Below are positions 1 through 64,000 of a DNA stretch of 64,000 nucleotides, piece after piece. Below the pieces are notes generated by a model that was given only the letters and a program-made list of their open reading frames with translations, had not been told where the DNA came from and did no database searches. Numbering within the stretch: the first letter of the stretch is position 1; every line of letters starts with the position of its first letter. Made by a program: the position numbers and the translations under genes. The stretch is from Methylobacter sp. (lineage in GTDB: Bacteria; Pseudomonadota; Gammaproteobacteria; Methylococcales; Methylomonadaceae): assembly GCA_004299305.1 (NCBI GenBank), contig SCPZ01000125.1, positions 1 through 64,000 on the forward strand, given 5' to 3'.

Positions 1-18
1 ACAAGCATCCAAGTAACT

Positions 19-114
19 CGTCATACCCGCCGGGAAGCGGGTATCCAGTGCCATGGATGGCAAGCTGCATACGTCCATGTAGCCTGGATCCCGGCAATCC
101 CTGCCGGGATGACG
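19..114. repeat. Imperfect palindromic intergenic repeat
   Basis: The two ends are inverted: CGTCAT at 19-24 pairs with ATGACG at 109-114, and GGTATCCAG (40-48) nearly pairs with CTGGATCCC near 84-92. The core halves carry CCGCCGGGAAGCGG and CCGGCAATCCCTGCCGG. This is the general form of dispersed palindromic repeats between genes of many gammaproteobacteria. Copy number cannot be judged from one window. An open frame crossing it on the minus strand looks accidental. Confidence 0.6.
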
Positions 115-214
115 GTGTCCCGTAGGCACTTGTGTATAAAGATGAGCGCGGCGCGTGGGAACGAGGTGTACTTGATGGAGCGATAGCTGGGTACAGTATT
201 TATTATCACTCCCC

Positions 215-676
215 TTACCCTTTTAATTGTATCGACTGAATCTGCTCAAGCGCTATCGGATGACCTAAGGCGGCCGCTTTAGCAATCCACATAATGGCAA
301 GACAATAGTTTTTAGGCAAACCATTACCCTCCAAATAACAATGCCCTAGCAAGTGCATCGCATCGGCAAAGTCTTGCTTTGTTGCCAACTCCAGCCAATA
401 AATAGCGCTTTTCGGCTTATTTTTTTCCAAAAAAAGTAAGCCTAAATCATTTTGTGCATTGGCATTCCCAGCGTCAGCACGCTTAATAAGCTCAATATCA
501 TCAGGATCAAGAGCAATACAAAGATCGCTTTTGATCGAATCAAAACAGATCCTGGTTTTGTAATGGGCTTCATTATCGGCAGCGTATTTTAAACTGCCGT
601 CGACAAGACGGCGTCTTATAGTCCGCTCACTCAGTTCAGTTAAGGTAATCGCGGCTTGGAGGCTGACGTGTTGCAT
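215..676 (-). CDS. Sel1-like repeat protein with possible HTH-like N-terminus
   Basis: A 153-residue protein. Residues 65-150 hold Sel1-type (TPR-like) helical repeats, recognisable from AQNDLGLLFLE, AMHLLGHCYLEGNGLPKN and AIMWIAKAAALGHPIA. Sel1 repeats are protein-protein interaction scaffolds. The first 50 residues (LTELSERTIRRRLVDGSLKY) resemble the helix-turn-helix of excisionase or MerR-like proteins, so it may bind DNA; this is inference. There is no signal peptide, so a cytoplasmic location is likely. The ATG at 676 has AAAGGA upstream. It is divergent from the pilin gene, and a 31-bp repeat array begins about 40 bases upstream of its start. Function unknown. Confidence 0.75.
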   Translation of the reverse strand: MQHVSLQAAITLTELSERTIRRRLVDGSLKYAADNEAHYKTRICFDSIKSDLCIALDPDDIELIKRADAGNANAQNDLGLLFLEKNKPKSAIYWLELATKQDFADAMHLLGHCYLEGNGLPKNYCLAIMWIAKAAALGHPIALEQIQSIQLKG

Positions 677-716
677 GTTATATCCTTTTGTAAGGTGTTT
701 GGCACAGATTTTTGAC

Positions 717-871
717 AGGCATTTTCATCCTGGCATAACATTTTTACAGGCATTCTCATCATGACATAGCTTTTTTTCAGGCATTTTTATCATGACATAG
801 ATTTTCGACAGGCATTTTTATCCTGATATAGCTTTTCGGCAGGCATTTACATCATGACATAGCTTTTAAGT
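717..871. repeat. Five tandem copies of a 31-bp repeat
   Basis: AGGC recurs at 717, 748, 779, 810, 841 and 872, exactly 31 bases apart, giving five full units plus a stub. Each unit reads roughly AGGCATTTTTATCATGACAT followed by AGCTTTT and a few variable bases. The last four units are closest to each other. There are no unique spacers, so this is not a CRISPR. Thirty-one bases is close to three helical turns, so any bound protein would repeat on one face of the DNA. The array lies between two divergent genes, which suggests an operator array, though this is inference. Confidence 0.9.
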
Positions 872-1031
872 AGGCATAACTGGCTTATTAGCACGGCTAA
901 TAGAAAATGATACCTTAAGTAAAATTCTAAAAGATAGTATCAAGGTAAATTGCACCTTAATAAAGTCTATTTACTTGTTTTATCAGCAATTATAAGACGA
1001 GCTAAAATAGCATAACAATGCACCTGAGTTG

Positions 1032-1046
1032 TGGCACGAGTTCTGC
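1032..1046 (+). promoter_or_regulatory. Sigma-54 (-24/-12) promoter of the pilin gene
   Basis: TGGCACGAGTTCTGC matches the sigma-54 consensus TGGCACGNNNNTTGC at every fixed position except one, with GG and GC correctly 12 bases apart. It ends 47 bases before the pilin ATG. Major pilin genes in Pseudomonas are transcribed by RpoN with the activator PilR. An rpoN gene lies at 34.5 kb in this window. Confidence 0.85.
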
Positions 1047-1093
1047 CTATTGTTTTGTTGCGGTTTATTTTTTAATTTAAAGAGGATTTACTC

Positions 1094-1540
1094 ATGAACA
1101 CATTATCTATGCAAAAAGCACAACAAGGTTTCACCTTAATCGAATTAATGATCGTTGTAGCAATCATTGGTATTTTGGCATCAATTGCGCTGCCGGCTTA
1201 TCAGACTTACACCAAAAAAGCGAAATTCTCCGAAGTAGTGCTTGCTACGGCAGGCATAAAAACGGCTGTAGAGATATGCGCTCAAGATCAAGGCGGCTTG
1301 AGCAACTGCGTAGGAGGATCTAACGGCATTGTAGATGTCACGGTATCAACTGGTAATATTAGCAGTGTCACAACGGCAGCTAATGGCGTCATTACAGCAA
1401 CTGCAGTGGGTGCTACAGGAGCGGCGGTAAATGGCTTGGAAGGAGAAACTTATATACTCACGCCTACTTTTGCCGACGGAAAAGTAACTTGGGATACCAC
1501 GACAAATGCAGGAACATGCAAAGCAGCAAATATTTGCTAA
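1094..1540 (+). CDS. Type IV pilin, major-pilin type
   Basis: A 148-residue prepilin. The leader [12 protein letters not shown] ends at Gly12 and prepilin peptidase would cut before Phe13. The mature start [20 protein letters not shown] is the classic hydrophobic helix with Glu at +5. The C-terminal part has cysteines (Cys57 and Cys67 region, and two near the end) that could close a disulfide loop. The ATG follows AGAGGA. The sigma-54 promoter and solitary gene arrangement fit a PilA/PilE-type main subunit of a twitching pilus, assembled in the inner membrane and exported through the outer-membrane secretin. Which of several possible pilin paralogues is dominant cannot be told from this window. 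Confidence 0.9.
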
Positions 1541-1600
1541 AACCTGAAATCAATGGGAGCAGCTAAGATACCCAGTTGAAAGGGTATAAAGCCATGCAGG

Positions 1601-1640
1601 TTAATAACCCCGACTTAGAATTTTATGTTGGGGTTATTAA
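1601..1640 (+). terminator. Perfect hairpin after the pilin gene
   Basis: TTAATAACCCC at 1601-1611 and GGGGTTATTAA at 1630-1640 form a perfect 11-bp stem with an 18-base loop. It begins 60 bases after the pilin stop codon. No strong T-run follows, so it may stabilise the pilin mRNA 3-prime end as much as terminate. Confidence 0.6.
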
Positions 1641-1894
1641 AATCGCACAAGGCTCTCATCGCACGGATACTGGCAACAATAGATAAGGGCTTCGTTTTAG
1701 GCGCTTCATATTTAAAGTTAGTATCTTTACTTATTCCCCACGCCTTTTAATTAGTAGCCAGATTGGGTTAGGCGATAGTCGTAACCCATCGCATCGACCG
1801 ATAAATGTTGGGTTACCCCGTCGCAACCTACGCACTAATCTTTAGACTTGACGCTTAACCTGCTTTTTTATTCATTCAAACACAAGGATATACC
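1641..1894. other. Non-coding stretch with GGGTTA palindromes
   Basis: No gene is evident between the pilin hairpin and the RTX gene. TGGGTTA (1764-1770) and TAACCCA (1782-1788) form a small palindrome, and a second GTTGGGTTACC lies near 1808. Related GGGTTAGCG palindromes occur at 4816 and 5412, so this belongs to a dispersed repeat family. Confidence 0.5.
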
Positions 1895-4774
1895 ATGTCT
1901 ACTTATAACTATTCCCAAACCGCCACCACCATATTTGACGCTGCCGGTGCAACCACAGTCAATGGCGTTACCACCTATACTGCAGGTCATAATGCAGTAG
2001 TCTCAACAGCTGATATTTTTAATTTTGATGATGAATCAATAACGGCTGCCAGCTTAGCCATTACAGGCTCAACAACCGCTATAATAACCGGTGCCAAAAC
2101 TTACACCCTAACCAATTTTGATATTAAAAAGATTTCTTCGACAAATTTTATATTTGCAGACGGCAGTAAACTGCAAATTGGCGACGGCACTTCGAGTACG
2201 ACCAATGATGATGTAGATAACATCATTCTAGGCACTGATTACAACGATTACTTTGATGGTCTACTTAATTCGGCTGCTGGCGATACTATCTCTTACGCCA
2301 CTGCCACATCAGGCGTCACAATTGACCTGGCTACGGGGGTTACCGCTGGCGGTGCCGGGGTTGATAAATTGGCTAACATCGAGAACGCCATTGGCTCGGC
2401 ATTCAGCGATACCCTAATTGCTAAGGCTACGGGCAGCAAGCTTGATGGCGGCGGCGGCATGGATATCCTAACTGGCGGCGCCGGTAATGATACGTTTGTG
2501 ATCACCGCAGGTGATACTGTTACAGGAGCGGCAGGTACCGATTTAGTCATCAGTAGCGTCGATTATACATTGCCGAGTGATGTGGAAAATTTAACGCTGG
2601 CAGGTAGCTCGTTTCAGGGTGTCGGTAACGCTCTGGCCAATACCCTTACCGGTAATTCCGGCAATAACGTACTGGATGGCGGTACCGGCAATGACATCAT
2701 GATTGGCGGCGCAGGTAACGATACCTATCTGGTTGACAGCAGCACTGATACTGTCACCGAAGTTGCGGGTAGTGGTACTACTCCCGTACTACAAGCCAGT
2801 GCTACTGGTGTAGACATTGTATATTCTACTGCTGACTTTACCTTAGGTAGCAACGTAGAAAACCTACGCCTAATGGGCGCTACTGCGATCAACGGCACCG
2901 GCAACACTCTAAACAACATCATTTATGCCAACAGCGGTGACAATTCCGTGGATGGCGGTAGCGGAACAGATACGCTTTCTTACCAGTATGGTGCGACAGC
3001 AGGCGTCTCCGTCTCTCTGACTGCTTCTGGAGCTCAAGCCACAACGGGTTCGGGTTCGGACACTATTTCTAATTTTGACAACCTCACCGGTAGCCGTTAT
3101 AGCGACAGTCTTACCGGCACCTCAGGTAATAACGTATTGACAGGGGGAATGGGTAATGACACGCTAACCAGCTTGGCTGGCGTTGATACGCTTGATGGGG
3201 GTACCGGTAACGATACCTATGTGGTTAGCACGACAACGAGCAAAACCTTTGTAGACTCAGCAGGGATCGACACACTACAATCCGGCGGCACAGCCACTAT
3301 AGCCAACTTCAGCTTTTTGGAAAACCTGACGCTTACAGCAGCAGGTAGTGGTACCGGTAACAGCGGCAATAACACCCTAACTAGCACCATCACCTCAGGC
3401 GCCACGACCTTAGATGGCGGTGCAGGTAGTGATATATTGAAAGGAGGGACGGGAACGAGCACAGATACCCTCAAAGGCGGTCTCGGTAATGATACCTATC
3501 TTATTACCAGTGCTAGCGGGGAGACTATCACTGAACTCGACGGCGGAGGCACCGACTTGGTTATTACTACCGTTAGTGGTTTAACCCTAGCCGCTAATGT
3601 GGAAAACCTCACTGTCGGCACCGCAACTATTAACGCCTCTACCGGCGCCTTGTCAGCCATTACAGCCGGCACAACGGGTGTAACGGTTACCGGCAATATT
3701 TCAAATAATGTTATTACGGGCGGTACCGGTGCCGATACCATGAACGGCGGCATAGGTAATGACACACTGATCTCCGGTGACGGTACTTTAGCTTCCGGGA
3801 ACTTCGGCGCTGATAGGCTCGATGGCGGAGCCGGTAATGACGCCATGACTGGTGGCGCCGGTGATGATACTTATGTTGTAGACAGCACTACTGATACCGT
3901 CACTGAAGTTGCGGGTACCGCCGCTCAAGTTTCAGCTTCCGCTGCAAGTGATACTGTCGCTACTTATAATGGCACAGACACGGTGGAATCCAGCATTACC
4001 TATACTCTGGGTAGTAACGTCGAAAACCTGACACTGGTGACAGGTAGTGGGGATATCAACGGTACCGGCAACACTCTCGACAATGTCATCACCGGTAACG
4101 CGACGGCTAACACCCTGAATGGCAGTACCGGTGCTGATACCTTGAATGGTGGTGCCGGAGACGATATTCTCAACGGCGGTACCGGTTCTGATTCTATGAG
4201 TGGCGGCGCCGATAATGATACTTACGTTGTTGACGCTAGCGGCGATACCGTTACAGAAGCAGCGACTGAGGGCACAGATACCGTCCAGTCCAGTGTAACT
4301 TACACTATTACCGATGCTGATGTCGAAAACCTGACCTTAACAGGAACATCCGTTATTAACGGAACCGGTAATGCAAGTGCAAACACGCTGACCGGCAACA
4401 CCGCCAATAACACCCTGGTTGGTAACGGCGGTGCCGATAGTTTTATCGGTGGCGCCGGTAAAGATATCTTAACGGGTGGTGCAGGTATTGATACTTTTAT
4501 CTATAACGCCGCGTCGGAATCAACAACTTCAAATTTTGATGTCATTACTAATTTTAAAACGGCGGGTGCTGACAAGATTGATGTGAGTGCTATTTTTGGC
4601 GGAACATCAGCTACTCTACGAGCACTGGATGCTGCTTTTAGCGGTTCAGGCCCAGAAATAACACATACCAACGCCGGTTTAGTCAGTTTTGATGTTGACG
4701 GTAACGGAACTGCCGATTTTGCTATCTCCTTAACAGGTGCGCCTACGATAGTGATTGGCGATTTTGCTTTCTAA
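1895..4774 (+). CDS. RTX calcium-binding repeat protein, putative type I secretion substrate
   Basis: A 959-residue acidic, Gly/Asp/Thr-rich protein. It contains many GGxGxD nonapeptide repeats (for example GGAGNDTFV, GGTGNDIMIGGAGNDTYLV), which coil into a calcium-filled beta roll outside the cell. A longer module of roughly 90-100 residues recurs, marked by VENLTL, INGTGN, GNDTYVVD and DTVTE. The last 90 residues (DTFIYNAASES, FDVITNFK, ADKIDVSAIF) match the serralysin-type C-terminal domain that carries the uncleaved type I secretion signal. No enzymatic domain is visible, so an adhesin, surface-layer or matrix role is likely. There is no N-terminal signal peptide, as expected. No type I exporter genes are in the window. 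Confidence 0.9.
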   Translation: MSTYNYSQTATTIFDAAGATTVNGVTTYTAGHNAVVSTADIFNFDDESITAASLAITGSTTAIITGAKTYTLTNFDIKKISSTNFIFADGSKLQIGDGTSSTTNDDVDNIILGTDYNDYFDGLLNSAAGDTISYATATSGVTIDLATGVTAGGAGVDKLANIENAIGSAFSDTLIAKATGSKLDGGGGMDILTGGAGNDTFVITAGDTVTGAAGTDLVISSVDYTLPSDVENLTLAGSSFQGVGNALANTLTGNSGNNVLDGGTGNDIMIGGAGNDTYLVDSSTDTVTEVAGSGTTPVLQASATGVDIVYSTADFTLGSNVENLRLMGATAINGTGNTLNNIIYANSGDNSVDGGSGTDTLSYQYGATAGVSVSLTASGAQATTGSGSDTISNFDNLTGSRYSDSLTGTSGNNVLTGGMGNDTLTSLAGVDTLDGGTGNDTYVVSTTTSKTFVDSAGIDTLQSGGTATIANFSFLENLTLTAAGSGTGNSGNNTLTSTITSGATTLDGGAGSDILKGGTGTSTDTLKGGLGNDTYLITSASGETITELDGGGTDLVITTVSGLTLAANVENLTVGTATINASTGALSAITAGTTGVTVTGNISNNVITGGTGADTMNGGIGNDTLISGDGTLASGNFGADRLDGGAGNDAMTGGAGDDTYVVDSTTDTVTEVAGTAAQVSASAASDTVATYNGTDTVESSITYTLGSNVENLTLVTGSGDINGTGNTLDNVITGNATANTLNGSTGADTLNGGAGDDILNGGTGSDSMSGGADNDTYVVDASGDTVTEAATEGTDTVQSSVTYTITDADVENLTLTGTSVINGTGNASANTLTGNTANNTLVGNGGADSFIGGAGKDILTGGAGIDTFIYNAASESTTSNFDVITNFKTAGADKIDVSAIFGGTSATLRALDAAFSGSGPEITHTNAGLVSFDVDGNGTADFAISLTGAPTIVIGDFAF

Positions 4775-4805
4775 CGCTGTATGGTGATGCTTTTCTGCCC
4801 ACGAG

Positions 4806-4904
4806 CCATGTAGGTCGGGTTAGCGCTAGCGTAACCCAACACATCTCGTGGTGAAACAGGATTGAACAAACCGCCCTTGGGGGAAACCTGGGGGCGGTTT
4901 TTTT
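4806..4904 (+). repeat. Repeat module A: GGGTTA palindrome plus terminator
   Basis: About 98 bases nearly identical to 5407-5501. It starts with a palindrome around GTCGGGTTAGCG / CGTAACCC, continues with the shared stretch ACATCTCGTGGTGAAACAGG, and ends with an intrinsic terminator at 4868-4904 (AACCGCCC pairing with GGGCGGTT, then a run of T). It terminates the RTX gene. Confidence 0.85.
4868..4904 (+). terminator. Rho-independent terminator after the RTX gene
   Basis: AACCGCCC and GGGCGGTT form a GC-rich stem around TTGGGGGAAACCTGG, followed directly by seven T residues. It is part of repeat module A. Confidence 0.85.
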
Positions 4905-4984
4905 GTTTGTGCTGAAAATGAATATCTATGCTTTGTATGTTATAGTCCAAAGCATCTATAAAAAGGCAGAAAAGGTCGATAAAA

Positions 4985-5407
4985 ATGGCTTTAGCACAAG
5001 AAGATGTTGATCAAATTCAGTGGCTCATAAAAAAAGCATTATCCGAAATGCCGGAGACATTAAACGCTAATGTACGTTATGAGTTGGATTTACGGGAAAG
5101 AACCATCCGCGTGGAAGAGGAGTTGAAACATCAGCGGGAGCTAATGTTGGAAGGCTTCAAGCAGATGGAAAAGCGCTTCGAACAGGTAGATAAGCGCTTC
5201 GAGCAGGTAGATAAACGCTTCGAGCAAATGCAGCTGGATATGAATAAGCGTTTTGAACAGGTGGATAAGCGTTTTGAGCAAATGCAGGTTGAAACGACGA
5301 AACGCTTTGATCAACTTACCACACGCATTGATCATTTTATGGTCTGGTCATTTGCAACTACACTTACTGTTGGTGGGATAGTGATCGCAACGATTAAATT
5401 TCTGTAG
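4985..5407 (+). CDS. Heptad-repeat coiled-coil protein with C-terminal membrane anchor
   Basis: A 140-residue protein. Residues 30-115 are a long coiled coil built from near-identical heptads, KRFEQVD repeated and alternating with KRFEQMQ. At DNA level these are 21-bp in-frame repeats. Residues 118-138 (MVWSFATTLTVGGIVIATIKFL) form one transmembrane helix at the very C-terminus, so it is probably a tail-anchored inner membrane protein with a cytoplasmic coil. It resembles the DUF1640/CCDC90-like small coiled-coil proteins. Function unknown. It is flanked on both sides by the same terminator repeat, which suggests it forms its own transcription unit. Confidence 0.75.
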   Translation: MALAQEDVDQIQWLIKKALSEMPETLNANVRYELDLRERTIRVEEELKHQRELMLEGFKQMEKRFEQVDKRFEQVDKRFEQMQLDMNKRFEQVDKRFEQMQVETTKRFDQLTTRIDHFMVWSFATTLTVGGIVIATIKFL

Positions 5408-5501
5408 CCATGTCGGGTTAGCGATAGCATAACCCGACACATCTCGTGGTAAAACAGGATTGAACAAACCGCCCTTGGGGAAACCTGGGGGCGGTTTTTT
5501 T
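5407..5501 (+). repeat. Repeat module B: second copy of palindrome plus terminator
   Basis: A near copy of module A. The palindrome GTCGGGTTA (5412-5420) pairs with TAACCCGAC, followed by ATCTCGTGGTAAAACAGGAT and the terminator at 5466-5501. It begins at the last base of the coiled-coil gene's stop codon. Confidence 0.85.
5466..5501 (+). terminator. Rho-independent terminator after the coiled-coil gene
   Basis: AACCGCCC pairs with GGGCGGTT around CTTGGGGAAACCTGG, then a run of seven T residues. It is almost identical to the terminator at 4868-4904. Confidence 0.85.
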
Positions 5502-5558
5502 ATGGCTGGATGATAGAATGCGGTTTTAAATTTAAAGCCTTAAAAACGAGGAAGCATC

Positions 5559-6389
5559 ATGATTAGCAAATACCTCAACCCGTATACGGATTTTGGCTTT
5601 AAAAAACTGTTTGGCGAAGAAGCGAGCAAAGACCTGTTAATTGATTTTTTAAATCAACTGTTGCCGCCGCAACATCAAATCGCCCAATTGAGCTTTAAAA
5701 ATCCAGAGAATATGTCGGACACCCTCGACGAGCGTAAATCTATTTTCGATATTTATTGCCAAAGCAATACGGGGGAGCGTTTTATTGTTGAAATGCAAAA
5801 AGCGAAAATGCAGTTTTTCAAAGACCGTTCGCTGTTTTATTCGACTTTTCCGATTCGAGACCAAGGCAAAAAAGGGCTGTGGGATTTTTATTTACTGCCG
5901 GTTTATTTCATTGCGATTTTAGATTTTAAATACGACGAAAAGGAAGATGAGCGTAAGTTTCGCCGCGATGTGTGTTTAAAAGACCAAGATGGCGATGTGT
6001 TTTATAACAAATTGCATTTCAAGTTTTTGCAAATGCCGCTGTTTAACAAACAGGAACATGAACTGGAAACCCATTTTGATAAGTGGGTTTATTTTCTGAA
6101 GCATTTGGAAGACTTTGACCATATTCCAGCGATTTTAAACGAGCCGATTTTTCAAAAAGGCTTTGATATAGCCGAAGTGTCCCATTTAAGTAGCGATCAA
6201 TACGATGCGTATTTAAAAAGTATTTTGTCATATAACGAAGCAAAAGCGGTGACAGACACTGCGTTTTATGATGGCAAAACCGAAGGCAAGATCGAAATCG
6301 CAAAAACAATGCTTTCCGAAGGTTTTGAAATTAGCGTTATCGCAAAAATAACAAAGTTAACAGTTGATGACATTGAGAAATTAAAATGA
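5559..6389 (+). CDS. Rpn-family recombination-promoting nuclease (PD-(D/E)XK)
   Basis: A 276-residue protein of the Rpn/PDDEXK_2 family, annotated in many genomes as putative transposase. The start YLNPYTDFGFKKLFGEE is characteristic. The nuclease core has Asp in SIFDIYC (near residue 65) and the VEMQ motif (near 85-90), which supply the D...ExQ active site. The tail (YDGKTEGKIEIAKTMLSEG, then ISVIAKITKLTVDDIEKL) is the usual Rpn C-terminal helix-turn-helix-like segment. E. coli RpnA relatives are metal-dependent endonucleases that stimulate RecA-independent recombination. The protein appears full length. Such genes are often multicopy and move between strains. Confidence 0.9.
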   Translation: MISKYLNPYTDFGFKKLFGEEASKDLLIDFLNQLLPPQHQIAQLSFKNPENMSDTLDERKSIFDIYCQSNTGERFIVEMQKAKMQFFKDRSLFYSTFPIRDQGKKGLWDFYLLPVYFIAILDFKYDEKEDERKFRRDVCLKDQDGDVFYNKLHFKFLQMPLFNKQEHELETHFDKWVYFLKHLEDFDHIPAILNEPIFQKGFDIAEVSHLSSDQYDAYLKSILSYNEAKAVTDTAFYDGKTEGKIEIAKTMLSEGFEISVIAKITKLTVDDIEKLK

Positions 6390-6708
6390 GCGCAGGCAAT
6401 CCGCCATGATCGGGATGATCTGACCTCAATACTTTACTTCTCCCTCCAGGAGAAGGTTGCAAATAAGCTTTTTTCCTTATTTTGATTCCCCCTCGGCAAC
6501 TGCTCCCTGCGTCGCCTAAAGCGCCTACTTTTGGTGCTCTACCTCCTGCATCCGTGCAGTCGTCACCCTTTCCCTCTGGAGAGGGCTTTGTACCGCTTAA
6601 GTCAACCGTATTGTGATCTGACCTGACCCTCACTCGGATATTTCCAAACGGGGGGTATTAAAAATAGGGGGGTAATTATGACAACGGTTTTTTGGTGAAA
6701 AAAACCGC
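6390..6708. other. Non-coding stretch with repeat fragments
   Basis: No convincing gene is present. It contains the pieces CTCCCTCCAGGAGAAGG and CCCTCTGGAGAGGG, typical of dispersed repeats. A 26-base segment (6512-6537) is the exact reverse complement of 36928-36953, showing that a repeat family connects this gap with the one upstream of lptB. Confidence 0.6.
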
Positions 6709-6846
6709 GTTCACCCTATGCTAATGCTGACTTCTGTCATGTTCAAAGCCAGCTTTGAACTCCTATAGCACCTTTTTCGGGAGTCCAAAGCTGGCTTTGG
6801 ACAATAAGAATCGGCTTTGCGGTTAAAAAAGGGGGTGAGTAGTTAC
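6709..6846. repeat. MITE-like element, copy 1 (shortened)
   Basis: The sequence matches the reverse complement of the element at 21858-22036. The right end GGGGTGAGTAGTTAC (6832-6846) is intact. The left end is degraded (TTCACCCTATGCTAATGCTG). The middle contains CAAAGCCAGCTTTG and CAAAGCTGGCTTTGG palindromes. It lacks about 33 bases present in copy 2. No coding capacity. Confidence 0.8.
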
Positions 6847-6888
6847 TAAAATACAAAGAATACATAAAATGCCGGGGGGCAGGATACA

Positions 6889-7326
6889 TTACCATGATGG
6901 CCCATTCAGGCAAGAACTAGCAACTTCACATGTTTTAATTCCATCGTTTGTAAGCTCTAAATAACCATCGCTAGCTTGTGAGCCTGTCGGTGTTGCGGCT
7001 AAAGTGTAACTTGTTGATGTTGCAGATTTAATGGTTAACGTGTAATTTGTTTTTCCGCCTGAAATAGGAACGGTAGTTGAAAAAATAGCCGGTGGGCCGA
7101 AATCGAGTCCTCCTTGTGCCGCCCCCAAATAACTACCTCGCTCTAATCGCCATTGTTCCATCGCGTTTGCAAAAGTTACCAGCGCTCCTTGAGCTTCTGC
7201 TCGCTTGCTCTTTGTTATATGTTCGCGATAATTCGGGATGGCCACAGACGCCAAAATACCTAAAATCGCCACTGCGATCATAAGTTCGATTAAAGTAAAA
7301 CCGCGTATTTTAGTTCTCATAGTCAA
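6889..7326 (-). CDS. pilE: Type IV pilin protein, PilE-like minor pilin
   Basis: A 145-residue prepilin with a short leader (MTMRTKIRG) and cleavage between Gly9 and Phe10. The mature end [20 protein letters not shown] has Glu at +5. The globular part ([33 protein letters not shown]) is characteristic of PilE/ComP-type minor pilins at the end of fimT-pilVWX operons. Two cysteines in [10 protein letters not shown] could form a small disulfide. The start overlaps the end of the upstream TPR gene by 17 bases, suggesting coupled translation. It is the last gene of the operon. Confidence 0.85.
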
Positions 7327-8593
7327 GCATAATTTCTTTCATTTGTTGATAGGCCTCGGCATAGCGCGAGGAGTTAGGTTCTAATTGATGCGCTTTACGA
7401 TAATATTTAAACGCTTCTTGCTGACGATTGGTTTGTTCACTGGCTTTGGCTAACCAATACGCCCAATAGGCATTATTTGGTTCTGCTTGTTGTTTAACTT
7501 GCGCCAACTGATAAGCTTTTTGGGCATAAACAGCCATTGCGCTATAGTCACCGAGTTTACGATAACTTTTAGCTAATGATACATTAGCTTGAATGTTGTT
7601 TTCATCTTCCTTAACACGTCGTAAACCCTCATCAACGGCCTTTTGCATAAATGACTGAGCTTTTTCCGTTTCACCCAATATCTCTAGGTTGTCGGCTATT
7701 TGGCGTAAAATTACCGTATTATTTGGTTTGAGTTTATCGTAGAGCTGTAGAACTTCAGAAACGCCGTAAGTGTAATCATAACCTTCATAGCGATCGGCAA
7801 ATTTTTCGTAACCGTTAGCGAGTCGACTATCAATTTCTTTGCGTTGTCCTGGTGAATTTAACAGTAATGTCGTTGTACCCCATGCGGCTCCGATTGCGAC
7901 GAGAAACACTGCGGCATAAGGCAGCGCTGATTTATTTTGTGCGTTGCGACTTAACAGCCAGCTATTCAATGCGGTAAACGCCAGCGCCCACGCCACCAAC
8001 AATTCGGCGACTTCAGCTTCATTAAAACTAAACGGCTCGACTTCTAAAACAGCGGCTACTACAAAAGTAGGCATTAACGACAATGGCGGTGGGGCTGCTA
8101 TCCTCCATTGGGTTAACCACAGTGCCGGTTTAAAATTAATTTGCAAGGCAATCGGAAAAGCTACGCCATAAGCAATTAAACCCGTGGCAACAAAATAAGT
8201 TAATAGCGTTTTACTCCACGAATCGACTGGGCCCGTTAATAAATTATGAAGATTAGCTTCGTCTTGATAACTGTTATTGTGGAAAAAATCTGGCGTATCA
8301 AAGCCAATGATGCGTTGCCCCCACGATATTTCTTCCATGAATACATAAAAACTGGCTATCGCCAGTAATACAAAAAACCAGCGTTGCGGATGATTTTTAT
8401 TGAGTGAAATCAGCGTCGAAAAAACAAATGTTGCTAAAAAACCATAAGTTTGCGTCCATTCGCCATACAAATCTTCGTAGGTGCTAATAACATAGACACC
8501 TGGATAGTACACCGCAGCAATCGCGTAAAAGCAGACAATGGCCAGTGTAATGCTGCACAATAAAACTGCGATAGGATTTAGAGTTAGTTTCAT
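7310..8593 (-). CDS. Multispanning membrane protein with C-terminal TPR repeats
   Basis: A 427-residue protein. The first 245 residues contain several hydrophobic helices (near 8-28, 50-65, 72-86, 130-150, 178-210, 225-245). Residues 265-420 are TPR-like ([35 protein letters not shown] appears as consecutive helices; also [25 protein letters not shown] and [19 protein letters not shown]). It sits inside the minor-pilin operon between fimT and pilE and overlaps pilE. It is not a standard pilus gene. A role as membrane-bound assembly scaffold is possible but unproven. Confidence 0.75.
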
Positions 8594-8761
8594 TGTTTAT
8601 TTCCTCATGTTTAGCGGACTAGGGTGTTTCTATTGAGCTTGGAGTGGTGTTTGGAAATGGTAGGCGATGCGCACCCGGCATGATTAAATTTGATTTTGCG
8701 GATGTTACATTGATTTTTTTAAAGAATTATCTGATGAGCTAAGCGGGGATTTGTATCAATA

Positions 8762-9331
8762 TTACCCATTACCCGGACAATTTGGTGGTCCATAGGCTAT
8801 TCCGGAGCTGGCAGGTGTTTCAACTCGAACTCTGCCTGTAGGCGCTATGACTACCCTGCGAAAATCGGCTATATCAGGGGGTGAGCAAAAATAGAAACTT
8901 CCATTAGCGGTACTACGTCCATCCGGACGATAAATGACCCTGTTGGCATATACATTGGTAGGGTTTACAGTGAATCCCGTGTTAAGCGGGTCAAAGGAAC
9001 TAATGGTAGGCTCATCACTATCTTGATCGAAATTAGTTAATGAGTTTTTTTCTGCAAAAACAACCCAGCCATTTGCCCATGTGCCATTGTTACTGACGAC
9101 AACCAGACGATTGCTTTTTATAGCTTCACTTTTAGCTAATTGTAATGCGCTTACCAGGCTATTGGCTGAAGTCGTTAAGCGATTACTGGCAATGAGTGAT
9201 TGAAAACTGGGCACGGCAATCGATAATGTAACCCCTATAATGGCGATTACGATCAGTAATTCGATAAACGAAAAACCCTGTGTAAAGCTATCTCTATTGT
9301 TATTCATCATGAGCATAGTGCGGCTCTGCAT
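8762..9331 (-). CDS. fimT: FimT/GspH-type pseudopilin
   Basis: A prepilin-like protein of about 190 residues. The mature N-terminus FSFIELLIVIAIIGVTLSIA follows Gly (SFTQG). The body has the FimT/GspH hallmarks LTTSANSLVSALQLAKSEAIK and GWVVFAE, and ends with GRVRVETP. FimT initiates pilus assembly and in some bacteria binds DNA. The start is uncertain: ATG at 9331 is used here, while internal ATGs at 9316, 9310 and 9307 would give a more usual short leader. None has a clear ribosome site. It is the apparently functional counterpart of the truncated copy at 13249. Confidence 0.85.
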   Translation of the reverse strand: MQSRTMLMMNNNRDSFTQGFSFIELLIVIAIIGVTLSIAVPSFQSLIASNRLTTSANSLVSALQLAKSEAIKSNRLVVVSNNGTWANGWVVFAEKNSLTNFDQDSDEPTISSFDPLNTGFTVNPTNVYANRVIYRPDGRSTANGSFYFCSPPDIADFRRVVIAPTGRVRVETPASSGIAYGPPNCPGNG

Positions 9332-9392
9332 ACTTGACTGATGTGTCAAGCATGCAGAAACCAGCGCAATAGTTTAAGTTAAAGTGTATGCA

Positions 9393-10763
9393 TTACTTCA
9401 CATCACCACTTGTCGGTTCTGGAGAGATGGGCGCAGTATTTTCCCTGAAGTTTAGTCGACCACTGGCTGTAACCGGGGAAACTGTTGCACAAGATATGTC
9501 TGCACCAGTCAGGGTTGTTCCTGAAGTTGTTCCCCCTGAGACTGTTCCTGCTGAGAGTATTCCTCCAATGACATTTGCCGTGGCGCTGGTTCCAGCGGTT
9601 ACAGTACCTCCAGTAATGGTACTTCCATTTACAACCGCGTTTGTGATGGTCGCGTTTGTGATAGGTACGCAAGGTAGGGTTACATTGGTTGAGAATGCAC
9701 TTGTTATGCTGTCTGTAGCTCCGGCACTAACACATGCATCTACGGCTTGTTTAATCGAAACGTCAGTGTAGCTGGTTTCAGTCAGAATAATGTCTTTGCT
9801 GCTGGGTTTTGCTTTGTATGCAACAATGGCGTCTTTCAGTTTTTGGTCTTGTGCATCTCCGCAGCTTTTCAAGATATGCTGACTATGTCCTGAATCGCCT
9901 CTTTTCTTACCTGTTTTGCCGGAGTCTATTTTATTGGGGCTGCCGGTATCTGCTACACATTTCTTGTACTCTTTCCAAACACCGCTATCGTCTAAACTGC
10001 TATCCGAAACAACGACCGGATCTTTAAGAATGCCTTTTGCGGCGTTGTTGTCTCGAGCAGTATCGGCATCTTGCAATGTTTTACGGTATTTTTTGTCACT
10101 AGAATCGCCTTTATCTTGACAGCCTCTAATCCGATGGTGCTTACCGCTATCCGATACGCTGTCATGACCTCCCCCTTTCGCCTTGCCTTTGTTGCTATCG
10201 CTGCTATCGCTACTATCGCCCTTGTCCAGACATTGGCTCATCGCAGTGACGACCGCTTCATCGTCTAATGCGGTATCCGCCACGGTGATGGGTTCAAAAT
10301 AAGACTGTACTTTGGTTTCCAACGTTTCGTGGGCAGCACCGGTGCAGCCGGAAATAATGTGCAATGTTTCTTTGGGGGTTGTGCTGGTTTTGCTGTTACA
10401 AGAACCTAAATAATCGACATAATCGGGGCCTTTATCATTCGTGTGCGCTTTGTGTGCTGCCCATGCGCTAAATGCAATATGGAGAGTATGTTTCTGTTCA
10501 GGATTACCAGGGGGAACGTGGCAGATAGTGATTTTTTGATGCGATTTATTTCCTGAATCGGTAGCGCTACGTTTATTACTATCGGTATGGGCTACCGCCG
10601 GCTTCGCCTTACTTGAGTCTTCTTTTTTCTTTTCTTCCACCTTCGTCTTCTTATCTCCGCCATCATCCTTAGCATAGCTAGACATCGGATAACCAGCTAC
10701 TCCCGCTGTCAGTATCGCGCTGATTGTCAGTGACAATATTTTTCTTTTTGTAGTTGTTTTCAT
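9393..10763 (-). CDS. Secreted CHVPPGNP-motif protein in the minor-pilin operon
   Basis: About 456 residues, not recognised as a named family member. It has a signal peptide (KRKILSLTISAILTAGVAG, cut near SYA), then a charged Lys/Asp/Ser-rich region. The segment ITICHVPPGNPEQKHTLHI followed by conserved Ala, His and Cys residues resembles a short Cys/His motif seen in many secreted proteins. There are several further Cys-containing units with DTALDDEAV / DSSLDDSGV / ETSYTDVSI echoes, suggesting three or four internal repeats of about 90-110 residues. The C-terminal third is Thr/Gly-rich and beta-repeat-like (TITGGTVTAGTSAT). ATG at 10763 follows AGGTGG. It occupies the place normally held by pilY1, so a pilus-tip or surface role is inferred. 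Confidence 0.7.
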   Translation of the reverse strand: MKTTTKRKILSLTISAILTAGVAGYPMSSYAKDDGGDKKTKVEEKKKEDSSKAKPAVAHTDSNKRSATDSGNKSHQKITICHVPPGNPEQKHTLHIAFSAWAAHKAHTNDKGPDYVDYLGSCNSKTSTTPKETLHIISGCTGAAHETLETKVQSYFEPITVADTALDDEAVVTAMSQCLDKGDSSDSSDSNKGKAKGGGHDSVSDSGKHHRIRGCQDKGDSSDKKYRKTLQDADTARDNNAAKGILKDPVVVSDSSLDDSGVWKEYKKCVADTGSPNKIDSGKTGKKRGDSGHSQHILKSCGDAQDQKLKDAIVAYKAKPSSKDIILTETSYTDVSIKQAVDACVSAGATDSITSAFSTNVTLPCVPITNATITNAVVNGSTITGGTVTAGTSATANVIGGILSAGTVSGGTTSGTTLTGADISCATVSPVTASGRLNFRENTAPISPEPTSGDVK

Positions 10764-10900
10764 CGTATCCACCTGTTTAGTTAATTATGAACAGCCTGAT
10801 TATACTGTCCGCTTTTTATGGGTCTGTTAATTACCTCGCATTAGTGTGAATTAAATCGCCTATGCCGACCCTAGCACGGCACTTATCGAATGTAAACGTT

Positions 10901-11431
10901 TTAGAACCCTCCACCAGAACAATTAACAGCATATTTAGACTCAACAGTCCGTTGTGCACCGTAACCCGAAACGTCTGCTATAGATTCCCATTTTATAATG
11001 TAAACTTCGGCGTTATCCTTGCATCTACAGGCAAATATATCGTCACGAACTCCATTGGTATAAGTGCATTCAGTTTCCGTTGTGCTTGTTAAGCAATAAA
11101 CCCCCGTTACCGTTGCCTTACCGGTAGCGCTCTCAACAATAACTTCGTCTTTATCCACTTGCGATGCAATATTACACCTGCGATCACTATAAGGGGGGCT
11201 AGCATTTGGATTCAAGCGAGTCTCATCAATAAACTGTTGAGCTTGGGCTAAGTCTGTTTCCGCGCGTGCTAACGACTTGGTTTGCTCCAGGGTATTTCCG
11301 GCCATCGCAAGCTCTTGCTTATTTTGCTGAATCATACTAACGCTAACGAGGGTCAGCAGTAACAGCATAACCAAGCTAAAGGCTAAAACTGCTCCGCGCT
11401 GATGGGATATACCCATTACTTCATAGTTCAT
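10901..11431 (-). CDS. pilX: PilX-family minor pilin
   Basis: About 176 residues. The N-terminus HQRGAVLAFSLVMLLLLTLV is the PilX form of the pilin helix, with GAVL replacing the FTLIE start. The following SVSMIQQNKQELAMAGN and AETDLAQAQQFI are typical of PilX N-terminal domains. PilX helps form the pilus tip complex with PilV, PilW and FimT. The start at 11431 is preferred because AGAGAGG lies just upstream; the longer frame would overlap pilW. It begins 16 bases after the pilW stop. Confidence 0.85.
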   Translation of the reverse strand: MNYEVMGISHQRGAVLAFSLVMLLLLTLVSVSMIQQNKQELAMAGNTLEQTKSLARAETDLAQAQQFIDETRLNPNASPPYSDRRCNIASQVDKDEVIVESATGKATVTGVYCLTSTTETECTYTNGVRDDIFACRCKDNAEVYIIKWESIADVSGYGAQRTVESKYAVNCSGGGF

Positions 11432-11447
11432 GTAGGCCTCTCTTACA

Positions 11448-12332
11448 TTAAATCTTATTACGAAATGCAATAGTCGTTGAAAAAACCCGATATAAGCGTT
11501 TGTCGGTAACTGGATAACTTATGCCGTCTATAGTGTAGCCAACTGGGAATTCCGTTAGATTATCATCATCACTCCGTAATACTACGGATAACTTAATTGC
11601 GACGACTCGTTGCCAATTAGTGACATTGAAGGCATCCACATAATAATTGGCAGCACCATCAGCAGCAAAATCAGAATCAACCCCGTAGGTTATTAACAGC
11701 TGCTGGACGTTAGATACCAAAGCTTGCGCAGTCGATGTTGGATTGTTAGCGGGAGCAGGATCATCAAGATTTTGCCGTTTTGCTCTACAGTAAAGAACCG
11801 GTGAGTTTGTAGAGGTATCGAATGCCACATAAAAATAAAGTGTTACTACGTGCTTTTGGACCGCCGGATCTTCTCCTGCGTTCAAGGCTAGGTTTCTTTC
11901 GCAAGCTGAATTAGTGGAAAAAGGATCAGATTGCGCTAATTCAGTGATATTGTTTAACTGATACCTGAGCGCCAACCGGTTAATATCGTATGGATCTGCA
12001 TTGAAAGCGACGGTATTAGCTTGCCCCATAATGTAGTCGCCAGCCAAAAAATTCATGCCTGACCCTAATACAGATACGTCGTCGGTAAACACCACATCAG
12101 CGCCACCGCCTGCAGTCAGTTTGTTTCTTAGGGAACCTGAGCGACGTAATTCTCTACCGAATACTTCCAGTATATAGCGGCCATCTTCCATCATGTAACT
12201 GAGCGAGCGTTGAATTGCAGAGCTTTTTTGGGTTTGCACAAAAAGACTACCGAATCCGGAAATCATCATCAAGCCTAACAACAAACTGATCATCAATTCA
12301 ACTAGTGTATAGCCCTGTTGATGCCTGTTCAT
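11448..12332 (-). CDS. pilW: PilW-family minor pilin
   Basis: A 294-residue prepilin. The leader MNRHQQG is followed by YTLVELMISLLLGLMMISGF, a class III signal with Glu at +5. Next comes the PilW signature (IQRSLSYMMEDGRYILEVFGRELRRSG). The large C-terminal globular domain fits PilW (usually 270-370 residues). It forms part of the minor-pilin priming complex in the inner membrane. The start overlaps the end of the pilV fusion gene by four bases (ATGA), a sign of translational coupling. Confidence 0.9.
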   Translation of the reverse strand: MNRHQQGYTLVELMISLLLGLMMISGFGSLFVQTQKSSAIQRSLSYMMEDGRYILEVFGRELRRSGSLRNKLTAGGGADVVFTDDVSVLGSGMNFLAGDYIMGQANTVAFNADPYDINRLALRYQLNNITELAQSDPFSTNSACERNLALNAGEDPAVQKHVVTLYFYVAFDTSTNSPVLYCRAKRQNLDDPAPANNPTSTAQALVSNVQQLLITYGVDSDFAADGAANYYVDAFNVTNWQRVVAIKLSVVLRSDDDNLTEFPVGYTIDGISYPVTDKRLYRVFSTTIAFRNKI

Positions 12333-13186
12333 GGCGTTACTTCCAATTCGTAGGTTGAGTTTTGAAGAGCTGTAGAGCCACTTTGTTTACTTAAGTCTTG
12401 GTTAATTCGAGACCACGTCATAGTTAAGCAGAGTGATGGAACGGCCCCAACACAGGTAGTTGAGCCAGCCTTTGGACTTGTTGAAACAACGGCTGTAGCA
12501 CCGGCTGATAGTGTCGTTATAGCTTTTTGCTGCCAGTAACAATAGTCGTAAGCGGCCATCTGAGCAGTGGTGCAAGGGGCTGCGACAGTGTTGCACCCAG
12601 CGGCACAGCTCGCAATGGGAATATTTACTATCGTACCGGAAGGATTCCATCCTCGTTTATTGGCTTTAATCCTATCACTCATTTCATAAGCCAGTGCATT
12701 TGCTTGGCTGTATAAATAAGCATCCTGACTGTTTTTTAGTGAAATTCCTTGTAATGAGGCCAAGCCTAATAAGCCTATCGCCAAAATAACCATGGAAACT
12801 AAGACTTCAATTAGAGTAAAGCCTATTTCGTAGCGAGAAGGTGAGGCGCTAGTCTGATGTTGCTGGAAAGGAACGGTTGCCGAGATGGTTTGCAAAGAAC
12901 TAACAATGCTGCTGTCCAATCTATTGAGCGAAGGCGATATAAGGATGTCATAGCTCATGCACAACTCAGTCATTTTGTCACAGACTACTCGATAGACTTT
13001 TGCTGATAAAATATCGGGCGAAATGATCAGAATATCGACATCCGAATACCCGTGAAATTGTCCTGTTGCGTAGGAGCCAAACAAGTACACGGGATAGGCA
13101 AAGTCCTTAAATGCTAGTCCAAGATAGGCACGCGCACTTTCTAGTTTTTTTTCTCTGGCTAGCAGGATCAGGTTAATTGTATTCAT
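12329..13186 (-). CDS. pilV: Nucleotidyltransferase domain fused in frame to PilV minor pilin
   Basis: A 285-residue chimera. Residues 1-105 are a MNT-type nucleotidyltransferase domain: GSYATG (37-42), the DVD pair Asp49/Asp51 and a likely third acidic residue, Asp80. From residue 121 the sequence is PilV: Gly122, then FTLIEVLVSMVILAIGLLGL, then NSQDAYLYSQANALAYEMSDRIKANK, the PilV hallmark. The join has no stop, and no ATG precedes the pilin part closely, so PilV would need either a 122-residue leader or a non-ATG start such as TTG near codon 98. The pilin part itself looks intact and is coupled to pilW. The fusion probably arose by recombination replacing the end of a fimT copy and the start of pilV. 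Confidence 0.8.
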   Translation of the reverse strand: MNTINLILLAREKKLESARAYLGLAFKDFAYPVYLFGSYATGQFHGYSDVDILIISPDILSAKVYRVVCDKMTELCMSYDILISPSLNRLDSSIVSSLQTISATVPFQQHQTSASPSRYEIGFTLIEVLVSMVILAIGLLGLASLQGISLKNSQDAYLYSQANALAYEMSDRIKANKRGWNPSGTIVNIPIASCAAGCNTVAAPCTTAQMAAYDYCYWQQKAITTLSAGATAVVSTSPKAGSTTCVGAVPSLCLTMTWSRINQDLSKQSGSTALQNSTYELEVTP

Positions 13187-13238
13187 ATGCTTGTTCCAAA
13201 ATAAGCAAAACTTGAGTTAAAGCATCGTTCGCTGGCAT
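13173..13238 (-). other. Possible 21-residue ORF overlapping the nucleotidyltransferase start
   Basis: The frame ATG at 13238 to TAA at 13173 encodes MPANDALTQVLLILEQAYEY plus Asn. Its stop lies inside the first codons of the nucleotidyltransferase-PilV gene. HEPN toxin genes usually precede MNT antitoxin genes with such an overlap, so this may be the tail of a lost partner. A chance ORF or leader peptide is equally possible. Confidence 0.3.
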
Positions 13239-13248
13239 AGCTTGTCAA

Positions 13249-13374
13249 TCAGTTGCTGGCAATGATCTCAGTAAAACTGGGGATAGCGATCCCTGCCACC
13301 ATCCCAGCGATGGCGAGACTGATCATCAACTCAGTCAAGGTAAACCCTGAGCTATATTCCGGCTGCTTGTGCAT
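13249..13374 (-). pseudogene. Truncated fimT/gspH prepilin
   Basis: From ATG 13374 the frame gives MHKQPEYSSG, then FTLTELMISLAIAGMVAGIA and IPSFTEIIASN, and stops. That is a normal prepilin leader, cleavage site and hydrophobic helix of a FimT-type protein, cut after IASN. The intact FimT at 8762 continues past the same IASN with RLTTSANSL. Only about 41 residues remain, so it cannot be a working FimT. The break lies just upstream of the nucleotidyltransferase-PilV fusion. Confidence 0.85.
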
Positions 13375-13743
13375 GATTTTGAGGTATCCCGTTGGCGATT
13401 TGTTGCGGCGATGGAGCGTTACGGTAATAACCTGCCGCCAAAGTCGATTGAGGATTAGTATAAACCATAAGCTATACATTGACGACCGGATGAAATTCTG
13501 AGCTGCGCGGGCCATCCTTATCTATTTTTCCTTTTCGTTTCGCCCGATTATAGAGCGCTCTTGTTTTAGATTTGTTAGCTACTCTACATTTCGACTATTA
13601 AATACAAAGGTTATTCGCTTTACCTTCGCGAGTATTGCTTATGTTATATTTGCTTCCATGGACCCTGTTTTTCCCTACAGACCAGATGTTTGACGGAATG
13701 TTCTTTCTCTTAAATCACCCTGCATTTTAACAAGGAGCTATTT

Positions 13744-14226
13744 TTGAATACACACACCCTCTGCCGTTGCGGTTCGGGCCTTGAATACACCCAATGCTGC
13801 GGCCCCTTCCATTCCGGCGAAAAACAGTCCGCAACTGCGGTAGCCTTAATGCGTTCGCGCTATACTGCTTATGCTTTGCATAATGCCAGCTATTTGCTGG
13901 ATACCTGGGACGCCACTGTACGACCTGAGTTGATCGATTTTTCCAAGGAAAAAGTCGATTGGCAACGCTTGGAAATCGTTAATACTAAAAAAGGCGGGGC
14001 TCAGGATGCGAAAGGCATGGTGGAATTTAAAGCGTATTACTTACAGGATGGCGAGGAATACGTTATGAATGAGATCAGTCAGTTTATCAAACGCGCAGGC
14101 GCTTGGTTTTACCTGGATGGACGGGTTAAGTCCATCGGCAAAGTAGGTCTACAAACCAATCTTGGCAAGAATGCCCCATGCTCTTGTGGCAGCGGCAAAA
14201 AGTTTAAACGGTGTTGCGGAGCCTGA
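13744..14226 (+). CDS. YchJ-like SEC-C motif protein (UPF0225)
   Basis: A 160-residue protein with zinc-binding SEC-C motifs at both ends: CRCGSGLEYTQCCGPF near the N-terminus and CSCGSGKKFKRCCG at the C-terminus. The middle (ALMRSRYTAYALHNASYLLDTW, FKAYY, SQFIKRAGAWFYLDG) is the NTF2-like YchJ domain. The family is widespread in Proteobacteria and its exact role is unknown; SEC-C also occurs in SecA, where it contacts SecB and ribosomes. The start is TTG at 13744: AAGGAG at 13732-13737 is well placed and no ATG fits. Confidence 0.9.
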   Translation: MNTHTLCRCGSGLEYTQCCGPFHSGEKQSATAVALMRSRYTAYALHNASYLLDTWDATVRPELIDFSKEKVDWQRLEIVNTKKGGAQDAKGMVEFKAYYLQDGEEYVMNEISQFIKRAGAWFYLDGRVKSIGKVGLQTNLGKNAPCSCGSGKKFKRCCGA

Positions 14227-14312
14227 GTGGTATGCAAAGTTGTGGAGACAGGCACAAAAGGCAACCGAGCGGCGCCCGTAGCTGGGCTGATTAGCCTACC
14301 CCAACAATAGCG

Positions 14313-14720
14313 TTATTTTTCATCTTTCGTGGGTTCTTCCGACTCCCCTATCAGCGCAGACAGGCAGTCCATCTGGCTTTCGGTATAGTTGGAATGAGCC
14401 TCTGCGAGTTCTTTTGCCGAGCCGAAATCATTGCGTAGTTCTTCAAGGGTCTTTTTAGGATCTTTAGACGAAGACAGCGTCAACATTTTTGTATAGTTAC
14501 GGTAAGCAGTCAAGCGCTTGGGATCGAGAGCAAAAACGCCGGGCATGTTGTTTGAGGTCGTATCAACGACGCATTTAGCCATGCGTTCCGGGGATAATTT
14601 ATAGTCTTTAATATCTTTTTCCAACTGCATTTGCTCCAATACAGTCTGTTCATATTGAGTTTTATCTGCACAAGCAGGGAGTAATAATGCAGAGAGGGAT
14701 ATGAGCAATAGTTTTTTCAT
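14313..14720 (-). CDS. Small predicted lipoprotein
   Basis: A 135-residue protein. MKKLLLISLSALLLPAC is a lipoprotein signal with the lipobox LPAC, so Cys17 would be lipidated after signal peptidase II cleavage. The mature part is helical and charged (YEQTVLEQMQLEKDIKDYKL, KDPKKTLEELRNDFG) with two more cysteines. Residue +2 is Ala, so Lol sorting to the outer membrane is likely. No family is recognised and it appears to be a single-gene unit. Confidence 0.75.
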   Translation of the reverse strand: MKKLLLISLSALLLPACADKTQYEQTVLEQMQLEKDIKDYKLSPERMAKCVVDTTSNNMPGVFALDPKRLTAYRNYTKMLTLSSSKDPKKTLEELRNDFGSAKELAEAHSNYTESQMDCLSALIGESEEPTKDEK

Positions 14721-14760
14721 TTCAGTGTTACCGTTATTAGTGAATAATGCAATTATACGT

Positions 14761-14810
14761 CAGGTGCAAGGTTTTTAGCCTTGAACCTTTTACCTTGAAC
14801 CTTGCTCCTT
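14761..14810. repeat. AACCTTGAACCTT-type low-complexity repeat
   Basis: Repeats of CCTTGAACCTT and TTTACCTTG fill the gap before plsC. A closely related tract lies at 34078-34143 between rapZ and hpf. It may form a weak hairpin (AGGTGCAAGG against CCTTG). Confidence 0.65.
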
Positions 14811-15557
14811 TTAGTCCATCTCCTTCATAGCCTGTGTTATCCAGGCCTCTGCTTCCGCATTGATGTCGGCGGCTTTGCGTCCCTTGCTTTCTATGACCGG
14901 GCCGATTTTTAGCTTGATGACGCCGGGATATTTTAAAAAACTATAACGCGGCCAAAAATCACCGGCATTATGTGCGACAGGGACGACCGGAAAACCGGTT
15001 TTATGCGCCAGCATCGCGCCGCCGATATTAAATTTCAACACCTCCCTGGCCCCGGCACGAGTGCCTTCCGGAAAAATCAGCACCCATAAACCTTGGTTTA
15101 AGTATCTGCTTCCTTGTTCGAGCAAGGAACGTAATGACGCGCGTTGGTTTTTGCGGTTTATGACAATGGATTTTAGGGTAAGCAGCGACCATCCCCAAAT
15201 CGGGAGATAAAGCAATTCACGTTTTATGACCACAGAATGCGGCGGAAGAATATATCTTAACGCCAACGTTTCCCATGCCGACTGATGATTGCTCAAGATG
15301 ATGGCCGGTTGTTGCGGGTCAATGTGTTCCAGTCCTTCTACTTCGTAGGTGAGGCCGCAAAAAACCCTAGTCATCCAACCGATAATCGCACACCAGGCAT
15401 GGCCGATTTTCCAGCGTATTTTGAACGTCGTTAACATGCCTAACATAAGCAGCACTCCGACTACGGTAGCGGTAGAAAAGATACCTAAAAATAACAGCGC
15501 CGAGCCTATATAGTTTTTAGGCCTAGGGTCTTGATGTGATAAATGTTGCTGCGTCAT
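14811..15557 (-). CDS. plsC: 1-acyl-sn-glycerol-3-phosphate acyltransferase (PlsC family)
   Basis: About 248 residues. It transfers the second acyl chain to lysophosphatidic acid at the inner membrane to make phosphatidic acid. The N-terminal hydrophobic helix (ALLFLGIFSTATVVGVLLML) is followed by motif I NHQSAWE, an HX4E variant of HX4D, and motif III FPEGTRAG. The longest open frame begins at 15809, but that part lies over gmhB. The ATG at 15557 gives the normal family length and overlaps the gmhB end by 35 bases. The overlap indicates an operon glyS-gmhB-plsC. Confidence 0.85.
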   Translation of the reverse strand: MTQQHLSHQDPRPKNYIGSALLFLGIFSTATVVGVLLMLGMLTTFKIRWKIGHAWCAIIGWMTRVFCGLTYEVEGLEHIDPQQPAIILSNHQSAWETLALRYILPPHSVVIKRELLYLPIWGWSLLTLKSIVINRKNQRASLRSLLEQGSRYLNQGLWVLIFPEGTRAGAREVLKFNIGGAMLAHKTGFPVVPVAHNAGDFWPRYSFLKYPGVIKLKIGPVIESKGRKAADINAEAEAWITQAMKEMD

Positions 15558-16068
15558 ATAAATTCTCAAAAATGGGAATGTTGAGATTAGGATTGTTATG
15601 TAAGGTTTGTAGGCCTTTACCGGTTTTGACCAGTATCGGGCTTGCACCGACCGCCTGCGCCGATTGGAGGTCGCGGAGCGAATCGCCGATAACCGCGATG
15701 CCGACCAGACTGACATTTTTGTCGGCGGCAAATGCTTCAAGCAATCCCGGTTTGGGTTTGCGACAGTTGCAGGCATCGTCCGGCCCATGCGGGCAAAAAT
15801 AGATAGCATCGATTTTTCCGCCTTTTTCTTCGGTCATACGCTGCATTTTCGCATGGATTTTTTCCAGCATCGCGGCATCGAATAAGCCGCGAGCCAAGCC
15901 GGACTGATTGGTGATTACAACGACTTTATAGCCATGTTCATTGAGCAGGGCAATAGCTTCCAGGCTGCCTTCAATCGGCAGCCATTGTTCCGGGGATCTT
16001 ATAAAATCGTCCGAGTCGCGGTTAATTACGCCATCACGATCCAGCAATACGTAGCGGTCTTCGGCCAT
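15523..16068 (-). CDS. gmhB: D-glycero-beta-D-manno-heptose-1,7-bisphosphate 7-phosphatase
   Basis: About 181 residues. It removes the 7-phosphate in ADP-heptose synthesis for the LPS inner core. The HAD motif I is DRDGVINRD, motif II TNQSGLARG, and motif III/IV GDSLRDLQSA. The Cys/His zinc loop (CPHGPDDACNCRKP) is diagnostic for GmhB within the HAD superfamily. The ATG at 16068 lies four bases after the glyS stop, so the shorter start is preferred. Confidence 0.93.
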   Translation of the reverse strand: MAEDRYVLLDRDGVINRDSDDFIRSPEQWLPIEGSLEAIALLNEHGYKVVVITNQSGLARGLFDAAMLEKIHAKMQRMTEEKGGKIDAIYFCPHGPDDACNCRKPKPGLLEAFAADKNVSLVGIAVIGDSLRDLQSAQAVGASPILVKTGKGLQTLHNNPNLNIPIFENLYDAATFITSRP

Positions 16069-16072
16069 GCGG

Positions 16073-18154
16073 TTACGATTGCAATTTGGAGATGTCGGCA
16101 CAAGTCAAAAACTGCTCGGACAGCAGGTTCAGCAATGCCAACCGGTTGGCGCGCAAGTCAAGATCATCGGTCATCACCATCACATGATCGAAAAACGCAT
16201 CGACGTCATTGCGCAGTCCCGCCAGACGGTTGAGTGTCGCCTGATAATCGCGTTGCGCCAGCAAGGGTTTAATATCGCCTTCGGATTGCAATGCGGCTTG
16301 CAACAGTTGTTTTTCTTGCGGCTCAAGCAATGCGCCGACGCTGGCTGCCGGTTCGGTATCCGATTTTTTCAGGATATTGCGGATGCGTTTGTTCGCCGCC
16401 GCCAAGCTTTCGGCTTCGGGCAGTTGTCTAAAGGCTTTAACCGCCTGTAAACGCTGCATAAAATCCAGCGGTTCGGCAGGATTTACGGTGATTACCGCGT
16501 CGAATTCATCGGCGGTGTAGCCGTGATCGAGGCAATAGCCTTTCAATCGGTCAAAAATAAAATCGATAACCCGGTCGGCTGTTTTGGATTGGTCAGCAGT
16601 GTGCCCGGAAACGGTTTTAATCTGGGCTCCGGCGAATTCCGTTAACTCAACAATATTAATGTTAAGTTTATTCTCGATGATGGTTCTTAGGATACCTAAT
16701 GCAGCGCGGCGCAAGGCATACGGATCTTTATCACCGGTAGGAATCAAGCCGACCGCAAAAATACCAACCAGTGTGTCTATTTTTTCCGCAATAGCAAGAA
16801 TTTGCCCGGTTATACTGCCTGCCGTCGGACTGCCCGACTGTTTGGGAAAATACTGTTGTTCAAGCGCCAGGGCGACCTCTTTCGGTTCATGCTCCGCCAG
16901 CGCATAATAGCGTCCCATAATGCCTTGCAGGTTGCCGAATTCGCCGACCATCTCGGTCATCAGGTCGGTTTTAGCCAACAACGCGGCGCGTTCGGCCAAT
17001 TCAATATCAGCCCCCAAGTGCCCGGCAATAAATTTTGCGAGATTTTTAACCCGTATAGTTTTGTCGTAAACCGTGCCTAAACTTTCTTGAAACACAACGC
17101 TGGACAAACTTTCCACGCGATCTTCCAGTTTTTTCTTACGATCTTGATTCCAAAAAAACTCCGCGTCGGAAAGGCGCGGGGTCACCACGCGCTCGTTACC
17201 CTGTTGTATGGATTTTGGGTTAGTGCTGTCAATGTTGCTGAAGGTAATGAAGTTGGCCAGCAAACCGCCCTCGGCATTTTTAACCGGGAAGTATTTCTGG
17301 TTGGTTTGCATTGTGGTAATCAGCACTTCTGGCGGCAGCTCCAGGTAACGCGGGTCGAAAGTCCCGGTGATCGGCATCGGCCATTCGTTCAAGGCGGCAA
17401 TCTCTTCCAGCAAATCGGCCTCGATATGCGCCTCACCGTTCACTGCGGCGGCGGCTTTTTGTGCTGCATCGCGGATGATGGTTTTTCTTTGCTCGAAATC
17501 GGCAATCACGCGGCCTTGTTTGTACAGGGCATCGGCGTAGTCTTCCGGCTTAGTCAGGGTGATTTTTTGCGGAGCGTGGAAGCGATGACCTTGCGTAGCC
17601 GCACCGGTTTTGAGGCCCAGGATTTCGGTGTCGATGACCTTATCGCCGTAAAGCAAGACCGCCCAGTGTACCGGTCTGACGAATTCGGTAGTGAAGCTGC
17701 CCCAACGCATCCGCTTGGCGATCGGCAATCCGGCGATGCTCTGACGGATGATGTCAGGGATCAGGTTTTCAGTTGCTTGGCCTTTAACGGCTTGAGTAAA
17801 ACTGAGCCATTCGCCTTTGTCGGTAAGCAAGCGTTCCAGTTGGTCGAAACGGGTACCGCAGCTGACCGCAAAACCCAAGGCTGCCTTGCTGGGCGTGCCG
17901 TCCGGCGCAAATGCCGCTTGCAGCGCAGGGCCGCGCTTTTCGACGGTTTTATCGGGTTGCGCGGTAGACAGGTTTTCGATGAAAACGGCTAGACGTCTGG
18001 GCGTGGCGTAAGCTTTGCTGCCGGTAAAGGTTAGTTCGGCGGCGTTAAGGCCTTGAATGATGCCGCTCAATAAAGCGTTGCTCAGTTTCAGCAAGGTCTT
18101 GGGAGGCAGTTCTTCCGAACCTAATTCGAAAAGTAAATTCTGTTTTTCTATCAC
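16073..18154 (-). CDS. glyS: Glycine-tRNA ligase beta subunit
   Basis: A 693-residue beta subunit of the tetrameric bacterial GlyRS, which provides tRNA recognition for the GlyQ catalytic subunit. Typical segments are LLFELGSEELPPKTL at the N-terminus, YATPRRLAVFIENL, the central HD-like domain (LLAKTDLMTEMVGEFGNLQG, GRYYALAEHE) and the C-terminal anticodon-binding part ending in the DDLDLRANRLALLNLL segment. The start is GTG at 18154, overlapping the stop of a short upstream frame (GTGA). glyS is normally directly behind glyQ; here about 2 kb of foreign-looking genes separate them. Confidence 0.97.
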   Translation of the reverse strand: MIEKQNLLFELGSEELPPKTLLKLSNALLSGIIQGLNAAELTFTGSKAYATPRRLAVFIENLSTAQPDKTVEKRGPALQAAFAPDGTPSKAALGFAVSCGTRFDQLERLLTDKGEWLSFTQAVKGQATENLIPDIIRQSIAGLPIAKRMRWGSFTTEFVRPVHWAVLLYGDKVIDTEILGLKTGAATQGHRFHAPQKITLTKPEDYADALYKQGRVIADFEQRKTIIRDAAQKAAAAVNGEAHIEADLLEEIAALNEWPMPITGTFDPRYLELPPEVLITTMQTNQKYFPVKNAEGGLLANFITFSNIDSTNPKSIQQGNERVVTPRLSDAEFFWNQDRKKKLEDRVESLSSVVFQESLGTVYDKTIRVKNLAKFIAGHLGADIELAERAALLAKTDLMTEMVGEFGNLQGIMGRYYALAEHEPKEVALALEQQYFPKQSGSPTAGSITGQILAIAEKIDTLVGIFAVGLIPTGDKDPYALRRAALGILRTIIENKLNINIVELTEFAGAQIKTVSGHTADQSKTADRVIDFIFDRLKGYCLDHGYTADEFDAVITVNPAEPLDFMQRLQAVKAFRQLPEAESLAAANKRIRNILKKSDTEPAASVGALLEPQEKQLLQAALQSEGDIKPLLAQRDYQATLNRLAGLRNDVDAFFDHVMVMTDDLDLRANRLALLNLLSEQFLTCADISKLQS

Positions 18155-18303
18155 TGTAGTTCCTTTAATAAAAGGTCTTTTAAATCTTTAATGATGTACG
18201 AGTCGTTATTCATTTGTTTTAACAATTCAATTTGAAATTCGCTTTTGTTAAAGCTGCACTTGAATTCCCTACAAATAAAGTCAATAAGGCTAGTTAAGCT
18301 TCT
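18151..18303 (-). other. Short open frame translationally joined to glyS
   Basis: A frame of about 50 codons is open from 18303 to a TGA at 18151-18153 that overlaps the glyS GTG. It reads ...LTSLIDFICREFKCSFNKSEFQ, then IELLKQMNNDSYIIKDLKDLLLKELQ (as two adjoining parts). The only ATG is at 18213 (20 codons); a TTG occurs at 18225. It may be the end of a decayed third gene of the inserted module or a coupling leader. Not recognised. Confidence 0.4.
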
Positions 18304-19085
18304 TTACCTCTAAAATAATTTTTAGCAAAATCTAGTGACAGGGTACTAGGCTGATTTATCAAATTGTGCCAATTAAATTCGCTTTTAATTTCTTCATAGA
18401 GCGAGTTTCTTGTTGGGTGCGTGCTGATTTTTGTGGTTTCGAAATAAGTTAAAAACCAAATTCCTATTGTTTCGATGGTATCTGTATCAAAAGTATTTGG
18501 TTTTGGAATAGAAAAAGATGAATAGTCTATCTTAGGATTAAGATTAAATTTTAAGCATTCAAAAAATTCTTCTTTGATAGATTCGATAAAATAGTCGGTT
18601 AAATGATTGTCCAAAGCATTCTTGGTAACTTTGATGTCTGAATTCTTTGAAAAGCCACCTGATTTTTTTGATTGTTTTGGAAATTGATTAACAAAATCCG
18701 CAATCAATTGAGTTTCTTCTAATAAATAGTTTTCCCATTCATGCCGATGCCAATACAAAACTTTAGCCTTTTTAGAGCTAATTATTTCATTGTTCTCTAT
18801 AGATAATTTATCTTGGCTAACTCTAGATAATTTATCTTGGCTAACTCTATAATCGCTATCCGCGATCGCTAAAACTGGTATTTTCGTATGAGCTTTAGAA
18901 TGTTTATAAAAAGTTTTAGCTAAACTGGAATTAAATAAAACAGAACTACTACCAATTTCAAAAACCTCAGGTACATAAGAGATGTCATTATCTTTAAAAA
19001 TTTTGCTTATGCTGTTTTGTAAAAATGGTAATTCAGGGCTTGCTGGTTCTCCTTCAACCAATATGTACAATAGTTCTCCACTCAT
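18294..19085 (-). CDS. DUF4435-type TOPRIM-like protein, possible AriB-like defence effector
   Basis: A 263-residue protein. The TOPRIM-like signature consists of YILVEGE (Glu11) and IADSDYR (Asp76, Asp78). YWHRHEWENYLLEE (111-124) is the WENYLL signature of DUF4435. In the PARIS system AriB, a DUF4435 TOPRIM nuclease, is released by the ATPase AriA when a phage anti-restriction protein is sensed, and it attacks host tRNA. Gene order (ATPase first), four-base overlap and family pair match PARIS, but the proteins are shorter than described ones, so the assignment is tentative. An eight-residue tandem duplication (RVSQDKLS twice) follows the active-site DSD. Confidence 0.75.
   Translation of the reverse strand: MSGELLYILVEGEPASPELPFLQNSISKIFKDNDISYVPEVFEIGSSSVLFNSSLAKTFYKHSKAHTKIPVLAIADSDYRVSQDKLSRVSQDKLSIENNEIISSKKAKVLYWHRHEWENYLLEETQLIADFVNQFPKQSKKSGGFSKNSDIKVTKNALDNHLTDYFIESIKEEFFECLKFNLNPKIDYSSFSIPKPNTFDTDTIETIGIWFLTYFETTKISTHPTRNSLYEEIKSEFNWHNLINQPSTLSLDFAKNYFRGKEA
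18801..18848. repeat. Exact 24-bp tandem duplication inside the DUF4435 gene
   Basis: Bases 18801-18824 and 18825-18848 are identical and add eight residues in frame (RVSQDKLS), next to the DSD motif. It looks recent because the copies have no differences. Confidence 0.95.
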
Positions 19086-20167
19086 TCCCCTAAATCTCCT
19101 AGATCTATAATTTCATCCTCATAAAAAAGTTGTTTTATAAAAGGGGAATGGGTAGTAAAAATATATTGGTTATTGCTTTGGATGTCTTCGCGCAAAACTT
19201 GAATTAATTTTGTTTGCCAAGCAGGATGTAAATGTAATTCCACTTCATCAATAAGCACCACCGAATTTTTCGCTCGCTCAGAAACCAGACCAACTAGAAT
19301 TCTTAAAATCTGATGTTCGCCTGAACTCATTTGTGACAAATCGTATTCCACACCGTTTTTACTAAGAATTAACGTATCAATATCTTCATTGGATTCCAAA
19401 CCAATCAATTTTGTTGGATAACATACTTTATTAAATAGCCGTTGCGTTCTAGCCCAATAAGACTCGCCACTTTTTTCCTGATTCCAGGTTTGGTGCTTAA
19501 GATAAAACTCCCTCAACCATGACAAAACATCGTTATAGAGCAAGTTATCTTCTTTTTCCGTTGAGAAGCTTCTTACCAACATCAAAGAGCGTCTTTGATC
19601 TAAATAACAGATTCCACCTATACGCTCAAACATACTCCTTGATACTTGATTTTGGCTAATCGCTCGTTTTAATTGTCCTCGTGATCCCAATACTCTTGCA
19701 GCCCCTGTTGGACTAACAGAAACAGAAAAAGGTTCTCTTTCATGTGAATTGGAGGGTGGATATTGCCAGATAGCGGTTGATGATTCAGTAACAGGCGGTA
19801 TATTTGTTTTTTTATCCGCAAAAGGAATAGATAAGTTTAACGCTCGAAAAATCTCATTAATAGCAGCCGCCTCATCTTCTTCAATCGAGTATTCCAGTTC
19901 GATTTTGGCATGATTATTCACACGACTGTTACCATGAACTAGCTGTTGCACAGAGAAATCCAATCCCTCTCTTAATTCTGGATGCTGGGGGTTTTCCAAA
20001 CTTTTAACTACAACTTGAACAGCATCTAAAATAGAGGTTTTACCGCTCCCATTTGGACCAACTATCAAAGTAACAGCTCGGGGCTTAGATAAGCTGTCAG
20101 TAAAATCTAATTTATCTAAATTTTTAATAGCTCGAAAATTTTGTATTTTCAAAGAATGTAATTTCAT
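19082..20167 (-). CDS. AAA/ABC-type ATPase of a two-gene defence-like module (AriA-like)
   Basis: About 361 residues of the OLD/RecF-like AAA15/AAA21 group. It begins MKLHSLKIQNFRAIKNL; Walker A is GPNGSGKTS (37-45), the ABC signature is LSQMSSGEHQIL, Walker B is VVLIDEVELHLHP and the switch His is in TTHSPF. Such ATPases act as sensor or clamp partners of TOPRIM nucleases in Gabija, PARIS and OLD systems. A longer frame to 20230 runs into glyQ; ATG 20167, seven bases after the glyQ stop, is preferred. Its stop overlaps the DUF4435 start. Lower GC than the glyQ and glyS flanks supports acquisition by transfer. Confidence 0.85.
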   Translation of the reverse strand: MKLHSLKIQNFRAIKNLDKLDFTDSLSKPRAVTLIVGPNGSGKTSILDAVQVVVKSLENPQHPELREGLDFSVQQLVHGNSRVNNHAKIELEYSIEEDEAAAINEIFRALNLSIPFADKKTNIPPVTESSTAIWQYPPSNSHEREPFSVSVSPTGAARVLGSRGQLKRAISQNQVSRSMFERIGGICYLDQRRSLMLVRSFSTEKEDNLLYNDVLSWLREFYLKHQTWNQEKSGESYWARTQRLFNKVCYPTKLIGLESNEDIDTLILSKNGVEYDLSQMSSGEHQILRILVGLVSERAKNSVVLIDEVELHLHPAWQTKLIQVLREDIQSNNQYIFTTHSPFIKQLFYEDEIIDLGDLGE

Positions 20168-20174
20168 GATTTCA

Positions 20175-21077
20175 TTAATTACACATCGGAAAACCCAACG
20201 ATTCCCTACGCTGGTAATAGACTTCGGCAACGGATTTAGCCAAATTCCTGACTCTTAACAGATAGCGTTGACGCTCGGTCACCGAAATAGCATGGCGCGC
20301 ATCCAGCAGATTAAAGGCATGTGAGGCTTTCAGCACCATCTCATAGGCCGGTAGCGGCAGGTTCAATTCGATCAGCTTGGTGCATTCCTGCTCGTAGGTG
20401 TTGAAACACTCGAACATGAACTCGACGTTGGCATGATCAAAATTATAAGCCGACATTTCGACTTCGTTTTGATGAAACACGTCGCCGTAAGTGACGGTGC
20501 CGAATGGTCCGTTAGTCCAGACCAGGTCGTAAACGCTTTTAACGCCTTGCAAGTACATCGCGATGCGCTCCAAGCCGTATGTGATCTCGCCGGTGATCGG
20601 CCTGCATTCAAGACCGCCGACTTGCTGAAAATAGGTGAACTGGGTCACTTCCATGCCGTTGAGCCAGACTTCCCAGCCCAAGCCCCATGCTCCCAAAGTA
20701 GGCGATTCCCAATTGTCTTCGACAAAACGCACATCGTGTTCCAGCAGATCCAGGCCTAAATGGCGTAACGAACCCAGGTACAGTTCCTGGATATTGTCCG
20801 GTGACGGTTTTAACACCACCTGAAACTGGTAGTAATGCTGCAAGCGGTTGGGATTTTCGCCGAAACGACCGTCGGTTGGTCTTCGCGACGGCTGCACATA
20901 GGCAGCATTCCAAGGCTCAGGGCCTATGGCGCGTAAAAAGGTGGCGGGATGAAACGTCCCGGCGCCAACTTCCTGATCCAGCGGTTGCAATAAAATACAA
21001 CCCTGATCTGACCAGTATTTCTGTAAGGCCAGGATGAGTCCCTGAAAAGTAGATAAGTCGTTGTTTATGCTGGACAC
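20175..21077 (-). CDS. glyQ: Glycine-tRNA ligase alpha subunit
   Basis: A 300-residue class II synthetase catalytic subunit that activates glycine and charges tRNA-Gly together with GlyS. Typical motifs are [18 protein letters not shown], the [15 protein letters not shown] segment, the [17 protein letters not shown] motif, and [12 protein letters not shown] (motif 3). Length is normal. The start choice ATG at 21077 ([13 protein letters not shown]) fits the family. It is the first gene of what was presumably a glyQ-glyS operon. Confidence 0.97.
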
Positions 21078-21228
21078 GGTTTAATGCTCTTGGGCAATAA
21101 AAAGTCGATGATTATAACTGAAAAACCGCTATGGAGCATATCGTTAGATTAGACCTACACAATTTCGTATCAACGAGACCTGCAAGCGTTTGTTAATACG
21201 TAGCATTGCTGATTTTGCATGATTAGTT

Positions 21229-21250
21229 ACCTATCCAAATATAGATAGGT
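21229..21250. promoter_or_regulatory. Inverted repeat upstream of the ferritin-like gene
   Basis: ACCTATC (21229-21235) and GATAGGT (21244-21250) form a perfect 7-bp inverted repeat spaced by eight A/T-rich bases. It lies about 110 bases before the ferritin-like gene and could be an operator or small hairpin. No regulator can be named. Confidence 0.4.
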
Positions 21251-21358
21251 TTATACTCGAACTTCATTAAACAGAAGCGATGCCATACATCGTTATCAGA
21301 GTTTTAATGAATATCTGAATATTAGGTGATGCACTTTTTAAACAAAAGGGGAATCAAC

Positions 21359-21814
21359 ATGAACGATCAAGACAAGCAACAAGCCGTAGAAATTCTTAAC
21401 AAAATCATGGAGCTTGAATTAGCGGGGGTTGTTCGCTACACGCATTACTCGCTTATGATTTATGGCTACAACCGCATTCCTATTGTTTCCTGGCTCAAGG
21501 GCAATGCTGACGAGAGTCTTGCTCATGCGCATAAAGCAGGCGAACTCGTGACATTATTGGGAGGACACCCTTCCCTTAAAATCGGCCCATTATTAGAAAC
21601 AGCCAAACATGACATTGGCGATATTCTCAGAGAAAGCTTGGAGCATGAAAAAACAGCAATAGCCGCCTATTTTGAACTGCTGAAAGTCTCTGAAGGCGTT
21701 TCAGTGCTGTTGGAGGAATACGCGCGAGACATGATTGTCGAGGAAGAGCTGCATCTTGACGAAGTCAATAAAATGCTGCGAAAACCCGGCGATGTTCAAC
21801 CATTTAACCTGTAA
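21359..21814 (+). CDS. Ferritin-like di-iron protein, bacterioferritin type
   Basis: About 151 residues forming a four-helix bundle. Helix A carries ELELAGVVRYTHYSLMIYG, helix B DESLAHAHKAGELVTLLGG, helix C ESLEHEKTAIAAYFELL and helix D DMIVEEELHLDEVNKML, giving the E...ExxH...E...ExxH di-iron ligand pattern. Bacterioferritins oxidise and store iron; this one may be a related Dps-like or orphan form. ATG 21359 follows AGGGGAA; the longer frame from 21326 lacks a ribosome site. It stands alone between glyQ and a MITE-like repeat. Confidence 0.85.
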   Translation: MNDQDKQQAVEILNKIMELELAGVVRYTHYSLMIYGYNRIPIVSWLKGNADESLAHAHKAGELVTLLGGHPSLKIGPLLETAKHDIGDILRESLEHEKTAIAAYFELLKVSEGVSVLLEEYARDMIVEEELHLDEVNKMLRKPGDVQPFNL

Positions 21815-21857
21815 GACGGATCGGTATTCCGCAACCCAAGCAAAGTAAGAAATAATT

Positions 21858-22036
21858 GTAACTACTCACCCCCTTTTTTAACCGCAAAGCCGATTCTTAC
21901 TGTCCAAAGCCAGCTTTGGACTCCAGAAAAAGGTGCTATAGGAGTTCAAAGCTGGCTTTGCCTACATGGATGTAGGTAAGAAGCGGAAGCTTTGAATATG
22001 ACAGAAGCCAGCATTAGCATAGGGGTGAGTAATTAC
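21858..22036. mobile_element. MITE-like element, copy 2 with intact 15-bp ends
   Basis: GTAACTACTCACCCC at 21858-21872 and GGGGTGAGTAATTAC at 22022-22036 are terminal inverted repeats with one mismatch. The 179-base element has no coding capacity; inside are CAAAGCCAGCTTTGG palindromes and TGCCTACATGGATGTAGG. Copy 1 at 6709-6846 is the same sequence in the opposite orientation. Both facts fit a miniature inverted-repeat transposable element. A target duplication is not clear. Confidence 0.8.
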
Positions 22037-22073
22037 CAAAATTTAACCATTGATCGCGCCTGGGGTTAACCAC

Positions 22074-23642
22074 ATGGACAATAAAACAATGCCGGATTCA
22101 AGCCTCACCCTCATTAAGGCCTTATCCGAAGCCAATGCTTGCAGCATCGTTGAAACCCATATTTCCTGGGTGCTGCTGACAGGACAATACGCCTATAAAA
22201 TCAAAAAACCGGTCGACTTCGGTTTCCTTGATTTTTCCACACTGGAAAAACGCCGTTTTTGCTGCAATGAAGAATTAAGACTCAACAGGCGCTTGGCCGC
22301 CGAGCTGTATCTTAAGGTCCTGCCGATAACGGGAACACCGGACCATCCCGAAATAGACGGCACTGGCGCAGCCATCGAATATGCCCTCAAGATGATTCGC
22401 TTTCCTTCCGGGCAATTGCTAAGCGAATACGCAGGACGCGATCAACTGAACACAGATGAAATCGATCAACTTGCCGACCTTGTCGCCGGTTTTCATGACA
22501 CCATTGAACAGGCGAACGAAAGCTCCCCCTATGGCGATAGCGCAAACATCAAGCATTGGTTTATCGAGAATTTCGACCACATCAGGCCCCTACTAAGCGA
22601 TGACGATCAAAAACAGCGACTACAAAATATCCGGCAATGGGGCGATAGCGAATGGCTAAAACAAGCCGCATTGATGCAGCAGCGCAGACAACAAGGCTAT
22701 GTGCGCGAATGTCACGGCGATCTACATCTGGGCAACATGACACTCATCAACGGCAAGGTAACCCTGTTCGATTGCATCGAATTTAATCCAATGTTGCGCT
22801 GGATTGACGTAATCAGTGAAGTGGCTTTTCTATTTGTCGACCTGTTGCGCTTTGGTTATGAGCACTATGCTTACCGCTTTCTTAATCGCTATATGCAGCA
22901 CACCGGTGATTATCAAGGACTGGCGTTGTTGCGTTATTATCTCGTTTACCGAGCGCTGGTGAGGGCTAAAGTGTCCGTATTGCGCATGGCGCAACAACAT
23001 GATGACGATGCCGATCAGGCACGTTGCGAATACGCCGTTTTTGCCGGTCTGGCCGAGCGTTTTACCCGGCATCGCCAAACCGCCCTGATCATTACCCATG
23101 GCTATTCAGGTTCAGGCAAATCAACCCTGGCAAGTCAACTTGCCGAAAAAATCGGCGCATTCCAGATACGTTCCGATATAGAACGCAAACGGCTGTTCGG
23201 CTATCAGGCATCGGCACAAACCGGCAGCGGCATTAACGATGGACTTTATAGTCAACAGGCAAGCCAAAAAACCTATCAACATCTTAAAGAACTTGCCAAA
23301 ACCGTGCTTGATGCGGGTTTTCCGGCGATTATCGACGCGACTTTCCTTAAATCCGGGCAGCGCGACCTATTTCGACAACTTGCGAACGACTGCGGCGCAC
23401 CCTTTCATATCATTACTTTTCAAGCCTCCGAACAGGAATTATGCAGACGCATCCAGCAACGGCAAAACGATGCATCGGAAGCGACGATAACCGTACTGCA
23501 TCAACAGCAGCGATCGGCACAGCCGCTATCGGAACAAGAACAAGCCGATGTCATAACGATTGATACCGAGAGCGACAACGCCCTGAAAAACCTGTTGGAT
23601 AATTTTGACCATTATTGTAATAACTGTGCCGTATATAGTTAG
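22074..23642 (+). CDS. Aminoglycoside-phosphotransferase-like and P-loop kinase fusion
   Basis: About 522 residues with two domains. Residues 1-310 resemble the APH/choline kinase fold: ISWVLLTGQYAYKIKKPVDF and the Brenner-type HGDLHLGN motif with LFDCIEFN supplying the metal ligands. Residues 340-500 are a zeta-toxin/AAA_33 kinase: Walker A GYSGSGKST, then IRSDIERKRL and IIDATFLK. This architecture is annotated across Proteobacteria as bifunctional aminoglycoside phosphotransferase/ATP-binding protein; the true substrate is unknown and antibiotic resistance should not be assumed. ATG 22074 follows GGGG; a TTG at 22050 would extend it. Confidence 0.88.
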   Translation: MDNKTMPDSSLTLIKALSEANACSIVETHISWVLLTGQYAYKIKKPVDFGFLDFSTLEKRRFCCNEELRLNRRLAAELYLKVLPITGTPDHPEIDGTGAAIEYALKMIRFPSGQLLSEYAGRDQLNTDEIDQLADLVAGFHDTIEQANESSPYGDSANIKHWFIENFDHIRPLLSDDDQKQRLQNIRQWGDSEWLKQAALMQQRRQQGYVRECHGDLHLGNMTLINGKVTLFDCIEFNPMLRWIDVISEVAFLFVDLLRFGYEHYAYRFLNRYMQHTGDYQGLALLRYYLVYRALVRAKVSVLRMAQQHDDDADQARCEYAVFAGLAERFTRHRQTALIITHGYSGSGKSTLASQLAEKIGAFQIRSDIERKRLFGYQASAQTGSGINDGLYSQQASQKTYQHLKELAKTVLDAGFPAIIDATFLKSGQRDLFRQLANDCGAPFHIITFQASEQELCRRIQQRQNDASEATITVLHQQQRSAQPLSEQEQADVITIDTESDNALKNLLDNFDHYCNNCAVYS

Positions 23643-23793
23643 CGCAAGACATGTCGCGCACGCCTATTTAAATAGCGAAGGCTATTGCGCTTTCAACGAG
23701 GATTAACAAACGAATTTACTTATTCCCTAATGACCTGACGTTATCCTATAATCCAAGTCGACAGAGTCTTTTTCCAGCCGAAAAAGCGTTGTC

Positions 23794-24924
23794 ATGCCAA
23801 CTACGGAACGACCCATGCCAGAAATCCCCCTACAAACAATATTGATTGTTGACGACTCCCCGGAAAACCTCACCGTTCTCAGCGAGTTACTACTGCCGAC
23901 CTACCGGGTGCTTGCCGCCGCCTCTGGCCCGAAAGCATTGCGTATCGCCAGCACCGAACCGCATCCCGACCTGATTCTATTGGATGTAATGATGCCGGAA
24001 ATGGATGGCTACCAAGTCTTCGAGCAACTTCGTGCAGCCCCCGCCACTCGCGACATTCCGGTCATATTCGTCACTGCAATGGACAAGATGGAAGCTGAAT
24101 TGCACGGACTGGATGTTGGTGCGGTGGACTACATCACCAAACCTATCGTACCGCCCATCGTGCTGGCCCGAGTTCATACCCAACTGGAACTAAAACAGGC
24201 CCGCGACTGGCTACGCAACCAAAACGACTATCTGGAAGCCGAAGTTGCCAAACGCATGGCCGAAAACGAGTCGATCCAGGAAGTATCTATCCGGGCCTTG
24301 GCTCACTTGGCGGAAACGCGCGACCCTGAAACCGGCAACCACATCCTGCGCACCCAACGCTATGTCCAGCAACTTGCCTTGAGCCTGCGAACCCACCCGC
24401 GCTTTGCATCGACATTGACCGACCACTATATCCACTTGCTGGCCCGCTCCGCCCCATTACATGATATAGGCAAAGTCGGCATCCCGGACGCCATCTTGCA
24501 AAAGCCAGGCCCCCTCACGCCGGAAGAGTGGGAAATCATGAAAACACATTCCCAGCTCGGCAGCGAAGCCATTGAGCTGGCCGAACGGGATGCGGAGAAA
24601 GCGGTGGAATTCCTCTCCCTGGCTAAGGAAATAGCCCGTTGGCATCACGAGAAATGGGACGGAACGGGGTATCCAGACAGTCTCTCCAATGACGCTATCC
24701 CGCTTTCGGCCCGGATTATGGCCTTGGCGGATGTCTTCGACGCCCTGATTTCCCGACGTGTCTACAAGAACCCCATGCCTTACGCTGAAGTTAAAATCCT
24801 CATTGCAACCGGACGAGGACGGCATTTCGACCCGGACATGACCGATGTCTTTCTCGCCCATTTTCAAGTCTTCTGCGACATCGCCGATCAGCATCGCGAC
24901 CCACCCCTGACTAAAATGCCATGA
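23794..24924 (+). CDS. Response regulator with HD-GYP domain (cyclic-di-GMP phosphodiesterase)
   Basis: A 376-residue RpfG-like protein. The receiver domain (15-135) has the acidic pair in LIVDDSPENL, phosphoacceptor Asp in LILLDVMMPEMDGY and Lys in YITKP. After a helical linker, the HD-GYP domain carries HDIGKVGIPDAILQKPG, HHEKWDGTGYPD and LADVFDALIS, so the HD dyad and GYP motif are both intact. It likely hydrolyses cyclic-di-GMP when phosphorylated, lowering the sessile-state signal. It starts a run of same-strand signalling genes; a second ATG lies at 23815. Confidence 0.95.
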   Translation: MPTTERPMPEIPLQTILIVDDSPENLTVLSELLLPTYRVLAAASGPKALRIASTEPHPDLILLDVMMPEMDGYQVFEQLRAAPATRDIPVIFVTAMDKMEAELHGLDVGAVDYITKPIVPPIVLARVHTQLELKQARDWLRNQNDYLEAEVAKRMAENESIQEVSIRALAHLAETRDPETGNHILRTQRYVQQLALSLRTHPRFASTLTDHYIHLLARSAPLHDIGKVGIPDAILQKPGPLTPEEWEIMKTHSQLGSEAIELAERDAEKAVEFLSLAKEIARWHHEKWDGTGYPDSLSNDAIPLSARIMALADVFDALISRRVYKNPMPYAEVKILIATGRGRHFDPDMTDVFLAHFQVFCDIADQHRDPPLTKMP

Positions 24925-24999
24925 ACCTAAAAACCGCCATTGGAAAGTTCGATGAATCTACTCGTATCCTCCGGTCTTGGTCACTAAGCTAACGCCGCC

Positions 25000-27975
25000 A
25001 TGCCACTCGACACAGTCCCCCTGCCTCCCCGACCAAAGCGAGTAAGCCGCGGCAGAATCCTGGCCGTCGTCCTGATCTACGCCATGTTCGCCGCCGGATG
25101 GATATTACTGTCCGACAAGTTGGTACAGATTCTTTTCACTAACCCGGAGCAGATCATCCTGGTCAGTATGGTCAAGGGCTGGCTGTTCGTCGCCGCCACC
25201 TCATTGCTGCTCTACGGACTGATACAGCGCATGATAGACGTCGATACCGAGCCTACAACCAGCCCGGCAGATGTCCGACAACCGGCTTGGCCTTTTGTAT
25301 TGCTGATGGTAACCGTCATTATCTGTACCGTCCCCCCTATCATTAATATTTTCACAGACCGGAAAAAAGAACAGATAACTCGCCTACAAACCATTGCAGA
25401 GCTGAAAAGTCGACAGATTGCCGACTGGCTTAGCGAGAGGCAACACGATGCGGACCTCATCCAGAGCAGCGATTTTCTTGCCGAGCAGTACCGCGACTGG
25501 CAGAAATCGAGTGATCTACATAACCCTGAACGCCTGCAAATACGGCTAGAACAATTACTCAAAAACCAGGAAGCCGACGCTGTCATACTGCTAAATCCAA
25601 GAGCGGAGAAACTGTGGGAAAGCAATGAAACGCCACCTACCCTCGCCCCGCCACTGCAAGCTGCTGCACAATTCGCCACAACGACCCATCAGGTACAGCG
25701 AGTCGGCCCGTATCGCGATACAAACGGCAACGCAAGCCTGGATTTTATCGTTCCACTGACGGCCATACCCGGTCCAGCCCCGCTGGTCATTCTGCACATT
25801 GACCTGTCCGCCCGCTTGTCCACCCTGTTGCAAAACTGGCCGGAACCCAATGTCGGCAGCGAGATCCTGCTGTTTCGGCTTGATGGCGATAAAATACTCT
25901 TGCTTAACAAACTGCAACACCCGCAACAGACCGGCCTATCAGTAACCACGGAACAACTACTCACCAGCCAAGCCTTGCGCAACGCAGCTTTGCCGGGTAA
26001 GCCGGTAACAGGCGTGGATTACCGAGGCATCCCCGTCATCGGCGTAGTTCATGCTATCGTCGGCGCCGACTGGTTACTGGTGGCCAAGCTGGATCAATCC
26101 GAGCTTTATGCCAACGCAATAGGGGAAGCCGCGTGGATCGGTTTAGTCGGCATACTGGCCCTGTTTATAACCGGCACCGGGTTTTATTTGATGCGACAGA
26201 CCCAGCAATTAGCCCTGTCTCAAGCCGTGCAGCAATCCCAGGCGGAACGCCTAAGCGCACTGAACCTGCTTGCCACCATCGCAGACAGTTCGGATGACGC
26301 CATTTTCGCCAAGGACCTGGACGGTCGCTACATCCTGTTCAATCGGGCTGCCGGCCTGTTCGTCGGCAAATCGGTCGAAGAGATGCTGGGCCGCGATGAC
26401 CGGGACATTTTCCCCTCCCAACAGGCCGATATGCTGATGGCTTTCGGTCGCAGGGTGATCGCCGAAAACCGCATAATTAGCCAAGAAGAATCGCTTGACA
26501 CATTGCAAGGCGAACGCGTTTTCCTCGCCACCAAGGGACCTCTGTACGACGGCGAAGGCAAGACCATCGGCATCTTCGGTATTTCCCGAGACATTACCGA
26601 GCGTAAACAGGCCGAGGCGGCCTTGCACGCGAGCGAACTAAGTTACCGCTCGTTGTTCGAGAACATGATGAACAGCGTCGTCCATGCCCGTATCATCTTT
26701 CAAGGCGAGACCCCTACAGACCTGGAATACATCTCGGCCAACCCGGCCTTCGCCACCGTCACCGGCATTACTGAACCGGTGATAGGACGCAGGGTCAGCG
26801 AAATCATCCCCGGTTATTGCGAGAACAACCCGGAATCAATCAAGGTCTTCTGGCGAGTCGCCACAACCGGCGTATCGACTCGTTGGGAACATTATCTGCG
26901 CGAACTCAATCGTTGGTTCTCGTTCATGATCTACTCTCCCTGCTACGGCGAGGTTATTATCGTAACCGAGAACATCACCGAGCGTAAGCAAGCCGAACTG
27001 GCGCTACGCGACAGCGAAGGCCGGTTTCGCGCCTTAGTGGAACAGTCCTTGGCCGGAATTTACATTATCCAGGATGGCCGCTTCCGCTATGTCAATCCCG
27101 GTTTCGCAGCCATTTTCGGTTACGACTCGCCGGAGGCGCTGATCGACAGCGTGCCTGTTACCGACCTGGTTAGACCGGAAGAACGCGAGCGGGTGGCGGA
27201 AAATGTGCGGCAACGGATCGACGGCGAGGTTGCCGCCATGCATTACATTGTTGCCTGTCTGCGCCGCGACGGCAGTCGTATCGACGTTGAGGCGCATGGA
27301 CGCGCCTTCGATTATCAGGGCCGTCCGGCTGTTATCGGCTTTATTATCAACATTAGCGAACGCAAGACGGCCGAAGCCCTGCTTCGGGTCAGCGAAGAAC
27401 GCCTCCAATTGGCCCTTGATGCTACCCGCGACGGCCTTTGGGACTTGGATTTACGTAGCGGACTGGCCTACCTGACGCCGCATTACTACGAAATAACCGG
27501 CTATCGGCCCGACCAAGTCACGCCGGACGCGGAGTTTCTCAAACGCACGGTGCATCCTGATGACCTCGCCCAGGTGCTGGAAACGATGAAAGCACACCTG
27601 CAAGGCAAAACTCCGAGTTGCGAGTTCGACTATCGCCTAATGACCCCTTCCGGGGAGATCAAGTGGATACGGGGTCGGGGCCGGGTGGTCGAGCGCGATG
27701 CAACGGGAACCGCTCTCAGGATGGTCGGCACTATCACGGACATTAGTGCGCACAAGGATGCCGAGGAAACCCTACACAAGCAGACCCAGGAACTGGCCCA
27801 GCGCAATGAGGAGCTTGAGCGCTTCAACCGCGCCACAGTGGGCCGCGAGCTGGACATGATTGCCTTGAAACAACAGGTCAACGAGCTCTCCCGCCAACTG
27901 GGACAGGAACCGGTCTATCCGTTGGCATTTCTCAACGCCCAGTCGCCACAACAAAAAAAGGAGGGGAGCCAATGA
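25000..27975 (+). CDS. Membrane-bound multi-PAS sensor without output domain
   Basis: A 991-residue protein. Hydrophobic helices at about 17-40, 47-68 and 93-115 precede an extracytoplasmic sensor region (about 116-370), closed by another helix (GEAAWIGLVGILALFITGTG). Four PAS/PAC units follow (DDAIFAKDLDGRYILFNRAA; SLFENMMNSVV; ALVEQSLAGIYIIQDGRF; LDATRDGLWDLDLRSG), each ending in ISRDITERKQ-like PAC motifs. The C-terminus is a coiled coil (RNEELERFNRATVGRELDM). No histidine kinase, GGDEF or EAL domain follows, so it must signal through a partner; the kinase encoded just downstream is the obvious candidate. Confidence 0.88.
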   Translation: MPLDTVPLPPRPKRVSRGRILAVVLIYAMFAAGWILLSDKLVQILFTNPEQIILVSMVKGWLFVAATSLLLYGLIQRMIDVDTEPTTSPADVRQPAWPFVLLMVTVIICTVPPIINIFTDRKKEQITRLQTIAELKSRQIADWLSERQHDADLIQSSDFLAEQYRDWQKSSDLHNPERLQIRLEQLLKNQEADAVILLNPRAEKLWESNETPPTLAPPLQAAAQFATTTHQVQRVGPYRDTNGNASLDFIVPLTAIPGPAPLVILHIDLSARLSTLLQNWPEPNVGSEILLFRLDGDKILLLNKLQHPQQTGLSVTTEQLLTSQALRNAALPGKPVTGVDYRGIPVIGVVHAIVGADWLLVAKLDQSELYANAIGEAAWIGLVGILALFITGTGFYLMRQTQQLALSQAVQQSQAERLSALNLLATIADSSDDAIFAKDLDGRYILFNRAAGLFVGKSVEEMLGRDDRDIFPSQQADMLMAFGRRVIAENRIISQEESLDTLQGERVFLATKGPLYDGEGKTIGIFGISRDITERKQAEAALHASELSYRSLFENMMNSVVHARIIFQGETPTDLEYISANPAFATVTGITEPVIGRRVSEIIPGYCENNPESIKVFWRVATTGVSTRWEHYLRELNRWFSFMIYSPCYGEVIIVTENITERKQAELALRDSEGRFRALVEQSLAGIYIIQDGRFRYVNPGFAAIFGYDSPEALIDSVPVTDLVRPEERERVAENVRQRIDGEVAAMHYIVACLRRDGSRIDVEAHGRAFDYQGRPAVIGFIINISERKTAEALLRVSEERLQLALDATRDGLWDLDLRSGLAYLTPHYYEITGYRPDQVTPDAEFLKRTVHPDDLAQVLETMKAHLQGKTPSCEFDYRLMTPSGEIKWIRGRGRVVERDATGTALRMVGTITDISAHKDAEETLHKQTQELAQRNEELERFNRATVGRELDMIALKQQVNELSRQLGQEPVYPLAFLNAQSPQQKKEGSQ

Positions 27976-28262
27976 TCCTGCGCTTAATCCTGTCTATCCT
28001 GCTGCCGTTTATGGCGCTGGGACTGCAATGGATACTGTGGCCTTGGATTGCGCCCTTCGTCCGGTTTTTCTTTATTCCTCCCCAGCTGAGCTGGACGCTG
28101 GACAACCCGGCCAATCTCCACTCGGTAGGCATGTTCCTGGTTATGGGCTATCTGTTTAGCGAAACTCAGGATCGTTTGCGATTAGCGCAACGGAACAGCG
28201 AAACAGCATTAGCAAAAACCAGTTCTGTGCTAATGTCAGTCACGAGCTATGCACGCCACTGA
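27972..28262 (+). CDS. Small membrane protein, shortened DUF4118-like domain
   Basis: A 96-residue protein. Hydrophobic helices at 2-24 (LRLILSILLPFMALGLQWIL) and around 55-65 flank FIPPQLSWTLDNPANLHSVG, and the tail SETQDRLRLAQRNSETALA is a signalling-type helix. The order resembles the DUF4118 sensor module of KdpD-like kinases, but the middle of that domain appears to be missing. It overlaps the PAS sensor by four bases (ATGA) and lies 15 bases before the hybrid kinase, so it is co-translated with a sensor and a kinase. It may be a small modulator or a remnant. Confidence 0.65.
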   Translation: MILRLILSILLPFMALGLQWILWPWIAPFVRFFFIPPQLSWTLDNPANLHSVGMFLVMGYLFSETQDRLRLAQRNSETALAKTSSVLMSVTSYARH

Positions 28263-28277
28263 AACGATAAAACCACC

Positions 28278-31200
28278 ATGGGCAGCCCATTAAAATTCCT
28301 CGTCATCGAAGACATCCCCGCCGACTTCCTGTTACTGGAAAAGCACTTGCACCAGCATGGCCTGAATGCCGAGTGCCGACAAGTCAGCAGCAATGCGGAG
28401 CTGGATGCCGCGTTGCAGAACGCATGGGATGTAGTGCTCTCGAATTACATCGTGCCGGGCATGGAATTCCACGCCACCCTGCAACATATCTGGGCGCATC
28501 GTCCCGGCCTGCCGGTCATCCTGGTATCCGGCAGCATAGACGAGAAAACGGCGGTGGAACTGTTGCGTCTGGGCATAAGCGATTTCGTCCTCAAAGATAA
28601 CCTTACCTGGCTGCTGCCGGCCATCCAGCGCACACTGAATGAAAGCAACGAGCGTCGCGCCCGCCAAGCCGCCGAAACGGCGTTGCGTGAAAGTCAAGCC
28701 ACCGCTCTCGAAGAGCAACGCCAAGCCCGGCTGGCGGCGCTAAACCTGATGGAAGACGCCATCGCCGCCCGCGTCCGCGCCGAAGCTGCGCATGTAGCAT
28801 TGCAGGAGTCGGAAGCCAAATACCGCCTACTGGCCGACAACGCTGCCGATTGCATCTTCTGGCTCGGCACGGACGGATGCTTTAAATACATCTCGCCTGC
28901 CTGCGAGTACATCTTCGACCACACCTCCGAAGAATTCCTGGCCAATTCCGGGTTATTGCTCGACATCATCCACCCTGACGACCGGGCTGCCTATCGGCAA
29001 CATATTGCAAATAACACCTATACCAATAGGGTCGAACTGGAAATGCGCATCGTACACAAGGATGGAAGCCTGCATTGGATAGGTCATCATTGTAAACCCA
29101 TCTACGACGAGAACGGCGTAGACTTAGGCCTACACGCCGTAAACAGCGATATCACCGCGCGCAAACAGGCCGAGGAGCAGCTGCGCAAGCTCGCCTTGGC
29201 GGTGGAACAAAGTCCTGAGAGTATCGTCATCACCAATCTGGATGCAAAAATCGAATACGTGAACGGGGCCTTCCTGCGCAATAGCGGTTACAGCCGTGAA
29301 GAAGTCATCGGCCAAAACCCGCGCATGCTCCATTCCGGCAAGATGACTCAGGAAAATTATGCCGCACTCTGGAATACCCTTAGCCAAGGCCAAACGTGGA
29401 AAGGCGAGTTTTTCAACCGACGCAAAAACGGCAGCGAATATGTGGAATTCGCCATCATTACCCCCATCCGTCAGCCTGACGGACGCATCACTCATTATGT
29501 AGCCGTAAAGGAAGACATCACCGAGAAAAAACTCATAGCTAATGAACTGGATAGTCACCGCCATCATCTGGAAGAACTGGTGGCGAGTCGAACGGCGGAA
29601 CTGGAGTCGGCCCGAGCTATGGCTGATGCCGCTAATCAGTCTAAGAGTTCTTTCCTGGCTAACATGAGCCACGAAATTCGCACACCGATGAATGCCATCA
29701 TCGGCTTGACCTATCTGTTGCGTCAACACACATCGCTGTCCGAACAAAATCTACGACTGGACAAAATCGATGCCGCAGCGCAGCATCTACTATCTATCAT
29801 CAACGATATTCTGGATCTGTCGAAAATTGAGGCTGGTCGCATGGAACTGGAACAAACCGATTTCTCCCTGGATGAGATACTGAACCACATCAGCTCATTG
29901 ATTGCCGAGCAGTCCACAGCCAAAGGGCTGAGTATTGAAGTAAATAACGCTAACGTACCCCAGTGGTTGCGCGGCGACCCGACACGACTGCGTCAGGCCT
30001 TACTCAACTATGCCGGCAACGCCGTCAAGTTCACCGAGCGCGGCACTATTTCATTGCGCGCCGGGTTACTGGAGGAAAGCGACCAAGGATTGCTGGTGCG
30101 TTTTGAGGTCAAAGATAGCGGAATCGGTATCGCAAAAGAGAATCTGCCGACGCTGTTTGAAGCATTCGCCCAAGCCGATGTTTCGACTACCCGTAAATAC
30201 GGCGGCACCGGACTGGGGCTGGCTATCACCCAGCACTTGGCGAACATGATGGGCGGCGAAACCGGAGTGGAAAGCACTCTGGGCCAAGGCAGCAGCTTTT
30301 GGTTTACCGCCAGGCTCCAGCGGGGGCATGGCGTAATGCCTGCCGAATCCAGGCAAAAGTCTGAAGATGCCGAGCTCATGCTGCGCCAAAATTATGCAGG
30401 CGCTCGCCTGCTGCTGGCCGAGGATAACCCCATCAACCGGGAAGTCGCGCTGGAATTGCTGCACGGGGTCGGTCTGTCGGTGGACACGGCGGAAAACGGT
30501 CGCATCGCCTTGGATAAACTCCGCGCGAATAATTACGCTCTGGTGCTGATGGATGTGCAGATGCCTGAACTGGATGGCTTGGCCGTAACCAGGGCAATTC
30601 GCGCCGAGCCCGGCTATGCACTCTTGCCTATCTTGGCCATGACTGCCAACGCCTTTGATGAAGACAGGCGGGCCTGCCTGGGGTCCGGCATGAACGATTT
30701 TGTCACCAAACCCGCAATTCCTGAGGTGCTTTACGCCACGTTGCTGCATTGGCTGTCGTATTCTAAACAGAACCATCCGGCATCGAATTTGGCGGCCCGT
30801 CCTGTTGCAGGCGTAATGCCAACGCCTATCTCAAACAGTAGCATTGCCAACCGACTGGCAAACATCCCCGGACTGAATGCCGCACCCGGCCTAGCCCTAG
30901 TCAGGGGAGACACCACAAAATATCAATACCTTCTACACCTGTTCGCCAACTCCCACAGCGAAGACATGAAACATGTACAGGAACGACTGGCCGACGGCGA
31001 TATACAACAAGCAAAATACCTGGCACATAGCCTAAAAGGCTCCGCCGCTACTCTTGGCGCACTCGAGGTTTCGGACTTAGCGACCAAACTGGACACGGCC
31101 TTACGCCAAAACGCTACGCTTGCCGAATGCACGGCACTAGCCCGGCAGTGTGATGACAAGTTGACGCAACTGGTTCAGGCAATCCTGAGCTTACCCGAAG

Positions 31201-31460
31201 AGTCTGCGCTGGTTGAAGACACTGGCGACAACATTGATCAGGAACATATCAATCGAATTCTGATGGAATTGAACAACCTGCTTACTGAAAACAACGCTTC
31301 CGCCAACCGATTAGCCCGAAAATCCGCCGGTCTGCTACGCGCAAAGCTGGGCGGTCGCTATGCCGACTTTGCCCGCCAGATTGAGGTATTCGACTACGAA
31401 AGCGCACTGAAAATACTACGGGAAATAAGCGAGCCAGCTGGAAACATACGCAAGGCTTAA
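28278..31460 (+). CDS. Hybrid sensor histidine kinase (REC-PAS-PAS-HisKA-HATPase-REC-HPt)
   Basis: A 1060-residue cytoplasmic phosphorelay protein. The N-terminal receiver-like domain (1-120) has Asn where the phosphoacceptor Asp is expected (VVLSNYIVPGM), so it is probably not phosphorylated. Two PAS units follow (180-300; 305-420). HisKA has the phosphorylated His in MSHEIRTPMNAIIG, and HATPase has GNAVKFTERGTI, DSGIGI and GGTGLGLAI. The second receiver is intact (LVLMDVQMPELDG, TKPAIPE). The HPt domain holds AHSLKGSAATLGA. The final region is helical. It has no membrane helix and probably receives input from the PAS sensor encoded upstream. Confidence 0.95.
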   Translation: MGSPLKFLVIEDIPADFLLLEKHLHQHGLNAECRQVSSNAELDAALQNAWDVVLSNYIVPGMEFHATLQHIWAHRPGLPVILVSGSIDEKTAVELLRLGISDFVLKDNLTWLLPAIQRTLNESNERRARQAAETALRESQATALEEQRQARLAALNLMEDAIAARVRAEAAHVALQESEAKYRLLADNAADCIFWLGTDGCFKYISPACEYIFDHTSEEFLANSGLLLDIIHPDDRAAYRQHIANNTYTNRVELEMRIVHKDGSLHWIGHHCKPIYDENGVDLGLHAVNSDITARKQAEEQLRKLALAVEQSPESIVITNLDAKIEYVNGAFLRNSGYSREEVIGQNPRMLHSGKMTQENYAALWNTLSQGQTWKGEFFNRRKNGSEYVEFAIITPIRQPDGRITHYVAVKEDITEKKLIANELDSHRHHLEELVASRTAELESARAMADAANQSKSSFLANMSHEIRTPMNAIIGLTYLLRQHTSLSEQNLRLDKIDAAAQHLLSIINDILDLSKIEAGRMELEQTDFSLDEILNHISSLIAEQSTAKGLSIEVNNANVPQWLRGDPTRLRQALLNYAGNAVKFTERGTISLRAGLLEESDQGLLVRFEVKDSGIGIAKENLPTLFEAFAQADVSTTRKYGGTGLGLAITQHLANMMGGETGVESTLGQGSSFWFTARLQRGHGVMPAESRQKSEDAELMLRQNYAGARLLLAEDNPINREVALELLHGVGLSVDTAENGRIALDKLRANNYALVLMDVQMPELDGLAVTRAIRAEPGYALLPILAMTANAFDEDRRACLGSGMNDFVTKPAIPEVLYATLLHWLSYSKQNHPASNLAARPVAGVMPTPISNSSIANRLANIPGLNAAPGLALVRGDTTKYQYLLHLFANSHSEDMKHVQERLADGDIQQAKYLAHSLKGSAATLGALEVSDLATKLDTALRQNATLAECTALARQCDDKLTQLVQAILSLPEESALVEDTGDNIDQEHINRILMELNNLLTENNASANRLARKSAGLLRAKLGGRYADFARQIEVFDYESALKILREISEPAGNIRKA

Positions 31461-31749
31461 TCGTCCGTCCTTAAATTGATAGTCCCTTTTTCATGGATGA
31501 AAAGTAATTCTTTTGCTGTATATAACATCGGGACATAATACAGCTCATAAAGCGCTGTAATGACGACAACCGACATTACACACGCCTTTATCATTCTATT
31601 GATATTAAGGATGGAATATCAGTTGCAACGACCGGTTTTTCATCAAAAAACGAATTCCGTTGTTTCTTGCTTATGGAATCTGCTTTGCCCACATGAATAT
31701 AGGCAAGAGATGTGAGCAAGAGCGGAAGCTTTGCCTTTAGGAGGTCAAA
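31461..31749. other. Non-coding gap with partial MITE-like sequence
   Basis: No gene is seen. Bases around 31684-31735 (TTTGCCCACATGAATATAGG ... GAGCGGAAGCTTTGCC) resemble the internal part of the MITE-like element at 21858-22036. TACAGC and GCTGTA near 31538-31560 form a loose inverted repeat. Confidence 0.5.
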
Positions 31750-31956
31750 ATGAATGAAGACACATTAAATATCGAAATCAGGAAATTTCTCAAAAATGTC
31801 GGCATCACCTCACAACGTGAGATCGAACATGCGGTTTTCAAAGCCATTGAAACCGGCAAGTTGAACGGTTCTGAGACCATAGAGATTAAAATGACTCTGG
31901 ACGCGCCTGCGATTGGTATCAGCCATTGCATTGAGGGAAAAATAGCACTTGAATAA
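31750..31956 (+). CDS. DUF6494-family small protein
   Basis: A 68-residue protein. MNEDTLNIEIRKFLKNVGIT followed by SQREIEHAVFKAIETGKLNG matches the DUF6494 family, a short conserved protein of Proteobacteria with no known function. The ATG follows TTAGGAGG, a strong ribosome site, which supports real expression. No signal peptide. Confidence 0.8.
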   Translation: MNEDTLNIEIRKFLKNVGITSQREIEHAVFKAIETGKLNGSETIEIKMTLDAPAIGISHCIEGKIALE

Positions 31957-31970
31957 ATAGCTTCAAAGAA

Positions 31971-31998
31971 GTTGTAGGGCGACCGACCGCCCTACAAC
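31971..31998. repeat. Perfect 11-bp hairpin GTTGTAGGGCG / CGCCCTACAAC
   Basis: Arms 31971-31981 and 31988-31998 are perfectly complementary around ACCGAC. The form is that of REP-like elements containing TAGGGCG. No T-run follows, so termination is doubtful. Confidence 0.75.
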
Positions 31999-32024
31999 GC
32001 CATAACAGACAGAGGACAAAAACC

Positions 32025-32513
32025 ATGAATAAGCACTTGAAATTAGTCAGGGAATTTAACGAGACACTGTCATTTCCACAAGCGGCACATGGGGCAGATG
32101 TGCATTTATCCGATATGGATATTGTTATGCATCAAGCATTGCTCATGGAGGAAGGCAGCACAGTATTAAAAGCGATTAAGGCAGGCGAAATGGTTCAAAT
32201 ATTAGCAGGCTTGGTTAATCTTGCTTATACAGCATTGGGCGCTATTGCCATGCGCGGAACTGATGTTACAGACCAGCCGGTAACATGGCGGCACGATGGA
32301 TTTGTCGTATCCATCATGCGTATCCTGTCTGAGAAAATCCATAATTGCACGTCCGGCAGTACCGATGATTATTCGGAGGTTTATTGTTTGTGCGTACATT
32401 TAACAAGAAGTTTTATCAATGCGGATTTCGATAAAGCGTTACAAATGATCCATGAAGGTAAGCTGTCCAAGCCGGTTAAAGCGCCGGATTTGAGTGAGTG
32501 TCTTTATGAATAG
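32025..32513 (+). CDS. MazG/PRA-PH-like nucleotide pyrophosphohydrolase family protein
   Basis: A 162-residue all-helical protein. VREFNETLSF, then MHQALLMEEGSTVLKAIKAG and ILAGLVNLAYTALGAIAMRG match the all-alpha NTP pyrophosphatase fold related to phosphoribosyl-ATP pyrophosphohydrolase, with metal-binding acidic residues expected in MEEGS. One position normally acidic (ELxDLLY form) appears as GLVNLAY, with Asn replacing Asp, so catalysis may be altered. The substrate is unknown; the fold suggests house-cleaning of nucleotides. The ATG follows AGAGGA. Confidence 0.65.
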   Translation: MNKHLKLVREFNETLSFPQAAHGADVHLSDMDIVMHQALLMEEGSTVLKAIKAGEMVQILAGLVNLAYTALGAIAMRGTDVTDQPVTWRHDGFVVSIMRILSEKIHNCTSGSTDDYSEVYCLCVHLTRSFINADFDKALQMIHEGKLSKPVKAPDLSECLYE

Positions 32514-32620
32514 CATCACATACCTATAACATAACCCTAAAAAATCAGTTAGCACACGGATTTACACAGATAAACGCTGATAAAACATTCCATCCATGGC
32601 TCAACTGCATTTTCCACTGG

Positions 32621-32653
32621 ACAGATAACATCCCTTGAAGGGATGTTATCTGT
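32621..32653. repeat. Perfect 15-bp inverted repeat with 3-base loop
   Basis: ACAGATAACATCCCT (32621-32635), loop TGA, then AGGGATGTTATCTGT (32639-32653). It would form a very stable hairpin. No T-run follows on either strand. It may be a processing site or a repeat unit. Confidence 0.8.
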
Positions 32654-32695
32654 AAAATCGTCCAGCTTTAAATTGGAAGCCTCAGGATAAACACT

Positions 32696-32719
32696 AAGCC
32701 GGGTAATACCGGCTTTTTT
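32696..32719 (+). terminator. Rho-independent terminator
   Basis: AAGCCGG and CCGGCTT pair around GTAATA, followed by TTTTT. It lies downstream of the MazG-like gene, which it may terminate. Confidence 0.8.
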
Positions 32720-32874
32720 GTAGCAAAAATTGGCCTATTCCGGTGAATCTATGTTCATCTTGGCAGGGAAAAAGCCGTCTATTCACTTTAAAAAACACCA
32801 ACCAGCTTGTTTTATGTAAAGCTTTATGTAAAATCTTGGCACTTTGCTAGACACTTCTATAGAGGTCACTATCA

Positions 32875-33060
32875 ATGTCTGAACTTGACAGGATTTTTTA
32901 CCAACATAATACTGAAACCGGCTTAATAGAATGGTTCTTTAGCGGGCGAACCGAAGAAGGTATTTACGGACCTTTTTTTGACCAAACAGAAGCCGTACAA
33001 GCGCTTGAAGCATTTATCAAATTCAACATTGAATTCTCAGATACAGGCGGTAGAAGCTAG
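32875..33060 (+). CDS. Small DUF6316-like protein
   Basis: A 61-residue protein: MSELDRIFYQHNTETGLIEW, FFSGRTEEGIYGPFFDQTEA, then VQALEAFIKF. The WFF(S)xRTxEGxxGPF pattern with a following Ala-rich helix resembles the DUF6316 family. The ATG follows AGAGGT. It stands alone. Function unknown. Confidence 0.6.
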   Translation: MSELDRIFYQHNTETGLIEWFFSGRTEEGIYGPFFDQTEAVQALEAFIKFNIEFSDTGGRS

Positions 33061-33212
33061 ACAACCGCTAACACTATCCTATTGGCTGAAACGACGGTGA
33101 CGGCATACAAGGCCAAGGTGAGCGGAAAGGGTTACACTTTGTTTTTTGCCAACAAACGCAATATAAACATAACGCCGGGGCGGTTAGCGGAAATGAATTT
33201 CCAACAATAAAC

Positions 33213-34070
33213 TTATTGCAATTCCCGATGGCGAACAATAACGTTTAAAAAAGGCCCTTTAAACTGTCTGGCGAGTGCGTCAACCAGATAAACCGAGCGA
33301 TGCTGACCGCCGGTACATCCTATAGCCACGGTTAAATAGCTGCGCCCTTCCGCCTCAAATCGGGGAATCCAGCGTTCAAGAAACCCGGTGACATCTTTGA
33401 AAAGTTCAGCAACCAGTTCTTGTTCATTAAGAAAATCGATAACAGGTTGATCTTTACCGGTTAATCCGCGCAATTCAGGAATCCAATAGGGATTTGGCAA
33501 ACTGCGGGCATCAAATACAAAATCGGCATCCAGCGGGACCCCATGCTTGAAACCAAACGACTGAAACTGCAAAGAAATATGTCTAACATGCCTTTCGCCG
33601 ATTCGCTCCCTGATCAGTTCACGCAACTGATGGTAATGGGTTCGACTGGTATCAATGATCACACTGGCATGTCTGGCAATCGGCGTTAACATTTCCTTTT
33701 CAATGGCTAACGCTTCTCTTAATGGTACATTTAAATCCGTCAACGGATGCCGCCTACGGGTTTCGCTATAACGCTTCAATAAGGTAGTCTCTTCAGCCTG
33801 CATGAAGATAATTTCGCAATCAATTTTTTTATTGCGTATTAGCGCCAGGCTGTCGGAAAAACTAATCAGGCTTTCGCTCTGGTTTCTGGCATCAATGCCT
33901 ATCGCCGTTTTTGCATAGGTAAGCTTATCCACCAACATAACGTGGTTGATAAAATCTTCCAGCAAGGTCACGGGAAGATTATCGATACAGTAATAACCGC
34001 AATCCTCCAACGTATCCAAAGCGATGCTTTTACCCGAACCGGAAAGACCACTGACGATTAATAGTTTCAT
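33213..34070 (-). CDS. rapZ: RNase adapter protein RapZ
   Basis: A 285-residue P-loop protein. Walker A is GLSGSGKS at the N-terminus, and the second nucleotide-binding segment contains IGIDARNQ. The C-terminal domain has FVFDARSLPNPYW and the conserved GCTGGQHRSVYL. In E. coli RapZ guides RNase E to the GlmZ small RNA and senses glucosamine-6-phosphate, controlling GlmS for cell-envelope precursors. It follows hpf, as in other gammaproteobacteria, but ptsN, usually between them, is absent. Confidence 0.96.
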   Translation of the reverse strand: MKLLIVSGLSGSGKSIALDTLEDCGYYCIDNLPVTLLEDFINHVMLVDKLTYAKTAIGIDARNQSESLISFSDSLALIRNKKIDCEIIFMQAEETTLLKRYSETRRRHPLTDLNVPLREALAIEKEMLTPIARHASVIIDTSRTHYHQLRELIRERIGERHVRHISLQFQSFGFKHGVPLDADFVFDARSLPNPYWIPELRGLTGKDQPVIDFLNEQELVAELFKDVTGFLERWIPRFEAEGRSYLTVAIGCTGGQHRSVYLVDALARQFKGPFLNVIVRHRELQ

Positions 34071-34077
34071 GAAATCA

Positions 34078-34143
34078 GGTTCAAGGTAAAAGGTTCAAGG
34101 TACATTTTTGAACCTTTCACCTTGCACCTTTCACCTTGCTCCT
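34078..34143. repeat. GGTTCAAGGT / ACCTTTCACCTTG repeat tract
   Basis: Several copies of AAGGTTCAAGGT face GAACCTTTCACCTTG around a short T-rich loop, giving a snap-back structure. It is related to 14761-14810. It fills the space between hpf and rapZ where ptsN is usually found. Confidence 0.7.
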
Positions 34144-34146
34144 AAC

Positions 34147-34437
34147 TTATCTATGTTGTGCGGTTTTTTCTTTATGCTTGGTAATTTGGCGATCTAACTT
34201 ATCCACCATGGCATCAATGGCGACATACATATCTTCCTGATGGTCTTCGGCAAACAGTTTAGCGCCACTCAATTGCAGTGTTGCTTCAGCCTTTTGAACT
34301 AACTTTTCCACGCTTAAAATAACGTGTACATCGGTAACATTATCAAAATGACGTGCTAATTTTTCAAATTTTGAATCGATGTGCGCTTTTAATGCGTCGG
34401 TTACTTCAAGATGATGGCCTGTTACGATGACGTGCAT
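34147..34437 (-). CDS. hpf: Ribosome hibernation promoting factor, short form
   Basis: A 96-residue protein. MHVIVTGHHLEVTDALKAHI and KLARHFDNVTDVHVILSVEK match the HPF/RaiA beta-alpha-beta-beta-beta-alpha fold that binds the 30S A and P sites. There is no long-form dimerising C-terminal domain. It lies directly after rpoN in the conserved order and probably acts when cells are starved. Confidence 0.95.
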   Translation of the reverse strand: MHVIVTGHHLEVTDALKAHIDSKFEKLARHFDNVTDVHVILSVEKLVQKAEATLQLSGAKLFAEDHQEDMYVAIDAMVDKLDRQITKHKEKTAQHR

Positions 34438-34485
34438 GAGATAAACTCCTTTAATGGTGAATGATTGGTTTGGTTGCCAGGGGCG

Positions 34486-35931
34486 CTATAAAATACGCTT
34501 ACGCTGGCTTGATGATGAAATGAGCATCGCTTCACGATACTTGGCAATTGTCCTTCTAGCAACATTAATGCCCTTTTCTTTTAAAAGCTCGGCTATTTTA
34601 CTATCACTTAGCGGTTTTGCCAGATTTTCATTGCTAATTAGCTCTTTAATAAACGCCCTGATGGCCGTAGATGAACACTCCCCTCCTCCTTCTGTTGAAA
34701 CATGACTGGAAAAAAAATACTTAAATTCAACGATACCATTCGGGGTATGCATAAATTTTTGCGTGGTCACCCTGGATATGGTTGACTCGTGTAACTCCAG
34801 TTCTTCTGCAATATCCCTCAATACCATGGACTTCATGGCAATAGAGCCATGCTCAAGAAACCCGGTCTGCTTTTCCACGATGCACCGGGCAACACGCAAT
34901 AAGGTGTCGTTACGGCTATGGAGGCTTTTAATAAACCATCTGGCTTCCTGCAAATGATCTTTCATACAGGTGTTGTCTTTGCTGTTATCCGCTCTTTTTA
35001 TCATGCCTGAATAAAAGGGGTTGATGCGTAATTTAGGCGCTATATCGGGATTCAGGCTGACTTGCCACTTACCATTTTGCTTAACTACGTAAACATCGGG
35101 AATAACATATTGCGAATCTGAATCCTGTATCTGCGCCCCCGGCTTGGGGTCCAGGGTTCTGATTAATGCCACCACCTCATCCAATTGCCGCTCGGTGACG
35201 CCCAATTTACGCATCAGCTTTGATTGCTCGTGGGTAGCCAGCAAATCCAAATACCGGGTAACAAGAATCAACGCCTCCTCTTTATAAGGCGTAGCCTCCG
35301 GCAACTGCTGTATCTGTAACCTCAGGCAATCCTTTAGATCAATAGCTGCAACGCCGGCCGGATCAAAATTTTGCACGCGGTGCAGCACCGCGTTGACTTC
35401 ATCGAAATCCAGGTCCTCTAACTGGCCCTGCAAGCCTTGGAAAATTTCTTCCGGGCTGCTGCTGAGATAGCCGTCTTCGTTGATCGAGTCGATGATAGCC
35501 AGCGCAATGGCATGATCCCGCTCTGAAAACGAGGTCAGCTCCACTTGCCATAACAAATGATCCAGCAGGGTTGAGGATTTACTGCGCTGTGTTTCAAATT
35601 CAATAGTCTCTGCGGAACTGCCCCCCGACTCCATAGCGTATTCATATACATCATCCCAGGAAGAATCTATGGGCAACTCATCCGGTATATCTGTTTGCGA
35701 ACCTTGACTGGTCAGTAAATCCGCATTATCGATTTTTTTCTCGGCCGTTATTTCGGCTCCCTGAACGACGGTTTCTTCCTCATTGATTTCCAGCATCATA
35801 TTAGACTCAAGAGCCTGCTGAATTTCCTGCTGTAACTCTAATGTCGACATCTGCAATAACTTGATCGCCTGCTGCAGTTGCGGCGTCATAGACAGCTGCT
35901 GACCCATTCGAAGATGTAAGGATTGTTTCAT
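34486..35931 (-). CDS. rpoN: RNA polymerase sigma-54 factor
   Basis: A 481-residue protein. Region I is Gln/Leu-rich (LRMGQQLSMTPQLQQAIKLL), which contacts activators. An acidic linker follows, then the core-binding domain (AVLHRVQNFDPAGVAAIDL). The C-terminal DNA-binding part includes the helix-turn-helix (LELHESTISRVTTQKFMHTP) and the RpoN box VARRTIAKYRE. It recognises -24/-12 promoters such as the one at 1032. It is downstream of lptB, the standard location. Confidence 0.98.
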   Translation of the reverse strand: MKQSLHLRMGQQLSMTPQLQQAIKLLQMSTLELQQEIQQALESNMMLEINEEETVVQGAEITAEKKIDNADLLTSQGSQTDIPDELPIDSSWDDVYEYAMESGGSSAETIEFETQRSKSSTLLDHLLWQVELTSFSERDHAIALAIIDSINEDGYLSSSPEEIFQGLQGQLEDLDFDEVNAVLHRVQNFDPAGVAAIDLKDCLRLQIQQLPEATPYKEEALILVTRYLDLLATHEQSKLMRKLGVTERQLDEVVALIRTLDPKPGAQIQDSDSQYVIPDVYVVKQNGKWQVSLNPDIAPKLRINPFYSGMIKRADNSKDNTCMKDHLQEARWFIKSLHSRNDTLLRVARCIVEKQTGFLEHGSIAMKSMVLRDIAEELELHESTISRVTTQKFMHTPNGIVEFKYFFSSHVSTEGGGECSSTAIRAFIKELISNENLAKPLSDSKIAELLKEKGINVARRTIAKYREAMLISSSSQRKRIL

Positions 35932-35964
35932 TTAAGGCTCAAGATACAAGATTAAAAATAAAGA

Positions 35965-36690
35965 CTAAAGACTAAAGTTATTGCCTAAATAAACTTTACG
36001 CACTTCCTCATTGGCAACGATTGCTTTTGCCCCGCCTTCTGCAATCACTCTGCCGTCGTTAAGTATATACGCACGATCACAAATGCCTAGCGTTTCCCTG
36101 ACATTATGTTCAGTAATCAATACACCAATACCTCGATCTTTCAAATGCACTATGATTTTTTTTATATCATCTACCGAGATCGGGTCAACACCGGCAAAAG
36201 GCTCATCCAGTAGTATAAATTGAGGATTGGTCGCCAATGCCCGAGCGATTTCAACACGCCGCCGTTCACCGCCCGATAAACCCAAGGCGATTTGGTCGCG
36301 CAGATGAAGGATATGAAACTCCTCCAACAATTCCTCAATCACCAATTCCGCCTGTCCTTCAGTCAAGTCGGCACGAATTTGCAAAACAGCGCGTAAATTA
36401 TCCGCCACACTCAGCTTTCGGAAAACCGAGGGTTCCTGAGGCAAATAACCTATTCCATGCACCGCTCTCAAATGCATCGGATGATGAGTAATAACTTGTG
36501 AATCCAAGGTAATCTCGCCTTCATCCGCTTTAATCAAGCCAACCATCATGTAAAAGCTGGTCGTTTTTCCTGCGCCGTTAGGTCCGAGCAAGCCGACGAC
36601 TTCGCCGGTATCGACATGCAATGAAACACCGTTAACCACGTTACGTTTGTTGTAGTTCTTAATCAGCTGTTTTGCGGCGAGTCTGGTCAT
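35965..36690 (-). CDS. lptB: LPS export ATP-binding protein LptB
   Basis: About 241 residues. It is the ABC ATPase that powers LptFG-driven LPS extraction. Walker A is GPNGAGKTT, the Q-loop lies in YLPQEPSVF, the signature is LSGGERRR, Walker B is [13 protein letters not shown] and the switch His is in [11 protein letters not shown] 36690 (MTRLAA) is preferred to an upstream start at 36732 because the family starts here. It is followed by rpoN. Confidence 0.97.
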
Positions 36691-36750
36691 GTTTAAAACG
36701 TAAAAGGTAAAAATAAAAAAGGCATCGTGCAACTACTCAGCAGCTAGAAA

Positions 36751-37104
36751 AATAGAACACCGATGACACGGATCAGACAGATAAGCACTGATAAAACATA
36801 AATTAGCCAACTCCATTAACCTCCCATTGACCACTTACAGCGTTTTCAATTTAAATTAGTTGCTAACAATTAAAAAGCCATGTAGTTATCATGGTCGCTG
36901 GAGTGCAGGCTTCGCCTGCGCTAGCAAGCACCAAAAGTAGGCGCTTTAGGCGAAGCTTGCACTCCTTCCCCTCATAGTTTCAATAAGCATCGCAGCTCTT
37001 TTAGTAATTAACGGGATTTGAAAATGCTGTAAAACCCAGGTTTCCCTCTTCTTAAGCTAAAATCCATTTAAATCCGTCTTAATCAGTGTCATCCGTGTCC
37101 TATT
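36751..37104. mobile_element. Gene-free element bounded by ~33-bp imperfect inverted repeats
   Basis: The left end AATAGAACACCGATGACACG (36751 onward) is mirrored by the right end ATCCGTGTCCTATT (to 37104), with further similarity inward. A central hairpin has 16-bp arms with one mismatch (36901-36916 and 36949-36964). Part of the centre (36928-36953) reappears reverse-complemented at 6512-6537, and the left end is also similar to about 32553-32585. The 354-bp unit carries no gene and separates lptA from lptB. Confidence 0.65.
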
Positions 37105-37119
37105 ATAAAATATGACTTA

Positions 37120-37671
37120 TCATTTGCCGCCCTTCGTAGTCGATTGTTCTTTGCCCTTCGGCTGCAATACGACATGAACGCGTTTGCTGGCGGATTCTTT
37201 TTCACCCGCTTTAACCAGCGAGGTTTTGAGATCGTATTCGATAAAATCACTGGAATAAGCGCCGCTGCCCTGCCAGACGGTAGCCTTATCAATCAAAACC
37301 AACAAATTCTTTTTAGGATAATACTCGCCTGTCAACGCTTCACCGGTTATATCTTGATCACCTTCGTGGGGCGTCTGTTTAAATTTTGCAGGATTCCCGG
37401 TAAACACCATTTTTTCAGCTTCACCGTCTATAAAATAAACCACCAGCTTATCCGAGTTCACCCGGATACTGCCCTGAATCGAGATCACATTTCCCGTATA
37501 AGTGCTGGTAGCTTTTACATCATCATAAGTCGCCGTATTTGAATCGATAATAATCGGCTGGTCGCCGTCGCTTTCCAAGGCGCAAACACCCGCACTATAA
37601 AGAGTCAATAACAGTAAGCAACAGCCACTCCCATATAACGCAAGGCTGCGGGATTTTTTATTTTGTTTCAT
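37120..37671 (-). CDS. lptA: LPS transport periplasmic protein LptA
   Basis: A 183-residue periplasmic bridge protein of the Lpt machinery. The N-terminal signal (LYGSGCCLLLLTLYSAGVCA) is followed by the OstA beta-jellyroll (ITIDSNTATYDD form, TYTGNVISIQGSIRVNSDKLVVY, MVFTGNPAKFKQ). The tail is basic (KGKEQSTTKGGK). The start overlaps the lptC end by 14 bases. Confidence 0.92.
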   Translation of the reverse strand: MKQNKKSRSLALYGSGCCLLLLTLYSAGVCALESDGDQPIIIDSNTATYDDVKATSTYTGNVISIQGSIRVNSDKLVVYFIDGEAEKMVFTGNPAKFKQTPHEGDQDITGEALTGEYYPKKNLLVLIDKATVWQGSGAYSSDFIEYDLKTSLVKAGEKESASKRVHVVLQPKGKEQSTTKGGK

Positions 37672-38227
37672 AGTTACCCTTTACATGAGAGAGCAATTCC
37701 AGATGAATCGGTTCTGCAAAAACCAGTTTCATACCGACACCTGTAGTCCAGTTTGGCAAGCTGATCAACTCCGCCCACGCATCCGTTTCCGCATAACTGG
37801 TTTCCGGTTTTACTTTTAAATTGAAGGTATAAATCTTAAGCTCCCGGACACCTTCGCCCGAAGCCCTATCAACAAAAACTTTGCCGTTTAACAACAAATC
37901 CTTAGCATCGGCAGACAAAATGCCGGTTTCTGATTTGACTATCCATGGCGGCGTTTTATCGTTATAAAAAAACATTAATGGATTGACCATGTGCGTAGTG
38001 CTGTCGTCGCTGTAATGAATCATTTCGTCGGCAAGCAATTTACTTTTAGGCCGACCCAATTCATTCATTTCCCATTTTGCATAGCCATTGCTGAAATAAT
38101 CAGGACTGTGCGCCGGAACAGGCATACGATTAAGATCATCCACACCTGTCAATTTAATCAGCCACCAGCTCATTATTGCGATAACAATCAGGTACAGATA
38201 ATTGTGGTGGCCATTTAACCGGGTCAT
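37658..38227 (-). CDS. lptC: LPS export system protein LptC
   Basis: A 189-residue bitopic membrane protein. A single N-terminal transmembrane helix (LYLIVIAIMSWWLIKLTGV) is followed by the periplasmic OstA-like domain (SPDYFSNGYAKWEMNELGRP, VDRASGEGVRELKIYT, SYAETDAWAELIS). It passes LPS from LptBFG to LptA. It is placed between kdsC and lptA as usual. Confidence 0.93.
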   Translation of the reverse strand: MTRLNGHHNYLYLIVIAIMSWWLIKLTGVDDLNRMPVPAHSPDYFSNGYAKWEMNELGRPKSKLLADEMIHYSDDSTTHMVNPLMFFYNDKTPPWIVKSETGILSADAKDLLLNGKVFVDRASGEGVRELKIYTFNLKVKPETSYAETDAWAELISLPNWTTGVGMKLVFAEPIHLELLSHVKGNYETK

Positions 38228-38233
38228 CGTGCG

Positions 38234-38770
38234 CTATCGAGTCAGGTAAGTATTCAAAACTTCGTCAAAATGTCCCTGTGCCTGCATAATAAAATCACAG
38301 ACTTCCCGGACTGCACCCTGCCCTCCAGGCAATGCCGTACACCAATCGGCATGTTGTTTAACAGCAAAGTTGGCATCAGCAACCGCAATTGCCAGCCCCA
38401 CTCTAATCATAATAGGCAAATCCAACAAATCATCGCCGACATGCGCTGCCTGCTCATGCGTTATGCCCATAAGCTCAATGAGCTCATTAAATGCGGCGAT
38501 TTTATTTTCATGACCTTGATACACATGTTCAATACCCAGGTTTTTCATACGCAACGCAACCGAGTTCGATTTTCGCCCGGAAATAACCGCTACCTCAACC
38601 CCGGTCTGCCGCAACAGCTTGATGCCATGACCGTCCCGCGCGTGAAACGACTTGTATTCGTTGCCCTCAGCGTCGAAAAACAACCTGCCATCCGTCAATA
38701 CCCCATCCACATCCAAGATCAGTAACTTGAGTTTCCCGGCTTTTTCCAAAACATGTTGCATATCAGTCAT
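38234..38770 (-). CDS. kdsC: 3-deoxy-D-manno-octulosonate 8-phosphate phosphatase
   Basis: About 178 residues. It hydrolyses Kdo-8-phosphate to Kdo. It is a C0-type HAD phosphatase without a cap: DVDGVLTDGRL (motif I), ISGRKSNSV (motif II) and VGDDLLDLPIM (motif IV). The preferred start ATG 38770 shares a base with the kdsD stop; a GTG at 38773 is the alternative. Confidence 0.95.
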   Translation of the reverse strand: MTDMQHVLEKAGKLKLLILDVDGVLTDGRLFFDAEGNEYKSFHARDGHGIKLLRQTGVEVAVISGRKSNSVALRMKNLGIEHVYQGHENKIAAFNELIELMGITHEQAAHVGDDLLDLPIMIRVGLAIAVADANFAVKQHADWCTALPGGQGAVREVCDFIMQAQGHFDEVLNTYLTR

Positions 38771-39747
38771 CACACGATTCCCGCCCGAATCAGGTCATGC
38801 ATATTCAAAGCGCCTATCGCCCTGTGCTGCTTATCAACGACGATTAGCGCATTAATCTTTTTTTGTTCCATAATTTGCATGGCTTCAGCGGCCAGAATAT
38901 CTGCCGAAATAACTGCGCAATTGGGGGTCATGACTTCGGTGATAGCCGTCTTATGCATATCAAGATTTCTACCCAGCATCCGCCGCAAATCGCCATCGGT
39001 AAAAATACCGATAACGCGATTATCCGCATCGACAATCGCCGTCATACCCAGTTTTTTCTCGGTCATTTCCAGCAAGGCATGGCTGATCAGCGCCGACCCA
39101 GGAACGATGGGCACTTGTTCGTCGGCATGCATAATATCGCCGACCATTAATAACAAGCGTTTACCCAAACTGCCGCCGGGATGAGACAAGGCAAAATCAT
39201 CGCGGGTAAAGCCGCGCGCTTCAAGCAAGGAAACCGCCAATGCGTCCCCCATCACCAATGCCGCCGTGGTGCTGGAGGTAGGCGCAAGCCCCAACGGGCA
39301 AGCTTCTTGCTCAACAGCCACGTTGATATGGGTGGTGGCAAATTTAGCCAGCGTTGAGTCCGGGTTACCGGTCATGGCTATTAACGGTACGCCCAGCCGT
39401 TTAATAATCGGCAGTATCGTTAAAACTTCCTCGGTTTCCCCTGAATTTGATAAAGCCAGCATCACGTCCTGCCGGGTAATCATACCCAAATCGCCATGAC
39501 TGGCTTCGCCAGAATGTACAAAAAAAGCAGGCGTTCCGGTACTGGCTAAGGTCGCGGCAATTTTACCGGCAATATGACCCGATTTGCCCATGCCGGTAAC
39601 CACAACACGACCTTTACAGCCAAACATTAATTTGCAGGCAAACACGAAATTATCATTAATCTGCTCGGCTAATGCGGCAATTGCCTGTGTTTCCACCTGG
39701 ATAACCGCTAAGCCCAATTCGCGAAGCTTTTGATCATGTAATTTCAT
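38770..39747 (-). CDS. kdsD: Arabinose-5-phosphate isomerase
   Basis: A 325-residue enzyme that converts ribulose 5-phosphate to arabinose 5-phosphate, the first step to Kdo. The SIS domain contains VVVTGMGKSGHIAGKIAATL, STGTPAFFVHSGEASHGDLG and SNSGETEEVL. Two CBS domains follow (about 210-325). It draws on ribulose 5-phosphate, also the formaldehyde acceptor of the RuMP cycle. It heads the kdsD-kdsC-lptC-lptA group. Confidence 0.95.
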   Translation of the reverse strand: MKLHDQKLRELGLAVIQVETQAIAALAEQINDNFVFACKLMFGCKGRVVVTGMGKSGHIAGKIAATLASTGTPAFFVHSGEASHGDLGMITRQDVMLALSNSGETEEVLTILPIIKRLGVPLIAMTGNPDSTLAKFATTHINVAVEQEACPLGLAPTSSTTAALVMGDALAVSLLEARGFTRDDFALSHPGGSLGKRLLLMVGDIMHADEQVPIVPGSALISHALLEMTEKKLGMTAIVDADNRVIGIFTDGDLRRMLGRNLDMHKTAITEVMTPNCAVISADILAAEAMQIMEQKKINALIVVDKQHRAIGALNMHDLIRAGIV

Positions 39748-39896
39748 TTATCTATATAGAGTGTGTCCGGTCGATCAGGCATTCTTAATGTAGCGCTTCA
39801 ACCGGGTTTACCATGAAAGGCTCGTTATTTGCATTAATGATAAAGCATTTACGGCTTTATGGGGCAGTTGAATGTCAATTTTAGGATGATTTATGG

Positions 39897-40880
39897 TTAT
39901 GGCCGCCGCAGCTTGGCAAAGTTATCGGTTGCCGTAACCAACGCATCAATCATCTCCTTGCCTTGAGCAACATGCCCGGCATTAGGCAATACGATATATT
40001 TGGCATTCGGCAATACTTTATGCAGGCTGTATCCGGCCTCCATTGGACAGACAAAATCATGGCGTCCATGAATGATAACAGTAGGGATCTCAGCTAAACC
40101 GCCACAATTGTCCAGAATGCCGCTTTTCCCGGCAACTGCTTCTGCATCCATGCAGTCGTCAATAAAGTAGCGATGCTTGGCATAATGCAATTCCATGCGC
40201 ACCTGCTTAACCATTTTCTCCGTTGCGTGCTCTCCTTTCCGGCTCGGCTGATAATCGTTGCCTAACGATACTTGCCCACCCCAAGCCATCCATTCCCTGG
40301 CGGCCCGCCTTTGCGCCACCTCGTCTTCACCCCATAACGCATCGCATAACCCTTGCACCGGATTGCCCCGCCCCTGTTCAGGAATACTTTCAATCAAGCG
40401 TTGCCACTGCTCAGGATAAATCTTACCCGCACCATCTTTGGCAAACCAGTCAAAATCTTGCGACCGGGCCAAAAATACCGCCCGAATAATCAAGCCCGCT
40501 ACTTTGTCTTTATGCTGCTGGGCATACAACAAGGCCAACGCCCCGCCCCACGAACCGCCAAACACCAACCATTGATCAATCCCTAACTGATTACGGATAC
40601 GCTCCATATCATCAATTAAATCTTGGGTGGTATTATTTTCCAGTTCACCGAAAGGCCGTGACAAACCACAGCCGCGCTGATCAAACAGAACAATACGATA
40701 AAGCTCTGGATTAAAAAAACGTCGATGATCGGGCTTGGTTCCTGAGCATGGTCCACCATGCAAAAAAATCACCGGAATGCCATCCGGATTTCCGGACTGC
40801 TCCACATACACGGCATGTTTGCTGTCGGTTTTGAGGAAGGAGCTGTGATAGGGATTTATTTCAGGGTAAAGGGTTCGCAT
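39897..40880 (-). CDS. pip: Prolyl aminopeptidase (proline iminopeptidase)
   Basis: A 327-residue alpha/beta hydrolase of family S33. HGGPCSG near the N-terminus is the oxyanion region, FDQRGCGLSRP is typical, the nucleophile Ser is in GGSWGG, and the late Asp and His are in HGRHDFVCP and NAGHVAQG. It removes N-terminal proline from peptides in the cytoplasm. Its start overlaps the end of the ParE-like gene by 20 bases, which ties its expression to the toxin-antitoxin unit. Confidence 0.93.
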   Translation of the reverse strand: MRTLYPEINPYHSSFLKTDSKHAVYVEQSGNPDGIPVIFLHGGPCSGTKPDHRRFFNPELYRIVLFDQRGCGLSRPFGELENNTTQDLIDDMERIRNQLGIDQWLVFGGSWGGALALLYAQQHKDKVAGLIIRAVFLARSQDFDWFAKDGAGKIYPEQWQRLIESIPEQGRGNPVQGLCDALWGEDEVAQRRAAREWMAWGGQVSLGNDYQPSRKGEHATEKMVKQVRMELHYAKHRYFIDDCMDAEAVAGKSGILDNCGGLAEIPTVIIHGRHDFVCPMEAGYSLHKVLPNAKYIVLPNAGHVAQGKEMIDALVTATDNFAKLRRP

Positions 40881-41211
40881 TATTTGTTCGAATTAAACGT
40901 TCTAATAAAACATCTTCTACATTACGACGAGAATCTATCACGGCTAAAATAAAAACCGTTTTCTCAGCTATTCGATAAATAACCCGCCAAGGCGCAATAA
41001 TTATTTCCCGGTATAAAGAAATACCCTGACTCAACAACTCAGGAACGACCCTACCGCGATCCGGCAATACAGCCAGATCTTCTGTTTTTATTTTAATCTT
41101 CCTGAATATTTCATTTGCCGTAGCAGGGCTGTTTTGCATGATATATCTAATAATTTGAGCCAAATCGCTTTCCGCCGCCTTAGCCCATATTACCTGATAA
41201 TCGGCACTCAC
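40861..41211 (-). CDS. RelE/ParE-family toxin
   Basis: A 116-residue protein. YQVIWAKAAESDLAQIIRYI, LAVLPDRGRVVPEL and YREIIIAPWRVIYRIAEKTV are the ParE/RelE fold hallmarks, and the end contains VIDSRRNVEDVL. ParE toxins poison gyrase while RelE toxins cut mRNA; which applies is unknown. The C-terminus (LIRTNNANPLP) runs past the usual family end into the pip start. It overlaps the antitoxin by four bases. Confidence 0.9.
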   Translation of the reverse strand: MSADYQVIWAKAAESDLAQIIRYIMQNSPATANEIFRKIKIKTEDLAVLPDRGRVVPELLSQGISLYREIIIAPWRVIYRIAEKTVFILAVIDSRRNVEDVLLERLIRTNNANPLP

Positions 41212-41489
41212 TTTAAATCCAGAAGCATCTCTATATTTTGAAAGACCTGCTCTTGCTCAATTGTCTTGCCTTGCCTTACCTCTTCTTCGGCCAGAGAGAG
41301 AAGTTTAAGCAAGCCGATAGCGTTTCTCATATTTTCGTAACTCTCCGGGTCTTGCAGCACTGCTTTGGGCTCTCCATTCTGCGTAATAATAATAGGCCTA
41401 TGCGTATCATTAAGCTGCTGTAAAACTTCAGCGGATTTGGATTTTAAATAGCTCACGGGACGAATATCCTGCAAAATGCTCATAACCAT
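41208..41489 (-). CDS. Phd/YefM-family antitoxin
   Basis: A 93-residue protein with RPVSYLKSKSAEVLQQL, RPIIITQNGEPKAVLQDPES and YENMRNAIGLLKLL, the Phd/YefM DNA-binding N-domain, followed by the toxin-binding tail. ATG at 41489 or 41483 both fit. It lies directly downstream of the inverted repeat at 41505-41526 and probably autorepresses the operon. Confidence 0.92.
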   Translation of the reverse strand: MVMSILQDIRPVSYLKSKSAEVLQQLNDTHRPIIITQNGEPKAVLQDPESYENMRNAIGLLKLLSLAEEEVRQGKTIEQEQVFQNIEMLLDLK

Positions 41490-41504
41490 GCTCCCTGTCT
41501 TTTT

Positions 41505-41526
41505 ATGGTACCAAATGAAGTACCAT
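41505..41526. promoter_or_regulatory. Operator-like inverted repeat of the toxin-antitoxin operon
   Basis: ATGGTAC (41505-41511) and GTACCAT (41520-41526) are perfect 7-bp arms spaced by eight bases. It lies 16 bases upstream of the antitoxin start, where Phd/YefM proteins usually bind to repress. Confidence 0.7.
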
Positions 41527-41606
41527 GGTAAGACTTTGCATTATCAAATGTAAAGCCAAAAGTATTTTTCTAAACACCGGCATTAAGTTCATCTTTTTTA
41601 ATCCCA

Positions 41607-41640
41607 TAAAAAAAGGGAGGGGTTTTAAACCCTCCCTTTA
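41607..41640 (-). terminator. Rho-independent terminator of the outer membrane protein gene
   Basis: AAAGGGAGGG pairs with CCCTCCCTTT, with a run of A on the plus strand (T-run in the minus-strand transcript). It lies about 30 bases past the stop codon at 41670. Confidence 0.9.
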
Positions 41641-41669
41641 TGCCCTTCGGGTATTTTTAAGCGCTTAGC

Positions 41670-42590
41670 TTAGAAACCGATACCGAGGTAACCGCCGGCG
41701 GTAACACCGTCAGTTCTAACGCCATCCACGTTATCAGCAGAATAGTGATAACGGGCATCAGCACCTACATAGAGATCTTTCCAGATTTTGTAGTCCGCAC
41801 CAGCGCCGAACTGCATACCTGGGTTTAATACGGTAATAGCATCAGATGGAGGGCTGATTACATTCAGTTCAAAACCGACAGGAATTAACCAAGGTCTGAA
41901 TGCACTACCTTTAAAGAATTTAATTTTTGGAGAAGCCGCTAAAGTCAACTGATTAACAGTTGCCGATTCAGTATTGGTAGCAATAGGCAAACCTTCAAGT
42001 GCTGCTGCCGTTGTACCAACACCATTAACCTGTCTTTCGCCAAGCTGCTTATAATCAAACATCAACTCAGCAAAAACTTCTGTTTTATCCATCAAACCAA
42101 ACAGGTTATCGTTCAGGCTAAAATCAAAACCGGCGCCAAAATACCATTGATCCTGATCACCTATGCCATTATTACCTGTCACGCCTGCTATTACGCCGTT
42201 TCTGTTATTCCCAAGAGCAGTGACAGTAGGATCCAACGTACCGCCTCTATTAGCGTTAGCATGACCATAACCGCCACGGAAGAACACCATGTTGTCTTTG
42301 CTTTTTTTGCTTTCTTTCGGAGCTGATTTAACCGAGTTCATCCATTGATCCAACTCTTGGATTTTACCGGCCTCTGCGCTAGAACTAGGACGGTTTACTT
42401 CCGCTCTTAAACGACTTAGTTCAGCTTGCATAGCCTGGAGCTGAGCTTCCAATGCGTCTGCTTTGTTGCTTGCCGCTTCTGCAACACGATCTGCTTTTGA
42501 GTGCGCCATAGCTTGTGGAGAAACCAATGCACCGGCCATTGTTAATGTTGCCGCCGCAATACCCAGCGCTAGTTTAGTTTTATTAATCAT
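41670..42590 (-). CDS. Outer membrane beta-barrel protein with N-terminal coiled coil
   Basis: A 306-residue protein. The signal peptide ends at SPQAMA (about residue 29). Residues 33-70 are a coiled coil (AASNKADALEAQLQAMQAEL), then a Ser-rich linker. From about 100 come amphipathic strands (FFRGGYGHANANRGG, WYFGAGFDFSLNDNLFG, GAGADYKIWKDLYVGADARY) ending in GGYLGIGF with the C-terminal Phe recognised by BamA. The coiled coil may trimerise or contact peptidoglycan. It has its own strong ribosome site (GGGGGAT type) and terminator, so it may be an abundant surface protein. Family identity not certain. Confidence 0.8.
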   Translation of the reverse strand: MINKTKLALGIAAATLTMAGALVSPQAMAHSKADRVAEAASNKADALEAQLQAMQAELSRLRAEVNRPSSSAEAGKIQELDQWMNSVKSAPKESKKSKDNMVFFRGGYGHANANRGGTLDPTVTALGNNRNGVIAGVTGNNGIGDQDQWYFGAGFDFSLNDNLFGLMDKTEVFAELMFDYKQLGERQVNGVGTTAAALEGLPIATNTESATVNQLTLAASPKIKFFKGSAFRPWLIPVGFELNVISPPSDAITVLNPGMQFGAGADYKIWKDLYVGADARYHYSADNVDGVRTDGVTAGGYLGIGF

Positions 42591-42897
42591 TTATCCCCCT
42601 CATGAGGTTGTTATTTTACAAAAATTTGCTTTAATACAACAAAGCTCATCTTCCGGTGGTAATAGTAGCAGCTAAACTAAATCCCTACAAGTTTTAAAGT
42701 CATTTTTTTAATATTAATTAATCCTTATTAATCAATAACTATAATAATAATTTTAACTCGAAATATTTTATTGTATGCAAAAAACAACAAATTATTCAGC
42801 TTGCACATCCAAACCACAGTCAAAATATTTCCCGCTCTTCATAATGCCGCTCCAGAGTGATTTAGCCGACACAATAAGGCTCTCCGAAGACATAAAA
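42591..42897. other. A/T-rich promoter-side gap
   Basis: About 307 bases between the efflux outer membrane gene end and the barrel gene start. No gene is seen. The part nearest 42600-42650 presumably carries the barrel gene promoter (TTGTAT and TAAAAT on the minus strand, 15 bases apart, is a possible pair). Confidence 0.4.
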
Positions 42898-44352
42898 TCA
42901 TAAGAATGATTGCGCATCCCAACCTCCGCCGAGCGCTTTGAATGATTGGATAGTAGCCCGCACCGAATCCGATTGCGTTCGTATCGCGGCATCTTGCATT
43001 CTCAGTAGGCGTTCGTCAGTATCAAGAACTTCCAGTAAACTCAAAGCCCCGCTTTTATAGCCTGCAAGCGTAGCATCTCTTGATTTTGCTAGCGAAGCTT
43101 CGCCGGAAGCAAGAATGCGCTGCTCTTCGCTTTTCTTCACAACGGTAGAAAATGCGTTTTCAACCTCTTCAGCGGCCTTCAAGACTGTGAGCCGGTATGC
43201 GGCTAACGCTTCTTCATTTACACCTTCGGCAGCCGCCACTTCCGCCTCAACCCGGCCAAAGTCGAATAAACGCCAGCGTAAGCCAACAACGCCTGCCGCC
43301 CGGTTGGCGTCTGAGCTGAACAGCACGCCGTACTTAGTCGTGATAGCCCCAATAAGACCTGATAGAGATATTTTTGGGTAGTATTCCGAGATGGCTTGAC
43401 CTATTTGTGCATTGCTCGCAGCCAACTTCCGTTCGGCAACAATAATGTCGGGGCGTCGCCTTAATAGTTCGGCAGGACCGGTTGCAGTATCTATAGCAGG
43501 CGCAACCGGGATAGCCTGGGGTTTTTCAAGCTTAGTTCGATTGGTTCCAGGCTGATCACCCATCAGCACGTCGAAAGCACTCATCGCCATTTCAAGTCCG
43601 TTTTCAAGCGCGGGGATAGTGGCTTGTACTTCGGCCAATGCCCCTTCGGCTTGTCTTAGCTGGAATTCCGGCACTATGCCTCGGGAAAGTTGCAATTTGA
43701 CTAAATCCACCAGCTTGCCTTGAGTGCTTGCTCTTTCTTTGGCGATGGCAATACGCGCTTGTAGCGTGCGAATGGCGATATAAGTATCGGCCACTTCCGA
43801 GGTGATTTTCAATTGTGTCGCAATGGCAGATGCCTGAGAAGCTTGGTACTCTGCCGTCGCGGCCTCGACGCCTCTGCGCGTACCGCCAAAGATGTCAACT
43901 TCCCAGTTCAAGCCGACGTTTAAGTCGTAAAGATTAACGTTGCGATTAAAGCCGGGCATGGAATTGAGCACTCGCCCGGTCAAATCGTCGAGGGATATAT
44001 GTGCTTTCGTTGCCTGAGCGTTGAACTGCCCTGACGGAAATAACTGCGTGCGAAGACTGGCGACCTGAGCGTCCGCTTGACTAACCCGGGCTATCGCTTG
44101 TTTTAGTGTCAAGTTTTGATCCAACGCCTGTTCAATGAATTGAACGAGCAGCGTATCATTAAAGCTACGCCACCACTGCGTCATATCAGCAATCGTCTTT
44201 TTTGATTTAGCGTTTTCCAGGTCTAGCTCGGCGGAGTGAATGAAACTGTTTTCGGAAATAAGGGCCGGCATCTCGTAGGTCGGTCCGACCATGCATCCGT
44301 TCAACGCCGTAACGATAGCGAGGCAAAGCACCTTTTTGGTCAGCTGGTTCAT
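42898..44352 (-). CDS. RND efflux outer membrane lipoprotein (NodT/OprM family)
   Basis: About 484 residues. The lipoprotein signal contains LNGCMVGPTY, with Cys as the lipidation site. Two outer-membrane-factor repeats follow, with LNWEVDIFGGTRRGVEAA, SEVADTYIAIRTLQARIA, LLRRRPDIIVAERKLAASNA and LRWRLFDFGRVEAEVAA. The trimer forms the outer membrane exit duct. It is divergent from the tetR-mfp-rnd operon and shares its control region. ATG 44352 fits the signal peptide better than 44364. Confidence 0.93.
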   Translation of the reverse strand: MNQLTKKVLCLAIVTALNGCMVGPTYEMPALISENSFIHSAELDLENAKSKKTIADMTQWWRSFNDTLLVQFIEQALDQNLTLKQAIARVSQADAQVASLRTQLFPSGQFNAQATKAHISLDDLTGRVLNSMPGFNRNVNLYDLNVGLNWEVDIFGGTRRGVEAATAEYQASQASAIATQLKITSEVADTYIAIRTLQARIAIAKERASTQGKLVDLVKLQLSRGIVPEFQLRQAEGALAEVQATIPALENGLEMAMSAFDVLMGDQPGTNRTKLEKPQAIPVAPAIDTATGPAELLRRRPDIIVAERKLAASNAQIGQAISEYYPKISLSGLIGAITTKYGVLFSSDANRAAGVVGLRWRLFDFGRVEAEVAAAEGVNEEALAAYRLTVLKAAEEVENAFSTVVKKSEEQRILASGEASLAKSRDATLAGYKSGALSLLEVLDTDERLLRMQDAAIRTQSDSVRATIQSFKALGGGWDAQSFL

Positions 44353-44375
44353 AATAGTACCCAAAAGCGATTAAT

Positions 44376-44410
44376 GGTTACGATTATATGTAACCGTTAC
44401 TTATTGTCAA
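44376..44410 (-). promoter_or_regulatory. Consensus promoter with embedded GTAAC operator repeats
   Basis: On the minus strand TTGACA (44405-44410) and TATAAT (44383-44388) are both perfect, 16 bases apart, and drive the outer membrane factor. Between and around them lie GGTTAC (44376-44381), GTAACC (44390-44395) and GTTAC (44396-44400). The same motif occurs at 45161-45210, so it is the likely TetR binding site. Confidence 0.8.
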
Positions 44411-44470
44411 CACTTTTGAATTTTTGTAACATCTACCTATTCATTTAAAATTAATTCGAACACTACCTCT

Positions 44471-45121
44471 ATGGAAAAAGAAATTTCAGATCCCACCTTA
44501 ACAGTCAGCGGGCAACGCGGCCCCGCATCTCATGAAAGGCGTATACAGATTATCAAGTCGGCTCACGAACATTTTCTCCAATATGGCTATAAAAAAACCT
44601 CGGTAGCCGATTTGGCTAAGGCGATTGGTGTTTCGAGTGCATACATATATCGCTTTTTTGAGTCTAAACAGGCGATTGGCGAGGCGATTTGCAGCGTGGT
44701 GCTTGGCAAGTTTGTCGTCGCTCTGCACGAGTTAGCCTCTAGCGATATGTCGGCATCCAATCGCCTTAGAAAGCTCTACATCACCTTGCTTGACATGAGT
44801 TTAGAGATGTTTTTCAACGAGCGAAAATTGCATGATATTACCATCGCAGCCGTTGAAGAACGCTGGTGCACCACCACCCAATATCACCAAACCAAATACG
44901 AAGTCATCACCAAAATCATTCAGGACGGCAGAGCGTCCGGGGAGTTTGAAAGAAAAACTCCCTTAGATGAGGTGGTCATGGCAATTGTCGAAACGCTATA
45001 CCCTTTTTCTCATCCTATTCTCTTGCAACATCCTATTCTCTTGGAACAGTCAGAGCCGGAGGTGTTGCATCAACGCGCTATTGCGGTCTCAAATCTTGTA
45101 CTCAGAAGCCTAGCCCCTTGA
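44471..45121 (+). CDS. TetR-family repressor of the RND system
   Basis: A 216-residue regulator. The N-terminal helix-turn-helix is SVADLAKAIGVSSAYIYRFF, preceded by RIQIIKSAHEHFLQYGYKKT. The remaining helices form the ligand-binding and dimer domain; HPILLQHPILLEQ near the end is a small internal repeat (a 21-bp direct repeat). It lies between the divergent outer membrane gene and the adaptor/pump genes. It probably represses both promoters through GTAACG-type sites. The start codon has no strong ribosome site. Confidence 0.9.
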   Translation: MEKEISDPTLTVSGQRGPASHERRIQIIKSAHEHFLQYGYKKTSVADLAKAIGVSSAYIYRFFESKQAIGEAICSVVLGKFVVALHELASSDMSASNRLRKLYITLLDMSLEMFFNERKLHDITIAAVEERWCTTTQYHQTKYEVITKIIQDGRASGEFERKTPLDEVVMAIVETLYPFSHPILLQHPILLEQSEPEVLHQRAIAVSNLVLRSLAP

Positions 45122-45160
45122 TACCTTTAAGCGGACTTAGGTTTTTTTACGGCACACAAA

Positions 45161-45210
45161 GTAACGATTTGACAAATTCGTAACTTGTAACGGATAATAG
45201 ATTTCGTTAC
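45161..45210 (+). promoter_or_regulatory. Promoter and operator repeats before the adaptor gene
   Basis: TTGACA (45169-45174) and GATAAT (45193-45198), 18 bases apart, form a strong sigma-70 promoter. GTAACG (45161-45166), CGTAAC (45179-45184), GTAACG (45187-45192) and CGTTAC (45205-45210) surround it. The GTAACG/CGTTAC pair at 45187-45210 is a perfect inverted repeat. The motif matches the other efflux promoter. Confidence 0.8.
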
Positions 45211-45230
45211 TTTTATGCGGAGCCGTATCC

Positions 45231-46322
45231 ATGAAAACCTGTTACAGCTTTCCTATCAGGAAAATTCCTCTTTTAATGCTTTCTCTCGCCATGGGCTGCT
45301 CTAAGCCCCCGACAACTGACGCGCGGCTTGAACCACCGCTGGTCGTGGTTTCAAAAGCCGCTTCTTCAGTCGGAGACCATCCTGTCTACACGGGGGTGGT
45401 GACGGCTCGAGTCGAAAGCAATATTGGCTTTCGTGTATCCGGTAAAGTGATTGAAAGAACAGCGGATGTGGGACAGGAGGTGCGTAAGGGGCAGGTTCTG
45501 ATGCGCCTTGACCGTAACGACCTCGCGCTTAACTATTCCGCTCAGGAAGCCGCCGTTGCAACTGCCCAAGCCAAATATACCCAGGCTGTAGCGGATGAAG
45601 CTCGGTTGAATGGTTTGAGTGAACAGGGCGCTATCTCCGCTCAGGCTTACGACGCCGCCAAAGCCGCGTTGGATGCCACCAAGGCGGCACTTGATGCAGC
45701 CAAAGCACAAGCCAACATCGCTAAAAATGCAGATTCCTATGCAAATCTTGTCGCCGATGCCGACGGCATTGTTGTCGGGGTATTTGTTGAACCCGGACAA
45801 GTTGTAGCATCAGGGCAAGCTGTGGTGCGCCTCGCTAAAAACGGTCCTCGCGAGGCAGAAGTGTATCTACCGGAGAGTGTCAGGCCCGCCGTTGGTAGCG
45901 AAGCAACTGCTATGATTTATAGCGAACCGTCGAAAAAATACAAAGTTCACTTACGAGAGTTGAGTAAAGCAGCCAATCCCGTCTCCCGAACTTTTACAGC
46001 CAGATATGTCATTGCTGATTCGTCTTCTATTCCCTTGGGCTCTACTGTTTCCGTCGAGTTAAACGGGGCAGGTGAAACGCAGCTACAGGTGCCTTTATCG
46101 TCCATTTATGATGATGGGCGAACGGTGGGCATTTGGATCGTCAATCCTAATAATTCCGCTGTCTCCCTTCGTAAAGTCAGCATCAAACAAGTCTCTTCGG
46201 AATTTGCGTTCGTGGCAGGCGAAGTCAGCCAAGATGAGCAGATCGTTGCGCTAGGAGCGCATCTTCTACATGAAGGCGAACGGGTTAAAGTTGCCGACAT
46301 TAGCGCGGTGGCTCTCAAATGA
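45231..46322 (+). CDS. RND periplasmic adaptor (membrane fusion protein)
   Basis: A 363-residue adaptor. The N-terminal lipoprotein signal has LAMGCSKPP. The lipoyl/barrel-sandwich part contains VSGKVIERTADVGQEVRKGQ and LMRLD, the alpha hairpin spans about 95-170 with AAKAALDATKAALDAAKAQA repeats, and the beta-barrel follows (GPREAEVYLPES, PVSRTFTARY). It links pump and duct. Its stop overlaps the pump gene start by four bases. Confidence 0.93.
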   Translation: MKTCYSFPIRKIPLLMLSLAMGCSKPPTTDARLEPPLVVVSKAASSVGDHPVYTGVVTARVESNIGFRVSGKVIERTADVGQEVRKGQVLMRLDRNDLALNYSAQEAAVATAQAKYTQAVADEARLNGLSEQGAISAQAYDAAKAALDATKAALDAAKAQANIAKNADSYANLVADADGIVVGVFVEPGQVVASGQAVVRLAKNGPREAEVYLPESVRPAVGSEATAMIYSEPSKKYKVHLRELSKAANPVSRTFTARYVIADSSSIPLGSTVSVELNGAGETQLQVPLSSIYDDGRTVGIWIVNPNNSAVSLRKVSIKQVSSEFAFVAGEVSQDEQIVALGAHLLHEGERVKVADISAVALK

Positions 46323-49300
46323 ATCGTTTTAACTTATCCGCATTCGCCGTCCGAGAACGCGCAATTACGCTTTTCCTAATCATCGCCATCACAGGGGCAG
46401 GAATATACGCTTTCCTCAATCTCGGTCGAGCAGAGGATCCTCCTTTTACCATTAAGCAGATGGTCATTAGCGCGGCTTGGCCAGGTGCGACGGCCCAAGA
46501 AATGCAAGATCTTGTTGCCGAACCCTATGAAAAGCGCTTGCAGGAATTGCGCTGGTACGACCGCGTCGAAACGATGACGCGTCCTGGCCTGACCTTGATG
46601 ACGCTGACTCTGAAAGATAATATCCCGCCTCGCGATGTGCCTGAGCAGTTCTATCAGGCAAGAAAGAAACTGGGCGACGAAGCGCATAAGCTTCCCCAAG
46701 GAACACTGGGGCCTTTTATCAATGATGAATATGCCGATGTCACTTTTGCTTTGTATGCGCTTCAGGCTGACGGGCTACCGCTCCCATTACTGACGCGAGA
46801 AGCGGAAAATGTCCGGCAAAAGCTACTCCATGTACCTGGAGTAAAAAAGGTCGACCTATTTGGGGAGCGCCCTGAACGCATTTTCGTTGAAATATCCAAT
46901 GAGCGCTTAGCCAATCTTGGGGTGAATGCCTACCAGATTCTCGAGGCTCTGCACAAACAAAACGCTATCACGCCTGCTGGATCGATCGAAACTTCCGGTC
47001 CGCAGATATTTGTTCGTCTTGATGGCGCTTACGATAGTCTCGATAAAATTCGCAATACACCGATAGTGACCGCCGAACAATCTTTCAAGCTTTCCGATAT
47101 TGCAGAAGTTAAAAGAGGTTACGAGGATCCCGCAACATTTTTTATTCGGCATGACGGCAAACCGGCATTAGTGCTGGGTGTTGTGATGCAGGAAGGCTGG
47201 AACGGCCTCAAACTAGGTGAGGCGCTGGAGACGGAAGAAAAGAAAATCAGCAATGAACTGGCGCTGGGGTACGAATTTAAGAAGATCACGGATCAGTCTG
47301 TGAACATCAAGGAATCGGTCGATGAATTCATGCTTAAGTTCTTTGTGGCCCTGGGTGTCGTGATGCTTGTTAGCCTGCTGAGTATGGGATGGCGGGTAGG
47401 CATCGTCGTCGCGGCGGCGGTTCCCCTGACACTGGCCGCAGTTCTAGTGGTGATGATGATCACTGATCGTGCGTTTGATCGGATTACCTTGGGGGCATTG
47501 ATTATTTCGCTCGGATTGCTGGTAGACGATGCCATCATTGCCATCGAGATCATGGTTGTCAAAATGGAAGAAGGTCTTGATCGTATCAAAGCGGCCGCCT
47601 ATGCCTGGAGCAATACTGCCGCCCCCATGTTAACGGGTACACTGGTGACTGTGATTGGCTTCACGCCAGTGGGTTTTGCAAAGTCCACTGCGGGCGAATA
47701 TGCGGGCAATATATTCTGGATCGTGGGATTCGCATTACTGACCTCCTGGGTGGTAGCGGTCTTCTTTACGCCGTATCTGGGCGTCAAGCTGCTACCTGTC
47801 ATCAAGCCGGTCGAGGGTGGGCATGAGGCAATTTACGCCACCCCGAATTACCGCCGTTTTCGCGCTCTTGTCACTTGGTCCGTGGTCAATAAGAAAAAAG
47901 TGGCTACGGCTGTTCTGCTATCGTTTTTTGCCGCCATCGTCGGCATGGGGAGCGTGAAGCAACAATTTTTCCCAAGTTCCGATCGCCCGGAAATGCTGGT
48001 TGAAATTCAGATGCCCTATGGTACAAATATTGAAGCCACAAGCGCCGCTGCCGCGAAAGTGGAACAATGGTTAAAACAACAACCGGAGTCTAAAGTCGTG
48101 ACCAGTTATATTGGCCAGGGAGCACCAAGATTTTTCCTGGCATTCTCTCCGGAATTGCCCGATCCTTCATTCGCCAAAATTATTGTTCTGACCCCTGACC
48201 AGGAAGCTCGGGAAACGCTGAAATCTCGTTTACGGGAATCGGTACAAAATGGACTGGCGCCGGAAGCTAAAGTCCGTGCGACACAGTTGGTATTTGGCCC
48301 ACCCTCACCTTTTCCGGTTGCGTTCCGGGTCATGGGTTCTGATCCCGATAAAGTGAGAGCCATCAGTAACGAAGTGGCTGATCTGATGCGGAAAAATCCT
48401 CACATGCGTCAAGTCAATCAGGATTGGAGCAATCTCCAGCCAACCTTACATTTCGTTTTGGATCAGGAGAGGCTGAAACTGATCGGCATGACGCCGACCG
48501 ATGTGGCGGAACAATTGCAATTCCTGCTGACAGGCGTACCCGTTACGCAAGTTCGGGAAAATAGTCGGACAGTGGATATTGTTGCCAGAAGCGCAGGTGG
48601 ACAACGGCTCGACCCCGCTCGTATTAACGATTTTAACTTGAGCAATAAAGAGGGGAAGATTATTCCTCTAAGACAAGTCGGATCCATTGAATTACAGCCA
48701 GAGAATCCCTTAATGAGGCGTCGTGATCGCTATGTAACGATTACAGTACGCGGGGATATTGATGAAACACTACAACCTCCACAAGTTTCTACGGAAGTCT
48801 GGCAGGCATTGGCGCCGATCATTCAAACGCTTCCGTCCGATTACAAAATTGAAATGGCAGGTTCCATCGAAGAAGCAGAGAAAGCCAATAAGGCGTTGCT
48901 GCCGATCTTTCCGATTATGTTGATACTGACTTTAACCGTCATCATCTTCCAGGTTAGATCGTTCTCGGCCATGACCATGGTGTTTCTCACTGGGCCACTG
49001 GGACTGGTAGGGACAGTTCCTATCCTGTTGTTATTTCATCAGCCTTTTGGATTCAATGCAATTCTTGGTTTGATCGGTCTGTCGGGCATTCTGATGCGAA
49101 ATACATTGATCCTGATCGATCAAATTAAGCACAACGAAGATAAAGGCCTGGATACCTTCAATGCCGTGGTCGAAGCGACCGTTCAGCGGTCGCGACCGGT
49201 GGTATTGACAGCTCTTGCGGCCATATTGGCCTTTATCCCGCTGACATCTTCCGTATTCTGGGGATCGATGGCCTATACACTCATAGGCGGAACTGCCGTT

Positions 49301-49369
49301 GGTACGATCTTGACATTGGTGTTCTTACCGACCCTTTATGCGATTTGGTTTAAAGTCAAAAGCAGCTAG
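46319..49369 (+). CDS. RND efflux pump inner membrane subunit (HAE1/AcrB type)
   Basis: A 1016-residue transporter. Helix 1 is ITLFLIIAITGAGIYAFLNL. Large periplasmic loops follow helices 1 and 7. Helix 4 carries ALIISLGLLVDDAIIAIEIM, where the paired Asp residues relay protons. The second half repeats the layout (IFPIMLILTLTVIIFQVRSF, ILGLIGLSGILMRNTLILID). It exports hydrophobic drugs, solvents or metabolites; the substrate cannot be read from sequence. It resembles the TriC/MexK group more than AcrB. Together with the adaptor and outer membrane factor it makes a complete system. Confidence 0.95.
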   Translation: MNRFNLSAFAVRERAITLFLIIAITGAGIYAFLNLGRAEDPPFTIKQMVISAAWPGATAQEMQDLVAEPYEKRLQELRWYDRVETMTRPGLTLMTLTLKDNIPPRDVPEQFYQARKKLGDEAHKLPQGTLGPFINDEYADVTFALYALQADGLPLPLLTREAENVRQKLLHVPGVKKVDLFGERPERIFVEISNERLANLGVNAYQILEALHKQNAITPAGSIETSGPQIFVRLDGAYDSLDKIRNTPIVTAEQSFKLSDIAEVKRGYEDPATFFIRHDGKPALVLGVVMQEGWNGLKLGEALETEEKKISNELALGYEFKKITDQSVNIKESVDEFMLKFFVALGVVMLVSLLSMGWRVGIVVAAAVPLTLAAVLVVMMITDRAFDRITLGALIISLGLLVDDAIIAIEIMVVKMEEGLDRIKAAAYAWSNTAAPMLTGTLVTVIGFTPVGFAKSTAGEYAGNIFWIVGFALLTSWVVAVFFTPYLGVKLLPVIKPVEGGHEAIYATPNYRRFRALVTWSVVNKKKVATAVLLSFFAAIVGMGSVKQQFFPSSDRPEMLVEIQMPYGTNIEATSAAAAKVEQWLKQQPESKVVTSYIGQGAPRFFLAFSPELPDPSFAKIIVLTPDQEARETLKSRLRESVQNGLAPEAKVRATQLVFGPPSPFPVAFRVMGSDPDKVRAISNEVADLMRKNPHMRQVNQDWSNLQPTLHFVLDQERLKLIGMTPTDVAEQLQFLLTGVPVTQVRENSRTVDIVARSAGGQRLDPARINDFNLSNKEGKIIPLRQVGSIELQPENPLMRRRDRYVTITVRGDIDETLQPPQVSTEVWQALAPIIQTLPSDYKIEMAGSIEEAEKANKALLPIFPIMLILTLTVIIFQVRSFSAMTMVFLTGPLGLVGTVPILLLFHQPFGFNAILGLIGLSGILMRNTLILIDQIKHNEDKGLDTFNAVVEATVQRSRPVVLTALAAILAFIPLTSSVFWGSMAYTLIGGTAVGTILTLVFLPTLYAIWFKVKSS

Positions 49370-49487
49370 GTAAACAAAGTTTAACCGTAAAAAAGGCGCG
49401 ATGATGTCAAACAGGTTATTGATGCTCAATAACGGCAGCCTGAAGCAGGCATTTAGTTTAGTCGTCATCGTTCATCAGAAACCGTCA

Positions 49488-49805
49488 TCAAGTAGAAGCG
49501 GATCCGTTCGATAATTGTTTGATGAACACAGTCGCCAAAATCTGTCTGACCGTTTTTTCGGGAAAAAAGTTACGCGACAGGGTACGCAAATACAACCTGT
49601 GTTCAGCCCAAACGGTCTACTGGAAATTCAGAGCAATGACTTGCAACAGGCCCATTGCGATGGAGACACACAACACAAAAATTTCGTAAACTCGCCAACA
49701 GGCCTGAACGTTGCCAACCTGTTCCGGCGTATGGCTTTTGAATTGAGCGCTGGGGAATGATCGCCCGGAATGCTTCGACAAATGAAAATCTTGAAGATCG
49801 AGTTT
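49488..49805 (-). pseudogene. Transposase C-terminal remnant with in-frame stop
   Basis: The minus strand reads HSGRSFPSAQFKSHTPEQVG, NVQACWRVYEIFVLCVSIAM, GLLQVIALNFQ, a TAG stop at 49617-49619, then TVWAEHRLYLRTLSRNFFPE and KTVRQILATVFIKQL. WRVYEIFVL...GLLQ and EHRLYLRTLSR are typical of the C-terminal part of DDE insertion-sequence transposases. The stop and the missing N-terminus make it non-functional. A plus-strand 81-codon frame across the same bases is its shadow. The IS family is not certain. Confidence 0.7.
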
Positions 49806-50091
49806 AAATCATCTCATCGATAGAAAAGAAAGACTGGTGCCGCATTTGTAACGGATACAACTAGTTTTCACGATACCAAGCGTCGGAGAAACAACCATTT
49901 GGTGGCCGATTAATTGAAAGCATAACTGAAGCTACGTACTCAACTTCACCGTGAGGCAGGAGTAACATAAAAGCGCTGGTCGCCCTAATTCGCAAAGGCT
50001 AAATACGATAATAAGAAGCGACCAGAAATGAACAATACTATATGGAAATTTACCTTACACTCGACCTAGAATTGCAAAGCCGCAGAGTAAA
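49806..50091. other. Non-coding remainder of the decayed insertion
   Basis: No gene is recognised. Stops occur in the transposase frame just upstream of 49805, so any earlier transposase sequence is decayed. The bases up to the DUF1097 gene end show no clear terminator. Confidence 0.4.
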
Positions 50092-50613
50092 TTACTTTTC
50101 CTGCAGTTTTGCACTCAGCTGTCCTGAGCACTGGCCAAAATACGCACCCACCACAATAGAAATAGATATAAGAATCAGTGGATTATCCAATGAAGCACTC
50201 AACAGAACACCTTTCGTCAATTTTTCAGGAGTTTGCAGCAGATAAGCAAATGCAGACGAGTAACCAAGCACACTAACTGGTATTGTTGCAAGTGCGGGAA
50301 TATTTGCCGCAAGACACATAACCAAAACTGAACAAGTTACAGTAACAGCCGCCCAGATAGGGAAGCCAAGTACTGCTGTAGATGGAATATTAGTGAGTTG
50401 AATAGCAGCAAGCCAAGCCATAAAAACACCGAAAATCCCACACACGATGGTGTTCTTTAAGGCTTCCTGAGTGGCGCCCAGAAAAAAGTAAGCTGCCCAT
50501 GCAATGGTCGCAGCCCATATAAGAAAAAGACCGCTAAGAGGCCCCACTGCCAAAAACGTTGCTAATCCAGCCAAACCGGCAATACTTAATGAAAGCGCTG
50601 TAAGATTATTCAT
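50092..50613 (-). CDS. DUF1097-family membrane protein
   Basis: About 173 residues with five or six hydrophobic helices (LSLSIAGLAGLATFLAVGPL, LFLIWAATIAWAAYFFLG, IVCGIFGVFMAWLAAIQL, WAAVTVTCSVLVMCLAANI, ISISIVVGAYFGQCSG). The pattern fits DUF1097, inner membrane proteins of unknown function related to E. coli YcdZ. ATG 50613 has GGAAA upstream; a GTG at 50634 would add seven residues. It is alone between the transposase remnant and tal. Confidence 0.75.
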   Translation of the reverse strand: MNNLTALSLSIAGLAGLATFLAVGPLSGLFLIWAATIAWAAYFFLGATQEALKNTIVCGIFGVFMAWLAAIQLTNIPSTAVLGFPIWAAVTVTCSVLVMCLAANIPALATIPVSVLGYSSAFAYLLQTPEKLTKGVLLSASLDNPLILISISIVVGAYFGQCSGQLSAKLQEK

Positions 50614-50634
50614 AATATATTTTCCAAAATTCAC

Positions 50635-51101
50635 CTCACTTATTGTTTAGTTAGATTCCGTATTGAGGCGGTTCTACGAAACTTAACACTTGGGTTGACC
50701 AAGCAACCAGACTAAATTTATTCGGATCGAATATTAGCAGATATTATTTTCACAATAAACACCAGCATTAAAAATGCAGTATAAATGTTTGACTTAACAC
50801 CAGAAGAAACATCAACAAAGAGGACTTAACTAACTAACCATCCATTCCACTTCATTGATTTTTTTAGAGCTAGAAGCCTATCTAATTAAGCAACAGATGT
50901 ATCAACTAAGATCTGACCTTGATCGCAGATCAGGGTCTATATAGCATAAGCATCTACACAAATACAGGCCCCTCCTCTCGGAGTCCCATTTGTATTCATA
51001 CAATACTTTAATTTTATAACGACGCAGAGACAACCTCCCTGCGTGTTACGTTGTGGATAAAAGCCTGCGGCTTATGGATTTGCGCCGAGAAGCTTAATTT
51101 A
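50635..51101. other. Non-coding gap downstream of tal
   Basis: No gene is seen in about 470 bases. GACCTTGAT and ATCAGGGTC near 50917-50938 form an imperfect inverted repeat. AAGCC/GGCTT with a T-rich tail in the minus direction at about 51058-51076 may end the tal transcript. Confidence 0.4.
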
Positions 51102-52088
51102 TTATTCTTCCAGCGTAGCTAAGCGTGCCGCAAGAATTTCTTCTAACGACTCTAACGCTTTGGTAAATCCTTCGATACCTTCTGCAAGTTTTTCAGAAGC
51201 CATACGGTTTTCAGCATGCATACGATCAAAAGTTGCTTTATCAACTGTTATTTGTTCAATTGACTCATTGGCTGCATTTGCAGGATCCAGTTTACGTACC
51301 AATGCACCTTCGGTAGACTGGAGTTCAGCTAACAGAGATGGTGCAATCGTCAATAAATCGCAACCTGCCAATTCTACTATCTCACCCACGTTACGAAAGC
51401 TAGCCCCCATAACTTCGGTTTTATAGCCAAACTTTTTATAGTAGTTGTAGACTTCTGTAACCGACAGTACGCCTGGATCCTCAGCTGGCGCATAGAAATC
51501 ACGACCAGTATCTTTTTTGTACCAATCCAGAATACGGCCAACAAAAGGTGAAATCAGGGTGATTCCGTTTTCGGCGCAGGCGATTGCCTGATGCAAACCA
51601 AATAACAAAGTCAAGTTAGTGTGAATTCCCTCTTTTTCAAGAATGGAAGCAGCCTGGATACCTTCCCAAGTCGCGGCGATTTTGATCAGAACTCGCTCAC
51701 GCGAAACACCTTGTGCTTCGTACATCGCAATCAACTCACGACCTACCCGGACGCTGGCATCGGTATCAAACGAAAGACGAGCATCTACTTCAGTGGAAAC
51801 CCGCCCTGGAATAACTTCAAGTATCTTCCGTCCGAAAGAAACGGCCAAACGTTCAAAAGCAAGGGTAGCCACTTGCGCTGCCGATGCATCTTTACCTAAA
51901 GTCTCTCTAGCACCTTTCAGGGTATCATCGACAATTCCTTGATATTGCGGCATTTGAGCTGCAGCGGTAATCAACGAAGGATTAGTCGTCGCATCACGCG
52001 GCTTGAAAGTTTCAATAGCTTGAATGTCGCCTGTATCAGCTACAACCACGGTCATTTCTCTCAATTGTTCAAGTAACGTCTTGGCCAT
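51102..52088 (-). CDS. tal: Transaldolase
   Basis: A 328-residue transaldolase of the TalB type. It moves a dihydroxyacetone unit between sugar phosphates in the rearrangement phase of the RuMP and pentose phosphate cycles. [13 protein letters not shown] is the N-terminal signature, the Schiff-base Lys is in [12 protein letters not shown], and VDARLSFDT and [11 protein letters not shown] are conserved. It is the last gene of the same-strand RuMP group, 490 bases beyond the GVAKY-repeat gene. Confidence 0.96.
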
Positions 52089-52577
52089 TAGTGGGCTCCT
52101 TTTATTTAAAATTTAATAAACAACAGGACATACATTCGTCATTTCCAAACACATTCAGAATATAGACGCATGATATCCAATATAATTGCAAGGGGTGGGA
52201 TTATACCGTGAGCAGTGATGGTTAACCATCAAAAAGAAAACATCAACAGACTTCCACAAATATAGGGCGGACCATTACCGTTATATTCCGCGCGACCCAC
52301 AATTGTGGATTTTAAAAAGTGCTGCCAGCCAAGATTTATAAAGCTTATTCACGAATCCATTTCCTGTATCCGTGACCGCGAAAGCATAGTAAGTTATTTT
52401 TTCACAGAGCATCAAAATCAAATCCATTTAGCTTTAGACTCTAAGCTAATATACCTTTCGCCTTCTCATCCCACATAACCTTAGCTAATCGCTTGTCATA
52501 GCACAGATCACAAGCTTGGCGTAAAATTTCCCGCCCCAAACCTGCCAAAACACCAACACCTTACTAAAACTACTCTG
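52089..52577. other. Promoter-side gap upstream of tal
   Basis: No gene is seen in about 490 bases. Such a long gap suggests tal has its own promoter. No strong terminator is visible after the GVAKY-repeat gene. Confidence 0.45.
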
Positions 52578-53747
52578 CTACACTTTCTCAGGATTTACTC
52601 TGGCAGAAATCATTTGCCTGGTCACATATTTCGAAACTCCGCTTGCCACAGGCAATACAGCCTGTTTTTCCATATATTTGGCAACTCCGCTTATTTTAGG
52701 CATTTTTTTTGCCGCCATCGCCTCTCTTTCCATATACTTTGAGACGCCACTCACGACCGGTGCTTCTTTTACATTTTTCTCCTGCCTTACTATGTACTTT
52801 GCAACGCCGCTCAAAACAGGAGCTTCTTTTCTAGATAAAATTTGTTTTGCCACATACTTAGCAACGCCGCTTACAGGTGGCTTTTCTTTCGCCAAAATTG
52901 CTTGCTCTTCCAGATATCTAGCTACTCCAGTCGCTGCGGCCGCTGCCACAGCCCTTTCCTTTGCTTTTTCCATATCTTTTTCTATTGCCAACTGCTCTTC
53001 TTTTTCTTTTTCTTGTTCTTGCTGTTTTGCAAATATGCGCTGCTCTTCTAAGTATCTGGCAACTATAGCAGCAGCAGCAGCTTTTCTCGTAGCAATAGAC
53101 TCGTCCTCAAGATATTTAGCAACTCCGGTCGCCGCTGCTGTACGCCTAGCTGAGATAGTCTGTTTCATTAAATACTTTGAAACGCTAGTTATAACAGGTG
53201 ACTTCGCTTGATTCTCCACATACTTAGCAACACTGCTGCTTGTGGGTATCTTTTTTACAACGCTGGCATGCTTGGACACATACCTAGCGACGCCGCTTAT
53301 TTTTGGTGCTTTCTTTGCGATTATAGCCTGTCTTGCCATATACTTAGAGACGCTGCTTACAGGAAACTGTTCCAGCTTATCCAAGTATCGGGCAACACTG
53401 CTTGATACTACAACTTCTTTCTGATTTTCGCGGTCCTGATCAACTTCATTTGCTATTAATACTTGCTCACTTTCCAAGTGGACAACACCCCCGCTTACTG
53501 CTGATACCTCCTGACTCACCAAGAAATCAGCGGCTTCATTGGCTACCAATATCTCTTCCAAGTTTTTCAGGTATCTTTCAACTCCGCTCAGCACCGGCAC
53601 AACTTCCTGGCTTTTCAAATATCTTGCCACTCCAGTAAGCCCATCAGGATTACTAACAACATATGCGCGGGGACTGGTTCGAGCCTCAATTTCCCTTTTG
53701 GAGCCAAAAAACCCAGACACTAAATCGATCAAGTAATTTTGACCCAC
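52578..53747 (-). CDS. Soluble GVAKY-repeat protein inside the RuMP cluster
   Basis: A 389-residue protein of unknown function. About 15 copies of a (S/T)(G/S)V(A/S)(K/R)Y(L/V/M)xxQ motif occur near residues 38, 54, 117, 131, 151, 171, 187, 207, 226, 273, 293, 313, 333, 353 and 369. Runs 131-151-171 and 273-293-313-333-353 are exactly 20 residues apart. Linkers are Lys/Ala/Pro-rich (AKKAPKI, RKEAPVL). A charged coiled coil (QQEQEKEKEEQLAIEKDMEK) lies at 242-262, and a degenerate copy near 85. There is no signal peptide or membrane helix, so it should be cytoplasmic. It starts three bases after the gene for a membrane protein with the same motif. A scaffold or tether is inferred. Confidence 0.75.
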   Translation of the reverse strand: MGQNYLIDLVSGFFGSKREIEARTSPRAYVVSNPDGLTGVARYLKSQEVVPVLSGVERYLKNLEEILVANEAADFLVSQEVSAVSGGVVHLESEQVLIANEVDQDRENQKEVVVSSSVARYLDKLEQFPVSSVSKYMARQAIIAKKAPKISGVARYVSKHASVVKKIPTSSSVAKYVENQAKSPVITSVSKYLMKQTISARRTAAATGVAKYLEDESIATRKAAAAAIVARYLEEQRIFAKQQEQEKEKEEQLAIEKDMEKAKERAVAAAAATGVARYLEEQAILAKEKPPVSGVAKYVAKQILSRKEAPVLSGVAKYIVRQEKNVKEAPVVSGVSKYMEREAMAAKKMPKISGVAKYMEKQAVLPVASGVSKYVTRQMISARVNPEKV

Positions 53748-53750
53748 TTA

Positions 53751-54428
53751 TCACCCCCGGTTGCGCATGTACTTTTCAACTCCAGTTCCCGCTTGAGCTG
53801 CTTTTTCTTTTGCAGATCTAGCCTGTTTTTCAAGGTACTTTTCAACTCCACTTGTCGCTGCTGCTTCTTTTGCAGATGCGACCTGACTTTCTAAATATCT
53901 AGCAACACCGGTCGCAGCAGCCATATTGTGCTTTCTCAGATATCGAGCAACCCCAGACAGCCCACTAACATGCCCCGAATAAACAGGAGAATTACTGACC
54001 TTGACTTTTGGCTCGCGCTTACCTAATAAGACATATCCAGCTACAGCAAAAATCGCTAGCCCCAGCAAATAGCCCATCATTGACTCTTCTTCAGCCTTTA
54101 CCTCTGTACTTACCGCTACATCAGCTACTGCCGCTGTAGCCCGCTCAGGGGACGATGTAGCAGCAAACTTACTTGGTTTATAGTCAGCATCCTTGTATAG
54201 AACCTTTGGTTCAAAATCAGCCGCTGGATATCTCGCATCCACCTCAGCCGCTTTCTCCTGTTTAGCCGATACCGTTGCAGGTGCAGACTTGCTTTGGCTA
54301 CTGCTAGTATCTTGATAAATTACTTTGGGTTTGAAATCCGATGCTGGATATTCTGTTTCTGCCCCTACTATGGGACTGGCTAATAACAGCGTAGCAACTA
54401 AACCATTCGTCAAATTATTTATTTTCAC
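53751..54428 (-). CDS. Membrane-anchored GVAKY-repeat protein with YPAADF motifs
   Basis: A 225-residue protein of unknown function. Residues 1-23 form a signal peptide (cut near VGA). Two copies of YPAxDFxPKVxYxD are at 27-40 and 67-80. One transmembrane helix spans about 118-136 (MGYLLGLAIFAVAGYVLLG) and is followed by KREPKVK, so the C-terminus is probably cytoplasmic. Four motifs, SGVARYL (158), TGVARYL (173), SGVEKYL (193) and TGVEKYM (215), make up the tail, matching those of the next gene three bases downstream. The pair looks like a membrane anchor plus a soluble repeat partner. Confidence 0.75.
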   Translation of the reverse strand: MKINNLTNGLVATLLLASPIVGAETEYPASDFKPKVIYQDTSSSQSKSAPATVSAKQEKAAEVDARYPAADFEPKVLYKDADYKPSKFAATSSPERATAAVADVAVSTEVKAEEESMMGYLLGLAIFAVAGYVLLGKREPKVKVSNSPVYSGHVSGLSGVARYLRKHNMAAATGVARYLESQVASAKEAAATSGVEKYLEKQARSAKEKAAQAGTGVEKYMRNRG

Positions 54429-54545
54429 GTGTGAATCCCCCTCTATGCGTTGTTTTTAGAGTAGCCATACTGCGTTCGTTATGTTTTAAACCAATAAATA
54501 TCAATTATCGATTTTCAGCAACTAACGCAAGTATGGCCTTTAAAA

Positions 54546-56531
54546 TTAAAGTACCGCTTCTACGTTTTCGACAACGTTTTCAACAGTAAAGCCGAAGTGC
54601 TTCATCAATACGCCGCCAGGTGCAGATTCGCCGAAAGTATCAATACCGACAACTGCGCCGTCTAAACCAACATATTTACGCCAAAAATCAGTAATACCCG
54701 CTTCAATCGCAACACGCTTAACACCTGGCGTTAATACGCTGTCTTTATAAGCTTGGTCTTGACGGTCAAATACATTTGTTGATGGCATTGAAACAACACG
54801 CGCTTGAATACCCTTTTCTGCCAAGGCTGCTTGCGATTTTATTGCTAAATCAACTTCTGAACCTGTTGCAATCAGGATAACTTGGGCGCTACCTGCTGCT
54901 TCAGAAATAACATATGCCCCTTTACGGATAGCTGCGATTTGTGCATCAGTACGCGCTATGAAAGGCAAGCCTTGACGACTTAACACCAAGCTTGAAGGCC
55001 CTGTCGTACGTTCAACTGCCATTACCCAGGAAACCGCTGTTTCTGTGGTATCGGCAGGCCGCCAAACATCCATATTCGGAATATAACGCATAGCAGATGT
55101 ATTCTCAATCGGCTGATGCGTTGGACCATCTTCCCCTTGACCAATAGAGTCATGAGTTAAGACGGCAATGGTGCGAATTTTCATTAACGCTGACATACGC
55201 AAAGCACTTTTCGCATAATCAGAGAACATGTGGAATGTTCCGCCGAAAGGCAATAAGCCGCCATGTAACGCCATGCCATTCATAATAGTGTACATACCAA
55301 ACTCGCGCACACCGTAGGAGATGTAATTACCCATCTCTTTACCGCTGACGTGTTTGAAGCTGCTGCAACTAGTTAAGTTAGAACCGGTCAAGTCCGCAGA
55401 ACCGCCTAAAAATTCAGGTAATGTAGGAGCCAATCCACCAATTACTTTTTGTGAAGATTGACGTGTGGCAAGATTTTCTGCCTTCTCGTTGGTTTCGGCA
55501 ATCAATGCATCAGTGGCAGCCTTCCAATTAGCAGGCAATTCACCCGCCATACGGCGTTTGAATTCTGCCGCCAATTCTGGATATTCTGCCGCGTAAGCTG
55601 CAAATTTCGCATCCCAAGCCGCCTCGGCTCTTGCGCCTTTTGCTTTAGCATCCCAGCCTGCATAAACATTATCTGGAATAATAAATGCTTCGTGATCCCA
55701 ACCCAAAGCTGCTTTAGTTAAATTAATTTCAGGTTGACCTAAAGCTGCACCATGACATTCATGAGTACCCGACTTGTTTGGTGATCCAAAACCAATAGTG
55801 GTTTTGCAACAGATCAACGAAGGCATATCCGTCATCGCTTTAGCCATGACAATTGCTTTATTTATCTCTTCTGGATTATGTCCGTCTACTGACAATACAT
55901 GCCAACCATAAGCTTCAAAACGTTTCGCTGTATCATCCGTATACCAGCCTTCAATATGTCCATCAATGGAAATACCGTTATCATCCCAGAAAGCGATTAA
56001 GTTGCCTAAACCCCAAGTACCCGCTAATGCACAGGCTTCATGAGAAATGCCTTCCATCAAACAGCCATCGCCCATGAATACATAGGTATGGTGATCAACG
56101 ATTTTATGGCCTGGACGGTTAAATTGCTCTGCAAGCAGCTTCTCAGCCATCGCAAACCCGACACCATTGGCAATACCTTGCCCTAACGGCCCTGTTGTTG
56201 TTTCAACGCCTGGCGCGTAACCGTATTCAGGATGTCCCGCACATTTTGAATGTAATTGACGGAACGAGGCTAATTCACTCATAGGTAAATCATAGCCACT
56301 CAAATGCAATAGTGAATAAATCAGCATTGATCCGTGACCATTGGAAAGAACAAAACGGTCACGATCTGACCATTTTGGATTGGACGGATTGTGGCGCAGG
56401 TGATCATTCCACAACACCTCGGCAATGTCCGCCATGCCCATAGGTGCGCCTGGATGCCCAGAGTTTGCTTTCTGCACGGCATCCATGCTCAAAGCCCGTA
56501 TGGCGTTCGCTAATTCTCGACGCGAAGTCAT
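54546..56531 (-). CDS. tkt: Transketolase
   Basis: A 661-residue thiamine diphosphate enzyme. It transfers two-carbon units and regenerates ribulose 5-phosphate precursors in the RuMP cycle. [20 protein letters not shown] at the N-terminus, the TPP motif [18 protein letters not shown]...WDDNGIS, and the pyrimidine-domain [17 protein letters not shown] are all present. Full length. It lies downstream of the hexulose phosphate genes and upstream of the GVAKY-repeat pair. Confidence 0.97.
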
Positions 56532-56633
56532 ATTCTTCTCCTTACTATTATTAGATTACTAAATGGTGAATTTTTAGCCTGATCGACTCTGTCACAACAT
56601 GTTCTTTCGGCGCTTCTTACCCTGCAAGGATCA

Positions 56634-56659
56634 GAACGAGTGGTCATAACCACTCGTTC
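56634..56659. other. Perfect 11-bp hairpin between hexuloisomerase and transketolase genes
   Basis: GAACGAGTGGT (56634-56644) and ACCACTCGTTC (56649-56659) form a perfect stem with loop CATA. No T-run follows in the minus direction, so it may be an mRNA processing or stabilising hairpin that sets different levels of the genes on either side. Confidence 0.65.
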
Positions 56660-56667
56660 CTGCGCCG

Positions 56668-57201
56668 CTATTCTAAGTTAGCGTGCCTTTCTCTCATTAC
56701 TTCTTCGGCAATTCCCTTATCATGAATGATGTGAGAAATGGTTGCTTCCAAAAATAACAAAGTAGACAGTTCAAACACAGTTCCCATGGGCATCCCTAAA
56801 ACCTTACCATATTGTTCTGGGTTGCCGATTTGAAATACCGCATCTGCCAAGTCGCCAATTGTTGAGCTGCTTTTCGCAGAAATCAAAACGATGTTAGCAC
56901 CTATCTTTTTTGCGCTTTTAGTGAATGCTATTAACTGCTCAGTCTCTCCTGAACCGGAGATAATGATCAATAAATCACCGTTTTTAATGCTTGGCGTCAC
57001 AATCTCGCCTACGACGCTAACATCGTAACCGCCGTGAACCAGCCTCATGGCAAAAAAATTACCAACAAGCTTGGAACGCCCAGCACCTGCAATAAATACA
57101 CGCTTGGCGTTATCAAGCAATTGTGTCAACTTTACATCATACGAATCATCTGTAGCTTCAAGAACACCTGAAATCTTTTCTATGATCAGTTGCTGATGCA
57201 T
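56668..57201 (-). CDS. hxlB: 6-phospho-3-hexuloisomerase
   Basis: A 177-residue SIS-domain protein. It isomerises hexulose 6-phosphate to fructose 6-phosphate, the second step of formaldehyde fixation. RVFIAGAGRSKLVGNFFAMR, the GYDVSVVGEIVTPSIKNGD segment and IISGSGETEQLIAF match known hexuloisomerases. It begins two bases after the synthase gene, so the two are co-transcribed. Confidence 0.95.
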   Translation of the reverse strand: MHQQLIIEKISGVLEATDDSYDVKLTQLLDNAKRVFIAGAGRSKLVGNFFAMRLVHGGYDVSVVGEIVTPSIKNGDLLIIISGSGETEQLIAFTKSAKKIGANIVLISAKSSSTIGDLADAVFQIGNPEQYGKVLGMPMGTVFELSTLLFLEATISHIIHDKGIAEEVMRERHANLE

Positions 57202-57203
57202 AA

Positions 57204-57845
57204 TTATACCGCGTCAACCAATTCGCGAATTTCACGCGCTGCATCAGCAGGTGAAGCCGCGCCATAGATTGCAGCGCCCACTACGATAATGTTTGCACCT
57301 GCACGAACTACATCTTGAACAGTTGAAGGCTTAATACCGCCGGCAACAGAAATTCTGACGTTTAAGCCCAGTCTTGCGATGTCATTCAAATCAGCGAAAG
57401 GAGTATGACCTGCAGCTTGAGCATCAAGACCTGTGTGAATACCCATGATATGAGCACCCATGTCGGCAGTCGCACGTGCGCATGCAACTTTATCTTCAAC
57501 ATTAATTAAATCGATTTGAGCTTCTGCACCGTATGCATTAGCTGCTTTGATAACGCCTGCGCAAGTTGCAAGGCCAGATACGCCTAAAACTGTACAAATA
57601 TCAGCACCTGCTGCATAGAAAGGTGTCGCTTCGTACTCGCCTGCGTCCATAGTTTTAAGGTCAACTAAAAGCAGTTTCTCTGGAAATCTTGCTCTTAATT
57701 CTTTAACCAGGTTAAGTCCATTATATTTGATGCATGGGGTTCCGATTTCAAAAATATCAACGTAAGGAGCTACTAAGGTAGCAAGGCCTACTGTTTGATC
57801 GAAATCTAATGAATCTAATGCCATTTGTATTAATGGTTTTGCCAT
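57204..57845 (-). CDS. hxlA: 3-hexulose-6-phosphate synthase
   Basis: A 213-residue aldolase of the orotidine decarboxylase-like superfamily. It joins formaldehyde to ribulose 5-phosphate, the key RuMP reaction. KPLIQMALDSLDFDQTVGLA, EIGTPCIKYNGLNLVKELR, VDLKTMDAGEYEATPFYAAG and HTGLDAQAAG are conserved; the KTMDAGE segment holds catalytic Lys, Asp and Glu. The ATG follows CGGAG. It is the first gene of the minus-strand RuMP group and thus marks the strongest promoter. Confidence 0.97.
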   Translation of the reverse strand: MAKPLIQMALDSLDFDQTVGLATLVAPYVDIFEIGTPCIKYNGLNLVKELRARFPEKLLLVDLKTMDAGEYEATPFYAAGADICTVLGVSGLATCAGVIKAANAYGAEAQIDLINVEDKVACARATADMGAHIMGIHTGLDAQAAGHTPFADLNDIARLGLNVRISVAGGIKPSTVQDVVRAGANIIVVGAAIYGAASPADAAREIRELVDAV

Positions 57846-57912
57846 GATGCGTGCTCCGATGGGTTATAGTAATAGTTATAATTTTAGTTACTTACTGTTT
57901 ATGCGAATGCAA

Positions 57913-57957
57913 CTTTAAAGTAGAAAGGGGACCGATGTCAATGCCCAATGCGCATTG
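57913..57957 (-). promoter_or_regulatory. Possible hexulose phosphate synthase promoter and palindromic operator
   Basis: On the minus strand TTGACA (57936-57941) and TTAAAG (57913-57918) are 17 bases apart; the -10 is weak. The perfect 12-bp palindrome CAATGCGCATTG (57946-57957) lies just upstream of the -35 box, an activator position. Both lie 70-110 bases before the start codon. Confidence 0.45.
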
Positions 57958-58377
57958 TTCTGCGTTGCCACACGGATAACAACCAAATGAACTGAAATAT
58001 ACAAGCAACGTATTACAGGCTTTACTTAATATACTCAAGCCCCCCATCTTACCGAACGAAGTTAGTCATACCATCGCTTCCTATCTGCTAAAATACCTTT
58101 AATTACAAACAAAACAACACGATCGATTTTTTTTAGTAGTGCAATCATACGCCTCTTCAAGGTGTTTTTGGTCGACATTTATCCAAGCAGTAATCCGTTC
58201 TTGCGCCTTTTACGACGATATAGCTGTACCGTTTTTAGCATTTCAAAATCATGTGAATTTAAATAATCCTGCAATGAGACCTTAGGCCCGCATACCCCTC
58301 CTGCTACAGTCGTTGCATTATTTCTAGTTAATGTAAATTATAATAACAAACCCCAAACAAGAGAGAGAAACAAGCCG
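57958..58377. other. Divergent intergenic region, RuMP genes and HAD gene
   Basis: No gene is seen. It is A/T-rich, with a T-run near 58130 and an upstream control region for the plus-strand HAD gene (ATTATAATAACAAACC and GAGAGAGAAAC just before the ATG). A small RNA cannot be excluded. Confidence 0.4.
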
Positions 58378-59205
58378 ATGGAACCTTTTACTAATATACG
58401 CGCACTGATCATCGACATGGATGGTGTTTTATGGCACGGTGAGCAACCGATGTCTGGATTGACTGATTTTTTTCAAACCTTACGTGACCAACAAATTCGC
58501 TTCATCCTGGCAACCAATAACGCCCGCCTGACTCAGGAGCAATATGTAAGCAAACTTGCTGAAATGGGTGTAAAAGTAACCCGCGATGAGATCCTGACCT
58601 CCAGCATGGCAACTGCGTTATATCTGGCCGAACATACAAATCCTGCGGAGAACCGCGTATTTGTGATCGGAGAAGATGGCGCCAAACAACCACTCATTGA
58701 TCGCGGATTCACCTTGACCGAACTCTATGAATTGAATGATGACAAAGATAACCCCAACATGGGCGCTGATATTGTTGTCTGCGGCATGGATAGAAACCTG
58801 TCATGGGACAAACTGGCAACAGCGACACTAAATATTCGCGCCGGAGCCAAATTCATTGGCACTAATGCCGACACCACACTACCGACGGAACGCGGCCTCA
58901 CCCACGGCAACGGCGCAATTCTGGCCGCATTACAAGCGGCCACCGGCGTAACACCGACCATCATCGGCAAGCCGGAACCTATCATATACCAACAAGCCCT
59001 CGCATTACTGAACGTTGATCCAGCCCAAACAGTAGCTATCGGCGATCGACTGGAGACTGACATTCTTGGCGCCGTTCGCACCGGCATACGTAGCCTTATG
59101 GTTTTATCTGGCGTGTCCACCGAAGACGATTTCAAAACAACGGATTATCGCCCAACCTGGGTTATGCCGGATATACGCGCCGTGACGCAAGCATTAAAAA
59201 ACTAA
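58378..59205 (+). CDS. HAD-IIA family sugar phosphatase (NagD-like)
   Basis: A 275-residue phosphatase. Motif I DMDGVLW, motif II ATNNARLT and motif IV GDRLETDILGAVRTGIRSL are intact, with the HAD-IIA cap between. Relatives hydrolyse phosphoglycolate, nucleotide monophosphates or sugar phosphates; the exact substrate is unknown. Its neighbours (RuMP genes on one side, dihydroxyacetone kinase genes on the other) suggest a three- to six-carbon phosphate or a damaged-metabolite repair role. Strong GAGAGAGA purine tract precedes the ATG. Confidence 0.9.
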   Translation: MEPFTNIRALIIDMDGVLWHGEQPMSGLTDFFQTLRDQQIRFILATNNARLTQEQYVSKLAEMGVKVTRDEILTSSMATALYLAEHTNPAENRVFVIGEDGAKQPLIDRGFTLTELYELNDDKDNPNMGADIVVCGMDRNLSWDKLATATLNIRAGAKFIGTNADTTLPTERGLTHGNGAILAALQAATGVTPTIIGKPEPIIYQQALALLNVDPAQTVAIGDRLETDILGAVRTGIRSLMVLSGVSTEDDFKTTDYRPTWVMPDIRAVTQALKN

Positions 59206-59296
59206 CCACCTTCGCTCTTGCTATACGTTGAAGCCAATTGATCCTACGCACTGCCCGCGCTATCATGAAAAAACTGAATCCTTCGGAGTCGTTGCA

Positions 59297-60286
59297 ATGA
59301 AAAAATTTATTACCAACATTAATAGCTTGCTTGACGAAAGCCTCTGTGGCTTTGCCAAAGCCCATGCCGATATAGTTCAACTCAACACCCAACCTCACTT
59401 CATCAAACGCATAAATTCCACCGCACCGGGTAAAGTTGCGCTAATTTCCGGCGGCGGCTCAGGCCATGAACCTTTGCATACAGGCTTTGTCGGCTTAGGC
59501 ATGTTGGATGCCGCGTGTCCTGGCCAAATATTCACCTCGCCTACCCCCGATCAAATGTTGACTGCGGCACAAGCCGTGGAAAATGGCGGAGGGGTTTTAT
59601 TCATTGTCAAGAATTATGCCGGCGATGTGATGAATTTCGAAATCGCCGCAGAAATGCTCGATTGCCCGCACGAAACCATCTTGGTCAGCGACGATGTTTC
59701 CTTCCCAAAAACTCATAGCACCGGGCGACGCGGCGTTGCAGGCACCTTGGTTATAGAAAAAATCGTTGGCGCGGCCGCAGAAAAGGGCGCCGATTTGGCG
59801 ACTTGCAAAGCTTTAGGTGATCGAGTCAACCTTTTCACCGCATCAATGGGCGTGGCATTGACCAGTTGCACAGTCCCTGCTCTAGGCAAACCGACATTCG
59901 ACATTAGCGAAAATGAGATTGAGATGGGTGTCGGCATTCACGGGGAACGCGGACGCGAACGCTTAGCTATGAGCAGCGCCACCGAAATTGTCGATTATTT
60001 GGCAAGCTGTATTGATGATGACCTAAAGCCGCAAAAAGGCCAAATGGCGTTATTACATATAAACGGCTTCGGCGCGACACCTTTGATGGAGCTACATCTT
60101 ATTTATGAGCTGGCGTCCCGGTTCTGGGAAAAGCGCGGCGTTAACATCTGCCGATCCTTGGTCGGCAACTACACCACCTCGCTTGACATGGCGGGCTGCT
60201 CGATTACCCTGAGCTTGCTTGATGAAGAACTGATCCGCCTGTGGGATGCTCCCGTTCATACAGCTACACTACGATGGGGCTGTTAA
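59297..60286 (+). CDS. dhaK: Dihydroxyacetone kinase subunit DhaK
   Basis: About 329 residues. DhaK binds dihydroxyacetone covalently through a His, here in GVGIHGERG. SGGGSGHEPLHTGFVG, FTSPTPDQML, KNYAGDVMNFEIA and DDVSFP are conserved. The C-terminus DAPVHTATLRWG ends the family domain. ATG 59297 follows CGGAG and starts MKKFITN as in relatives; the longer frame from 59228 is not supported. In PTS-type systems DhaL and DhaM transfer phosphate; dhaL is convergent here and no dhaM is seen. Confidence 0.94.
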   Translation: MKKFITNINSLLDESLCGFAKAHADIVQLNTQPHFIKRINSTAPGKVALISGGGSGHEPLHTGFVGLGMLDAACPGQIFTSPTPDQMLTAAQAVENGGGVLFIVKNYAGDVMNFEIAAEMLDCPHETILVSDDVSFPKTHSTGRRGVAGTLVIEKIVGAAAEKGADLATCKALGDRVNLFTASMGVALTSCTVPALGKPTFDISENEIEMGVGIHGERGRERLAMSSATEIVDYLASCIDDDLKPQKGQMALLHINGFGATPLMELHLIYELASRFWEKRGVNICRSLVGNYTTSLDMAGCSITLSLLDEELIRLWDAPVHTATLRWGC

Positions 60287-60940
60287 ATGCCCCGCCAACA
60301 CGTCGACCAGCGCACAAATCATTAACTGACTGGTTTTAGCGCCTGCATCAATATGCCCCCGGCTGCGCTCCTCCAGAAAAGAAGCGCGCCCCTTGGTAGC
60401 CAGCATGTCCCGAGTAGATTCCATACCCACTCTCGCTGCCTGTGCGACATTTTCCAGAACTACAGGCAACTCAACTGATCCAGCCGCCGCCTGCCGCAAG
60501 CTTAGCGCTACCGGAATCAGCACATCCAGCATAGTCTTCTCACCCGCGTCCGCCTTGCCCCGCAGCTTTACCGCATCCACGCCACTACTAAATATCTCGG
60601 TAAACGCCTGTAAATCCAAAGACCGCTCGGCTTCGCTCCCGGCAAGCCGTTCACGAGCCGCCTTACTCATCGCAACAAACAACGTACCATATAAAGAGCC
60701 TGATGCGCCGCCAACTGCTGTCATCAGGATCATACCGATTTTCTGCCAGGCCGCCACCCAATCAAGCTGGGCTAATTCATCGCTTTGAGCTATCAAGGCT
60801 TTGATGCCACGTTGCAGATTCGTCACATGATCGCCATCGCCGATAACCTGATCCAGCGCCGTCACTTCTTCGGCGTTTGTTTCGATTGCGTTATCTATTG
60901 CTCGGATCAAACTGGGTAATAATACAGGCACAAATTGCAT
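60269..60940 (-). CDS. dhaL: Dihydroxyacetone kinase subunit DhaL
   Basis: About 223 residues. VIGDGDHVTNLQRG holds the Asp/His cluster that binds the nucleotide and metal ions; GGASGSLYGTLF and GKADAGEKTMLDVL are conserved. DhaL carries the ADP/ATP that phosphorylates DHA bound to DhaK. ATG 60940 (MQFVPVLLPSL) is preferred over 60985. The gene faces dhaK, and their 3-prime ends overlap by 18 bases, although the two subunits must work together; in most bacteria they are in one operon. Confidence 0.93.
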   Translation of the reverse strand: MQFVPVLLPSLIRAIDNAIETNAEEVTALDQVIGDGDHVTNLQRGIKALIAQSDELAQLDWVAAWQKIGMILMTAVGGASGSLYGTLFVAMSKAARERLAGSEAERSLDLQAFTEIFSSGVDAVKLRGKADAGEKTMLDVLIPVALSLRQAAAGSVELPVVLENVAQAARVGMESTRDMLATKGRASFLEERSRGHIDAGAKTSQLMICALVDVLAGHLTAPS

Positions 60941-61022
60941 GGCATTTCTCCACTTCAAAAAAGTAATTAGGATGATACAAACCACCCCGCCTGACGAATC
61001 ATACCCCAGACAGGGCTAAACA

Positions 61023-61037
61023 TGTAATATTATTACA
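61023..61037. promoter_or_regulatory. Palindrome TGTAATATTATTACA upstream of dhaL
   Basis: TGTAATA and TATTACA are perfect arms around one T. It lies 83 bases before the dhaL start and could be an operator or a promoter-region A/T palindrome. The controlling protein is unknown. Confidence 0.45.
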
Positions 61038-61136
61038 CATTTAACAGCATGATTTTACATGCAATTATCCCGATACTTTCAATACATTGATCCATACTCC
61101 AATTAGATCACTACGACAGTAACAGCATAATTTTTA

Positions 61137-61463
61137 CTATGAGTCACAGCTATAGGCTTTGGCCGTCGCAGTTCCATTAAAGGCCCCGATAGGGGTAAAC
61201 CGCTCCCAAACAACATGGCTTGCGCCTAATTGTTCGGCTTGAGTTAGTGCTGAATATTTGGCAAAATTTTGCCAATTAACTTTTTTACCATAACCTGACG
61301 AGCCTTCAATCTTATTTATAAAATGACAGTTCTGCACGTTGGATTCAATTGCTTCTTGAGGCTGCGCCAGAGTCGCAGCAGGCATACTGAGTAACAGGAA
61401 AACAAATGCTAAACGCGTGGTTATATTGTCACGATTTAACTTTAAGATAACAAAACTAAACAT
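61137..61463 (-). CDS. Small secreted protein, DUF4156/RcsF-like
   Basis: A 108-residue protein. A signal peptide (RLAFVFLLLSMPAATLA) leads to a mature domain of about 70 residues: NCHFINKIEGSSGYGK, YSALTQAEQLGASHVVWERF and ATAKAYSC. Two cysteines at either end probably form a disulfide. The SSGYGK...ALxxAexLGAxHVVW pattern resembles DUF4156/RcsF-like envelope proteins, but no lipobox is seen. The ATG follows AAGGAAGGAA. Role unknown. Confidence 0.65.
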   Translation of the reverse strand: MFSFVILKLNRDNITTRLAFVFLLLSMPAATLAQPQEAIESNVQNCHFINKIEGSSGYGKKVNWQNFAKYSALTQAEQLGASHVVWERFTPIGAFNGTATAKAYSCDS

Positions 61464-62057
61464 ATATTTCCTTCCTTCTAAGTAATTATGAAAAACACTG
61501 CCCGACCGATAGAGTTATTATTTTGGTAAAACGGTAAGCAAAATGCCTCAGCATGTTACATAGTATCGATTCGAAAGTAAATATATTGTGCAATAGCCCT
61601 GATCTTTCAAGAAACCTTACCTTCAACGACCTCAACGCATATCCGATAAGTCTTTGACCATAAGACAAGGATCGTGACCAGCACAGATAATCTGCTCGCT
61701 ACGCAGGCGCATGAAGCTTTACTGGCAACATCAACGACACATTGCCACCTCATCTAACTTTTTACTTCTTGTTTTACAGCACGATTACGGCAAGCAGCAA
61801 AATGCGATAGCCGCTCAACAGGCCGAATGGCACTCGACACACTATCTACATTCAAAATGGCGCGCAGGAATTCGCTATGGTTGCTCACTAAAACCAAGCC
61901 CTTTAATATTGAGACTCGCAACAATCAATTGCTTTTATCTTATCGGTACCGTGATACGCTTTTGAGACAAGGCAAATTCAAGTCATAATTGACACCTTAC
62001 TTAGATTCTTATGCGACTCACCCCTCCTCTCAACGCCACTAGCCAACTGGTGACTAA
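61464..62057. other. Gap without a supported gene
   Basis: Short open frames of 60 and 84 codons (minus 61486-61668 and plus 61711-61965) have no ribosome site or recognisable domain. No clear repeat or hairpin was found. It presumably holds the porin promoter near its right end. Confidence 0.4.
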
Positions 62058-63224
62058 ATGACGCCCCGCTTAGCTTTTTATTGGATATTGCCCAGCTTAA
62101 CCTTATGTTTGTCTGCGTACGGCGAAAACCTGATTGAAACCGCTACCGGCAAAGACATCAATCAAACCGAAATACTTAAAGAGCACGCCCTCACTATAGG
62201 CGGCTGGATGTCAATGGGAGGAGCTTATTACAAAGATAATCCAACTAACCACATTAATTCATCAACCACTTTTAATGACCGTAGCAGTGAGCTTCAGCTT
62301 AACCAGTTAAATTTCTTTTTGCAGAAATCTGTGGATTTGGAATCCCATACATGGAATGTCGGGGGACGGATGGATGTCATGTTCGGCACCGATAGCCGCT
62401 TTATCCAGGCAATCGGTCTGGATGACAAGCTCATTAGCGAACAACATCTCCGTTTCTACGATCTTGCCATTCCACAAGCCTATCTGGAAATTTTTGCGCC
62501 GATCGGCAACGGTGTGACCGCTAAAATAGGCCATTTCTATACAATCATAGGTCACGAAGTTGTTACCGCCCCAAACAATTTTTTTTACTCCCATTCTTAT
62601 GCCATGCAGTATGCAGAACCCTTCACCCATACCGGAGTCCTGCTCAGTTATGCGCTGAATGACGACTTCACCTTAAATGCCGGTTCCGTTACCGGTTGGA
62701 ATAATTTCGACCAAAACCCTTCCACCATGAATTTCCTGGGCGGTTTGTCCTGGACTAATGATGAAGCGACCAGCGCCGCCTCCTGGTCTGTGATCAGCGG
62801 CGATATGGATGATGTCAGCTCAAAAAACCGAACAGTGTCCAGTTTAGTGGTTTCACACAGTTTTACCGATAAGTTGCAATATGTTTTTCAGCATGATTTC
62901 GGCTACCAGCAACAAGCCACTGCCGCACTAAAAGATGCCTATTGGTACGGCATTAATCAAAACCTGTTTTATGATTTTACCGATAGCCTTTCCGCCGGTT
63001 TAAGAGGCGAATGGTTTCGAGACAGTAACGGCACACTGCTCAATATCGGTAGCGCCGGAAATTATTATGCCCTGACCGCAGGCGTAAACTGGAAGCCGCA
63101 AGGCTGGCTGACATTCCGCCCGGAAGTTCGCTATGACTGGGCCGGATCAAAGGCATTAACATTCAATAATCGAACCCAAAACCAACAGTTGGAAGTCGCT
63201 ATGGACATGGTCATCCAATTCTAA
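62058..63224 (+). CDS. BBP2/OmpL-type outer membrane porin
   Basis: A 388-residue barrel protein. The signal peptide (LAFYWILPSLTLCLSAYG) is followed by strands typical of putative beta-barrel porin-2: LTIGGWMSMGGAYYKDN, NQLNFFLQKSVDL, VGGRMDVMFGTDSRF, IPQAYLEIFAPIGNGVTAKI, GHFYTIIGHEVVTAPNNFFY and SLSAGLRGEWFRDSNGT. It ends LEVAMDMVIQF with a terminal Phe. Such porins often sit beside ammonium-transport or P-II genes, and a P-II gene is convergent here, so a role in nitrogen-limited uptake is inferred. Confidence 0.88.
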   Translation: MTPRLAFYWILPSLTLCLSAYGENLIETATGKDINQTEILKEHALTIGGWMSMGGAYYKDNPTNHINSSTTFNDRSSELQLNQLNFFLQKSVDLESHTWNVGGRMDVMFGTDSRFIQAIGLDDKLISEQHLRFYDLAIPQAYLEIFAPIGNGVTAKIGHFYTIIGHEVVTAPNNFFYSHSYAMQYAEPFTHTGVLLSYALNDDFTLNAGSVTGWNNFDQNPSTMNFLGGLSWTNDEATSAASWSVISGDMDDVSSKNRTVSSLVVSHSFTDKLQYVFQHDFGYQQQATAALKDAYWYGINQNLFYDFTDSLSAGLRGEWFRDSNGTLLNIGSAGNYYALTAGVNWKPQGWLTFRPEVRYDWAGSKALTFNNRTQNQQLEVAMDMVIQF

Positions 63225-63348
63225 AGTTCGATTTTAATCGCCAACAGTCTTTAACATTTACCGAATCGCTAAGTTCCAAAGAATTTCTTAACTAATCACC
63301 GCCACCCCGCACGATCTACTAATTTTGGGGACTGCGCAGCTAAGGATA

Positions 63349-63806
<458 letters not shown>

Positions 63807-63853
63807 TGTTTAACTGTTTAAAGACATAATAATAATAAAAATGGGGGGATCAC

Positions 63854-64000
63854 ATGCTTACAGGATGCAAGTTGCATAGTCGGGACAAAAATCGACACCT
63901 GACAAAATGCGTCATGGCATTGAAACTAATGACATTGGCAGGTGCCGAGTTACTGATATTTCCGTTGCGGTATATGAATGCACTGGCCTTGCTCATTCAT
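63854..64000 (+). CDS. Partial gene cut by the window edge
   Basis: From ATG 63854, preceded by the strong ribosome site GGGGGGAT, the frame is open to the last base (49 codons): MLTGCKLHSRDKNRHLTKCV then MALKLMTLAGAELLIFPLRY. The second half is hydrophobic, so an N-terminal signal or membrane segment is possible. It is divergent from the P-II gene. Identity unknown; the stop lies outside the window. Confidence 0.5.
   Translation, partial: MLTGCKLHSRDKNRHLTKCVMALKLMTLAGAELLIFPLRYMNALALLIH

Follow-up and report, generated by a model that had tools for sequence, protein, structure and literature searches.

Probable Class II-type HEPN/MNT fusions to minor prepilins, with in-frame scars, in the family Methylomonadaceae

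Introduction

The closest described systems are two-gene HEPN/MNT modules, which pair a HEPN protein with a minimal nucleotidyltransferase (MNT). In Class I pairs the MNT adenylylates HEPN through the motif GSX10DXD, and the proven pairs have the HEPN motif RX4HXY; for Class II HEPN/MNT, the available text of the same source asks for validation (PMC7641770). HEPN-MNT insertions inside housekeeping operons have been reported for the lysine operon of Thermus and for Deinococcus (PMC2701414). Minor prepilins, on the other side of the comparison made here, belong to a group of proteins whose leaders are given a length of 6–51 residues (PMC6916266) and are described as staying in the cytoplasm, where they are cut by prepilin peptidase (PMC10191384).

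The locus presented here lies in a window of 64,000 nucleotides (the whole stretch of DNA that was analysed; positions 1 to 64,000 of contig SCPZ01000125.1, assembly GCA_004299305.1) from a Methylobacter sp., presumably a methanotroph judging by how related records are named, and it joins an MNT to the minor prepilin PilV. With the Class I pair HepT/MntA (type VII; Shewanella SO_3166/SO_3165) it shares the MNT fold and the GSX10DXD motif: the top-ranked Foldseek match of the modelled fusion is a HEPN-MNT complex (8xeh, E 9.5e-4), and the closest solved sequences to the MNT are the MntA-family chains 5yep and 6m6u. It differs from this pair in that the first half of the fusion scores 25.0 bits with the NCBIfam MntA equivalog model, below the cut-off of 60, and in that the HEPN of the relatives has an R-x5-H motif (R-HTHSV-H) with no Tyr two residues on, and hence not RX4HXY. 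Because this HEPN is a PF05168 protein without RX4HXY, and thus of Class II, the pair is not filed as a member of the type VII toxin-antitoxin systems. The likeness to Class II, as far as the latter is described in the available text of PMC7641770, consists in a PF05168 HEPN gene of the relatives that overlaps a PF01909 MNT gene with GSX10DXD; the difference is that here the MNT forms the N-terminal part of a prepilin, and that HEPN in the window is a remnant. As in Thermus and Deinococcus, a mobile two-gene cassette sits in an operon and is present or absent between strains or species, but those cases were reported as insertions of gene pairs, and the available text of PMC2701414 describes neither fusion to a host protein nor deletion scars. 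The prepilin motif, the family models and the operon order are those of PilV and PilW, whereas the leaders, with 122 residues in the window and approximately 108–170 in MNT::PilW fusions of relatives, exceed the range of PMC6916266. No HEPN/MNT or nucleotidyltransferase-pilin fusion was found in the titles and abstract openings of the literature searched, a collection that most subscription journals lie outside of.

Results and Discussion

The MNT::PilV fusion gene

An uninterrupted frame of 285 codons on the minus strand (13186–12329) holds an MNT in frame with PilV. It consists of the following parts:

12329–13186, minus strand: MNT::PilV fusion ORF, 285 aa (open frame, Pfam, NCBIfam)
12875–13186, minus strand: MNT domain, residues 1–104 (alignment, AF2, Foldseek)
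12824–12874, minus strand: linker, residues 105–121 (pLDDT <50; best match the MNT-PilW linker of genome G023)
12821–12823, minus strand: Gly122, prepilin peptidase site, with the cut between G and FTLIEV (N_methyl, TIGR02523)
12332–12820, minus strand: mature PilV part (TIGR02523; ~74% identity with PilV of the same-genus genomes G009 and G008)

The fusion of a nucleotidyltransferase to PilV had been proposed in an initial annotation made from the sequence, and it is borne out by domain models that recognise both halves above their cut-offs: Pfam NTP_transf_2 at residues 33–58 (E 6e-8), and the NCBIfam PilV model TIGR02523 at residues 121–258 (79.8 bits, cut-off 52.2). Residue 122, which the annotation took for the prepilin Gly, is where the Pfam N_methyl match (122–142) begins. 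The gene also has the place of a pilV, before pilW and pilX, but its leader is not of ordinary length (6–51 residues; PMC6916266): counted from the ATG at 13186 it comprises 122 residues, so that the earlier remark on a leader far longer than normal was correct as well. Likewise, the retention of GS, DVD and a third Asp could be verified; GSX10DXD is intact (G37 S38, ten residues, D49 V D51), the third Asp is D80, and the MNT keeps all 25 columns that are invariant across the nine other MNT rows compared (rows L027 and L029 excluded). In the AlphaFold2 model the MNT part adopts a nucleotidyltransferase fold (pLDDT mostly 85–95), residues 105–123 have a pLDDT below 50, and a long pilin helix starts at residue 125.

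Distribution of the cassette

Searched with the MNT alone, 14 of the 237 family genomes gave a match; two of these (G208 and G219) carry other MNT types. By profile search, an MNT of this subfamily was detected in 13 of the 311 genomes of the order, and among 369 genomes drawn from the class the only matches were in G000 and G032; as sampled, and judged from these profile matches, the subfamily seems confined to the order. The window MNT had no match in a plasmid collection, and a mobile-element origin on plasmids was rejected as far as that collection goes.

Nine of the 13 genomes carry the MNT in a minor-pilin operon. In five of these, belonging to three other genera (G023, G202, G168, G149, and G154), it is in frame on PilW, with the gene order fimT-pilV-(HEPN)-MNT::PilW-pilX, and the window is alone among the nine pilin-operon cases in having the MNT in frame on PilV. 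HEPN-MNT or MNT stands ahead of fimT-pilV in G205, G124, and G199, and the MNT lies outside minor-pilin operons in G098, G032, G188, and G285. A PF05168/PF01909 gene pair is present in relatives, with a whole HEPN gene adjacent to the MNT in, for example, G168, G149, and G205. The genes of intact cassettes overlap: HEPN begins in the stop of pilV, with which it shares 4 nt, and the MNT start lies inside the HEPN end.

This distribution bears on the possibility that the window fusion is an artefact of assembly or sequencing, the case by which the initial annotation would have had its reading overturned, with separate genes restored. The genome is a draft of 144 contigs, which leaves room for such an error, but the MNT lies within an 80-kb contig and matches only once in its own genome, and the same cassette and a similar linker occur in other genomes; the cassette is also present in Methylomonas sp. 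SURF-2 (G168) and Methylomonas sp. WSC-6 (G149), both identified by sequence and gene layout. Two of the five MNT::PilW genomes are deposits of named strains, not MAGs. With the cassette fused to pilins in five other genomes, an assembly chimera was rejected as unlikely, and an artefact of any kind is extremely improbable.

Gene neighborhood and origin of the window fusion

The surroundings of the fusion gene contain the following features:

13249–13374, minus strand: truncated fimT (fimT') with a prepilin motif, ending at a stop behind IASN (domain search; 77% DNA identity with fimT of G199)
13173–13245, minus strand: HEPN 3' remnant, ~19 codons to the stop TAA (frame translation; DNA alignment with locus L036)
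13194–13197, minus strand: GGAA, Shine-Dalgarno-like, within the HEPN remnant (relatives have comparable purine runs at this position)
12840–13723, minus strand: insert without counterpart in G009 and G008 (blastn breakpoints)
11448–12332, minus strand: PilW with a short leader of normal length, sharing 4 nt with the fusion ORF (domain search)
10901–11470, minus strand: PilX (domain search)
9393–10772, minus strand: repetitive secreted-type protein, conserved in G009 and G008 (comparison with relatives)
8762–9349, minus strand: resident intact fimT, GspH domain (domain search, relatives)

The HEPN remnant (13245–13173) had been overlooked in the initial annotation. It sits in another frame and overlaps the MNT start, and HEPN end and MNT together are 74.5% identical on the DNA level, over 345 bp, to positions 5942–6286 of L036 (G124). 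A purine run in the HEPN end precedes the MNT start in the window as in the relatives and may be the reason that the HEPN end persists in the window. An adjacent whole HEPN gene is absent from the window, in which the Class II gene pair is thus reduced to a HEPN remnant and a whole MNT, and no PF05168 protein that could serve as HEPN partner is encoded elsewhere in the genome, in cis or in trans. The protein encoded at 9393–10772 (minus strand), within the minor-pilin cluster, is of low complexity and has no Pfam match, and no pilY1-sized gene was seen beside this cluster in window positions 1–20,000.

The comparison of the operon with relatives, which had been suggested as a check, was informative. 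G009 and G008 have the same neighboring genes and a pilV with a normal leader (MPKINFR..G). Homology to these genomes breaks at window positions 13724 and 12839, with approximately 884 bp here in place of approximately 379 bp there. Both lack a fimT ahead of pilV, their fimT being at the far end of the cluster like the second copy of the window. Since same-genus relatives have no fimT at that place, fimT' is not the resident fimT, and its interpretation as a resident gene cut by insertion was ruled out. The initial reading, that a nucleotidyltransferase gene had taken the place of a fimT end and of a pilV start, therefore stands as far as the replacement is concerned, but not for fimT', which came with the insert. 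The fimT copy does end at IASN as described (stop at 13249), and beyond the TGA there is still fimT-like sequence (LTSYA), the stop thus not being the end of homology; over 161 bp the DNA identity with fimT of G199 is 77%. From this arrangement, fimT', the HEPN remnant and the MNT appear to have arrived together.

In the PilV tree the window PilV groups with the normal PilVs of L002 to L005 (G009, G012, G008, and G016) in a starred five-row set, and no other cassettes were seen in operons of the L002–L005 type. The linker, in turn, is most like that of the G023 MNT::PilW fusion (2 of 1,000 shuffles as high), whereas native PilV leaders compared with it were equalled by 16–125 of 1,000 shuffles. 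Most likely the window MNT had been fused to a pilin, PilW, earlier, and it appears to have passed from PilW to the resident PilV at the prepilin motif, with loss of HEPN. The simplest reading of these short alignments would be that a donor piece of a fimT-pilV-HEPN-MNT::pilW operon joined the resident pilV, and that the donor's fimT end, its pilV and most of its HEPN were lost. A comparable layout in G199 (L042, 3669–4737), where the MNT is followed by a frame-shifted, broken pilW start running into fimT, indicates that such operon shuffling occurs elsewhere too. The PilV tree (115 rows; 23 of the 120 fetched loci, which had no pilV within 700 nt and include the scar genomes G206 and G218, were left out) requires eight changes for the fused or scarred rows among the rows counted; this state is scattered over the tree, and gain and loss are indistinguishable in it. 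The MNT tree (11 rows, without L029) is too short to place the window, which is contained in none of its starred sets.

Three further loci of the window were recorded. A 959-aa protein with RTX calcium-binding repeats (PF00353) is encoded at 1895–4774 (plus strand) and a PD-(D/E)XK nuclease family transposase (PF12784) at 5559–6389 (plus strand), near the pilin cluster. An AAA ATPase (PtuA/AriA-like, PADLOC E 7e-35) and a 263-aa partner with a weak AriAB match lie between glyQ and glyS (18294–20230, minus strand). The genes glyQ and glyS are adjacent in G008, and in G009 the same spot (L192, 2853–4449) holds an AAA-type gene of another kind (349 aa, judged by eye) and a 185-aa gene; the glyQ-glyS interval resembles a site at which defence-type gene pairs insert.

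Loss of HEPN

Of the two cassette genes, HEPN is the one more easily lost. A whole copy accompanies two of the six fusions, those of G168 and G149; in G023 the gene has two additional residues, in G202 it carries an internal deletion, and neither G154 nor the window retains it. Outside the fusions, the HEPN of G199, ahead of the MNT, is a pseudogene and that of G188 a short remnant. HEPN was found in nine of the 237 family genomes, all nine of which have the MNT, and not one of the 237 had HEPN without MNT; five genomes of the family have an MNT without a whole HEPN. This pattern fits the expectation if HEPN is harmful alone. For the HEPN-MNT pair, toxin-antitoxin activity is predicted and likely by analogy, the build and the loss pattern resembling those of such a system. 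Sequence peculiarities of HEPN were seen in two genomes: in G023 (L035, 5574–6014), beside MNT::PilW, it has two extra residues (HT) in the R...H stretch, and in G124, which carries both a HEPN-MNT ahead of fimT (L036, 5580–6315) and a HEPN/MNT scar on PilW (7669–8529), a Ser replaces the motif Arg.

The window fusion could accordingly be a neutral relic, an accidental joining in which a decaying MNT performs no nucleotidyl transfer and serves only as start and leader of PilV. That HEPN is gone in cis and trans is what this would predict, and elsewhere cassettes have decayed to short scars and catalytic residues were lost: the third Asp in G202, and the GS motif, which is destroyed, in G218, so that activity is not needed for retention in these two genomes. 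Decay is, however, not visible in the window MNT, which keeps every invariant column and motif residue, and its dN/dS of 0.227 relative to G023 (no close relative has the same fusion) is near the 0.19–0.22 of PilV itself; branch-wise values were saturated and noisy and were not used. Motif retention and dN/dS may simply reflect a recent loss of HEPN. The case for a neutral relic is thus evenly balanced, and it overlaps with the reading preferred here, that the window MNT is probably a passenger or a recent relic.

Scars on PilW leaders

Cassette remains were looked for upstream of 127 other PilW genes of the family, of which 120 were fetched and seven came from earlier loci; PilW places were fetched in part, the others being at contig ends, low-scoring, already known or outside the listing. 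Most of these genes have ordinary short leaders. HMM searches (without the partial rows L025 for HEPN and L029 for MNT) gave twelve sense-strand matches with iE<=1 on ten genes, one of them (G076) doubtful, whereas the antisense strand gave no such match and codon-shuffled sequence a single one. Taken individually, just three of the twelve are strong (iE 8e-8 or better). In a pairwise test of 115 leaders (those below 8 or above 160 residues, G018, and G205 excluded), nine scored 45–129, and 0 of 200 shuffles were as high. By these short matches, nine other PilW genes have an in-frame HEPN or MNT scar as leader, and the G001 leader (score 42, 3 of 200 shuffles as high) is probably a tenth. All MNT and HEPN-start matches counted as scars are in the PilW frame. 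PilW of G141 begins as HEPN and passes into the MNT end, that of G206 begins with the first ~28 residues of HEPN, and that of G218 retains MNT residues 1–46 and 73–100. The first 15–17 residues of the MNT form the beginning of PilW in G004, G014 (two genes), and G066, and in G004 and one of the G014 genes this MNT scar stands directly behind a HEPN end in another frame; G124 and G121 are further cases. Several candidates were not counted, because they were out of frame (G076), weak by eye (G077/G027 and G187) or short (G096, G251, G159, and G126); the leaders of G096 and G251 (8 and 11 residues, scores 26 and 29), equalled by 1–2 of 200 shuffles, were taken as chance matches.

The element retained in the scars is a start codon of the cassette that reads into the pilin, an argument for the pilin using it as its own start; read in this way, the scars would behave as natural deletion experiments on the pilin start. 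They weigh against an internal PilV start, from which MNT and PilV would be made as separate proteins. In the window, an in-frame TTG approximately 24 codons ahead of Gly122 is a candidate for such a start; in G154 and G023 an ATG lies between the MNT and the prepilin Gly, so that separate translation of MNT and PilW is possible there. The TTG, however, has no Shine-Dalgarno-like run ahead of it, as judged by eye, and in the scars of other genomes PilW stays in frame with the start of MNT or HEPN. An internal start in the window is therefore quite improbable. Fusion of the cassette to pilins is a recurrent process with fossil scars in one family, broader than the window case.

Proposed mechanism and implications

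Taken together, the locus is likely a Class II-type HEPN/MNT-minor pilin fusion that arose by recurrent cassette entry, is made as one chain and released by the prepilin peptidase PilD, with the MNT as a passenger in the window. The HEPN-MNT cassette repeatedly enters minor-pilin operons of the family, usually ahead of PilW, where the MNT reading frame continues into the prepilin behind it and the start codon of the cassette would become that of the pilin; later deletions in the cassette would leave the scars. In the window, the conserved prepilin motif would have been the point at which a stretch of fimT', HEPN 3' end, MNT and linker recombined onto the resident pilV, HEPN being lost. A single polypeptide would be made, of which the MNT remains cytoplasmic as a giant class III leader while the hydrophobic helix is inserted, and PilD would cut after Gly122 to give an ordinary PilV and a free MNT of 122 residues. 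Because prepilin leaders are cut in the cytoplasm and the genome has one Peptidase_A24 (prepilin peptidase, PilD) gene, processing would set the MNT leader free in the cytoplasm and yield a normally matured PilV. Where HEPN remains, the freed MNT may neutralise it by nucleotidylation; in the window, which lacks HEPN, the MNT would be a folded passenger, kept in frame since PilV depends on its start.

A stronger claim would be functional coupling, with PilD as the release protease of the antitoxin and toxin control tied to pilus biogenesis. In G168 and G149 a whole HEPN, the MNT motif and PilW form one overlapping reading chain, and their linkers, from the MNT end to the prepilin Gly, contain no in-frame ATG, GTG or TTG; PilD is moreover present in the window genome. 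Since HEPN and cassette are often lost, however, and the MNT could act while still attached, such coupling is rather unlikely. The same low expectation applies to the prepilin as a toxin-antitoxin carrier, in which the antitoxin enzyme would be a pilin leader freed by prepilin peptidase, HEPN could be neutralised only once the pilin had been translated, inserted into the membrane and processed, upkeep of the cassette would be tied to the pilus operon, and escape would be open only by in-frame deletions that leave scars; this is put forward as a speculative and doubtful idea.

For the biology of these organisms, the fusions suggest that an entire folded enzyme can be accommodated in a prepilin leader and may be cut off by the normal maturation protease, and they suggest a link between antitoxin supply and pilus biogenesis. 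The whole cassettes, those that have lost HEPN, the half MNT and the short scars constitute a natural series that documents the entry of HEPN-MNT into, and its exit from, a pilus operon. An odd N-terminus of an annotated PilW or PilV protein can also be the fossil of such a module, and need not be an annotation error.

Follow-up and report, generated by a model that had tools for sequence, protein, structure and literature searches.

KY-repeat proteins encoded among the RuMP genes of Methylobacter: candidate linkers for clustering a formaldehyde-fixing enzyme at the membrane

Two adjacent genes in the RuMP cluster of a Methylobacter species encode a membrane protein (MemA) and a soluble protein (SolB) that share multiple copies of one short element, here called the KY motif. 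KY proteins follow RuMP genes in two orders, the Methylococcales and a second order represented by family f10, which judging from gene content is probably Methylophagaceae. From the motif, the architecture of the proteins, their conservation and their tie to RuMP genes, we infer that MemA and SolB may act as multivalent linkers, gathering a RuMP enzyme into clusters at the membrane. We give this reading an even chance of being right; the binding, the partner, the clustering and the location in the cell are its predicted parts. RuMP methylotrophs must catch toxic, periplasm-made formaldehyde before it does harm.

The two-gene unit in the RuMP cluster

The window analyzed here is the whole 64,000-nucleotide stretch of contig SCPZ01000125.1 (assembly GCA_004299305.1). 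On its minus strand the gene order is HPS - HPI - Tkt - MemA - SolB - Tal, with the four enzymes assigned by NCBIfam, all above the cut-off:

57204..57845, minus strand: HPS, constant neighbor and proposed main KY partner (TIGR03128, 244 bits)
56668..57201, minus strand: 6-phospho-3-hexuloisomerase, HPI (TIGR03127, 196 bits)
54546..56531, minus strand: transketolase, Tkt (TIGR00232, 964 bits)
53751..54428, minus strand: MemA, 225 residues, GTG start
52578..53747, minus strand: SolB, 389 residues, GTG start
51102..52088, minus strand: transaldolase, Tal, last gene of the cluster (TIGR00874, 466 bits)

The first-pass annotation had described two genes between transketolase and transaldolase separated by a 3-base gap, and both open reading frames lie where it had put them, in the same frame. 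Other Methylobacter loci keep the motif counts, the gene order and the position, and the Tkt proteins of relatives are 59-97% identical to that of the window.

The annotation had also held that nothing known explains the pair, and a library search with MemA and SolB against Pfam, NCBIfam and PDB sequences indeed found no relative. A match of U1snRNP70_N to SolB residues 197-254, the charged central helix (27.8 bits, cut-off 23), was put down to composition and rejected, because no KY array of its own lies under it and the snRNP family in question is eukaryotic. The diatom pyrenoid component DPC2 (PF25195) was likewise set aside, having matched a single KY protein (L063) at 17.7 bits and E 0.005, with a cut-off of 70 bits.

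Architecture of MemA and SolB

MemA consists of a signal peptide, two YPAxDFxPKVxYxD (YP) units, one transmembrane helix and a predicted cytoplasmic tail with four KY motifs:

54309..54350, minus strand: YP unit 1, YPASDFKPKVIYQD, residues 27-40, predicted periplasmic side
54189..54230, minus strand: YP unit 2, YPAADFEPKVLYKD, residues 67-80
54024..54086, minus strand: transmembrane helix, residues ~115-135 by hydropathy (helix 111-136 in the AF2 model)
53763..53957, minus strand: KY tail, motifs at residues 159, 174, 194 and 216

Hydropathy peaks at residue 117, and both YP units are N-terminal to this single helix, consistent with the membrane protein and the two extramembrane units originally proposed. 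Provided that the N-terminus is a signal peptide, the YP units are periplasmic; the signal peptide and the positive residues that follow the membrane helix together suggest a cytosolic tail. The four tail copies, of the form [ST][GS]VxKYL, lie at G159, G174, G194 and G216, the number first reported. The AF2 model of MemA (mean pLDDT 54) is disordered save for the signal helix, the transmembrane helix and three tail helices.

SolB combines an N-terminal amphipathic stretch, 14 KY motifs and a long central helix; it has no Cys, no Trp and a net charge of +16:

53709..53738, minus strand: short N-terminal helix of the AF2 model, NYLIDLVSGF, residues 4-13, resembling the N-termini of relatives and possibly membrane-seeking
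53097..53636, minus strand: first KY block, residues 38-217, eight motifs
52884..53123, minus strand: long central helix, residues 209-288 (80 residues), pLDDT >90 in its middle
52590..52931, minus strand: second KY block, residues 273-386, six motifs spaced 20, 20, 20, 20 and 16

The 14 clear copies are those that fit [GSRA][VI]x[KR][YF], and ten of them obey the strict form GV[AES][KR]Y. Counting in one or two degenerate copies (IVARY around residue 229, GGVVHL around 87) makes the initial figure of about 15 a fair one. Successive spacings are 16, 62, 15, 20, 20, 16, 20, 66, 20, 20, 20, 20 and 16; the exact 20-residue period claimed at 131/151/171 and 273/293/313/333/353 is correct, these positions being the S or T before each G or S. 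Shuffled sequences of the same composition held 0.1 motif on average and at most 2 (2000 shuffles).

The motif is also the conserved part of both proteins. Among 20 MemA sequences the V and Y columns of the motif are invariant in 8 of 8 cases, versus 32 of 210 other columns, and among 19 SolB sequences in 27 of 28, versus 17 of 329. The 586 repeats collected from relatives give the consensus [ST]-[GS]-V-[ASE]-[KR]-Y-[LMV]-x-[KR]-Q, most often spaced by 20 residues and then by 15 and 16, and the linkers between motifs vary in both sequence and length.

In the AF2 models of both proteins a short helix starts at the motifs and the linkers have low confidence. The helices of SolB (mean pLDDT 61) span residues 40-47, 55-83, 117-127, 132-146, 152-161, 172-182 and 188-206 in the first part and 294-306, 314-325, 334-347, 354-363 and 370-384 in the second, with the motifs at 208 and 274 lying inside the long central helix. 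Low pLDDT is expected for such chains, so the models support an image of short helices on strings and nothing beyond it.

Distribution and genomic context

A search with MemA gave matches in 51 of 61 relatives, some of these being other YP proteins. KY arrays were sought with a two-repeat profile in samples of the order, the class and the phylum. The order sample of 201 genomes had KY arrays in 156 and HPS in 170, and the two agreed in 179 genomes (both in 152, neither in 27). Four genomes had KY only; these are drafts of family f1 in which HPS was probably lost in assembly. The 18 genomes with HPS only (eight f6, nine f4, one f1) make up 18 of the 170 HPS-bearing genomes of the order, so HPS functions without KY. 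In the five of them that were inspected (G041, G047, G055, G057 and G058), HPS-HPI is separated from both Tkt and Tal, and its surroundings contain no KY gene. Among 369 gammaproteobacterial genomes of the class sample, the six with HPS are the same six that have KY arrays, and among 398 proteobacteria of the phylum sample KY was found in the source genome only. Fisher tests of HPS-KY co-occurrence, which ignore shared descent, gave p values near 1e-17 and 3e-13.

Several matches were discarded. Those in G209 and G320 are a single chance motif in an OmpA-family lipoprotein. Bin contamination was assumed for a KY contig (L078) of the f6 genome G052, whose proteins are identical to those of G038 (L067), a genome of a different family, and for contig L141 of the f10 genome G814, which carries a MemA of the Methylococcaceae type. 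In an HPS tree the f10 sequences form a single clade, and the KY-negative group has support 71/90.

The link to RuMP genes holds at the level of gene neighborhood. Among KY genes in loci of at least 6 kb, 84 of 93 lie no more than 5 kb from a RuMP gene (HPS 73, HPI 73, Tkt 77, Tal 74), some genomes being counted twice in these figures since two collections overlap. The repeats are thus not found mostly in unrelated contexts, an outcome that the first-pass annotation had named as evidence against its proposal. The nine exceptions are KY-plus-CxxxC proteins (see below), genes on cut contigs and one extra MemA-like gene.

The composition of the unit varies. Methylococcus-like genomes (L072, L074, L133) have the order Tkt - MemA - HPS - HPI with no SolB, and their MemA has 2-5 motifs. 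In G032 an HPS-HPI-Tkt-SolB unit occurs twice and is followed by HPS-HPI-Tkt-MemA-Tal, and G024 has a similar, twofold arrangement; KY genes thus accompany the duplicated HPS-HPI-Tkt units, from which Tal is missing. The three HPS-HPI-Tkt copies of G032 (L134) are near-identical and in tandem, with SolB after two of them and MemA after the third. RuMP duplication is known in M. capsulatus, a case that the triple unit of G032 recalls (PMC517821).

In family f10, KY matches occur in 45 of 57 genomes. The proteins are soluble, have 65-205 residues and begin with MSEKGFFSSICGLFKGIFSSG or similar, and the contamination-like contig L141 was the one exception to an absence of MemA. All 18 KY loci inspected have the order HPS-KY-Tal, in most cases Tal is followed by another HPS, and Tkt is absent from the unit. 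Every well-resolved KY unit, whether of the L072 type, of f10 or duplicated, contains HPS, and no other enzyme gene is common to them all. Tkt is variable and missing in f10, and the duplicated units lack Tal, which leaves HPS as the best guess for the partner; gene order makes it the most likely one.

This distribution bears on how the proteins might work. The original proposal was a homotypic tether joining RuMP enzymes or membranes; its RuMP link and its membrane partner have stood up, and its homotypic part has not, as membrane-only and soluble-only lineages exist. On such a scheme KY helices would pair with each other (SolB with SolB, SolB with MemA) to build a membrane-attached mesh, in which the enzymes are held in some other way or merely enriched. 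The presence of one motif on both proteins of a two-gene unit fits this, helices that are amphipathic, with V, Y and L along one side, are able to associate, and SolB might form a coiled coil through its long central helix. However, MemA-only lineages and the f10 lineages with short soluble proteins alone (often 2-4 motifs) keep the motif equally clearly, which argues that MemA-SolB pairing is not the general function and that a common third partner is simpler. The helices of the SolB model are also unpacked (pTM 0.22), a single-chain AF2 model being a weak test of pairing. We consider homotypic pairing unlikely.

Some KY proteins are quite short, with 65-120 residues and 2-4 motifs, and these raise another explanation. 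CP12 acts on GAPDH and PRK, and KY peptides could similarly fit into a site of a RuMP enzyme and modulate how active it is or how it assembles, with no cluster being built. The strict gene neighborhood would suit such a regulator or chaperone as well, but such a role does not easily explain chains with 14 to 19 copies or a membrane anchor, and the idea seems to us quite improbable.

Other proteins with KY or YP elements

In many f10 genomes, ChpA-type hybrid CheA kinases of ~1850-2050 residues carry 2-6 KY motifs ([TS][GS]VERY[IL]xxQ) between their HPt domains. These proteins have three HPt domains, HATPase, CheW and a receiver. Eleven were inspected, and ORF length suggests that ~20 genomes have one:

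KY-bearing ChpA loci of f10: L105, L132:5745-11852, L143, L144, L148, L152, L154, L155, L161, L163, L165

A third KY family, in Methylococcales, has 4-5 KY motifs followed by a conserved C-terminal domain, CxAxTxxGxxCxR...IxRTIxxxxYxFxVCxQH, which is possibly a metal site. Its genes lie away from RuMP genes, and it gave no match in Pfam or NCBIfam:

KY-plus-CxxxC loci: L063:6442-7272, L171:5478-6374, L173:2734-3519, L207:4658-5353

A motif specific purely for HPS would leave both of these families unexplained. Either KY has further partners, or the ChpA and KY-plus-CxxxC proteins are sent to the same place as the RuMP proteins. One form of the latter idea is that KY binds a general hub or positioning protein (e.g. 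a ParA-like protein or polar organizer), which places both RuMP clusters and the ChpA array, with MemA and SolB as cargo adaptors. The ~2000-residue ChpA proteins fit such a hub, and in genus g27 the RuMP KY protein and ChpA use the same YIQ variant. In genus g184, in contrast, the RuMP KY proteins have YIR only and ChpA has mixed variants, so that the joint drift that a common partner should produce is seen only partly. Furthermore, no KY-bearing ChpA was seen in Methylococcales, the source genome having MemA and SolB only, and the HPS-less genomes of that order lack KY, four drafts excepted, which a hub would not predict. Docking to a hub is thus, in our judgment, as unlikely as homotypic pairing.

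The YP unit also occurs by itself. Secreted proteins of 80-110 residues consist of two YPAxxFxPKVIY units (L060:5427-5669 in the source genome, G000:C41; L084; L086; L099), and in several genera their genes adjoin an ABC transporter of the NMT1/SsuA type; the gene of the source genome has a 6-phosphogluconolactonase-like gene close by. A search by eye for YP genes beside methanol-dehydrogenase genes found none. L096:4815-5729 encodes a signal peptide and an SRPBCC (Polyketide_cyc2) domain to which three YP units are fused; its identification as MxaD was dropped, there being no such NCBIfam match. KY-free MemA-like proteins with a signal, two YP units, a transmembrane helix and an acidic or other tail (L066:1004-1648, L077:6031-6654, L080:6223-6867) occur at a distance from RuMP genes in the families f2 and f6.

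The separate secreted proteins, the KY-free membrane proteins and the SRPBCC fusion would all agree with a MemA whose YP units perform its function in the periplasm, its KY tail being accessory and its RuMP context a matter of operon history. SolB and the f10 proteins lack any YP part, however, and G046 has a mini-MemA with a signal, a transmembrane helix and two KY motifs that is without YP units and still lies between Tkt and Tal. The latter argues that the membrane form is at its core a transmembrane helix plus KY, and we regard an envelope function as very improbable.

A proposed mechanism and its parallels

The preferred reading, multivalent linkage of a RuMP enzyme, can be modeled as follows. 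KY helices would bind the enzyme, most likely HPS. The 14 loosely linked helices of SolB could then cross-link many enzyme oligomers, and the KY tail of MemA would moor the resulting cluster at the inner membrane or an intracytoplasmic one. The cluster would thereby sit where periplasmic methanol dehydrogenase releases formaldehyde, and the toxic product might be caught on entry. In the second order the soluble KY protein would act alone, perhaps via its N-terminal amphipathic helix. An extended version, which we think doubtful, is a membrane-attached, shell-less formaldehyde-fixing body, a KY-held condensate of HPS and its partners that would be the first natural scaffold for formaldehyde assimilation; KY would then serve as an address label of general use, recruiting ChpA as well in Methylophagaceae.

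Scaffolds of this general kind are known from carbon fixation. CsoS2 and CcmM of carboxysomes are repeat-bearing scaffolds that gather the carbon-fixing enzyme and are encoded beside enzyme or shell genes. Unlike these, MemA and SolB match no carboxysome family in Pfam or NCBIfam, and no shell-protein gene was found among the ORFs within ~5 kb of them in the window. EPYC1 and the pyrenoid linkers (CsLinker; Chlamydomonas/Chlorella) are largely disordered chains whose short helices, 20-120 residues apart, bind an oligomeric carbon-fixing enzyme (PMC11570498). SolB has a like layout, with helices at motifs on a loose chain at spacings of 15-20, and of 62-66 between blocks. Its repeats are denser than those of EPYC1, whose enzyme is chloroplast Rubisco, and more helical in the model, so that the largely disordered character is shared in part. 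The comparison is one of working, and homology is not expected. RBMP1 and RBMP2 are transmembrane proteins that carry the Rubisco-binding motif of EPYC1 in a disordered tail, and have been proposed as membrane tethers (PMC9614477). Linkers of the EPYC1 kind with RBMP tethers are marked by numerous weak, identical helices along a flexible chain, by a copy of that helix on a membrane anchor and by tight linkage to the genes of an oligomeric enzyme, and the KY proteins resemble them in this. MemA similarly has a transmembrane helix followed by four motifs in common with its soluble partner, but is a different protein, with a secreted-side YP part and in another membrane than the thylakoid of the RBMPs.

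A review describes engineered Mdh-Hps-Phi complexes that bring formaldehyde to Hps, and its passages on them mention no natural RuMP scaffold (PMC8879981). Those complexes share the aim proposed here, formaldehyde near HPS, but are man-made fusions, unlike MemA and SolB. No earlier description of KY linkers beside formaldehyde-fixing enzymes was found in the open-licence literature, where absence is a weak indication. The KY sequence family looks new, and its proposed way of working is of a known kind.

Implications

In a CRISPRi screen the Methylococcus RuMP operons (MCA3040-45, MCA3046-50) had negative fitness, with the KY gene not singled out (PMC13108547). If the KY scaffold is real, it makes the question of formaldehyde capture directly testable in genetically tractable methanotrophs. 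Synthetic methylotrophy faces the same capture problem, and a natural, gene-linked scaffold would, if true, be a ready part for it. Early work from Quayle's group reportedly found the HPS of M. capsulatus to be particulate and of high mass, in contrast to a soluble dimer elsewhere. A KY tether, if true, would explain this particulate HPS.
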